Of a stretch of 36,661 nucleotides of DNA, positions 1 through 36,661 are shown in pieces. Under the pieces are notes generated by a model. The model did not search any database. It worked only from the letters and a program-made list of their open reading frames with translations, and was not told the origin of the DNA. This DNA is from a virus: positions 1 through 36,661 of IMG/VR virus record IMGVR_UViG_3300021964_000205. The stretch is one strand, 5' to 3'. Every line of letters begins with the position of its first letter. Position 1 is the stretch's first letter. The position numbers were made by a program, and so were the translations under genes.

Positions 1-44
1 CTACTCTCCGAAAGAAATTGGTTGAAATTTTTAAGGTTCTCCAT
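1..44 (-). CDS. 5' end of a gene with a capsid-targeting-like N-terminus (partial)
   Basis: Only the first 14 codons are inside the window; the gene continues to the left. The peptide reads MENLKNFNQFLSES. T4 internal head proteins (IPI-IPIII, Alt) begin with a similar capsid-targeting peptide of the form MKTYQEFI.EA, which the gp21 prohead protease removes after (L/I)-x-E. Here L-S-E followed by S fits that cleavage rule. I chose the ATG at 44 because GAGGA lies five bases upstream; an in-frame ATG at 56 has only a poorly spaced AGGA. The function of the rest is unknown. The resemblance is short, and similar N-termini occur on assorted T4-like proteins. Confidence 0.5.
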   Translation of the reverse strand, partial: MENLKNFNQFLSES

Positions 45-62
45 ATTTTTCCTCATTTATCC

Positions 63-70
63 TATATATC
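63..70 (-). promoter_or_regulatory. GATATATA box upstream of the left-edge gene
   Basis: Exact 8-mer GATATATA read on the minus strand, between uvsW and the partial left-edge gene. The same octamer occurs before several other minus-strand genes (4448, 8606, 9146, 28842). It could be a phage promoter -10-type element, but it lies very close to the start codon, so a promoter role is uncertain. Confidence 0.25.
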
Positions 71-81
71 GGACAAATGAG

Positions 82-1605
82 TTAAAGCTTTACATTAAAA
101 ATCTTGTACTTGAACTTTTCGTTCTTGTAGATCTCTATTCTAGCTTCGCTATGCTTAATTAGATAATTCTTGTACCTTGGCGAAGAAAAATCGTCAACAA
201 AGTCAATCACGTTAACTTTTTCCTTACCTTCCATTTTCCTCATGCCCCTTCCAAGACTTTGTTTGATCAATACCTCACTTTTATAGGATTCCACCAGGAA
301 GATGTTATGGAGGTTATTTATGGAAATACCGGTTGAGAATGTACCGTATGTAGCAACAAGAATCTTATTCTCGCCATTAGCCATCCTAGACTTATATTCT
401 TCCCTAAGTGATTCGTCTGTATCCCCATCAACATAGAACACTTCCTTGTCGTTTGTAATTTCTCTTAATCTATTCCAGATCTGTTTACCATATTCGTCTT
501 TAACCGATTGAAAAAGTACCAGCGAGTTTTTTGAAGTTTTAGATATAAAGTCAACAACGTAGTTAAGTCTCTTATCACTTTCTATTACAAGCTTTCTCTC
601 CAAATTATAAAGTTCGTTTCCTTCCAGATTTTGAGAATTAGCTTTGAGGTCAGAGAGTTTTTGCTTGATTTCGGGATCCAGCCAATCCATCCTAACTACT
701 TTTATATGAACTGGGGTAGCATGCTGATTCCTAAACAGAAAATCTGGAGATATCTCAACAACCACTGGTCCTAAAAACTGCTGGATAGTAAGATGGTCTG
801 CAGAACCCCTTTTGGTTAAGGTACCGGTTAATCCAAATCTCCACCTGCTGTGCATACACTTGGCAACTATCTTTTTGATCGACATTGAATTTGTGTGGTG
901 TGCCTCGTCAACGAATACAGCATCTATTTCCTCAAAGAAATCCTCATCTTTTTTTACAAGAGATTGGAATGTTCCTATGATCAGATCGCACCCATCTCTT
1001 AACTTACTTCCGCCTCCAATTTGTTGTATCCTTACTCCGAGTTCACCAATTCCATAATCAATAAAATCGTCATTACCCTGGAAAACTAGGTTTGTATTGG
1101 GGACAATCATAAGGAACTTTCTAATCAAACCCCTTTGCTTCAAGAAAGCAAAAATCATAAAGGAAATTAGTGTTTTACCAGATGATGTAGCAATTTCTGA
1201 AACCGAATATCTGTATTTAACTATTTTCCAAGCTGCCTCTATCTGATAGTCCCTAGGTGTTATTTCTTTACCCTCAAAAAATTGGTCAACCCACTCTTGA
1301 AATTCCTCAAGAGTAAGATCATTAAGAATTAGGTTGTCCAGTCCTTCTATTTCAATTTCGATATTAAACTCCTCACCTATTTCAAGTACCTCTCTCCAAA
1401 GACCAATAGGTACTTTCCAAAAACCCCCTCTTTTTTCTATGAAGCAAATATTTCCATCCCATATTTTCTTTTTTACAAGTGGGTGAAAATACCAGTTGTG
1501 TATCTTTTTAGTTAACGAGATTTCAATTTGTCTCTTTTCTATCTCGTCATTTGCCTGTGCAAGTATAAGCCATTGTTGATCTTCAGATACGTTAAACGTC
1601 AGCAT
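82..1605 (-). CDS. uvsW: UvsW-type ATP-dependent DNA/RNA helicase
   Basis: A superfamily 2 helicase of 507 aa, close to T4 UvsW (about 500 aa). In T4, UvsW unwinds R-loops and branched intermediates, remodels stalled forks and switches replication from origin- to recombination-dependent start. Visible motifs: Q-like RDYQIEAA at 118-125; Walker A ATSSGKT at 139-145; DEAH at 233-236; FGLTGT at 257-262; and motif VI QSLGRGMRK near the C-terminal third. The N-terminal 110 residues match the place of the UvsW substrate-recognition domain. AAGGA sits just before the ATG. It follows uvsY with a short gap, the same neighbourhood as in T4. A generic phage DEAD/DEAH helicase is the only alternative; the adjacent uvsY favours UvsW. 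Confidence 0.88.
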   Translation of the reverse strand: MLTFNVSEDQQWLILAQANDEIEKRQIEISLTKKIHNWYFHPLVKKKIWDGNICFIEKRGGFWKVPIGLWREVLEIGEEFNIEIEIEGLDNLILNDLTLEEFQEWVDQFFEGKEITPRDYQIEAAWKIVKYRYSVSEIATSSGKTLISFMIFAFLKQRGLIRKFLMIVPNTNLVFQGNDDFIDYGIGELGVRIQQIGGGSKLRDGCDLIIGTFQSLVKKDEDFFEEIDAVFVDEAHHTNSMSIKKIVAKCMHSRWRFGLTGTLTKRGSADHLTIQQFLGPVVVEISPDFLFRNQHATPVHIKVVRMDWLDPEIKQKLSDLKANSQNLEGNELYNLERKLVIESDKRLNYVVDFISKTSKNSLVLFQSVKDEYGKQIWNRLREITNDKEVFYVDGDTDESLREEYKSRMANGENKILVATYGTFSTGISINNLHNIFLVESYKSEVLIKQSLGRGMRKMEGKEKVNVIDFVDDFSSPRYKNYLIKHSEARIEIYKNEKFKYKIFNVKL

Positions 1606-1614
1606 TATCCTTAT

Positions 1615-2061
1615 TTATTTTATTGTACTCGCTCTAAGGTATTCCTCCAGAGCAATGCGGGACTTTATTCCGTATAACATATGATCTACTGTTTGGATAG
1701 TTTGATCAATGAATTTTCTGTGTCCCTCAACTAGCTGTATCTTTTCAACAACATCAGAAACATCACCTTCTATTAAAAGTTTAGTCTCATTAGATCCATA
1801 TCTTACATCGCTGTTTGTACTATAATCCCGAAGCTTTGCAGCTCTCATTTTTCTCTCCTTAGTTGCAAGCTTACTTACTATTTGTGCAAGCTTATAACTA
1901 TATTCAAGGAGTATTTGTCTAGTGGAAAAAAGCTCAACTTGGGCCTCTGCAACCGTCCTAATGCTTTTCAAGCTCAAAGAAATTACTTGTATTTTCTCTT
2001 TCCACTCAGCCCTTTCTGTTTCGAAAAGCTTACCGTAGTCTGTTTTTTGTTGTTCTGACAT
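1615..2061 (-). CDS. uvsY: UvsY-like recombination mediator
   Basis: A 148-aa, highly charged, helical protein. By eye it follows the pattern of T4 UvsY (137 aa): a Tyr-rich early helix, Lys/Ala-rich KERKMRAAKLRDYS, a loop with Y...NETKLLIEGD, and a C-terminal helix ending GIKSRIALEEYLR (T4 has AIKSRGFAIKHIQDMR). UvsY loads the UvsX recombinase on gp32-coated ssDNA. Its place directly upstream of uvsW is the T4 order. I set the start at the ATG at 2061, one base after the previous stop (TAA-T-ATG), rather than an ATG at 2103 that would overlap the upstream gene by 41 bp. The assignment rests on pattern and context; a profile search would settle it. Confidence 0.65.
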   Translation of the reverse strand: MSEQQKTDYGKLFETERAEWKEKIQVISLSLKSIRTVAEAQVELFSTRQILLEYSYKLAQIVSKLATKERKMRAAKLRDYSTNSDVRYGSNETKLLIEGDVSDVVEKIQLVEGHRKFIDQTIQTVDHMLYGIKSRIALEEYLRASTIK

Positions 2062-2062
2062 A

Positions 2063-2290
2063 TTAGAATAGTTCGTTGCCCTTATTCTTAGGCTTTTTTC
2101 CAAGTTTTATTTCCTTAACAGCTGAATTTTTAAGCCTAGGTTTTCCGATTTCAATATTGACCTCCTCTATTTCAAATGATTTTGAGTCCAGGGTTTCCAA
2201 AAGGGTAACAGGGAATTTCAAATCCCCATCCTCTGAATCTAGGTGCTCCTCCCATTCTTGGGTTTGATCTACAGTTGGCATCTCAAGCAT
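2063..2290 (-). CDS. Small acidic/basic hypothetical protein
   Basis: A 75-aa protein I do not recognise. The N-terminal half is acidic (EEHLDSEDGD), the C-terminal third is Lys-rich (IKLGKKPKNKGNE), and it ends in NELF. Its start overlaps the end of the primase by 8 bp (ATG at 2290); an alternative ATG at 2281 lies just after the primase stop. Its stop is one base before the uvsY start, so the three genes are probably translationally coupled. T4 gp33 and gp55 end in short hydrophobic-acidic sliding-clamp-binding tails, and the terminal ELF is weakly reminiscent of those. That is speculation from four residues. Confidence 0.7.
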   Translation of the reverse strand: MLEMPTVDQTQEWEEHLDSEDGDLKFPVTLLETLDSKSFEIEEVNIEIGKPRLKNSAVKEIKLGKKPKNKGNELF

Positions 2291-3344
2291 ATATGAAATC
2301 GGATAAGTCTAAAATTTCCTCAGTAAAGTAATTATCCAATCTCTTTATTTTTATTCTCTTCGCACGAAGGTAATTTACAAGATCGTTTAGATCCCATTTT
2401 CTATTTATCGGGAGATCGTGATCCATGAGAAATTTCTTCCAATTAAATACTCTTTTACCTTCCGAAAGCAATTCAGAGTGCTTCTGTCTACCTGCATTAT
2501 CCCAATCGTACCAATATTGTACAGTCTCAACATCGAATGGGAATTTGTTCTCAATCGAGCAAAGTGCTACAGAATTTTTCCAAAGCCAAGAGTCCATAGG
2601 ACCTTCAAAGATCGTTATTGTCCTATCAAAGGAAATTCTTCCGATGTTAAATACAGATGAAATTGGGTCAATCTTTTTAGACTCTTCAATCTTAGCAATG
2701 TCATTTGTCTTTAGTAGCTTTTCCCAGATACCGCTAAGTTTATAAGTATAATACTTGGATCCAAATGTTGAATCCATATTCCTAAACTGTAGACCGAGTA
2801 TTTCGTTGTCCTTTGTTAAATTAAAGAGGTAGAGCTTTCCGCTCTCAGGATCCCATGCAAATTTCTCGTCGGCAACTTGATTTCTACGGATAAGATACCT
2901 CTCAATTTTGGATCCTTTAACCTCTTCAAGCCCCATTGCTTCCATAAATACACCTCTAGGAATAACTAAAGATTTAAAATCAGCGTCAAAAAAGAGAGAT
3001 ATGTCAACATCACCATAGACGGTTTGTCTCTTCTCCTTACCTTTTTTTATTAGCTCAATAATATCCCTTTTTTCCTCACCATCTAATTTTGATACAACAT
3101 GGAAGTCTCTGAATAGGGAAAAAGCATCCTTGAATATTCCACACCCACCGTTATAACACTTATAGGTAAGTGTGTCAATATAGAAGTTACCCCTCTTTTT
3201 CTTTGAGTTGGAGCTATCACCACAGTAAGGGCAAGAAATATTAAGTCGATTTCCTGCCTCATAGATTTTTTGTTTACCAATATTACCTGCAAATTCCTTT
3301 CTTAGGATGTCATCCAAAAGTTCCCTTATCCTTACAAGATCCAT
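2283..3344 (-). CDS. 61: DNA primase (T4 gp61 type)
   Basis: A 353-aa primase, close to T4 gp61 (342 aa). It makes the RNA primers for lagging-strand synthesis with the replicative helicase. The N-terminal zinc-binding element is visible as C38-x2-C41 and C63-x4-C68. The TOPRIM catalytic core follows, with the glutamate motif FEGPMD (E247, D251) and the DWD motif (D280, D282) in YWYDWDNAG. The gene lies downstream of gp32 but behind its terminator, with AAAGGT before the ATG. It is coupled to the 75-aa gene by an 8-bp overlap. A bacterial DnaG-type primase would be much longer, so the T4 type is the best fit. Confidence 0.85.
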   Translation of the reverse strand: MDLVRIRELLDDILRKEFAGNIGKQKIYEAGNRLNISCPYCGDSSNSKKKRGNFYIDTLTYKCYNGGCGIFKDAFSLFRDFHVVSKLDGEEKRDIIELIKKGKEKRQTVYGDVDISLFFDADFKSLVIPRGVFMEAMGLEEVKGSKIERYLIRRNQVADEKFAWDPESGKLYLFNLTKDNEILGLQFRNMDSTFGSKYYTYKLSGIWEKLLKTNDIAKIEESKKIDPISSVFNIGRISFDRTITIFEGPMDSWLWKNSVALCSIENKFPFDVETVQYWYDWDNAGRQKHSELLSEGKRVFNWKKFLMDHDLPINRKWDLNDLVNYLRAKRIKIKRLDNYFTEEILDLSDFIYA

Positions 3345-3380
3345 AATTACCTTTTAAATTATTGTACGTGTGAAAAAGAA

Positions 3381-3412
3381 AAGGGGCAGCAATTCTAATT
3401 GCCAGCCCCCTT
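3381..3412 (-). terminator. Rho-independent terminator after gp32
   Basis: Read on the minus strand, a GC-rich hairpin (GGGGC, a 2-base bulge, GCAATT, 2-base loop, AATTGC, bulged T, GCCCC) is followed by TTTTCTTTTT. It lies just past the gp32 stop and before primase. It would separate gp32 expression, usually very high, from that of the primase. Confidence 0.85.
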
Positions 3413-3423
3413 TCAAGGTAGAT

Positions 3424-4377
3424 TTAGAGATCTGCGTATAAGTCGTCTAGAGACGAGGAAGTTTCGGGGGCTGCAGGCTGGCTTAAACCAGGACTTGTTG
3501 TTGTTTCTGGTTGAGATCCAACTTTTGTTGAAGAAGCCTCCTTATAAATTTCATTAGAAGTGGATGTTGAAGAACTTGACGAAGATTGATTAGCACCTCC
3601 AAGTACCTCATTTACTAAACGGCCATCAGGTACAGTGTTTTTGATGATGTTCATCACACGGTCGGTAGTATTGTCGTCCCACTCTTTGTACTCAAACTGG
3701 GTTAGATTATCAGGACCCTCTTTTAGGTATTCCATAATCGTATTCATGTCAGCCTGATTTTTTTCCATCCTTTTACCGTTGATCTCAATTGGTGCTCTAT
3801 CACCAACAAATGAACAAAGGTCGTAATTATTCCACTCCCCTACTTTCCTAGTATGTACTGAAAATAGTTTACCCTCAAATAAATCGTAAGGGTTGCAAGC
3901 ATCACCATATTCTGGTTTTAGCTGTGCCTCAAGCATATCGTTTAGCTTTCTACCAAATTTGAAAACCATAATCTTACCCTCTAACTCAGGACTGTGCTTG
4001 TCTTGTACAATTTGAATTAGTGAATAATAGTCTTCTTTTCGGGAGAAGCTCCTAGCCAATTCCTGGTCTGCTGCGGAATGTGAATTCTTCAACTTCCAGA
4101 ACATGTCTTTCAAAATGGATTTTTTGCCAACTGTTGAAGGACAGTCAACTGGAAATCCATCTCCAGTGCTCGGGTCGTTTAGGTAAACGTAATACTTGTG
4201 AATTTTTGACTTTGTAGGGTCAACGTGATTGGGGAGAAAGCGGATCAGGGACTTGTAAACTCCATCCTTTCCGTTCTCCGGATATGGTTTGTAAAATTCT
4301 GTTCCCTCTGAATTCTCTTTCTTTGCTTTCGTTACGAACGCTTCTGCGTCCAAATTGAAAATGTCTAAATTGCTCAT
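3424..4377 (-). CDS. 32: Single-stranded DNA-binding protein gp32
   Basis: A 317-aa gp32 homologue (T4 gp32: 301 aa). It coats ssDNA during replication, recombination and repair and contacts polymerase, helicase loader and UvsY. The order is a basic N-terminus, an OB-fold core, a Ser/Thr-rich linker (about 265-300) and an acidic tail SSLDDLYADL that fits the protein-interaction tail of the family. The core has the typical HKYYVYLNDP and FPVDCPSTVGKKS stretch. The cysteines of the T4 zinc ribbon (C77, C87, C90) are mostly gone: only H60 and C79 remain, and the segment that usually carries C-x2-C reads SILKDMFWKL. A strong terminator follows the gene. Confidence 0.85.
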   Translation of the reverse strand: MSNLDIFNLDAEAFVTKAKKENSEGTEFYKPYPENGKDGVYKSLIRFLPNHVDPTKSKIHKYYVYLNDPSTGDGFPVDCPSTVGKKSILKDMFWKLKNSHSAADQELARSFSRKEDYYSLIQIVQDKHSPELEGKIMVFKFGRKLNDMLEAQLKPEYGDACNPYDLFEGKLFSVHTRKVGEWNNYDLCSFVGDRAPIEINGKRMEKNQADMNTIMEYLKEGPDNLTQFEYKEWDDNTTDRVMNIIKNTVPDGRLVNEVLGGANQSSSSSSTSTSNEIYKEASSTKVGSQPETTTSPGLSQPAAPETSSSLDDLYADL

Positions 4378-4417
4378 GATTCTCTTAATTGTTTTTTTTA
4401 AATCCTTTATTTAATCT

Positions 4418-5200
4418 CTAAGTGCTCCAAAAGTTTCCCTTAGGCTTTATATATCTGTAATTTTTTTTGTTAATCTTCTCACCAACGGTCTCGACAGTCC
4501 ATACTTTCTTCCCCCTTAGGGACACTTTGAGCAGGGGTCTATCTAGGTTAAATTCAGAATTTTCGATGTGATGCCTCAACAATGTTTCGGGGTGAAAATA
4601 AACACCAGAAAGAATGTAATCTTCTAAACGATCAAACATCTTACAGTAATGTTCCATAGCATCCCTTCCTCCCCATGCAAAAACATCGTTTACCCCACCC
4701 TTCCAGTCAAATCCCGGAGGAATACAAATAGTATTTAAGTTTGGATCAAGCGGTATGTGATTGTGTATTTTTACATCCATCCTTGCCTTAATGATATAAT
4801 CATATCTCTCCCCGCTTAAATTCTCATATTCTTCCAGAAGAAGGAAGGATTGTTTTATCTTATACCACATTAAGAAAACAGAAGCAGGATTGATTTCCCC
4901 AGTTTGAGGCCCATATTCTTCATAAGACCAAGCTTTCTCAATTATATTGGAAACACCCAAGCTAGAGAACTCATCACACATTAAAGACATTGGCGAGTAT
5001 ATTGAAGCAAGTGTGTCGATTTTTAAGGTGTCATCTAAATGCTTAGAATCTGCATGAAGTGAGTTTTTAATATCACTAGAAGGATTCCAAGTGGAAATAA
5101 AAACATCGGCCTTGAATCTATCCAATATTCTTCCCTTGATGTAAGGGTAAGTATCTCTTGCTTCCCTAATTTGTCCAGGAAGTAAAAGAGCTACTTTCAT
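4418..5200 (-). CDS. Putative glycosyltransferase, last gene of the RLP cassette
   Basis: A 260-aa protein. It begins MKVALLLPGQIREARDTYPY and carries DYIIKARMDVKI (RMD at 140-142) and NDVFAWG (171-177). This resembles a group of putative GT-A-like glycosyltransferases (WavE/capsule-type proteins) found in polysaccharide clusters and viruses, where the x-D-x motif would bind metal and nucleotide sugar. The assignment rests on motif memory. Its start overlaps the stop of the phosphodiesterase gene by 4 bp (ATGA), so it is translated as part of the cassette. It would be the natural consumer of an activated sugar made by the upstream genes. Acceptor unknown: host glycan, virion protein or DNA are all possible. 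Confidence 0.6.
   Translation of the reverse strand: MKVALLLPGQIREARDTYPYIKGRILDRFKADVFISTWNPSSDIKNSLHADSKHLDDTLKIDTLASIYSPMSLMCDEFSSLGVSNIIEKAWSYEEYGPQTGEINPASVFLMWYKIKQSFLLLEEYENLSGERYDYIIKARMDVKIHNHIPLDPNLNTICIPPGFDWKGGVNDVFAWGGRDAMEHYCKMFDRLEDYILSGVYFHPETLLRHHIENSEFNLDRPLLKVSLRGKKVWTVETVGEKINKKNYRYIKPKGNFWST
4448..4455 (-). promoter_or_regulatory. GATATATA box upstream of gp32
   Basis: Minus-strand GATATATA inside the 3' end of the glycosyltransferase gene, about 70 bases before the gp32 ATG. It is the only copy I found inside a gene, and gp32 is expected to need its own promoter. Function inferred only from recurrence. Confidence 0.3.
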
Positions 5201-5637
5201 GAATACTTATAATTTTTTATATAATCTGAACAGATGCCATAACATCCGTTTACTGGATCACTATAAGATTCAGGTAAGACTGCTATACTTTTGCTAATGG
5301 GCTGATTTCCGGGAAACGCCCAAATAAATGACTTAGATGTAAGTGTTACTTTATCACTCTCATGCCAAAATACATTAAGCTCATCATATTCTTTAAGGTA
5401 CACTAAAGCTGATATGTTTTTGCAATGAACCCAGAGTTTTTCTGCCCTCTGTAGCATCCACTCTAATGAAATTTTGGAATCTGGAACATCATGTCCTAGA
5501 TAAATTGAAGAACCTGAAATCCATACATCAATTTCAACATCATACCCAAGATTAAGTGCCTCCTGAATGTAGTCTAATTTGTTTTCCCTCTCGGGTATCG
5601 GACCGTTTAAATTTCCTCTATGCGAGATCAGCTTCAT
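5197..5637 (-). CDS. Glycerophosphodiester phosphodiesterase-fold protein
   Basis: A 146-aa protein, shorter than typical GDPD enzymes (about 240 aa), that keeps the catalytic and metal-binding signature: HRG (H6, R7), EN (E18, N19), EIDV (E35, D37) and GHD (H49, D50). GDPD enzymes cleave glycerophosphodiesters into glycerol-3-phosphate and an alcohol. The C-terminal half (WVHCKNISALVYL and after) resembles short GDPD-like proteins of polysaccharide loci. The ATG at 5637 is one base after the RLP stop; a longer reading from 5721 would overlap the RLP by 83 bp and adds residues unlike the family. Coupled by ATGA to the next gene. Substrate unknown; it may act on a phosphodiester intermediate. 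Confidence 0.7.
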   Translation of the reverse strand: MKLISHRGNLNGPIPERENKLDYIQEALNLGYDVEIDVWISGSSIYLGHDVPDSKISLEWMLQRAEKLWVHCKNISALVYLKEYDELNVFWHESDKVTLTSKSFIWAFPGNQPISKSIAVLPESYSDPVNGCYGICSDYIKNYKYS

Positions 5638-5638
5638 C

Positions 5639-6874
5639 CTAAAATAATCTGTAATCCAAGTCCTTAGAAAAATCCCTTCTACCCCACTTTTCAATAGCGC
5701 AAAGGTACTCCTCACCTTCAAGCTCCCCGTTTATAGCTTGTTTCATTGCAAGACCACCAGCTCTCGTACCCATTGGGTGACCGTGCATTGCACCACCAAC
5801 ATTGGCCATCCAATCCACATTATGGATGGATTCAGTAATATATTCAACAAGACCCGGATGCATACCACAACTTAATGCAGGTACTATATTATAATGCCAT
5901 AGAACATCAAGGGTATCCTTGATTTCTTGGTCGTCTTGATTCATGTAACCACCAATCATTCCAGCATGAATAGAATCAACACCAGACCAGCCAGCAATTT
6001 TGCAAATTACAGGCCAATAGATATGGAAGGGCGCTCTTTTGTCAGTAAAGAATTTATCACCGCTTTTTTGAAAATGTATCCAAAGATCGGGGTTCTGTTT
6101 TCTGATAGCACGATACACTCCCAGACCACTCCATACATTAATATGGATTCCATTTCCCCCGTGATCAGCAACGTATTTAGCTCTTTCTAAAGCATACGGA
6201 CTATCACCATTTATACAAAAGCAATAAATGACATTCGGTGCATTTTCATTCAACCACTTTGTAATAACAGGCACACGCTCTTCAAGTGGGCAATGGCTTG
6301 GATTTCCTAAAAGCTCATCCTCTTTAATAAAGTTAACTCCTCCATATACCATTTCCTTTACAGCTTCCAGGAGAACTTCGGGGCTCATACCAACCTTTGG
6401 TTTTATTATTCCACCAAAAAAAGGTTTATCAATTACTTTATTAAACCTCCTAAAACCGTCTATCCCATAAGCAGGGGATAAGCAAAACTCATTTTCAATA
6501 ATGTCTGGGAGTTTAATATCTAATATTTGACACCTTACTATTTCTTCAATATCAACCTGTCCACCTGCTATGTGACAAAGAATTTGGGATATCCCATCTT
6601 CCTCTAAATTAAGGTTAGCAAGGGGAAAGGCAACTGATATTTCGCCTTCTTTTATATTCAATAGATCCTCTTCCTTTGATAAAACAAAGCAACTATGATC
6701 TATAAACATCTGGTCTGTTTCCCAAACACTCCTATTATTTGGATTTCCTATGCTTTGTCCTATCGCAAGATCCCAAGCTGCATGCCTTAAGGATGTTTTG
6801 GCCTCCAAAAAATATTTCACAACAAAATATCTGTTGAGATCTAGAGATTCTGGTTTAGTAAATATACTTATCAT
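5639..6874 (-). CDS. RuBisCO-like protein (RLP, form IV type)
   Basis: A 411-aa RuBisCO large-subunit homologue. Hand alignment to spinach numbering gives: IKPK (K158, K160) = K175/K177; NFIKEDE (K184, D186, E187) = carbamylated K201 with D203/E204; SIHAG (H303) = H327; SCGMH (S335, G337) = S379/G381; VGGAMHGHPMG (G360, G361) = G403/G404. So the barrel, the Mg-carbamate site and most phosphate-binding residues are kept. Residues specific to carboxylation are changed: E60 to Q, N123 to G, R295 to F and loop-6 K334 to Y (Y310). That is typical of form IV RLPs, which enolise, isomerise or decarboxylate sugar phosphates and do not fix CO2. Linked by ATGA to the cupin upstream, with 1 bp to the phosphodiesterase. 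Substrate unknown. Confidence 0.9.
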   Translation of the reverse strand: MISIFTKPESLDLNRYFVVKYFLEAKTSLRHAAWDLAIGQSIGNPNNRSVWETDQMFIDHSCFVLSKEEDLLNIKEGEISVAFPLANLNLEEDGISQILCHIAGGQVDIEEIVRCQILDIKLPDIIENEFCLSPAYGIDGFRRFNKVIDKPFFGGIIKPKVGMSPEVLLEAVKEMVYGGVNFIKEDELLGNPSHCPLEERVPVITKWLNENAPNVIYCFCINGDSPYALERAKYVADHGGNGIHINVWSGLGVYRAIRKQNPDLWIHFQKSGDKFFTDKRAPFHIYWPVICKIAGWSGVDSIHAGMIGGYMNQDDQEIKDTLDVLWHYNIVPALSCGMHPGLVEYITESIHNVDWMANVGGAMHGHPMGTRAGGLAMKQAINGELEGEEYLCAIEKWGRRDFSKDLDYRLF

Positions 6875-7194
6875 TCAACAATAAATTTATCTCCAGGGAT
6901 TGAAGGGGTCTTCACTATAAAAACCTCACAGTCTTCAAGGAATATCGGATCTGCTATCTCCCCTTTTCTAAGGATGAAAATGTCTCCAGCATTTAATTCA
7001 GTTCCCTGTATGGTCATTTTACCACTTCTTAGGAAATTTATTTCATCAGCTTCCTTGTGAAAATGTTTTGACCACTCCTCTCCTCTCAAATGCTTTTTAT
7101 AACACACTTCGAAATCTTTGGTTACAAAGGCGGATGGTGAGAAGTTACCAGCATACCAGCCTCCTTTCATATCTTCAATTTTAAATATCTCCAT
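6871..7194 (-). CDS. Small cupin-domain protein
   Basis: A 107-aa single-domain cupin. Motif 1 is complete: G38-x5-H44-x-H46-x4-E51-x6-G58. Motif 2 (G70-x7-G78) lacks the usual histidine; Ala/Asp stand near its place, so the metal site has at most three standard ligands. Cupins of this size act as sugar isomerases, epimerases, lyases or sensors. Similar small cupins (GWxxGxF near the start, PSIPxDKF near the end) occur beside nucleotidyltransferases in surface-polysaccharide loci; this is from memory. Start overlaps the nucleotidyltransferase stop by one base (TAATG) and its stop overlaps the RLP start (ATGA). Likely a partner of the RLP; the reaction is not known. Confidence 0.8.
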   Translation of the reverse strand: MEIFKIEDMKGGWYAGNFSPSAFVTKDFEVCYKKHLRGEEWSKHFHKEADEINFLRSGKMTIQGTELNAGDIFILRKGEIADPIFLEDCEVFIVKTPSIPGDKFIVE

Positions 7195-7931
7195 TATTTT
7201 ATAAGCTTTAAATAACTTTCCAAATCATCTGGGGTCCCTATAGGGAAGTGTAAGTTATAGAAGAAAGGGAGGATTTTCTTTCCCCTTTTTATAAGATAAT
7301 TATAGGTTGGAGCAACATAGAATTCGTTGTTGTACCTATCATTGGACTGTATCATTTCAATGGATGATGAAACAAAATCAGATCCTGAAGACCAAAAGTG
7401 AAGACCATTTGTTGCTATATTGGAGATTACTATTTTTTCCTTCACATCGCAAACTTCACCGTTGGGATCTAGTTTTACATAACTATTCTTCTTTGATGAG
7501 GATAGAAAACAACCCAAAAGACCATCGCATCCAGTAACATCAGCAAAGGACAGAAGTGTCTCCAGGTCAAAATCTAATATAATCTGATCGCAGTTAATAA
7601 CAATCAAAGGATCGTTATTATCTATAAGATCCTTTCCAACAAGTACAGTAGAAGCTGGTCCCTCAGTAAGTTTTGATACTGATAAAATGTTATAGTCGAT
7701 ATCCATATCAGAGATAGATTTTTCAAAATCACCCACTGGAAACATCTCCTCATTAACTATGAATATAAAATGAGCGCTTTCGTGATAAAGGTTTTTTATC
7801 ACAGCTCTTATCATATACTCACCGTTTACGTCGATAAAAGGTTTGGGTTTCTCATACCCAGCATCAGCAAATCTTTTACCAGCACCACCTAACGGTATTA
7901 AAATATTAATCTTTTTTGCTAATCGAGTCAT
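7194..7931 (-). CDS. Sugar-phosphate nucleotidyltransferase
   Basis: A 245-aa protein with an NTP-transferase (Rossmann-like) fold. It has the signature GGAGKRF (15-21), EKPKPFIDVNG (27-37), GPAST (91-95) and NCDQ (113-116) with the metal-binding Asp. Enzymes of this family join a sugar-1-phosphate or similar phosphate to an NTP and release pyrophosphate. The sugar and base cannot be read from sequence. The C-terminus (FPIGTPDDLESYLKLI) is usual for the family. I set the start at the ATG at 7931, inside the RuvC-like gene (26-bp overlap); the start at 7961 adds MTQLGYVCFC, which looks unlike the family. First gene of the carbohydrate cassette. Confidence 0.85.
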   Translation of the reverse strand: MTRLAKKINILIPLGGAGKRFADAGYEKPKPFIDVNGEYMIRAVIKNLYHESAHFIFIVNEEMFPVGDFEKSISDMDIDYNILSVSKLTEGPASTVLVGKDLIDNNDPLIVINCDQIILDFDLETLLSFADVTGCDGLLGCFLSSSKKNSYVKLDPNGEVCDVKEKIVISNIATNGLHFWSSGSDFVSSSIEMIQSNDRYNNEFYVAPTYNYLIKRGKKILPFFYNLHFPIGTPDDLESYLKLIK

Positions 7932-8580
7932 ACAAAAACAAACATATCCAAGTTGCGTCAATGATATCGTCGAGAGGCTTGTTTACATTACCAGAACCAG
8001 TAATCCACTCTCCCTTATTTTCATCCAGTATACTAGTAAAGGATCCCAAGTTAGTTTCTGGAAACTCCCTCTCAATAAGAGAATTGTAGAGTTCGTGTTT
8101 TTTTGCATTTCCTTTATACGCAAATTTTTTGACAGAGGTTGGTGAATAAACATAGAAGTTTTCGCTTCCTGTGTGATCAACAATCTTTTTTCTGAGAAGA
8201 GCGGTAGCCATCGAAATATCAATAAGTGCATTGCCATTAGAAGCAAAACTTAAGCCCTCCATAGCAACAATAATGTCATCACCTGCACAAATGCTTTCAA
8301 TCTCTACCCAGAACTCATCAACAAGTTGCTGGAAATAATCTATCTTTATTCTTTCCCTTTCCGAATACTCCTCTGGCATTTTATCCTTACCCATAAACAT
8401 AAGAACATAATGGTCTGCCCCAGATTCTGAAAGTATGTGATAAGGTTTCTTTGTATTTTTCTTAAGAGATTCCTCTGTTCTATCACTCCGGGTTAAAGAT
8501 CCCCAGGTAAACTCATTTTCTCTCAAAATACAAAATGCGGGTGAATTAAGCGAAAAGTCTATTCCGACTAATGTTTTCAA
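7906..8580 (-). CDS. RuvC-like Holliday-junction nuclease
   Basis: A 224-aa protein with an RNase H-fold RuvC core. Acidic residues are at the expected places: GIDFS (D8), MEGLSF (E108) and PLDDIIDA (D204, D205, D208). SPTSVKKFAYKGNAKKHEL (146-164) is the basic strand-helix segment preceding the last motif in RuvC proteins. T4 itself uses gp49 (endonuclease VII), so a RuvC-fold enzyme would replace it for resolving branched DNA before packaging. The start is TTG at 8580, giving MKTLVGIDF, directly at the first beta strand; no ATG fits. Its 3' end carries the start of the nucleotidyltransferase gene. Confidence 0.8.
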   Translation of the reverse strand: MKTLVGIDFSLNSPAFCILRENEFTWGSLTRSDRTEESLKKNTKKPYHILSESGADHYVLMFMGKDKMPEEYSERERIKIDYFQQLVDEFWVEIESICAGDDIIVAMEGLSFASNGNALIDISMATALLRKKIVDHTGSENFYVYSPTSVKKFAYKGNAKKHELYNSLIEREFPETNLGSFTSILDENKGEWITGSGNVNKPLDDIIDATWICLFLYDSISKKD

Positions 8581-8605
8581 ATTATAACTGTTTAAAGATA
8601 CACAC

Positions 8606-8613
8606 TATATATC
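8606..8613 (-). promoter_or_regulatory. GATATATA box upstream of the RuvC-like gene and cassette
   Basis: Minus-strand GATATATA between a terminator (8618-8644) and the RuvC-like start at 8580, about 26 bases upstream. The terminator directly before it implies new transcription starts here, so this is the best-supported candidate promoter for the RuvC-cassette operon. TATCTTTA follows a few bases later and could also be a -7 element. Confidence 0.4.
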
Positions 8614-8617
8614 AACA

Positions 8618-8644
8618 TAAAAAAGCCTCCCACTAAGGAAGGCT
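8618..8644 (-). terminator. Rho-independent terminator ending the structural operon
   Basis: On the minus strand the 8-bp stem AGCCTTCC/GGGAGGCT (one G-T pair) with loop TTAGT is followed by TTTTTT. It lies 34 bases past the stop of the 65-aa gene and marks the boundary between tail genes and the recombination/replication module. Confidence 0.88.
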
Positions 8645-8677
8645 ATTAATTGAAAGCGAATCTATAAATTATCTGTT

Positions 8678-8875
8678 TTAGGAGACTTGATATACGCGGA
8701 TCACTATATAATCACCTGCACTAAGAGAATCTAAAACAGTTTTCCAGTAAGTAGCAGAGGCTGGATCATCTGCGTTTAAAAGCTGGGCATCTGCCAAATT
8801 AGCAGTCCATCCAGAACTCGTCTTGTATTGGCTGTTTGAGCAATCTTGTATATGAAAATATGATGTTGTAGCCAT
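8678..8875 (-). CDS. Small hypothetical protein, last gene before the terminator
   Basis: A 65-aa protein I do not recognise. It starts MATTSYFHIQDCSNS, has an Ala/Asp-rich middle and ends in a beta-like stretch DYIVIRVYQVS. It has no membrane segment. The MATT start resembles those of the virion proteins in this block (MATVN, MASTQ, MASN), and it is the last gene of the tail block, 3 bp after the 81-aa gene. A small virion or fibre-associated protein is a reasonable guess. Confidence 0.7.
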   Translation of the reverse strand: MATTSYFHIQDCSNSQYKTSSGWTANLADAQLLNADDPASATYWKTVLDSLSAGDYIVIRVYQVS

Positions 8876-8878
8876 TTA

Positions 8879-9124
8879 TTACATCGAAGGCTTTACAACC
8901 TCACCTTTTTTTCCTGTATAGTTGTAATCGTTAATAAGCTTATCGTAACACTTCTTCATTTGATCATCAGTCAAGCAGCTAACGATGTCATTCAAAACTC
9001 TTTGATCGTTGCCAGAAGCAGCTACCAAAAGGTCCTTCATATGTTGTTTTAAATCGTCTTCGCCATACATTGGCTGACCGTATTTCATTTCGTTGATCTT
9101 AGTTAAATCTGAGAACTTTTTCAT
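8879..9124 (-). CDS. Small hypothetical protein with an MKKFSDLTKINE N-terminus
   Basis: An 81-aa, mostly helical, charged protein of unknown function. The N-terminus MKKFSDLTKINE contains I-x-E, the gp21-type cleavage pattern, and faintly resembles the left-edge gene's start. The rest (DDLKQHMKDLLVAASGNDQRVLNDIVSCLTDDQMKKCYDKL) reads as short amphipathic helices. A GATATATA box lies about 22 bases upstream, so it may have its own promoter. It could be a head-associated, regulatory or chaperone protein; nothing decides. Confidence 0.7.
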   Translation of the reverse strand: MKKFSDLTKINEMKYGQPMYGEDDLKQHMKDLLVAASGNDQRVLNDIVSCLTDDQMKKCYDKLINDYNYTGKKGEVVKPSM

Positions 9125-9145
9125 GTCTTAGTATTTTTTGTATTT

Positions 9146-9153
9146 TATATATC
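9146..9153 (-). promoter_or_regulatory. GATATATA box upstream of the 81-aa gene
   Basis: Exact minus-strand GATATATA in the short gap between the tail-tube-like gene (stop at 9154) and the 81-aa gene, about 22 bases before the ATG at 9124. Confidence 0.3.
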
Positions 9154-9714
9154 CTATCTTTCCCTACCAATTTCAAGATCAAGTCCAAGATAGTTACATC
9201 TAAAGCCAACATTGAATGTGTAAACTGATGGGCTGTTTTGGGTGTAATTAAGGTTTAGCTCTGAAAAAGATGTAAGGGTAACTTCCTTGAACATAACTGT
9301 TGTTAATATGTTCCCCTCATTATCCAGAGTTCTCAAAGGCAAGTTTTGAATATACGTGCCTGGGTTTTTAAAGTCCAGGTAGTCAAGTACTGTCTCGAGC
9401 ATTATAAAGTAATTTACAAATCCCTCTGCTATTCTAAATGAAATTTGAAATTCCCTGTTAAACAAATCCTGAACAGGGGTAGCACTTTGGTAAGTAATTC
9501 TCTTACCCAGATTTCTAACTTGCTCCGAAGAATCCATATTCATAGACGGAAATGTAACACTTTGTATTGTGCTATTCATATAAGAAGTAAGCGTGTCATA
9601 TGGTGTTGGCTGCTTCTTTAAATAGTCAATATATTTTTGGTGCACTTTCTCAGGAAAAAAGCCCTTAGGGAAAACGAAGTAAAAACTATTTGCTCTTGCG
9701 TTTAATATAGCCAT
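9154..9714 (-). CDS. Tail-tube-like structural protein
   Basis: A 186-aa beta-rich protein starting MAILNARANSFYFVFPKGFF. Size and layout match the gp19 tail-tube/tube-initiator family: an early strand, a loop with SVTFPSMNMD, strands around FNREFQISFRIAEG, and a final EVTLTSFSELNLNY with TFNVGFRCNYLGLDL. In that family the closing strands read like ELQLxxxxxxIQTFEVTLxxxY. The resemblance is structural-pattern level only. It could be the main tube protein or a baseplate copy of the same fold (T4 gp48/gp54-like). It follows the 854-aa protein by 21 bp. TATAAATG overlaps its start, so initiation signals are very AT-rich. Confidence 0.5.
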   Translation of the reverse strand: MAILNARANSFYFVFPKGFFPEKVHQKYIDYLKKQPTPYDTLTSYMNSTIQSVTFPSMNMDSSEQVRNLGKRITYQSATPVQDLFNREFQISFRIAEGFVNYFIMLETVLDYLDFKNPGTYIQNLPLRTLDNEGNILTTVMFKEVTLTSFSELNLNYTQNSPSVYTFNVGFRCNYLGLDLEIGRER

Positions 9715-9735
9715 TTATACAAATCTTTTATTATA

Positions 9736-12300
9736 CTATAAACGTCTTGCTGGTGGCGGAAATTGGGGTCCCTTGTTTGGATTACCGCTATCGTTGCCAG
9801 TTTGATTTGAGTTAGATCCTTTGTTTGACCCGCTTCCACCATTAGTCCTTCCTGAGGACGTATTACCATAACCTGAAAGGACTTCATATTGCTCATTGCT
9901 GAAAATACCGGCAACCGCTTGCTGGAATTCCTCTTTACCAATTCCGTTATAAAGTTTATATCCAGCTCCTGATGGATCTAAGAAATAAGCAAGAATATCC
10001 GAAGTACTCCAGCTTAGACTGATCTTACCCTGAACATCAGAAGCAATTGCACCTCTTCGTTGAGAAGGACTTAAATTTGATCCACCTAGATTTCTACCAC
10101 CAGGCCTAAAAGGTCTTCTTAAACCAGGCGTTCCTGTTTGATCGTTATCTCCACCTCTTGATCCAAACCTTTGCCAAGAACTTATATTTCTGGTTCTAAT
10201 ATTAGGAAATAGTCTAGGAAATAGATCAAACAATCTGTTTGAATTCTCTTCTTGGGGTTGTACATCTATCAGGGTATTTGTTTCTTTTGCTACCGTTTCG
10301 CCTTCAGCTATCCAATTTCCCCAATACAAAACTGAAGATGAATTAGAGGAAATCCTTGCAGTCCTGACCCCTCGGGTAGTAGCATTAGTTGCTTTAACCT
10401 GTGCTCCTATATCCGTGATAGAATCGTTCAATGAAAAAGGGCCGGAAGAAAGCTCTCTGTTAGTTACTTTAACATGTGCTCCTATATCCGTAATAGAATC
10501 GTTCAATGAAAAAGATCTGGAAGAAAGCTTTCTGGAGGTAGCTTTCAACCTAGAAACTCCAGCTTCTTCTAGTCTTGTTGATGTTTGCTCAACAGGTCTA
10601 TTCGAGATGTAAAATTTCTTATTATTAAACTGAAGAATCTTGGTAGATAGCGTTTCGTCTATTTTGAAAGCAAGCTCACCTTTAGCAGGCTTAGCAATGT
10701 TATTGTCCACTATCGAAGGAGCACTAACCTTCTTATTTTGATTATCAACAAATACCATTGAATATTCTCCGGACGAGGATAGGTCTATGTTTTTTGTAGT
10801 TCCATCTCCTGCTTTCTGGAAAAATGTAAACTTATAATAGTTATCAAAAGGGCTGATTTCGATGTAAGCCTTACCAACACCAAATGCAATAGATGCACTA
10901 GCTGTATCCTGATTGCCTGTATCCTCCCTCAATGTAGTTCCACTTACTTTCAGATTTGTTAAAGAGGTGTTAACTAAAGTTCTGTCAATGAAAACATTAG
11001 AGAATTTGGTGATTTCTTTCGGCTTTGGCCGGTTTGAAACCATGGAAATATTTGGTCCAGCAGTTACTTTGTTGTATATTTTTTGTTGTTGCGGAAGAAC
11101 CTGGAGTTGCAAAGGTTGTATCTCTGCACCATACCTACTAACATCATTTGATGTGTAAGTTGCTATACGTATAAGTCTTGATTGATCCTTATTATTAACC
11201 AATGTCATTGTATATCTTAGTGTAAACGAGGATGCTATAGAAGAATATCTAACTATCGGTCTAAGTAAGTTAGGTACGTCATAAGCTGTAGTCTGGTTAT
11301 TTGTAAAATTCGACGTATTAAGTAATGCTCCACCAACCTGTTCCAGGGTCTCGATGGTATGTTGTATGTAATAGCTGTTTCCTATCGAATTTTGGAATAA
11401 TATGAAGTCCTCAGGGAATCCGCCATTATCCGTTGCAAAATATTCGAAATAATCCCCCTGGTCAGAAGGTGCAATATAAGCTCCTATGTTTTTGAATGGA
11501 TCCGTTGACTCCAATGAAAGAGCTGCTAAAAGATCTACCCCATAAGTGTTATAGCCATTTGTTTTGGTAGTACTAAGGATTTGATAAGCTTTAATCCTCA
11601 TAGGAGCAGCTGTTTGATATCCTCTGCCGCTTTTGCTAGTTAATGCTGCAAGAGTTTTGCTCTTATTAGCACCAGAAGCAGCTCCATACTTATTGTTCAT
11701 GTCAACAAGACTAGGAATTTTCACTTCGTAGTACTTATCAAAGATATTAGATCCAATTGTAACAGGATTGGGATTTAAAGCATATGTTTGTGCAGATCCT
11801 TTAGAAAGCTTTATCTGAGAGAAGGTAACATAAGATCCATTTACATCTAAATATTGTACCTGGAGTACCAAGCCATCTATATTATCAAGGTTATATCCCG
11901 CCAGTACATGATATCTTATAGAATCATAGATTACACTTATGTTAGACGGAAATATTATGGCCAGATTAGAAGTAGGGGTAAGTTCTGAATTAAAATCGTT
12001 GTAAGGAACTATCAAACCAGGATCCAAAGTGATAAAGGTGTTGGAGTTTGTTTGGACAACACTATTATTTCTTGTATTCTGAGTGGTTGATTGGTCCTGA
12101 TCCAAATTCATAATTTGGATGTCGTTAGAGGGTTGTCCGTTATCATCCTCAAGAACACCATTTACCAACTTGTTAAATCCAATAGCAGGGGATCCGTTAT
12201 TTACAAAGTATGATTCCGGATTAGGCTGGTCAGCATATCGGTACTCCATAACTAAATATGGAGCTAACTGTACAAATTTTGATGTTGTTGAAAATGCCAT
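9736..12300 (-). CDS. Large virion structural protein with a 25-aa repeat and G/S/N-rich tail
   Basis: An 854-aa protein with no family I can name. The first two-thirds is beta-rich, with many short strands and few charged clusters, typical of baseplate or fibre proteins. Around 580-640 a 25-residue unit, SxSFSLNDSITDIGAxVKxTNRxL-like, is repeated in tandem. The C-terminus (last about 45 residues) is low-complexity Gly/Ser/Asn ending GPQFPPPARRL. It lies between the membrane/coiled-coil pair and the tail-tube-like gene. A baseplate or tail-sheath-associated role is possible; the sheath assignment is not supported by any motif I see. Confidence 0.75.
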   Translation of the reverse strand: MAFSTTSKFVQLAPYLVMEYRYADQPNPESYFVNNGSPAIGFNKLVNGVLEDDNGQPSNDIQIMNLDQDQSTTQNTRNNSVVQTNSNTFITLDPGLIVPYNDFNSELTPTSNLAIIFPSNISVIYDSIRYHVLAGYNLDNIDGLVLQVQYLDVNGSYVTFSQIKLSKGSAQTYALNPNPVTIGSNIFDKYYEVKIPSLVDMNNKYGAASGANKSKTLAALTSKSGRGYQTAAPMRIKAYQILSTTKTNGYNTYGVDLLAALSLESTDPFKNIGAYIAPSDQGDYFEYFATDNGGFPEDFILFQNSIGNSYYIQHTIETLEQVGGALLNTSNFTNNQTTAYDVPNLLRPIVRYSSIASSFTLRYTMTLVNNKDQSRLIRIATYTSNDVSRYGAEIQPLQLQVLPQQQKIYNKVTAGPNISMVSNRPKPKEITKFSNVFIDRTLVNTSLTNLKVSGTTLREDTGNQDTASASIAFGVGKAYIEISPFDNYYKFTFFQKAGDGTTKNIDLSSSGEYSMVFVDNQNKKVSAPSIVDNNIAKPAKGELAFKIDETLSTKILQFNNKKFYISNRPVEQTSTRLEEAGVSRLKATSRKLSSRSFSLNDSITDIGAHVKVTNRELSSGPFSLNDSITDIGAQVKATNATTRGVRTARISSNSSSVLYWGNWIAEGETVAKETNTLIDVQPQEENSNRLFDLFPRLFPNIRTRNISSWQRFGSRGGDNDQTGTPGLRRPFRPGGRNLGGSNLSPSQRRGAIASDVQGKISLSWSTSDILAYFLDPSGAGYKLYNGIGKEEFQQAVAGIFSNEQYEVLSGYGNTSSGRTNGGSGSNKGSNSNQTGNDSGNPNKGPQFPPPARRL
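10391..10540 (-). repeat. Tandem 75-bp repeat inside the 854-aa gene
   Basis: Two copies of a 75-bp unit start at 10391 and 10466, with a degenerate partial third beginning at 10541. The core of about 36 bases, encoding SLNDSITDIGA, is nearly identical in both. The unit is exactly 25 codons, so copy number can change without a frameshift. Confidence 0.85.
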
Positions 12301-12312
12301 TTTTATATTTCT

Positions 12313-13128
12313 TTATTTACCAAACTGCAAGAATTTTGGGGAATAGTAGAGGCCAACTCCAATAACTGGCCCAGCTTGATATCCGTTTGTAGTCAAAGAC
12401 ATGCCATAACCTACACCAACTCCAATTCCAAAGGGTTTTCTTGCACCCCTTAATGCTTTACGTGTACCTGGATCATCCACCATATCTAATGCCTGTATAT
12501 CATTGAATGAAATACCAGGGAAAGATGTTGAGGCCCTAACAAAAAGTCTATCAGTTTTGGGATCCCTATATAAACCAGTTATTAAGTCTATTTTTTGCTC
12601 AATTGTCATATTTACTGACCCAGGATTTATTAGGGTAAGTTCTTGTCCGTCCAGCACTGTATCGATAATTGTGTATGGCAGTCTCCCACTAACCAATAGT
12701 CGGTTAGTTCCAGGAAGTGTTGGATTATAGGTGAATCCTAAATAACTAGTGTCCTTGCCTATCTCATTTTCAACCGGGACAATTATTGTCGTGTCCCTAT
12801 AAACCACCTGTGTCTCAATAACAACACCCGGCTTTTTGTTCTTCGCTAATTCTAGTTTCTTAATAAGTGATTCCTGCTCCTCCGAAAGTTCGTTATACTT
12901 AAGCTGAAAAGCAGATTTTTCAGCAAGGACATTTCCAAGTTTAGATTCAACGTCTCTTACACTATCTTGTTGAGCCAAGAAGTTGTTCATGTTACGTTCA
13001 GCTTCCCTCTTAGCATCTTTAGAAATACCACATTGCCTAAAAAGCAAAAAAGCCATTATCACTACAGCGACAATGGGGGTAATCTTGTTGTTTAGTAAAT
13101 CTTTAACCTTGGGTAAAATAGGTATCAT
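12313..13128 (-). CDS. Membrane-anchored coiled-coil protein with Gly-rich C-terminus
   Basis: A 271-aa protein. A single hydrophobic segment (about 16-31, ITPIVAVVIMAFLLF) follows a short basic N-terminus, so it probably sits in the inner membrane with the C-terminus outside. A charged coiled coil follows (about 38-95), then a beta-rich domain with TTIIVPVEN. A Gly/aromatic-rich end (GIGVGVGYGMS...GVGLYYSPKFLQF) resembles outer-membrane-type beta strands. Similar anchored proteins are common in Bacteroidota phages and prophages. A spanin-like or superinfection role is possible but not shown. Its ATG overlaps the stop of the 78-aa gene (ATGA), so the two are co-translated. Confidence 0.75.
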   Translation of the reverse strand: MIPILPKVKDLLNNKITPIVAVVIMAFLLFRQCGISKDAKREAERNMNNFLAQQDSVRDVESKLGNVLAEKSAFQLKYNELSEEQESLIKKLELAKNKKPGVVIETQVVYRDTTIIVPVENEIGKDTSYLGFTYNPTLPGTNRLLVSGRLPYTIIDTVLDGQELTLINPGSVNMTIEQKIDLITGLYRDPKTDRLFVRASTSFPGISFNDIQALDMVDDPGTRKALRGARKPFGIGVGVGYGMSLTTNGYQAGPVIGVGLYYSPKFLQFGK

Positions 13129-13361
13129 TTCATATAAATTAATTTAAACGGATCTAATGTTCCATCCCCGTATTTTTCTTTAAGCAATTCCATAAAAAGA
13201 GACTCTTTATCCCTAAGGTCTTCCAATTCTTTAACTAAAGAACCCGCTTTTACGTGCAAAGAATCCATTTCCTCTTGCACAGACTCTATTTCAGAGCGTA
13301 CTTCAGAAAACCTGGATTTCAGGTAATTTGCTGTTTCTTTTTCTTTCTTTGTTAAATCCAT
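13125..13361 (-). CDS. Small coiled-coil protein
   Basis: A 78-aa protein that is nearly all heptad-like helix (KEKETANYLKSRFSEVRSEI onward to LKEKYG), ending DPFKLIYMK. It has no signal peptide or lipobox. The 4-bp overlap with the membrane protein's start suggests they work together, perhaps through coiled-coil pairing. Function unknown. GATAAATA lies 9 bases upstream of the start. Confidence 0.75.
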   Translation of the reverse strand: MDLTKKEKETANYLKSRFSEVRSEIESVQEEMDSLHVKAGSLVKELEDLRDKESLFMELLKEKYGDGTLDPFKLIYMK

Positions 13362-13394
13362 CTTATCTGTATTTATCCTGATTTAGTAACTTAG

Positions 13395-14981
13395 TTAAAA
13401 TCCTCCAAAGACTCCACCACCCCCTCCAGGTCCACTGCCTGTATCAACAGCAAGCGTGTATGTAATCCATCCACACTTGTAATTATCGTCAGAGAACGCC
13501 TGGTAATGTAATCTTTCACTTACTGTTGATGGGAAAAATGTAATCCTGATGTGCTGACAACCAGCTGTTCCAGCACCATTATCACTGATATAAACTTTTG
13601 CTGGTGACCCAACTCCTGATGCCTGAACAATTCTGATGCCACCAAAGGAATAGTTTGTACTATTCAGGAAGAAGTCGAAGGTTCTTGATTCAACCCCACC
13701 ACCGAAAGTTTCGGTAACCCAAGAAAAATTGTTTCCCAATGAAAGTAAAACCCTATCTGGATTAGAACCTACAGCCGGACTTCCTGAAGGTGGTGGTGTA
13801 ATCACACAGACGTCGTTTGTTGGGCTTCCACCTAAGACATAACTATCTGTCCCATCAGATAAAAAGTTTACAGAACTTGTGGTTATACCCTTTACTATTT
13901 TAAGCCCAGTAGCACCAACTGATCCGAAGGTAAATCTGTTTTGCCTACTGGCTGTGATAAGACTCTGATCGGTAGTGTTTAATATCTGAAGAAAATCGTC
14001 AGCTGTTTCGCTGGCTGACTGTAACTTCACACCGTCGCCAGAACCAGAAAGACTTGCCAAAGGAATATAAGGTGTGACCGGAGCAGCAATATAGCCTGTT
14101 CCGCCTGGGATTGAAATAGTAACATTGAAATCTGATGAACTTAAATTCACCAAACTAGAGGTAAAACTTAGGGATGATGAAGTAGAGATAGCAAAAGCTC
14201 CACTGGTTCCAGTGGCTGCAGTAAACGTTGTAGTACTTTGCGAAGAACCAACTACGCTGCTAGTTGTCGATGACAAGGACATAGTTCCACCGGTAGCAGA
14301 ATATGTTGACGAAATCCCACTTTGTAATCTTATTTCATCAGGAAAATGCCATCTGTGGTTGTATGAGGCACCAGTTTGGGTCCACTTAAAAGAAACTATG
14401 TTTCCGGGAGATTGTGTTAAAAAAGTCTTTGCGAACCCAACAATCGGGAAATCTGCAGTTTGAGAAGTATCAGTAGAAACCATCACTTTAGAAAAGTTAG
14501 GATTCATTGATGATGTAGCACCAACAGCATCAGAAAGCACCAGATCCTTGTTGCTTTGGTCACCATTTATATAAATAGCATTGTTTGAAGATGCGTTACC
14601 AGGACCAGAGATGCCAGTAATCGTTGAAAACACACCAGAAGATAAAAGAGTTTGCCCGCTGTCTATCCAAGAACCAGATGTGTATTTGTAAACCTGCTGA
14701 CCTCCAGTAACCCCTATATTAATCCAAATGTCACCCTCTTGGGAAACTGAAGAAATAGGCTCGGTTGTGGAAAAGAACCACTCAGCAGCTCTTTCACCTG
14801 TTGCTCCTGGAATTCCATCCCTTCCTGCCTGGCCTCTTATTCCAGTAGCTCCAACGTTACCTAATGGACCTTTCTCACCAACGCCATTGAAGAAGACCTC
14901 ATAAAAATTATGATTGATCTTATTAAGGATTGTGTCCTTATCATCACCAGGTAATATGTATTTTGTATTAAAGTCTGCCAT
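13395..14981 (-). CDS. Collagen-repeat tail fibre protein A
   Basis: A 528-aa fibre-like protein. The N-terminus (ILPGDDKDTILNKINHNFYEVFF) matches a module also at the start of the next gene and of the 296-aa fibre gene; it probably anchors the fibre. A collagen-like stretch of Gly-x-y triplets (GEKGPLGNVGATGIRGQAGR and on, about 37-66) follows. A conserved EPxxxxxxGDxWIN...YKYTSGSWIDSGQ module comes next, then a long Ser/Thr/Gly-rich region and a distinct C-terminal domain ending GSGPGGGGGVFGGF. Paralogue of the following gene. Receptor binding is a plausible role. Confidence 0.82.
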   Translation of the reverse strand: MADFNTKYILPGDDKDTILNKINHNFYEVFFNGVGEKGPLGNVGATGIRGQAGRDGIPGATGERAAEWFFSTTEPISSVSQEGDIWINIGVTGGQQVYKYTSGSWIDSGQTLLSSGVFSTITGISGPGNASSNNAIYINGDQSNKDLVLSDAVGATSSMNPNFSKVMVSTDTSQTADFPIVGFAKTFLTQSPGNIVSFKWTQTGASYNHRWHFPDEIRLQSGISSTYSATGGTMSLSSTTSSVVGSSQSTTTFTAATGTSGAFAISTSSSLSFTSSLVNLSSSDFNVTISIPGGTGYIAAPVTPYIPLASLSGSGDGVKLQSASETADDFLQILNTTDQSLITASRQNRFTFGSVGATGLKIVKGITTSSVNFLSDGTDSYVLGGSPTNDVCVITPPPSGSPAVGSNPDRVLLSLGNNFSWVTETFGGGVESRTFDFFLNSTNYSFGGIRIVQASGVGSPAKVYISDNGAGTAGCQHIRITFFPSTVSERLHYQAFSDDNYKCGWITYTLAVDTGSGPGGGGGVFGGF

Positions 14982-14989
14982 TTCTTAAA

Positions 14990-16522
14990 TTAGAATAGAG
15001 TTCCACATTCACCCGAACATGTCGAATAATAGCACTTATATGTCGAACCTATCTTCATATGAGTAACCTCTACCATGCTAGCCGGTGTACTAAATTCGGT
15101 AAATGATGAAGGTGGTCCCCCCTGAAACTGCGCAATACCATTAATGAGTTTTCCATTGGCAGCATAATAATTCAAGGTAATAGATTCGTTATTAGAAAGC
15201 CATTCCCCCCAATTGGTTGCATTATTAGTAACATTGTCTATGTATATTACACGCTTATTGGATGTTGTCCAATTAGCATACATATTGTTACCAGGTCCAA
15301 AGTCATATATCGTAACAAATGAACTGTGTGTACCGGAAACTGGTCCATAACACCAAAGATCACAATTAACTCCCAAGGGGGATAAAGTGGACGTTAAACT
15401 ACGACCAGTACCAGAGGGACCATCATCCGACGGAGTACTACTAGCAGTATTATTTGTAGCATTAACTTGCCTTTGAAATTTAACTTTACCATCATTTCTA
15501 ACACTAAATCTCTCCGTGTTTGCGCTTAGAAGCCTCAACAGATAATAAGAAGTACTTGTGGATGTTGATTGTACTTTAAGCGTGTCACCACTTCCGTTGC
15601 TTAAAAGACTTAAAAGAGGTGATTGAGAAGTAACTCCACTAATAGTTAATGGCACGTTCAAAGCTAATAACGAAGAAGTTAAATTAAACTTTTGAGAAGC
15701 AAAAGTCATCAAAGAGGTTCCAGAATTAAATGACATTGCACCGGTAGAGGTAAAAGTCATTTGATCGCCAGAGGTAATATTGAGACCACCATTTCCCAAA
15801 AGATTTAAAGTTGAAGATGTCGATTGTATGGACATACTTCCACCAGATCTCACCTCGAGATCATCCTGGGGAACCGAAAAAAGCAAATCATAATTGCTAC
15901 CAGATGGATCTATCCACCTAAACTGTGGGTGTCTGTTATAATCGGCAGGAGTTCCAATTCCACTAACGTTAGTTTTTGAAAACTCCATTATAGGGTAATC
16001 GTTGCTACCATTTGAGGAGATCAGAAACTTAGCGTATGTTGGGTTTATTGTTGATGTAGCTGCAGCGGAATCACTGATAACAAGAGTATTTAGCTCCGGA
16101 AAGGGGCTGCTTATAACAATAGCATTTTTGTTACCTGTTGGACCAGAAACTCCAGATACTAGTTCAAAAACCTCAGAGGCTTTTAGGTTTTGCCCGCTAT
16201 CGACCCACCCGGAATCTGTATATTCAAATATCGAATTATTTGCAAGAGTTTGTACCCAGTAATCACCAACTCTGATAGGGTCGCTAGAACCTCCAGTTGG
16301 CTCTGCACCCTGTACAAACCACTTAGTACCGCGAAGACCTTCCTGACCAGGATCACCTTTAGGTCCAGCAGGTCCAATTGCTCCCTGTTCTCCTTGTTCA
16401 CCTTGTTCACCTTGCGGTCCACCCCCAGCTAAAACAACAGAATCAAAGTTAGCATTAACCTTTTCTCTAATCGTCTCCTGAGAATCTCCAGCATTCAGGG
16501 CTTGTATGTTTAGATTTGGCAT
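14990..16522 (-). CDS. Collagen-repeat tail fibre protein B
   Basis: A 510-aa paralogue of the 528-aa fibre: the same N-terminal GDSQETIREKVNANF module, Gly-x-y triplets (GPQGEQGEQGEQGAIGPAGP and on), GDYWVQ...FEYTDSGWVDSGQ, SGPTGNKNAI and SDSAAATSTINP. The C-terminal third differs and ends in a Cys-rich tail YKCYYSTCSGECGTLF, so the receptor-facing tip has diverged. Only 8 bp separates it from the paralogue downstream, consistent with tandem duplication followed by divergence at the tips. Four closely spaced cysteines could form disulfides or bind metal. Confidence 0.82.
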   Translation of the reverse strand: MPNLNIQALNAGDSQETIREKVNANFDSVVLAGGGPQGEQGEQGEQGAIGPAGPKGDPGQEGLRGTKWFVQGAEPTGGSSDPIRVGDYWVQTLANNSIFEYTDSGWVDSGQNLKASEVFELVSGVSGPTGNKNAIVISSPFPELNTLVISDSAAATSTINPTYAKFLISSNGSNDYPIMEFSKTNVSGIGTPADYNRHPQFRWIDPSGSNYDLLFSVPQDDLEVRSGGSMSIQSTSSTLNLLGNGGLNITSGDQMTFTSTGAMSFNSGTSLMTFASQKFNLTSSLLALNVPLTISGVTSQSPLLSLLSNGSGDTLKVQSTSTSTSYYLLRLLSANTERFSVRNDGKVKFQRQVNATNNTASSTPSDDGPSGTGRSLTSTLSPLGVNCDLWCYGPVSGTHSSFVTIYDFGPGNNMYANWTTSNKRVIYIDNVTNNATNWGEWLSNNESITLNYYAANGKLINGIAQFQGGPPSSFTEFSTPASMVEVTHMKIGSTYKCYYSTCSGECGTLF

Positions 16523-16566
16523 TTTATTATTTTATCTTTGTTTATATATTCTAAGGTTCCAATCCC

Positions 16567-19500
16567 CTATATTTTTTCAATCTGGAAATTAAACGTGGTT
16601 GAATAATTCTTACCAGATTCTAAAGGCAATTCAAACGTATATGATAATGCGTTTCTTTTCGTAAGTTTGTAGTTTGGTTCTAAGTTATATGAATATCTTA
16701 TTCTATCTGGGCTAGTTAAGTCACCCCTTAGGAGTAATTCTGTTGAAGTTAAATTGGTACCAGTTTTCTTAACAAATAGATCGAAGGTGATGCCCTGGTA
16801 AATAGGTACCACGTTTTTATCAATATATGTCTTGATATCATCGTTGATATTTTCAGGATCCCCTACCCCAAATTCGCTAATTATATTTTCAACAAACACA
16901 TTACTAATACCAGCATTTAAAAGATATCTCCTAAGAATTCTGTCTAACCTAATAGATCCATAAAGAGTATTAGTTCTCTCGTCCTTTTGCCAGAAAACTT
17001 CTACGTCCGGGAAAATACCTTCATCAAAACTAGGAAGATCTAAGTTGGAAAGAACTGTACCCAATTGGCCTATTCCAGTGTTCGACGTTTGAGGGGTAAT
17101 ACTCTGGATAGCACTAAGGGCTTTTTTAGCAGCCAAGTTTATTTTTTGTATATCAGTTTCGCCAGTTGTTCTATTAACCTCCAAAGTTATAAATGTATAG
17201 GTAGTTATAGTATAAGGCGTCTGCATCATTTTAGAACCAAAGAAAGATTTGTTCTCTCTCATGGATCTTGTTCCAGCTACTGGAGAATTTTGAGTTGCAG
17301 AGGTGTAAAGGTTAAAGTATCCAGGATCCCACGTTGAAAGAAATATGGATAAGTCCTTTTTGGCTATTGGTGTTTCCCCAACAAGTGGATATACTGCACC
17401 AAGAGGCAAATTAGCAGACTTCTCTAGAATATTTTTTCCTAAAGAAACCTTACTGTAGTTAAGGTTGGCTATTTTACCAAAGCCAATTTTACTTGGAGCA
17501 AATGTACAGTTCCTATAAACCAAGTCAGCGGAAGGATATCCGGTTATGGTATCCGTTTTATCATTTTTAAACCTCATCACTTTTTTGAATAAAGGCTCGT
17601 ATTTTCCAGCATATCTTAAAATATCAGCAGCATATGTTAACCCGCCAACATTAATCTGGTAACCGGTAGGCTCATTCTGCCCAAGTGTTTGTGGTCCTGA
17701 ATAATCTGCTACTGGGAATGTCCCATTTGGTCTATATAGGGCAGTTGGTTGCTGCATATAAATCTGGAAATAATCACTTCTTACCTCCGTAGATTGTGTA
17801 TCTTCATTCCAGGAATAAGTTTTATACTTAACAAAAGGACTCTCGTTGTTTACCCTATCTGATATCTGAGAAAGTGAAATCCTTCTCATTATAAAATCAA
17901 AGTATTTTTCGCCACCTTCTATCTGGAAAACTGGATTACCCGCATAAGCACTTCTAGGTCCAACAGGTACCGTTACAGGTGAGGAGAAAGCGAAGGGTAT
18001 AGTAAAAGTATAGTTTGTATCGACTGGACCAAAAGAAACGAGATTGTTCGATCTGCCAACCGGCCACGGATATGTTGATGCTATTGCAGGAACACTGAAG
18101 CTACCTTTACCGGTTGGGGAAAGAGTTGCCTTCGCACCAGTCGGATAAATTGTATTTATTTCCTCCCTTAGATCCGTGTCATACTCAGAATTCGTTATTG
18201 TGTAGATAAAACCAGGATTGGTAAATTGTGTTACAGAACTACCAGAAACCATTGACAGGTTTAGGGCAGTACTTAGTTTTATGTCATCAATCTCATAAAG
18301 CGGCGAACCGGTTGCTCCAGTTGAACCGGTAGCACCAACACCAGCATCTTTTTTCTTATCGCTTAGGCTATAAAGCAAGGTATAATCTACATAAGGAGTG
18401 CCTCCAGTTCCTCCAGTGTATCCAAGAGGCAAAGCCCTATAATCTTTAATTACAATGCTGCACACAAAGAGAATGCATTTTTGTTGTGTATTTTCTATAA
18501 ATTCATAGGAAACTGGGGGTTGGATAGTGTTACTAGTTTCTGGAACTACTCTCAAGATGGAAGCAAACTTATAATCTTGGAAACCTCTAAAATTGGGAAC
18601 GTATTTTTCAAGATCACTTTGTGGATTAGCAACAGTACTTCTTCTTCTCAAAGAAACCTTTGCACCTCTAAAAACAGTATCATAAAATCCGGTAGACTGG
18701 TTGTACGTAAAAGGAGTAAACAGCTCCTTCGTAGTATTACTGGAAATATTATAAGGGCTAGGATAATCTAAAGGATCTACAGTAAAGAAATTAGAGAAGT
18801 AAAGACTATCGTTTGGATCTGCGCTTCTTACCTTAGAAATATCTATTTTTCCAGGGAGATAATTATTTTGGCTTTCAATACTATCTGATGGGTACCCGTC
18901 AGGAACACCCTCTAAAAGCATCCACTCGTGTGTGAGATACATTGGATCTGGTATCTCCTTCTGAAAACTTGGAGAAAAATTGGTAGGACTGAAAGCCGCA
19001 GATGCATTAAGTCTATAAGCATTTCCCCTTGCATCAGTACCTCCAAAATACCCCCATTTATTAATGAAAGGAACTATCTTAGATCTATTAGCCCTAGATG
19101 TTGTATAATTTTCTTCCAGGTATTCATACTCAGTATCTAACTTACCATATTGGAATAAAAATTGCTTAGTATTGGATTGAGATACCGATTGGGTTTCGTT
19201 TATGGACTGTATTCCATAAAATCCATCAAAGGAATCCAAATTTTCCTCGAATTTAATTGACTTTTGGTTGTATATTTCATTTGCATCCTTCCATCCAATT
19301 TGAGTAAATATAGCAGGAACTACAATAGATTCTACGCTAGTGGTTGTGGATGCTATATCCTCAAAATAGCTCACCGAGGTGCCAATAAATGCACCGCCAG
19401 CGGAAATAGTTCTCTCAGTTCCAGTGCCTATATCAACTCGGATTTCCCCGCTCTGAACAAAGTATTTAACACCCTGCTTAATTTGTCCATTGGTTTCAGG

Positions 19501-22098
19501 TAAAAGCTGAAAGTACCTATGGAATTCTTGTGTAGGGGTTTCCCCATAGTTTGATGACCAAAAATCAAAATCAAAATCCTTTATATCAAAGAAAGAAAAT
19601 ACCCCCGTTGAAACTTTGGGCATCTCATATAAGTTAAAAGACTGACTTGTTCCAAGGTTTATTTTTGCTTTTTGATCCTTGAGGTTAGCAACCAAAAGCT
19701 CCTCATACCCTCTGAACCCAGTGACCTTACCATTAGCATCTAATACTGGATCATCTACATACCTTGTAACACTCTCTACCATAGAGACACCACCAGTAAT
19801 TCCGCTTCCTGAGGTAACCTCAATATATGTTCCAGGTTCTACTTTGTTAATTTCTTTAATATCAAATGAAACCCTAGATAGCGGGTAGTCAGTTCCGCCG
19901 CTAAAAGTAGTTATGCCATTAATTTCCGTTGCATCCACACCAGCTATACTAATAAGTCCACTGGTAGTAAATGTTGAGTATGAATTCCAGTTGGAGGTGT
20001 CAAGAGAAGGATCTATATTTTCAGAACCTGGTGTTGCAGCTGGAATGTTATTTAGTGCTTCATAGTAAAGATTACTACTTACAACTATATCGCCGGCGGA
20101 ATATCCAGAAGTGTTATTCCATACACCAACATATGAGGATTCAAACAATTGATAGTCTTCATAAACTGCTAATCTATATTCGGAATTTACCTTACTACCG
20201 CTTGCTTTAACCTTTATAACTGAGGTGGACTGTACTGGTGCACTATTCCAAACAACGTCACTTATTGATGTAATACAATCACAGAATGCAGATGCAACAT
20301 CATTTGTTGTCCCGTCGATAGCATTAAAAAAGTGCTCATTGCCAATGTTATATGAGGATCCACTATTCCACCCAACAAGAGTTCCTGCAAATTCCCCGCT
20401 TTTTATAAAATCATATCTACCAGCGGATTCAGATCTTGTGCCATTTGGCCAAAAAAGCTTAAAAACAATTTCATTGTCAAGCGGTTCTGTTTTCAAGAAC
20501 TTAACTCCAATATTTGGATTTCCTTTAGAATTAGGTAAGGTACCTTTTATGGAACCTATCTTATCACCATAACCAGTAAAGTTCTGGAGATTAACAGACT
20601 GATTACCAATAACAATAGACCCTGTACTCAAACTAGTATTTCCAGTTACGCCAAAGTAACTACCATTGTAAGGACCATATTTTGCATATTCTGGAGTGTT
20701 GTTTAACCAGGTCTTAGTATTTGAATCATAATTTTCATATCTTTTGAGTGAATAAAAATTATCGCTTTTATCAGTAATATAATATAGTTTCTGAGGATCG
20801 TTTACGTTAGTGTCATATGATCCTGGTACCCAGCCTGAAGCACTTTCGTAAAATAATCTAACCCCACCTGTACTACTTTGGAAATTTGGTTTGTTGTCCT
20901 CATAGTGGCCAACATTATTTCTTGATGGTTTTGGTAAGTTAAGGTTAAAAGGACTGTTTTTAAAGCCATAGAAATAGTCACCATTCAAAAAGAATTCACC
21001 AAGATCATTTTTCGAAACATAAAATCCAAAATATCTGTTAATCGTATATAAGCTAGAATCAGGATCATTGAAAAGGAATTCCATATTGAGAACGTTCGAA
21101 CACACAACGCCGTTTCTTTGGAATCCGTCAGTTACGTAGTTTTCAAAGTCAGATTGAATGGAAGATCCAGGACTAACAAGATAATCATAAAGTAACTCGC
21201 CCCTCTGTGTGAATACACCATCTTTTAAACCAGCTCCATTGTAATAGGTGTAAGTGTTTTGTTGGAACGAAAAGTCAATCGGGGATTGCTTATAATTTTT
21301 GTCATTAACAATGCCTCTAATGTATTTTCCTATTTGGGTTTCTGACCTAAGGTCAAATGTTGCAATAACGCTGGCATTTGGTAAGACTTTGCTATTGAAA
21401 AAAGTATCTACGTCATCAACCTGTGGTTGAAATTTCAGTTCATTCATTTCAACTACCTTACCAGTTCCACTTACTATCCTGTAGGTGTTAAAAAGATCTA
21501 ATCCAGTAAAAATATCGTCAGCAGAATAAAATATGTCCTGACCACTATTATCTTTGCCATAGGCAATTTTAAAGTCTTCTGTAGAATTTGGATCCTGTAT
21601 TAACTTGTAGCTAATGTTGGTTCTTATTGAAGTAACATTAGTGGTGTAAGGATAGCTTACAGGATCGGGAACCTTAAATATCACAAAAAATTCAGGGAGC
21701 TCGTCCCTTAACCATAACGGCTGGAAAAATCTAAAATTCTCAGTGTAATTCTTATCTATTAGGGTAGATGCCCCGCTACCATAAAAGAAATCATACTGAA
21801 ACTCAAAATCCTCCTGTGCCTTTGAACTACCGTCGGTAAATTCACCAACCTGGAAAATCAAGTCGTTTGGTACAGTGCCTTTATCAAAGAAGTTATAAAG
21901 ATCAGTTGCGTAAGAATCCTTTCCAGTTACCTGAAACTTTTTAAACCTCTGGGAGCTAAGGGTTGGATTAGCATTAAAAGAATTTAGCCAAACACCACCA
22001 GAAGAATCGAGGGACACTTTTACATTTCCAGTAAGTTTAGGGTTAGTTCTAAGTAGTCCAAATGATGAATTGTAATCGAATAATTTTGGTGCAGCCAT
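16567..22098 (-). CDS. Giant virion structural protein (1843 aa), probable baseplate or tail component
   Basis: The largest gene of the window. It begins MAAPKLFDYNSSFGLLRTNP, then KVSLDSSGGVWLNSF. The whole is beta-rich with many aromatic residues, Asn/Ser/Gly loops and no long coiled coil, so it is not a tape-measure protein. A short Gly-rich stretch GVGATGSTGATGSP interrupts the middle. The C-terminal part (DEGIFPDVEVFWQKDERTN... to the end NYSTTFNFQIEKI) looks like a separate domain. It sits among baseplate/fibre genes and starts 26 bp after the stop of the 1182-aa gene. I cannot match it to a T4 protein; large baseplate wedge (gp7/gp10-like) or peripheral ring functions are the main options. 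Confidence 0.78.
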   Translation of the reverse strand: MAAPKLFDYNSSFGLLRTNPKLTGNVKVSLDSSGGVWLNSFNANPTLSSQRFKKFQVTGKDSYATDLYNFFDKGTVPNDLIFQVGEFTDGSSKAQEDFEFQYDFFYGSGASTLIDKNYTENFRFFQPLWLRDELPEFFVIFKVPDPVSYPYTTNVTSIRTNISYKLIQDPNSTEDFKIAYGKDNSGQDIFYSADDIFTGLDLFNTYRIVSGTGKVVEMNELKFQPQVDDVDTFFNSKVLPNASVIATFDLRSETQIGKYIRGIVNDKNYKQSPIDFSFQQNTYTYYNGAGLKDGVFTQRGELLYDYLVSPGSSIQSDFENYVTDGFQRNGVVCSNVLNMEFLFNDPDSSLYTINRYFGFYVSKNDLGEFFLNGDYFYGFKNSPFNLNLPKPSRNNVGHYEDNKPNFQSSTGGVRLFYESASGWVPGSYDTNVNDPQKLYYITDKSDNFYSLKRYENYDSNTKTWLNNTPEYAKYGPYNGSYFGVTGNTSLSTGSIVIGNQSVNLQNFTGYGDKIGSIKGTLPNSKGNPNIGVKFLKTEPLDNEIVFKLFWPNGTRSESAGRYDFIKSGEFAGTLVGWNSGSSYNIGNEHFFNAIDGTTNDVASAFCDCITSISDVVWNSAPVQSTSVIKVKASGSKVNSEYRLAVYEDYQLFESSYVGVWNNTSGYSAGDIVVSSNLYYEALNNIPAATPGSENIDPSLDTSNWNSYSTFTTSGLISIAGVDATEINGITTFSGGTDYPLSRVSFDIKEINKVEPGTYIEVTSGSGITGGVSMVESVTRYVDDPVLDANGKVTGFRGYEELLVANLKDQKAKINLGTSQSFNLYEMPKVSTGVFSFFDIKDFDFDFWSSNYGETPTQEFHRYFQLLPETNGQIKQGVKYFVQSGEIRVDIGTGTERTISAGGAFIGTSVSYFEDIASTTTSVESIVVPAIFTQIGWKDANEIYNQKSIKFEENLDSFDGFYGIQSINETQSVSQSNTKQFLFQYGKLDTEYEYLEENYTTSRANRSKIVPFINKWGYFGGTDARGNAYRLNASAAFSPTNFSPSFQKEIPDPMYLTHEWMLLEGVPDGYPSDSIESQNNYLPGKIDISKVRSADPNDSLYFSNFFTVDPLDYPSPYNISSNTTKELFTPFTYNQSTGFYDTVFRGAKVSLRRRSTVANPQSDLEKYVPNFRGFQDYKFASILRVVPETSNTIQPPVSYEFIENTQQKCILFVCSIVIKDYRALPLGYTGGTGGTPYVDYTLLYSLSDKKKDAGVGATGSTGATGSPLYEIDDIKLSTALNLSMVSGSSVTQFTNPGFIYTITNSEYDTDLREEINTIYPTGAKATLSPTGKGSFSVPAIASTYPWPVGRSNNLVSFGPVDTNYTFTIPFAFSSPVTVPVGPRSAYAGNPVFQIEGGEKYFDFIMRRISLSQISDRVNNESPFVKYKTYSWNEDTQSTEVRSDYFQIYMQQPTALYRPNGTFPVADYSGPQTLGQNEPTGYQINVGGLTYAADILRYAGKYEPLFKKVMRFKNDKTDTITGYPSADLVYRNCTFAPSKIGFGKIANLNYSKVSLGKNILEKSANLPLGAVYPLVGETPIAKKDLSIFLSTWDPGYFNLYTSATQNSPVAGTRSMRENKSFFGSKMMQTPYTITTYTFITLEVNRTTGETDIQKINLAAKKALSAIQSITPQTSNTGIGQLGTVLSNLDLPSFDEGIFPDVEVFWQKDERTNTLYGSIRLDRILRRYLLNAGISNVFVENIISEFGVGDPENINDDIKTYIDKNVVPIYQGITFDLFVKKTGTNLTSTELLLRGDLTSPDRIRYSYNLEPNYKLTKRNALSYTFELPLESGKNYSTTFNFQIEKI

Positions 22099-22124
22099 CT
22101 ATATTTTTATTCCTTTATTCTTAA

Positions 22125-25100
22125 TCACACATTCCTAGTCGTCGACGAGAAGTTAGGTGCTGAAAGAGTATCATTTTTGTATTTACCAGTAACCTGAACA
22201 TCGAAGGAGAATGGGCTCTGATTTCTAACCTGTATATCTATCCCGACTTTTTTAGTGTATGTAACGTTGGTTGGGTTTCCATCAGATCTAAATCCACCAA
22301 TATATCCTAACTTATCGTTTGCCCTAAATTGGAATATTAAAGGAATGTTTATAGCATTTGAATCACCATTCTTAACAAACTTTGAAGCCAATTGTGTTGA
22401 ACCCTCAACTTGAATAGATGAAGCCGTAGGTGGACCTAGGAAAAGATAAGAGCCACAAGTATACCTTCCGACCAAATATTCATCATTAACTGTAAATCCT
22501 AATTTATTCGGGTACATATCATCCTCTCTGGAAGCAGTAGCTCCCTGTACAAAATCAACACTTACCTGTTGGTAGGAAAGTTGTTTGTAGTTATCTTGGA
22601 CGTTTGTATCCATATAGAAATAATCAGAGTGCCTGAAATATGGATAAACTACCACTCCTCCAGAAAAGTCAGGCTTAACTAAACTAGTAAATGATAGGCC
22701 AGTAGATAGATCAGGGTGATCTTTGTGGATACAGAATTCGCTAAGTGTACCGTTACCAACACCACTGTAGCTTCCAGTAGCACCCGTAAGCACACCACTC
22801 CAAATATTAGCGTTTACACCAGAAGCTGTTGGTACTGAAGAATTTGTTGGATCGTATGGTAATAACTGACTTCCGTTTCTTGGAAGTCCGCTTGAATCAC
22901 CAGCATATGAATACGATCCGGAAAAAGCTGAATTAACAACATATAAATCAACATCAAGACCAACTGATTTCCACCTCGGATAAATAAATTGGCTGTTAGA
23001 GTTTCCGGAAGCATATGGGGGTGCTTGTCTAAACTCTTTGAATGAATTATCGTTAGCACCACCGGTAGATCCAACGGGGATAATATCAGAAGTTGTTAAA
23101 GATGTAATGGATATTGGAATTTCACCATACCTAAGATTAGTTGAATACCCGTCTGGCAATGAGTAAGTAGAGCTTGTTCCAGCTAATGTGGTTAAGCCTC
23201 CAGGTAAAATAGAAGCTAACTCGAGCATACCTGCCGATGTATTACTCACCTTTATCTCGTAAACTGTGGATGCTATTTTACCTGCATCACTTGTGGCAGC
23301 ATTAGCGTAAATTTGGTTAAAATATCCAGCATTTAGATTTATTGTAGATCCATTAGCAACCAATTGGGTATTTGTGCCATCTACAATATAAACCTCCAGT
23401 ATACCTGTTGCATTTTCTACTGTTGCTTTTAAGGAATTAAGCTGATCTTGTAATTCGGTGAGCTTTTGGAAAAGATCCAAAGGATTTCCCGCAGAATCAT
23501 AATATCCGCTCATTATGGAATTTGTCCCGAGATAAAATGTCTTTTGACCAGTGACTACCTGTTGGCTTAGCAAGCCATCAATACCTTTAGAAGCTAGATC
23601 CTGCTGTATTGCAAGGATAGCCTCGTCTTTTAAATTAGTACTTACGCTCTCAGCTGTACTCTGTGTAGAAAGATCGTCAGGGAAGGTAACTACTACAGGA
23701 TCTGAGAATTCAGAAGTAACCGGATTGTCTGGCCAGCCAGCTTCAGAAACAGATTTGATTCTAATCTCAACCCTTTCACCCTTGGTAATCGGTATATCAA
23801 GCTGATTAATATTAGTTGCATCAGCATTATCTGTATCCTCTGGTGCCCAAACATAAGTACCAGTATTTGGGTCATAAACCTTTTTCCTGAGCTCCGATTT
23901 TATTTCAATCCAATTTGAGAATGCACCACTTTTTTCTTGTCCATTCTCATCAATATATCCTATTTGCTGTACAGCCGGAGCAGCCCCTGCTTCTGATAAA
24001 TATCTATACTGTATAATAAACTGTACAACGCTTTGATCTCCAGTGATTGAACTGTTTTTTGGAAATGGTATGGGCCAAAAACCTCTTACTCTATATTTTG
24101 GCTCGACCTTAAGTTGAGTGTTTGTTTCTGATATTGTTGTAATATCATTTACAACAGAAGACAAAAGTTGCTGCTTCTGGACCCTTTGTTGCGTTAAAGA
24201 ATTCAAAGAAGCCAAAACAGCACTTGAATTTTGGCTATCCGATTGAACCGATGTTGATACAGCACTTGATAACGAAGCAGGCAAAACACTTGTCGAAGAA
24301 ACCGAATTTAGATCAGTTCTAGTTTTTGAAATTGAATTATCTAGCTGTTGTATTTCAGATTGCAAGGTTGATTTCAATGAAACCTTATCGTTCAGTGTTT
24401 GTACATCAGTTCCCTCTGTTAGTTGTGTATTAACTTGGACAACCTTAAAATTAGAAGAAGAAACTTCAGGTACCTCCGGAACTAATCCATTGATTGCATT
24501 TACTTTTTTCTCCTTTGCCATCCCAAGGAAAATCTGTCCGAGATCAGCAACAGAAGTTAAGTAAAATTGTTCAAGGGTTTGTACACCAGCATCAGTATTT
24601 ACGGTTAATTCGTTGCTAAACAAAACTACTCCAGTCGACCAGGTAGAACCAACAACGTTATAATTGTCATCTATCTGCTTAAAGAAAATTCCTTGCCTTT
24701 CATCAAATCCTACATTTACCTCAATTAATCTTGGGGTAAGCTGATTTGATTCAAGGGTGAGCTGATTATCACCAATTTGTACTGGCTGGTAACCCGAACT
24801 TCTTTTTAGCTGAACTGAGGTTTCCTCAACATTTACACTGGTTATGGTGTACCTAGTTCCGTCGGGGGTTAATAAGGTGTCACCTTTTGATAAGGTTCTA
24901 CCGTCGGTGACGTTTGAAGCTGTATCTGTATAATTTACACCATCAAGTTTATAGTTTCTCCTAGTTTCCTGAACTTGATTACCATTAGAATCCGTAATTG
25001 TAACCACATCATCATAGAAAGATAAAACACCGAATGTACCTTTATTTCTAATAGATCTAAGTGGCAAATCGATAGTATCTTCATCAACAAAATAGTCAAT

Positions 25101-25673
25101 ACCAGCATCTTCAAGGTTATCAATATAATCTTGCTCAGTAAGATCGTTCCTTCCTTTGAGGTTATTATCAAAATAGGCTTTTTTCTCGTCAGTGTTAGTG
25201 TTGGCAATTATTCTTTTTACCCTTACCCTGTCAGCATCATCTGCTACCTGTCCCGTAACATCAATTGAAATATAAAGAAGTGGACTTAAAAAACTTTCAA
25301 AAAACCAATTATCCCTAGTGGCAAAAGTACTTGGGACCTGGAGATTAGTAAGTTGGGCTGGGTCCCTTAATGGTTCCGCTCGGTAAACTTGGCTGTAAGT
25401 ACCATCTGGGTTTCTAACAGTAGCAAAGTTATCCCCTAAACCTGCAAGGGACTGGATGTTGGAATCCAATCTTTCGATTTCGCTCCTTAGGTAACCATAT
25501 GCTGGAATACTAGAGAAAGATGGCAAACCATTTTCGTCAAGCAGCTCAATTTGAACATTTTCGTTCGTTGAGGTTGCTACCTCGTTAAGACCGTTGATTA
25601 TCTCTAGAGAATTTTTCTGCAGTCTTAAGAACTGAGCTACTAGAGAACTTATTGAATTTTGTGTTGATGCCAT
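22125..25673 (-). CDS. Large baseplate/fibre protein with coiled coils and an FnIII-like domain
   Basis: A 1182-aa structural protein. The N-terminal helix (SSLVAQFLRLQKNSLEIING) may be an attachment coil. A coiled coil follows at about 430-510 (LQSEIQQLDNSISKTRTDLN, then TQQRVQKQQLLSSVVNDI). At about 535-675 the sequence fits a fibronectin type III-like fold: VVQFIIQYRYLSEAG, then VEIRIKSVSEAGWPDNPVTS. A short trimer-type coil (LFQKLTELQDQLNSLKATVE, about 735-755) precedes a long beta-rich C-terminus. The arrangement is like trimeric fibres or baseplate spikes that combine coils with Ig-type domains. The domain call is by eye. Confidence 0.78.
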   Translation of the reverse strand: MASTQNSISSLVAQFLRLQKNSLEIINGLNEVATSTNENVQIELLDENGLPSFSSIPAYGYLRSEIERLDSNIQSLAGLGDNFATVRNPDGTYSQVYRAEPLRDPAQLTNLQVPSTFATRDNWFFESFLSPLLYISIDVTGQVADDADRVRVKRIIANTNTDEKKAYFDNNLKGRNDLTEQDYIDNLEDAGIDYFVDEDTIDLPLRSIRNKGTFGVLSFYDDVVTITDSNGNQVQETRRNYKLDGVNYTDTASNVTDGRTLSKGDTLLTPDGTRYTITSVNVEETSVQLKRSSGYQPVQIGDNQLTLESNQLTPRLIEVNVGFDERQGIFFKQIDDNYNVVGSTWSTGVVLFSNELTVNTDAGVQTLEQFYLTSVADLGQIFLGMAKEKKVNAINGLVPEVPEVSSSNFKVVQVNTQLTEGTDVQTLNDKVSLKSTLQSEIQQLDNSISKTRTDLNSVSSTSVLPASLSSAVSTSVQSDSQNSSAVLASLNSLTQQRVQKQQLLSSVVNDITTISETNTQLKVEPKYRVRGFWPIPFPKNSSITGDQSVVQFIIQYRYLSEAGAAPAVQQIGYIDENGQEKSGAFSNWIEIKSELRKKVYDPNTGTYVWAPEDTDNADATNINQLDIPITKGERVEIRIKSVSEAGWPDNPVTSEFSDPVVVTFPDDLSTQSTAESVSTNLKDEAILAIQQDLASKGIDGLLSQQVVTGQKTFYLGTNSIMSGYYDSAGNPLDLFQKLTELQDQLNSLKATVENATGILEVYIVDGTNTQLVANGSTINLNAGYFNQIYANAATSDAGKIASTVYEIKVSNTSAGMLELASILPGGLTTLAGTSSTYSLPDGYSTNLRYGEIPISITSLTTSDIIPVGSTGGANDNSFKEFRQAPPYASGNSNSQFIYPRWKSVGLDVDLYVVNSAFSGSYSYAGDSSGLPRNGSQLLPYDPTNSSVPTASGVNANIWSGVLTGATGSYSGVGNGTLSEFCIHKDHPDLSTGLSFTSLVKPDFSGGVVVYPYFRHSDYFYMDTNVQDNYKQLSYQQVSVDFVQGATASREDDMYPNKLGFTVNDEYLVGRYTCGSYLFLGPPTASSIQVEGSTQLASKFVKNGDSNAINIPLIFQFRANDKLGYIGGFRSDGNPTNVTYTKKVGIDIQVRNQSPFSFDVQVTGKYKNDTLSAPNFSSTTRNV

Positions 25674-25689
25674 TTTATTTTATAAAATT

Positions 25690-27072
25690 TTACCCATTAT
25701 TTGTTAAGCTTTTTCCAACTATATCAGCTTGGAATACTAAGTTTTCGTTGTCAATACAAACTATCTCAATTACTGGCATATAGTCATATGAGGATATGTC
25801 AGAGTCAACCAAAGAGATGATAGTGTCCGAATAAGCAACTCCGCTTGGATTGTCAATAGGATATTTTCCAACTGCATTAGTTAGGAAATTTATCGTAAAG
25901 TCGCCAGGAATTATCTGATCACCAAAGCTAAATTTGAATGCCTGTCCCTTTTTCCAATTAACAACCGAATCATCTATCCTTATTGTAAGGTCTGAAGTAA
26001 GACTTATCGGTGTACCGTCATTAATGTGCTTAACATAATTTCCAAATGTTCTAAGACCTATAACATTCTGAGAATTGTTTTGGAGTGATATTGTTCCATT
26101 ACCTTGGCCAAGATTAAATTCCTGGTTGTTATTTTCGATAATTACCTGATTCGGAATTGATCTATCTACTATTACTCCAGATCCTTGCTTAATAGTGTCT
26201 AGGTTGTATGAGATCTCAACCGAAGTTTCATTATTGACGATAGCACGAATTAGTTCATAATTCTGAGTTATCAATCCCATTACGGCCTGTGTGTTATTAA
26301 ATAAAGCTTGATTAGCTGCGTAAGAGCTTTCCAGACTTGCAATTCTTCTATCTAAAGTTGTCGAGGTATCCTGTGTAAGTAAAAGATTTTCAGCTGCCGA
26401 AAGTCTTCTCTCAAGTTCTATGTACGATGCAGCATTATTATTTAGGGTACTAGAGGCATCCTGAAGAACATTAACCGCATCCATAAACATCGTGAGAGAG
26501 AAGGGGGAATAGTCATTAATTGCTTGTTCAACCCCAGTCTGGTCTATATCAACATCAAATTTTATATTAAGTTTTAAGCCATAAGAGTTCCCGTTTAGCT
26601 TTGTAACAATGTTTGGTTTGTATTTCTGGAATCTAGGAATGCTATAAACATTACTTCCTGATGTTTGCACATCGTCGAGGAAAAGCACTCCATAAAGGTT
26701 GGTTGCTGAATTTGTAGGATCTGCAGGATCGTAAACGTCATAATAAATTAAAACTGCATTAAATTCAAAATCCTCAGATATTGAGGTAGAGTTAAATTCC
26801 TCTAGTGTTGATATTGATGCATCATCTAATATTTGCTTATAAGAATCGGGATCAAAATCAATACCTACAGAATCAAGCTTTGTTCTTACATACTTTTGAA
26901 AACCAACCCCTCCTGTTGCACCTGATAGCGACTTCGAAAGTATAAGTGCAGTTGGGTCAGTAAAAGAGGAATCTGTAAAATATGTGTTTGCAGTATCTCT
27001 TGGAGAATACCAATTTCCACTCCCCGTTGATCCGTCTGTAGTATCACTGAAAGATACCCCCGGAGAACCCAA
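25690..27072 (-). CDS. Baseplate-type protein, C-terminal part of a probable frameshifted gene
   Basis: The given span reads as 460 aa from a TTG at 27072, but this start is doubtful: no ribosome-binding site precedes it and no ATG or GTG exists upstream in frame. The same frame is open back to 27153 and encodes a natural-looking lead-in (RSYDELNPSGLTNLAIFDDD from 27135). One missing base there would join it to the 268-aa gene. Content: beta-rich N-terminal part, a coiled coil (about 205-275, IELERRLSAAENLLL and DRRIASLESSYAANQ), then a beta domain ending IEIVCIDNENLVFQADIVGKS. It lies in the baseplate block and is followed 16 bp on by the 1182-aa gene. No family recognised. Confidence 0.7.
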   Translation of the reverse strand: MGSPGVSFSDTTDGSTGSGNWYSPRDTANTYFTDSSFTDPTALILSKSLSGATGGVGFQKYVRTKLDSVGIDFDPDSYKQILDDASISTLEEFNSTSISEDFEFNAVLIYYDVYDPADPTNSATNLYGVLFLDDVQTSGSNVYSIPRFQKYKPNIVTKLNGNSYGLKLNIKFDVDIDQTGVEQAINDYSPFSLTMFMDAVNVLQDASSTLNNNAASYIELERRLSAAENLLLTQDTSTTLDRRIASLESSYAANQALFNNTQAVMGLITQNYELIRAIVNNETSVEISYNLDTIKQGSGVIVDRSIPNQVIIENNNQEFNLGQGNGTISLQNNSQNVIGLRTFGNYVKHINDGTPISLTSDLTIRIDDSVVNWKKGQAFKFSFGDQIIPGDFTINFLTNAVGKYPIDNPSGVAYSDTIISLVDSDISSYDYMPVIEIVCIDNENLVFQADIVGKSLTNNG

Positions 27073-27092
27073 AACATCATCATCAAATATGG

Positions 27093-27899
27093 CTAAATTT
27101 GTGAGACCACTTGGATTAAGTTCATCATAAGATCTCCAGTTAAATATTCCTTGTCAAGGGGATCTGCTGGGTTATTGGTCCACTGGAAATCAGGATAGTA
27201 GTTTGCGTCAACCACGTTTTTAAATAATACCGTAGGTGTGTTACCATCCTTAGTGGGAACATGTACATAGACTTCAGAGTACGTATTGTTATTATTCTTA
27301 ACAGAATTTACAATATCCAAGTTTCCAATATACTGAACCACCCTATTATAAGTAGATCCAGCAAGACCAAAAGATCCAGTACCTCCACTGGGATCACCTT
27401 CAACATATCTTTTTTGGGTAGATGGCAAGTTGTTTACAGTTAATACCGTATTTTGATCAAGAGTAGAAACGACCTGATCTGAAGAAGCAGGTTGATACCT
27501 TATAGCTCCAACCTCCTTAAGCCATTTAAAGAACACCCTCTCGGAAACATTTTGCTTAAGATCAGCATCGTAATTGTCCGAGCTTAAAACTGTAGTTTCG
27601 AAATTTAAACAATAGCTTTGGAAACTTTGAGAAAAGTCAATGTTGGCATTACCTGTTATAATATTTCCAGCACTAGTTGCGTAATCCAAGAAAGCACTAT
27701 CGGGCGCATTAAGTTTAATACTATTACCTAATGGATCTCCCGAGTTAATATCTGGGATATTCAACAAAGCAAACTTTGAAAACTTAAACTTGTTTACCGA
27801 GTTATTAAACGTAAAAGACAAGTCTTCAGCAGAGGAAGAAAATGCGTAAAAAGTTCCGCCCTGTAATTGAAGAGGTCTTATAAATGGGGTTTTTGCCAT
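27093..27899 (-). CDS. Baseplate-type protein, N-terminal part of a probable frameshifted gene
   Basis: A 268-aa protein starting MAKTPFIRPLQLQGGTFYAF, with AAGGA before the ATG. It is beta-rich and Asn/Asp/Ser-rich, with no motif I recognise. Up to residue 255 (EYLTG) the reading looks normal; the last 13 residues (DLMMNLIQVVSQI) look unlike the rest. A -1 shift at the GGA codon near 27135 would continue into the next frame and give one protein of about 750 aa. This could be an assembly error, a real mutation or programmed shifting. The site lacks a canonical slippery heptamer, so an indel is the simplest reading. Confidence 0.7.
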   Translation of the reverse strand: MAKTPFIRPLQLQGGTFYAFSSSAEDLSFTFNNSVNKFKFSKFALLNIPDINSGDPLGNSIKLNAPDSAFLDYATSAGNIITGNANIDFSQSFQSYCLNFETTVLSSDNYDADLKQNVSERVFFKWLKEVGAIRYQPASSDQVVSTLDQNTVLTVNNLPSTQKRYVEGDPSGGTGSFGLAGSTYNRVVQYIGNLDIVNSVKNNNNTYSEVYVHVPTKDGNTPTVLFKNVVDANYYPDFQWTNNPADPLDKEYLTGDLMMNLIQVVSQI

Positions 27900-27916
27900 T
27901 TATCCTTATTTTTTTA

Positions 27917-28807
27917 TTATGACCAAGACATATTTGAGGACCCAAGAACTACCCAAGATCCTTCTTGGCTTCCTGTACCCTTTCCTACTCTAGGCTCCCA
28001 TTGGAGTTGGATTGACGATTGATATGGTCTATTAGCATCAACAGTAATTCCGGTCGATGGGAATTGTCCATACCCACTCGCAGTATTAAATCCTGTGTAA
28101 GTTGAACCCTGTACGCCTGTTTTAATGGACCCAGCAGAAGTTTCAGTATTTATAATGGTAATCCTGAGACCAGCTGGTAAATTTGCCGCTGTTGCACCGT
28201 TTGTTCCAACACTCATGTAAAATCCTGATGAACACTGAGCATAAATAACATCTTCTTGAGCGGTAATTACATACGGATTTCCTGAAGATGTTCCTCTACC
28301 ACCACCGCCTCCAGTTGCAGACGAAGGAAATGCAGTTCCAGCAGTAGCACCACTTGCTCCTATTGTATTTCCTGAAGCGAAGTTACCAACAGGACCAAGG
28401 GTCATTGTGTTATTAAGTGTAGTTGATCCCGAGAATGTAGTTGATCCCGCGAAAGTAGAAGTACCATTTTGTGTTAGTGAACTTCCAGCACCGAAGGTTA
28501 ATGTTCCACTTCCTGTTAAATTAGTAGTTGAAACAGACGAGAAAGATCCAGCACCAGAAGAATTTATCTGTGCTAACGCTGTACCTCCACTCGGAACAAT
28601 GATTGAATCGAATTTTCCAGTTTTAGCTGACACCCTACCGGTTGAAGCACCGGTTAAGTTGATAATTCCATTAACTGTATCTAGACCGAAAACTGTGTTA
28701 TAGTTATTAATCCAGTTTTCTAGGGTAAGAAAATTTGAATTAATTGTTGTCCTCGATGCAGAAATCGAATCAGAGCCAAGAATGGAAGTAGTATTTACTG
28801 TAGCCAT
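27917..28807 (-). CDS. Short tail fibre-like protein
   Basis: A 296-aa protein. The N-terminal SILGSDSISASRTTINSNFLTLENW module is the same type as the start of the two collagen-repeat fibres, suggesting a common docking site. A Gly/Ser/Thr-rich repetitive region follows, with repeated TFxGSTTFSGSTTLNNTMT-like units (about 105-140) and a Gly-rich linker ATGGGGGRGTSSGNP. The C-terminal beta domain (about 180-296) ends GSQEGSWVVLGSSNMSWS. Consistent with a short fibre or baseplate decoration. It is the first minus-strand gene left of the divergent intergenic region at 28808-28872. Confidence 0.78.
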   Translation of the reverse strand: MATVNTTSILGSDSISASRTTINSNFLTLENWINNYNTVFGLDTVNGIINLTGASTGRVSAKTGKFDSIIVPSGGTALAQINSSGAGSFSSVSTTNLTGSGTLTFGAGSSLTQNGTSTFAGSTTFSGSTTLNNTMTLGPVGNFASGNTIGASGATAGTAFPSSATGGGGGRGTSSGNPYVITAQEDVIYAQCSSGFYMSVGTNGATAANLPAGLRITIINTETSAGSIKTGVQGSTYTGFNTASGYGQFPSTGITVDANRPYQSSIQLQWEPRVGKGTGSQEGSWVVLGSSNMSWS

Positions 28808-28839
28808 TTGTTGTAATTATTTTGATTTCTTTAGTTTTG
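28807..28839 (+). promoter_or_regulatory. Candidate Bacteroidota-type promoter for the plus-strand island
   Basis: TTTG (28807-28810), 21 bases, then TAGTTTTG (28832-28839) match the Bacteroidota -33 TTTG / -7 TAnnTTTG consensus. The elements lie about 33 bases before the ATG at 28873 in the only divergent region of the window. The match is short and could be chance in AT-rich DNA. Confidence 0.4.
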
Positions 28840-28841
28840 AA

Positions 28842-28849
28842 TATATATC
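28842..28849 (-). promoter_or_regulatory. GATATATA box in the divergent intergenic region
   Basis: Exact minus-strand GATATATA about 35 bases before the start of the 296-aa fibre gene, in the gap that must hold the promoter of the leftward tail block. Near-palindromic, so it could also serve the rightward genes. Confidence 0.35.
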
Positions 28850-28872
28850 AAACCATTTTCAAACACATAAAC

Positions 28873-29625
28873 ATGCCAATAGAAGAAGGCGAACTTATTA
28901 AGATAAGAAAAACTGAGAAAAATAACAGGTTGCCAATAATTATGTGCACCTGGAAAAGGACCGAAGGATTTTTAAAGGTCATAGACCAATTAAACCAACA
29001 GAATTTTCAAGATTTTCACCTTTACGTATGGAACAACAACCCAGAACTGTCCGAGCAATTCCAGGAAATAGCTGATGTCAATTGCAAATTTCCATGTACA
29101 ATGTTCCACAGCAAAAAAAATATTGGCGGTTTCGGAAGGTTCTACTTTGCAAGGTATATCTTAGATAAAGATATGCACCACGGACACTGTATCTTCATAG
29201 ATGATGACCAAACTTTTGAAAAAGACTCGCTTGAAATCTTTTTAAATGAAGCAAAACCAAAGCAAATTTCTTCGCAATGGGCTTGGAAAATAAAAACACT
29301 AGATTATTATGGAAAAGCTAACCGCATAGAAGTAAATGGGGGTGATGAAGTAGATTATTGCGGTACTGGCGGTATGGTGTGCGATATTAACATATTTTCA
29401 GAGGACAAGCTTTTTGAATGCCCAGAAGGGTATTGGTTTATAGAGGATCTTTGGTTATCATTCTTTGCAAACCATTATCATGGATATGCTTTAAAAAAGA
29501 GCTCAGCAAAATTTAAAAACGGAAGTGACCAACACAACCTCTTTGATAAAATAAAACACCTCAAGAGTCCTATGTTAAAGGATCTTGTGGACAACTATGG
29601 GTGGAAAATCACCTTCAACAAATAA
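28873..29625 (+). CDS. GT-A type glycosyltransferase
   Basis: A 250-aa family-2-like glycosyltransferase. Visible are the N-terminal strand RLPIIMCTWKRTEGFLKVID (19-38), VWNNNPE (52-58), the loop NIGGFGRFYFARYIL (83-97), and FIDDDQTF with the metal-binding DDD at 110-112. It would transfer a sugar from a nucleotide donor; donor and acceptor are unknown. No membrane segment is seen, so it is cytoplasmic. I chose the ATG at 28873; the upstream TTG at 28822 adds residues outside the fold. Its 3' end overlaps the start of phoH by 29 bp. With the gene at 4418-5200 this gives the window two distinct glycosyltransferase candidates, encoded on opposite strands. Confidence 0.78.
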   Translation: MPIEEGELIKIRKTEKNNRLPIIMCTWKRTEGFLKVIDQLNQQNFQDFHLYVWNNNPELSEQFQEIADVNCKFPCTMFHSKKNIGGFGRFYFARYILDKDMHHGHCIFIDDDQTFEKDSLEIFLNEAKPKQISSQWAWKIKTLDYYGKANRIEVNGGDEVDYCGTGGMVCDINIFSEDKLFECPEGYWFIEDLWLSFFANHYHGYALKKSSAKFKNGSDQHNLFDKIKHLKSPMLKDLVDNYGWKITFNK

Positions 29626-30271
29626 AATAAAAAACCAAGTGGATAAAAACAAATTCTCAATCTCGTTATCTGAAGAGCAGAAATCTGCAAAATCTCAAAT
29701 TCTAGTACACCCTTTTAATTTTATAACAGGGAAGGCTGGTAGTGGTAAAACCCTTTTAGCTGTTCAAATAGCACTAGATAGACTTTTTAAAAAGCATTGC
29801 GAAAAAATAGTTATTACAAGACCAACAGTATCAAACGAGGATAATGGATTTCTTCCAGGTTCACTTGAAGAAAAAATGGAACCTTGGCTTGTACCAATTA
29901 GGTCTAATATGAGAAAGGTGTACAACAGGCCTGATCATCTAGAAAAACTTGAGAAAGATGAAATTATAGAATTAGTTTCACTGAGCCACTTCAGAGGAAG
30001 GACCTTCGACAACGCTGTAGTTATTGTAGACGAATTTCAAAATCTTACAAAGCAACAGTTAGGTATGGTCCTAGGAAGACTTGGTAAATTTTCTACCATG
30101 ATATTGTGTGGAGATGGGCAGCAAATAGATCTTAAGTTTGCGAATGATTCCGCGATCCACGAGGTACCAAAACTAAAAGATTCGAGGTACGTTTATAATA
30201 TCGCACTCAAGGATAATCACAGACACGAGTCTATAGACGAGGTACTCAGATTACTTTATTCCTACAGTTAA
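29597..30271 (+). CDS. phoH: PhoH-family ATPase
   Basis: A 224-aa P-loop protein of the PhoH family. Walker A GKAGSGKT is at 45-52, Walker B VVIVDEFQN at 141-149, and ITRPTVS (73-79) and CGDGQQID (171-178) are typical of PhoH. PhoH-like ATPases are frequent in phages of aquatic hosts; related bacterial proteins (PhoH2) have RNA helicase activity, but the phage role is unsettled. Start choice is open: ATG at 29597 (used here), TTG at 29585 or GTG at 29639; the first two overlap the glycosyltransferase end. It converges with the 1219-aa minus-strand gene, sharing the bases of their stop codons, with no terminator between them. Confidence 0.88.
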   Translation: MGGKSPSTNKIKNQVDKNKFSISLSEEQKSAKSQILVHPFNFITGKAGSGKTLLAVQIALDRLFKKHCEKIVITRPTVSNEDNGFLPGSLEEKMEPWLVPIRSNMRKVYNRPDHLEKLEKDEIIELVSLSHFRGRTFDNAVVIVDEFQNLTKQQLGMVLGRLGKFSTMILCGDGQQIDLKFANDSAIHEVPKLKDSRYVYNIALKDNHRHESIDEVLRLLYSYS

Positions 30272-33200
30272 AACTGATCGAAGGTTGCGTCCGGGTTATC
30301 TTTTATGATTAAAGAGGAGCCGAAAGGTACTAGATTCTTAAGCATAATTCTTTTTTGTTCCTCACTTAAATCTTTACTTAGATCCTCATATTCCTGTGTA
30401 TTGTTGTAATTTGTCTGTTTTCTATACCCATAATCTGCAGAATTTACAAACTCTGGGTTAGGATCATCAGCAGCAGGAATAGTTTGGTCTACAACCTTTA
30501 TGAAAGCCGGTTTTGATATCTCATAAACATTACCCTCACAATCTTCTATTATATTTTGGATAGAATAATATCCAGATTGTGAGAAGGTATAAATGAAATA
30601 TGGAATGTCCTTAATATCAAGGAGAACTTGATTATTGGAAGCATTAGTTAATTTCCACCTATTACTATTCTTTCCAAAAATCTTGGAGTCATAATTACTT
30701 ATAAATACAGTTGAAAGTAAGGGGACAAATAAATCAGATGATGAATTGTGTACATCTACCCAAGTCCATGCTCCAGATCCCGCTCTCGAGATTATATCAC
30801 CCATATCTTTACCTATTCCAGGTTTATAGCTTTCCAAAAGAGAAACAAAGGATCCAGTTGCTGGCGAATATGGTAAATTTGTAGGCCCCGTAGCACCACC
30901 CTTTGATCCAGCAACAAATACATTCAAATTGGGGCTAACATGCATTTTAAGCCTATTCTGGTCCCCTGTATTTCCTTGACCAAATGTACTAAACTCATCT
31001 ACACTTGTCCCAGTAACGTTTCTTTTTATAATATTGTGGCCTCCCGCAGTATTACCAGCTGCAAAGGGGTAATAAACCGCGGAATATTGGTCACCACCAG
31101 GTAATGCATCACTTTGATCGCTCATCGTAGCAAGATATGGGCTTCCGTATGTTTTGGGTAATACAACAGATGACGAAAGCATATTATAAGAACCACCCGG
31201 TTTTATAGATACAGTTAATAGATTAGCACCTCCAGAGGTACCAATTCCTGTCAATGATTCACTTTGGGTTGGTGTTATGACAGGGGTATCCGTGTAAAGC
31301 GAGTTTACATAATACTGTTCATCCGATTTATAGCCCGAAATAGTGTTGTACCACGTTTTGTAATCATTCCCAGTACCGCCAGAATTAACAATAAATGCTC
31401 CCGTAATCGGTGAGTGATTAAAATCGGTAAGAACGAAGAACGGGTAAGAATATCCTGGATTTGGGTGTGATATAGAAAGTCCCCTCGAATTAACATCATG
31501 AGTAGAAGTTCCAGTTAGCAAATAGGTCAATGCATTTTCTAAGGAAGTTACCCCATCCAAACTTGAGGTCGAATTTCCAGTCATACCTACACTATAAGCT
31601 TCACGGAGTGAAAGACTCTCGTTTAGATCTATTACACTACCACTTCTATCATAGGTTCCGCTATCTTTGCTAGAGAAAACAAATTCACTAGAAGCTGGCA
31701 GGTCATTTGGATTTTCCCACTGGTACTTGAGAGTAGAAAGCCCACCGGAGTAATTGGATGTTATCCGCAAAGAATTTTGAGAAACAGAAAGAGCAAGATT
31801 TACAATCTCCGTAGGTGGGGAGAAACTTGCATCGATTATTCCAGTTGGGTCAAAACTTCCGCTAGCTCCTGGGAAATACCTAAAGTTCTTTAAGGCAAAT
31901 TGGTTTAGAGTAGTATCCCCGGATGAAAAATCAATATCTCCATAGCTTACTTTAGATCCCAAATCTACTTCAACCTCAGCAATAAATATTGCATCTGTGT
32001 CTCCCAGTATAGAAGTTTCTGGTAAATAGATGCCAGATGTTGATCCTACTGGTCCGTTTATAATCCATCCATAATCACTTGAGGCAGTTAAACCAGGAGC
32101 AGCAATATTTGAGAATCCCACAGGTCCACCCGTTGGACCAGTAACTCCCGTCGATGTCATAGCAGATGCACCCGGATATTTACTTGAATAAACAAACTCT
32201 CCCGCTTCTATAAATTTTCTATATGTTCCAAGGACAAAGAGCGATGAATTATCGGTAGACGGAGCAGCTCCGTAAACTTTGGTTGCAAATCCTCTAAAAG
32301 GAATTACTGATTTAACCTGACCACCATCACTATACAGAGCAACGAATCCAACGTCTGCGGTTCCACCTGCTGCGTCTGTTGGGTTTGGGTTGGAAATGCT
32401 ATAATTTGGAGTTAAGTTATTTCTCTCACCAAAGTTTAGTGTAGATTCACTTGAATATCCAGTTACAACATTATAATTTTTATACTTATTTGCAGAAGTA
32501 ACTGTAAAAGAGGTAGTATCTGTTAGCCAATCTGCATCTTGTATAAGCTTGCTTAATTCTTGTTCATTATATTTTGGAATAACACCATCATTCCAATATG
32601 GCTGTTTTCCCGCTGACCCGTCAGCAATATCCTTAAAGTTGGTTTCGAGGAACAAGTTCCTTGGATCTAATCCAGGGTGCTGATTTTTTAGGTATTCATT
32701 ATCATATCCTCTCCATGTTGGGTATTTCCAAGTATACTTATCAGCTTTTGGTAGCCTAGCAGTATCAGTAGTTCCTCCTTCAGTTGTGTGAGAATAGTAA
32801 ACAAAGTTCCACCCCGTTGTTCCTGTGTATTTAGACGTACCGTATATGTGAGGTATGGTATAGTCAAACAAGCAGATGTTATTACCAGCAACTATCCAGA
32901 GATCATCCTCATAAATTTTTAGAGAACCAGCATTAGACTTTTCCTCAACTTTCATCAACTGGATAACCCTATTGTCCGGTAAATTGGTGTTAGCAGAGGT
33001 TAGGTGGGTAAAAGTGCTACCATTGAAATGGTAGAAGCCATTTGAAGTTGATGGTTGATCAAACGGATCTCCTATCCTGAAAAATACGTGCCCGTTCTTT
33101 CTAGCCACCACCTTTGTTACACCATCTCCATTACCAATGTTCCAATTATAGAATTTTTTACCATCCCAGTATGTAATACCATTTTCAGTTCCTGCCCAAT

Positions 33201-33927
33201 AGTTACCATTCTCATCGAAAGATACGCTATAAACTGTATCCCCTCCTATCCCAGAAGTCATTGAATTAAACTTATTTAGCTGCTTAATTCCGAGTTCATC
33301 ATTATCAAGAGTTATAGGATCTAGATTTCCCTGAGGTATAGTCTGTAAGCCATCATTAGTACTTAAAAAATATTCAAAAGATTTACCACCTTCTCCCTTT
33401 GTTGTTATTTCATAGATATGAGGCCAGGTATATCCAGGAGAGATTTCGCTCCACTCTTCGGAAACTTTATCATACCTCCATAGGTAACCGCCGGTGACCC
33501 CAGTATTTGCAGTACCACCAGTACCAGCACCACCATTTAGTGGAGAAATGAAGGCAAGTACCTCCTCAGTATATGGGCTTGCATAAATCGTTGGAACCTC
33601 CCAGTTAGGAGACTGCGATGAGTAATCACTGAATTGGCTCAAATTCCAACTTGCTCCTGTTGCTGCTTGGTTTCCACTGGCAACAAAAACAAGGTCCTGT
33701 GAAAGTAAAGCAGTAACTGCACATCCAACCCACTTACTATTCTCATTATCAATTGAAATTGACCTTGTATCAAGAAAATATGGTGCGTTGCTAGGTACCA
33801 CCGAATTTTGATAATTGTAGTATTCCCAATTTTCGCCATCGTACTTGGTTAGGTCCCTACCCACAGCCCAAACATCCCCGAAGGAGTCAAGTTCTGCAGT
33901 ATTAATATAAAAGAAGGTTGTTGGCAT
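30268..33927 (-). CDS. Large structural protein with propeller-like N-terminus and Ig/PKD-like C-terminus
   Basis: A 1219-aa protein. The N-terminal 300 residues contain W-G-type beta-propeller repeats: SFGDVWAVGRDLTKYDGENW (about 15-34), SKWVGCAVTALL, and NYWAGTENGITYWDGKKFYNW (about 240-262). These resemble the two-component-regulator propeller repeats (Reg_prop) common in Bacteroidota proteins. The middle is a long Gly/Ser/Thr-rich beta region. At about 1050-1145 a stretch ending PYFIYTFSQSGYYSIQNIIE then GNVYEISKPAFIKVVD fits a PKD/Ig-like domain. It ends with a charged helix before DQF. Probably a virion surface or baseplate component; ligand unknown. Start has GATAAATA 8 bases upstream. 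Confidence 0.75.
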   Translation of the reverse strand: MPTTFFYINTAELDSFGDVWAVGRDLTKYDGENWEYYNYQNSVVPSNAPYFLDTRSISIDNENSKWVGCAVTALLSQDLVFVASGNQAATGASWNLSQFSDYSSQSPNWEVPTIYASPYTEEVLAFISPLNGGAGTGGTANTGVTGGYLWRYDKVSEEWSEISPGYTWPHIYEITTKGEGGKSFEYFLSTNDGLQTIPQGNLDPITLDNDELGIKQLNKFNSMTSGIGGDTVYSVSFDENGNYWAGTENGITYWDGKKFYNWNIGNGDGVTKVVARKNGHVFFRIGDPFDQPSTSNGFYHFNGSTFTHLTSANTNLPDNRVIQLMKVEEKSNAGSLKIYEDDLWIVAGNNICLFDYTIPHIYGTSKYTGTTGWNFVYYSHTTEGGTTDTARLPKADKYTWKYPTWRGYDNEYLKNQHPGLDPRNLFLETNFKDIADGSAGKQPYWNDGVIPKYNEQELSKLIQDADWLTDTTSFTVTSANKYKNYNVVTGYSSESTLNFGERNNLTPNYSISNPNPTDAAGGTADVGFVALYSDGGQVKSVIPFRGFATKVYGAAPSTDNSSLFVLGTYRKFIEAGEFVYSSKYPGASAMTSTGVTGPTGGPVGFSNIAAPGLTASSDYGWIINGPVGSTSGIYLPETSILGDTDAIFIAEVEVDLGSKVSYGDIDFSSGDTTLNQFALKNFRYFPGASGSFDPTGIIDASFSPPTEIVNLALSVSQNSLRITSNYSGGLSTLKYQWENPNDLPASSEFVFSSKDSGTYDRSGSVIDLNESLSLREAYSVGMTGNSTSSLDGVTSLENALTYLLTGTSTHDVNSRGLSISHPNPGYSYPFFVLTDFNHSPITGAFIVNSGGTGNDYKTWYNTISGYKSDEQYYVNSLYTDTPVITPTQSESLTGIGTSGGANLLTVSIKPGGSYNMLSSSVVLPKTYGSPYLATMSDQSDALPGGDQYSAVYYPFAAGNTAGGHNIIKRNVTGTSVDEFSTFGQGNTGDQNRLKMHVSPNLNVFVAGSKGGATGPTNLPYSPATGSFVSLLESYKPGIGKDMGDIISRAGSGAWTWVDVHNSSSDLFVPLLSTVFISNYDSKIFGKNSNRWKLTNASNNQVLLDIKDIPYFIYTFSQSGYYSIQNIIEDCEGNVYEISKPAFIKVVDQTIPAADDPNPEFVNSADYGYRKQTNYNNTQEYEDLSKDLSEEQKRIMLKNLVPFGSSLIIKDNPDATFDQF

Positions 33928-33948
33928 TATTTAGTATTTATCAAAATT

Positions 33949-35580
33949 TTAGAATATTGTATCACCATAGTAAATAGATTTTCCATTAGCAATGTAATCA
34001 CCAAACCCTAAATTTAAGTTGCTTGGCATACCGGTACAAGAAATAATTCCAGTAGCACCGTTATTATAGCGATATGTGAATGGTGCTAAGCTTAGACTGT
34101 ATATGGAATTAAGAGTTGCTGAATTATCTTTTATAGTAACAGACTCAATAGAAGTATCCTTTACCTCCATTTTTAATCCATAATAATCAGCTGGAGTCCC
34201 ACTTGAGTTAATATTAAAGTTCTGCACTGCAGTAAATTCAATTTCATTTGTACTTCCAAGAGTTGCAGTAATTGCGGCATTAAGCTGTGTTACAACCCCA
34301 TCAATTCCAGCAACATCCTGCATTACATAGTATTCATTATTTCCAGATTTTTCGTTACCTTGTCCACTGTTTGCATTGAATGTACATGTAATCGTAGTTG
34401 AGCCGCCATTAATATCAATATAAACCTCGTAATTAACTCCAGTAATAAACCGGTTGGTAAAATAGGTGGTTGAATAAACCACTGGATTTTTCCCTTGGGT
34501 ACTCACATTGGTCAAAGGGAAGGTTGGACTCCAATAATCACTTTGTGTAGAGTTAAGCTGGGGGTACCTGTTGTTCATTATGGAAGCAACTATGGATTCT
34601 GTGTATCCAGTATTTGTAATAAGGTCCGTAAGGTTACCAGAAGTTCCGTCATCTGCAAAGAAAAGTTTATCTACATTTCTTCCGGTTACTGGATCTACCT
34701 GATCCCAAATGTACCTACCAACTGAAATTGCGGGCACCCCTAGCTTATAAAGGACATCTTCGATTACTAGATATCCATTGACACTGGCAACACCATCAGT
34801 TACAAAACCTGGATTTCCACCAAGACCGGTCATTAATATGTATGCATCCTCCTGGGTAGAATGAAAGCCAGAAACTGCTTGCAGAGAAGCAGCGGAATAA
34901 TCTAACTGGAAGATGTAAGAAGCTGTCGGATAACCAAAAGAATTTGCTCTCTGAGGTGTACCAGTTATTGAGACCTCCTGTGTGTAAACAGAAGCCCCCG
35001 GATTGGCTTTGTTTAGGGTGTTAGATGTTACCTGCCCAGTTTTAGTAACTGTTATCGAGGACGTTTCTGAATCGCTAGCAAATGAACTAGTTGCGGTAAG
35101 CTCAACTGCTACACTTATGCTGGCTCCTGGAAGTGCATTCAAAGCAGCTCCTGGCACCAAAGCCCAATCTTGGTATTCCAGTGTTGGGTTTTGAGCTGTG
35201 GAATATGAGGATCCGCCAACATCCCACTGAAAAGAGGTAGGCGCTTGCGGAGAACCAATAGAGGTATCGGTAAACTGAGTTGTCTGACCCATTAAAATAG
35301 ATGCAGGAACTCTAGTAAAAGATGCTAAAACGGACGATGCTAATACTTCTATGCCATTAGTAGAGGTAAATGAGTTAGTAACATTATTAAAATCAGTTAC
35401 CGTCAGGGTTGCAGTATAGCTTCCAGGATTATTATACCTTACCAACGCGGTAGCACCAGTAGCGCTTGCAATATTTCCACCAGTAAAAGTCCACCTTCTA
35501 GAGTATGGTGGCAAACCTCCAGATGTGGTATCAGTGTATATGACTGACTGTGTCTCGTATATTCTAATATTTGAAGCCAT
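33949..35580 (-). CDS. PKD-domain structural protein
   Basis: A 543-aa protein. Two PKD/Ig-like domains open it: residues 1-80 (PPYSRRWTFTGGNIASATGA then NNPGSYTATLTVTDFNN) and about 85-180 (ASFTRVPASILMGQTTQFTD, FQWDVGG). The WxF/xWD and GxYTATLTVTD patterns are characteristic of PKD folds. The rest is beta-rich with a YIWDQVDPVTGRNVDKLFFADD segment and no recognised enzyme motif. Phage PKD/Ig-like domains are usually displayed on virions and can bind glycans weakly. It starts with AAAGGA before the ATG and follows the partial gene by 11 bp, so it belongs to the same leftward transcript. Confidence 0.78.
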   Translation of the reverse strand: MASNIRIYETQSVIYTDTTSGGLPPYSRRWTFTGGNIASATGATALVRYNNPGSYTATLTVTDFNNVTNSFTSTNGIEVLASSVLASFTRVPASILMGQTTQFTDTSIGSPQAPTSFQWDVGGSSYSTAQNPTLEYQDWALVPGAALNALPGASISVAVELTATSSFASDSETSSITVTKTGQVTSNTLNKANPGASVYTQEVSITGTPQRANSFGYPTASYIFQLDYSAASLQAVSGFHSTQEDAYILMTGLGGNPGFVTDGVASVNGYLVIEDVLYKLGVPAISVGRYIWDQVDPVTGRNVDKLFFADDGTSGNLTDLITNTGYTESIVASIMNNRYPQLNSTQSDYWSPTFPLTNVSTQGKNPVVYSTTYFTNRFITGVNYEVYIDINGGSTTITCTFNANSGQGNEKSGNNEYYVMQDVAGIDGVVTQLNAAITATLGSTNEIEFTAVQNFNINSSGTPADYYGLKMEVKDTSIESVTIKDNSATLNSIYSLSLAPFTYRYNNGATGIISCTGMPSNLNLGFGDYIANGKSIYYGDTIF

Positions 35581-35591
35581 CCTTTATATTT

Positions 35592-36661
35592 TTATGGTCC
35601 TGTTGCTACTATGAAAGATACTATCAGAGGTGGAGGTGCTCCAGGCACAGATGCCGGGGTTGATCCGGTTCCACCAGTAGCAGCAAATGGATAAACAGAT
35701 GCTGAAGCTGGTCCAGCAGTTGTTAATGTAGCAGTTGCGGATTCTGGAATTACTCTATAGTAAAAATTAGTAATGTTGGGATCAGTGGAAGCATTCAGTT
35801 GACTTGCTGCAGATCCAAGGGTTAAACTAGCAGAAGCGCCAGTACCAGAGCTTGCAACGAAAGTTACACCAACTGGGAAAGGTAAAACCTCATTTCCAAC
35901 GCTGGCCTTTACATTATCACCTGGTTTTGAACTATGGATTTCATATCCACCAAGCCACCCATTCTCATATTCAAAATCATCCCAAGAATGTGCATAAGCA
36001 TTATCCCAAGAAGCTGTAGTGAAAGTTTGCCATTTGAGATTCTTTGTACCGAAGTATTTTAAATTCTCAACAGGATTTGTACCTGACGAAGCATCCCAAT
36101 CGACGTACCTAAATCCCCCAGTTACGCCACCTGATAACTGGTTGGGGGCGGAAACTAAATTTAAGGATCCAGTTAGCGAAACGGTTAATGTGTCTCCGTT
36201 TCCTATGTTACCGCTTTCGGTATCAGCTACCACATTAATTGTGACAGGACTTGCCGTAGGTTCAAAAGTCTGTGCAAAATAATCAGGCTGTGTTACAACC
36301 TTATTAATCTCTTCTATAATTGAATTAGCAGTTGCCTGAAGGTTTGATCCTGATGACGTTGCTCCTATCTCCCTGCCATTTATAGCAACACTTATGCTTC
36401 CACCACCGGTAACTTTTTGAGCGGGGTATGAGTCTGTAAGTACATAATATCCTGTTCCACCAGCTATAGATGATGGACCGGATGTAGCACCAACACCCGC
36501 TTGATTACCCAAAATGTATGGAATTTGGAAAGAATACCCAGTTGATCCTGGAGGTATAGTTATTTTCCACGACTTGTTGAGATCATCTATACTGCCAGTA
36601 ATGAAAACATCAGAGCCATCAATAAAGTTGTGCGGCTGGGTTGTAAATACATTAGCAAATC
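35592..36661 (-). CDS. Structural protein, 5' end beyond the window (partial)
   Basis: The frame stays open from the stop at 35592 to the right edge, adding about 49 residues (FANVFTTQPHNFIDGSDVFI and on) before the TTG at 36512 that could be mistaken for a start. At least 356 aa are visible. The sequence is Gly/Ser/Ala/Thr-rich and beta-type, with a VAINGREIGATSSGSNLQAT segment, an aromatic patch (TTASWDNAYAHSWDDFEYEN) and a Pro/Gly-rich C-terminus ending PPPLIVSFIVATGP. No family recognised; context says virion protein of the same block. Confidence 0.72.
   Translation of the reverse strand, partial: FANVFTTQPHNFIDGSDVFITGSIDDLNKSWKITIPPGSTGYSFQIPYILGNQAGVGATSGPSSIAGGTGYYVLTDSYPAQKVTGGGSISVAINGREIGATSSGSNLQATANSIIEEINKVVTQPDYFAQTFEPTASPVTINVVADTESGNIGNGDTLTVSLTGSLNLVSAPNQLSGGVTGGFRYVDWDASSGTNPVENLKYFGTKNLKWQTFTTASWDNAYAHSWDDFEYENGWLGGYEIHSSKPGDNVKASVGNEVLPFPVGVTFVASSGTGASASLTLGSAASQLNASTDPNITNFYYRVIPESATATLTTAGPASASVYPFAATGGTGSTPASVPGAPPPLIVSFIVATGP

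Follow-up and report, generated by a model that had tools for sequence, protein, structure and literature searches.

A RuBisCO-like protein in a phage gene cassette that may supply a nucleotide-activated sugar for surface glycans

The window, a stretch of 36,661 nucleotides covering positions 1 to 36,661 of the IMG/VR virus record IMGVR_UViG_3300021964_000205, contains five minus-strand open reading frames that fill positions 4418-7931. Neighboring genes of this cassette abut or overlap by 1-4 nt. They are given here from upstream to downstream, together with the two flanking genes.

7906..8580, minus strand: RuvC-like resolvase of the phage core, upstream flank, outside the cassette (phrog_159, 8.6e-16)
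7194..7931, minus strand: sugar-phosphate nucleotidyltransferase (NTP) of the phrog_3980 family, 245 aa (PF00483, phrog_3980, PDB 4evw)
6871..7194, minus strand: small cupin, 107 aa (weak Cupin_7 match, phrog_24762, motif 1)
5639..6874, minus strand: RuBisCO-like protein (RLP), 411 aa (Pfam RuBisCO_large, own clade, active-site residues)
5197..5634, minus strand: mini-GDPD, a compact barrel, 145 aa (GDPD catalytic residues, structure model)
4418..5200, minus strand: GT-A fold glycosyltransferase, GT6-like by structure, 260 aa (phrog_13607, model and Foldseek)
3424..4377, minus strand: gp32-like ssDNA-binding protein, downstream flank, outside the cassette (PF08804, 1.5e-11; phrog_224, 9.9e-33)

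With refined starts, the GDPD begins at an ATG at 5634 (145 aa) and the NTP at an ATG at 7931 (245 aa). The overlaps are 1 nt for NTP/cupin and 4 nt each for cupin/RLP and GDPD/glycosyltransferase. An earlier note on this DNA had proposed these five gene families, set between a RuvC-like gene and gp32. The families were borne out by Pfam, phrog, motif and structure matches, and both flanks were confirmed by phrog_159 and PF08804. The objection that the cassette might mark a chimeric contig joint fails. The gene order RuvC–NTP–cupin–RLP–GDPD–glycosyltransferase–gp32–primase recurs in independent metagenomes, on 10 further non-redundant contigs, and this identical layout in independent assemblies rules out a chimera.

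The NTP matched Pfam NTP_transferase (PF00483) at 6.9e-12 (45.9 bits; cut-off 21.2), as well as phrog_3980 (2.9e-55) and PDB 4evw (9.3e-15). Its GxGxRF and KP motifs are present, and G16, G18, R20 and K30 are invariant. The cupin showed a weak match to Cupin_7 (0.0027, below the cut-off) and a match to phrog_24762 at 1.3e-31. Cupin motif 1 is exact (GX5HXHX4EX6G), with His44, His46 and Glu51 invariant in 45 homologs.

Structure models were needed for the other two enzymes because Pfam and PDB sequence searches found no match for the glycosyltransferase and, for the mini-GDPD, no match in Pfam itself and only weak GDPD matches overall. The AlphaFold model of the mini-GDPD (pLDDT 97.5) best matched GDPDs, with 1vd6 found at a Foldseek probability of 0.99 (Z 10.2, rmsd 3.0, 137/145 residues). 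The protein is a barrel with few helices, 145 aa long compared with about 220-250 aa for the usual GDPD domain. Across 49 sequences the catalytic pattern HR...EN...ExD...GH is kept, H5, R6, N18, E34, D36 and H48 being invariant and E17 present in more than 90%. The glycosyltransferase matched phrog_13607 at 2.5e-21. Its model (pLDDT 88.5) gave GT-A matches with GT6 first (4cj8, 3.8e-7), and GT6 and glycogenin lead the 193 PDB matches at E <= 0.001 by Foldseek. A nearly invariant R140-x-D142 stands in place of the metal-binding DxD; the title of the GT6 entry 4ayl calls that enzyme metal-independent.

The RLP matched Pfam RuBisCO_large at 2.7e-34. As aligned, it keeps K158, K160, K184, D186, E187, H303, S335, G337, G360 and G361. 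The carbamate lysine Lys201 of RuBisCO corresponds to K184, the pair Asp203/Glu204 to D186/E187 and the base Lys175 to K158, all of which are invariant in the family. At other positions the RuBisCO residue is replaced by one that is itself family-invariant: loop-6 Lys334 by Y310, Glu60 by G39, Asn123 by G105 and His294 by Q269, with Arg295, Thr65 and Trp66 likewise replaced. The RLP scored below the cut-offs of the RuBisCO models (TIGR03326, form III, 161 of 497 bits; PRK04208, 139 of 438; PRK13475, 92 of 489), of the MtnW models (PRK09549, 118 of 409; TIGR03332, 90 of 513.6) and of the OiaX model (119 of 700). From its sequence, it is classed as the general form IV type, that is, a RuBisCO-superfamily homolog predicted to lack the full carboxylase active site. 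The RLP is under purifying selection; in the comparison with L003, dN was 0.09 and dS was saturated.

RLP matches were found on at least 80 IMG/VR contigs. None was found among 50,697 GenBank phages, and a restricted pattern scan detected the RLP in 19 of 84,980 cellular genomes. Clade members scored 338-690 bits against the family profile, and every other RuBisCO or RLP in the comparison scored 221 or less. In a tree that sampled OiaX-type RLPs and archaeal/CPR forms but not MtnW, IV-Photo, IV-NonPhoto, IV-AMC or marine environmental clades, the RLP and its relatives stood apart as a separate clade (support 100). The clade is housed mostly in T4-like phages, gp23 being present on 14 of the 25 large RLP contigs, and is sparse in SAR11, Patescibacteria and archaea.

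Recurrence of the cassette was counted over 54 non-redundant loci. The NTP, cupin and RLP genes are contiguous, with overlapping reading frames, in 41 of the 54, and the mini-GDPD lies within three genes of the RLP in 42, being absent nearby in about a fifth. The gene at position -4 belongs to 38 different gene clusters over 53 loci, so common descent of extended segments does not by itself account for the linkage. Gene order differs in a quarter of loci. In 40/54 the cassette lies elsewhere than at the T4-like replication-gene site, amid polysaccharide-type genes; the neighboring Pfam families include methyltransferases, epimerases/dehydratases, GT2, FkbM, DegT, UDP-glucose dehydrogenase and sulfotransferase.

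Members of SAR11, Patescibacteria, Elusimicrobia and DPANN also pair the RLP with an NTP or GDPD. The NTP adjoins the RLP or is next but one in SAR11, Crocinitomicaceae, Elusimicrobia, Nanoarchaeia and others, a full-length GDPD adjoins it in a Verrucomicrobiia MAG, and cellular RLP copies adjoin epimerase, glycosyltransferase and DegT genes. Chance adjacency of the cassette genes is ruled out by the 54-locus neighborhood counts. The RLP–cupin–nucleotidyltransferase trio, whose recurrence the earlier note had wished to see checked, thus recurs in phages and also in cells, and the objection that the RLP might sit beside unrelated genes in all relatives does not stand.

Versions of the cassette without the RLP were also found. 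In the Synechococcus phages Bellamy and SynMITS9220M01 and at 30 IMG/VR loci, the NTP is fused to RpiB, a ribose-5-phosphate isomerase, and no RLP is present; the cupin and GDPD come next after the fusion in almost every case. One count set on NTP–RpiB loci repeats the same contig several times and is not a frequency. None of the 25 large RLP contigs examined carries the fusion. In S-SKS1 the fusion partner of the NTP is RibB, which acts on ribulose-5-P. Among the 80 nearest cupin loci, 15 (about a fifth) have no RLP, so at least one version of the pathway can do without its chemistry. The idea that RpiB is present in all of these was rejected: most carry NTP–HAD fusions and one (L178) carries NTP–RpiB. 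Substitution by RpiB is thus clear in cyanophages, but it is not the sole alternative. One or two changes on the cupin tree suffice to explain the RLP/RpiB replacement. Because the two cassettes may yield different sugars, RpiB need not be an equivalent substitute for the RLP.

On balance, we favor the reading that the cassette produces an unusual nucleotide-activated sugar and consumes it in building a glycan of the surface or the virion, with the RLP as a non-carboxylating, enediolate-type ketose-phosphate isomerase/enolase. The module and its glycan context are well supported; we infer the reaction, substrate, nucleotide, acceptor and benefit of the pathway. The proposed chemistry is supported by the retention of enolization residues and the loss of carboxylation residues to invariant replacements. 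K184 would be carbamylated, with Mg2+ held by D186/E187, and K158 would take a proton from a host-derived ketose phosphate, most likely a pentose-phosphate-pathway intermediate. Reprotonation of the enediolate at another position would give an isomer or epimer, and the NTP would activate the resulting sugar phosphate. As guessed from their folds, the cupin probably isomerizes or epimerizes the sugar before or after activation, and the mini-GDPD may trim or transesterify a phosphodiester of the pathway. The GT-A glycosyltransferase, together with O-methyltransferases in other phages, would then add the sugar to a glycan. The acceptor is most likely a host surface polysaccharide, whose modification would bar competing phages, or else the virion. 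A pathway that remodels, activates and attaches a sugar had been put forward in the earlier note, and it fits the glycan-gene neighborhood and the RpiB substitution; nothing points to the DNA acceptor that it also allowed.

Other chemistries for the RLP were weighed. The RuBisCO_large match, together with landfill and IMG/VR viral rbcL calls tabulated under CO2 fixation in PMC12607003, might suggest a true or crippled RuBisCO, acting as a carbon-fixation auxiliary metabolic gene for phage or host. Nevertheless, CO2 fixation by the RLP is judged very unlikely because Lys334, Glu60, Asn123 and His294 are absent, and it was rejected on active-site residues and model scores. All seven positions named above, Arg295, Thr65 and Trp66 included, are swapped for invariant residues, the form III score is 161 bits against a cut-off of 497, and the tabulated neighbor families contain no phosphoribulokinase or other Calvin-cycle gene. 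With these residues missing and a sugar-phosphate role probable, the viral-carbon-fixation reading is therefore considered wrong, and we give it almost no weight. The RLP might instead be a sugar-acid phosphate decarboxylase/enolase, in the manner of OiaX or of the RLPs encoded next to four-carbon acid sugar kinases, the activated product arising from a keto-acid phosphate with no ketose isomerization. RLPs known from plasmids have sugar-acid substrates or sugar-acid genes as neighbors, and the phage protein shares their fold and retains the metal site. It is nevertheless unlikely that this is its reaction, as the phage clade lies well apart from OiaX and related RLPs (119 bits, cut-off 700), no acid-sugar kinase adjoins the phage RLP in the neighbor tables, and RpiB, an aldose-ketose isomerase, can fill its slot in the cassette.

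Two further alternatives concern the linkage and the acceptor. If the genes were linked only as swappable cargo of a glycan island, with RLP and NTP in separate pathways, free gene exchange within such islands would agree with the varied order in a quarter of loci. That the genes adjoin, with overlapping frames, in 41/54 loci despite differing flanks, and that NTP and RLP are paired in unrelated bacteria and archaea, makes such a loose linkage quite improbable. DNA glucosylation is known in T4-like phages, and in the T4-like group the cassette is flanked by genes of replication (RuvC-like, gp32, primase), a position that could likewise be taken to mean that the sugar is placed on phage DNA or nucleotides as hypermodified bases. 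We regard this as highly improbable: in 40 of 54 loci the cassette lies elsewhere amid polysaccharide-type genes, the cellular copies adjoin epimerases, glycosyltransferases and DegT, and the glycosyltransferase is GT6-like, GT6 acting on oligosaccharides.

The form IV RLPs MtnW/YkrW, OiaX and those beside four-carbon acid sugar kinases share with the phage RLP the RuBisCO fold, the carbamate/metal residues, the Lys175-type base and the lost carboxylation residues. The phage RLP differs in its separate clade, its mostly phage hosts and its neighborhood of glycan biosynthesis rather than salvage or catabolism. Nucleotide-sugar and glycosyltransferase genes on T4-like phage genomes are also a feature of the LPS/carbohydrate clusters of the cyanophages P-SSM2, S-SM2 and S-SSM7, which hold epimerases, glycosyltransferases, cupins, nucleotidyltransferases, HAD phosphatases and SIS isomerases (PMC3037559, PMC7824862). 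Bellamy and SynMITS9220M01 share the NTP, cupin, GDPD and glycosyltransferase but have RpiB fused to the NTP instead of an RLP. The earlier note was unaware of any phage system described with this set of genes. For the RLP this is true, but the set without it is present, though not commented on, in cyanophages already sequenced whose 'LPS clusters' are known. A literature search found no published account of the gene set, and in the papers searched no RuBisCO homolog appears to have been assigned to glycan biosynthesis.

In the Campylobacter jejuni HS:5 capsule locus, D-fructose-6-phosphate cytidylyltransferase offers a functional precedent for the proposed NTP step. It acts directly on a ketose phosphate to give CDP-6-fructose, and it differs in being described without an RLP, cupin or GDPD as partner (PMC10918830).

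These results would place a RuBisCO homolog in glycan biosynthesis. More tentatively, a mainly viral branch of the RuBisCO superfamily could make a nucleotide-activated, probably ketose-derived, surface-glycan sugar, with a RuBisCO-fold isomerase able to replace RpiB in one conserved operon. The viral 'rbcL' auxiliary metabolic gene calls in landfill viromes and an IMG/VR sample resemble the RLP in being RuBisCO-large homologs on viral contigs, one of them grouped with 'RbcL-like' proteins; the text describing them gives no gene neighborhood, and they are at most candidate members of the RLP clade (PMC12607003). Caution is indicated, and such genes should not be tallied as carbon fixation. The RLP clade may also account for part of the unassigned ocean RuBisCO homologs, 65 GOS sequences of which fall outside known clades (PMC1821046). 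As a compact four- to five-enzyme cassette, the system has a built-in control in the RpiB version of cultured Synechococcus phages, and its reaction should be readable by ordinary enzymology.

The window is an entire IMG/VR virus record (36,661 bases), probably a fragment, and carries the T4-like core genes for a UvsW-type helicase, primase, gp32, RuvC-like resolvase and tail tube. Five abutting or overlapping genes occupy the minus strand between RuvC and gp32, and the coordinates proposed for this carbohydrate cassette in the earlier note proved exact.

7194-7931, minus strand: nucleotidyltransferase (NTP); NTP_transferase above cut-off
6871-7194, minus strand: cupin; weak Pfam match, cupin metal motif kept
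5639-6874, minus strand: RuBisCO-like protein (RLP); RuBisCO_large, 2.7e-34
5197-5634, minus strand: mini-GDPD; structure model and invariant catalytic residues
4418-5200, minus strand: glycosyltransferase (GT); structure model, GT-A, GT6 first

The NTP resembles the solved pyrophosphorylase 4evw as well as NTP_transferase. A Pfam search gave no match for the GDPD or the GT. The GDPD is predicted to be a compact barrel of 145 residues (pLDDT 97.5) whose closest structural matches are mostly GDPDs, and its catalytic residues are invariant among the 49 homologues compared. At a length far below that of solved GDPDs, the modeled protein (5197-5634) may be near a minimal (beta/alpha) barrel enzyme. 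The GT model matched GT-A enzymes, with GT6 at the top.

The RLP scored far below the cut-offs of all curated RuBisCO, MtnW and OiaX models. Its residues were placed by alignment to solved RuBisCOs, with spinach numbering for the equivalent positions (in brackets). Those kept include K184 (K201, the lysine for carbamylation), the metal ligands D186 and E187 (D203, E204), the enolizing base K158 (K175) and K160 (K177), together with H303 (H327), S335 (S379), G337 (G381) and G360/G361 (G403/G404). Changes fall at positions that carboxylation or phosphate binding requires: E60 to G39, T65 to N44, W66 to P45, N123 to G105, H294 to Q269, R295 to K270 and loop-6 K334 to Y310. The substituted residues are in turn conserved across 41 diverse homologues. 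Together, the kept and changed positions match what is predicted for an enzyme able to enolize and unable to carboxylate. Purifying selection acts on the cassette genes, with an RLP dN of 0.09 relative to locus L003 and dS saturated.

RLPs of the window type were absent from 50,697 GenBank phage records and present at no fewer than 80 loci, that is at least 80, in IMG/VR. Since the T4 major capsid protein gp23 was found on 14 of 25 large RLP contigs tested and on none of 14 control genomes, these contigs are genuine phage genomes. Cellular copies are rare: a restricted pattern scan found 19 in 84,980 genomes, a SAR11 family sample 2 in 297, and the Pseudomonadota and Patescibacteria samples only the seed genome. 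Members scored 338-690 bits against the family profile (fragments about 304), and all remaining RuBisCO/RLPs scored 221 or less. The family formed one clade with support 100 in a midpoint-rooted tree, the MtnW, IV-Photo, IV-NonPhoto, IV-AMC and marine environmental clades lying outside its sample; cellular lineages branch early under this rooting, with phage RLPs nested among them.

After RLPs at least 90% identical were dropped, 54 loci remained. NTP, cupin and RLP are contiguous in 41; the NTP lies within three genes of the RLP in 47, the cupin within two in 47 and the GDPD within three in 42. Overlapping reading frames are common. At position -4, 38 distinct gene clusters occur across 53 loci. 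The RuvC-gp32 site is common to 11 non-redundant contigs, while neighbors at other sites include O-methyltransferases, NAD-dependent epimerases/dehydratases, GT2, FkbM, DegT, UDP-glucose dehydrogenase, UDP-GlcNAc 2-epimerase, sulfotransferase and acetyltransferase. An RLP lies within 4 kb at 65 of the 80 cupin loci closest to the window cupin, a query biased toward such cupins. In several loci (L023, at 8113-8946, L026 and L029) a gene for a transaldolase/FSA-like protein separates the cassette NTP from a small HAD.

Cellular copies have the same partners. Crocinitomicaceae and one alphaproteobacterium have NTP-cupin-RLP-GDPD, Elusimicrobia and Nanoarchaeia have RLP with NTP, and in a Verrucomicrobiia MAG the RLP is flanked by a full-length GDPD. 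SAR11 cells carry GDPD-NTP-RLP at two kinds of site. The SAR11 copies L090, L091, L094 and L095 (GDPD-NTP-RLP-NTP) adjoin a thyX-like gene, with hflKC-like genes farther along; this looks like one chromosomal site across several strains.

In cultured Synechococcus phages, NTP, cupin and GDPD occur where no RLP is present. Bellamy and SynMITS9220M01 have an NTP-RpiB fusion (RpiB Pfam 3.9e-32 in Bellamy) with the cupin after it and GT and GDPD nearby; such fusions with cupin and GDPD were located at L104:8835-9992, L363:4835-5992 and L333-L362. GenBank labels them 'phosphatase', in conflict with the Pfam result. Scanning IMG/VR with the fusion gave 30 loci, nearly all ordered NTP-RpiB, cupin, GDPD and none with an RLP. 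Among all compared loci only L019 has both RLP and RpiB, the latter as a separate gene and with NTP and cupin absent; stand-alone RpiB is on 2 of the 25 large RLP contigs. In Synechococcus phage S-SKS1 (L107:7001-8428), an NTP of the same family is fused to 3,4-dihydroxy-2-butanone-4-phosphate synthase (RibB), whose substrate is ribulose-5-phosphate; the gene adjoins a SIS isomerase and a transaldolase. RpiB, RibB and RuBisCO all react by way of enediol(ate) intermediates formed from ketopentose phosphates. The slot is most simply read as providing the NTP with a prepared sugar phosphate. Because the cupin tree counts only one or two RLP-RpiB replacement events, this reading is a strong lead and not proof. 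A HAD_2 phosphatase is very commonly fused N-terminally to a second NTP subfamily (L011:8304-9677 and many viral contigs), and another HAD C-terminally (L059, L145, L171).

The gene set, folds, residues, recurrence and substitution come from direct observation, whereas we infer what the cassette does, covering its reaction and benefit as well as the substrate, nucleotide and acceptor. The RLP would enolize a host ketose phosphate and give back an isomer or epimer, which the NTP would activate. Direct activation has a precedent in a Campylobacter capsule pathway, which makes CDP-6-fructose directly from fructose-6-phosphate (PMC10918830). The cupin and GDPD would adjust an intermediate, and the GT would transfer the activated sugar, which in many phages would also be O-methylated. 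The acceptor would most likely be a host surface polysaccharide, or else the virion; the model is the cyanophage LPS clusters, proposed to act on the host surface against rival phages (PMC7824862).

Phage glycan islands are already known, as are non-fixing RuBisCO relatives; what is new here is an RLP clade in a new gene context. A literature search, with most subscription papers outside its reach, returned no account of the cassette or of a RuBisCO homologue in glycan biosynthesis. A landfill virome study enters viral rbcL as CO2 fixation and groups one viral rbcL with 'RbcL-like' proteins (PMC12607003).

Elsewhere in the window, 13395-27072 holds big ORFs of up to 1843 aa. Two of these (528 and 460 aa) had no match in a PHROG scan and are probably tail or virion proteins of a divergent T4-like phage. 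A PhoH-like protein (29585-30271) lies on the plus strand within a structural region otherwise on the minus strand, and the nearest relative of the helicase is in an uncultured 462-kb phage.
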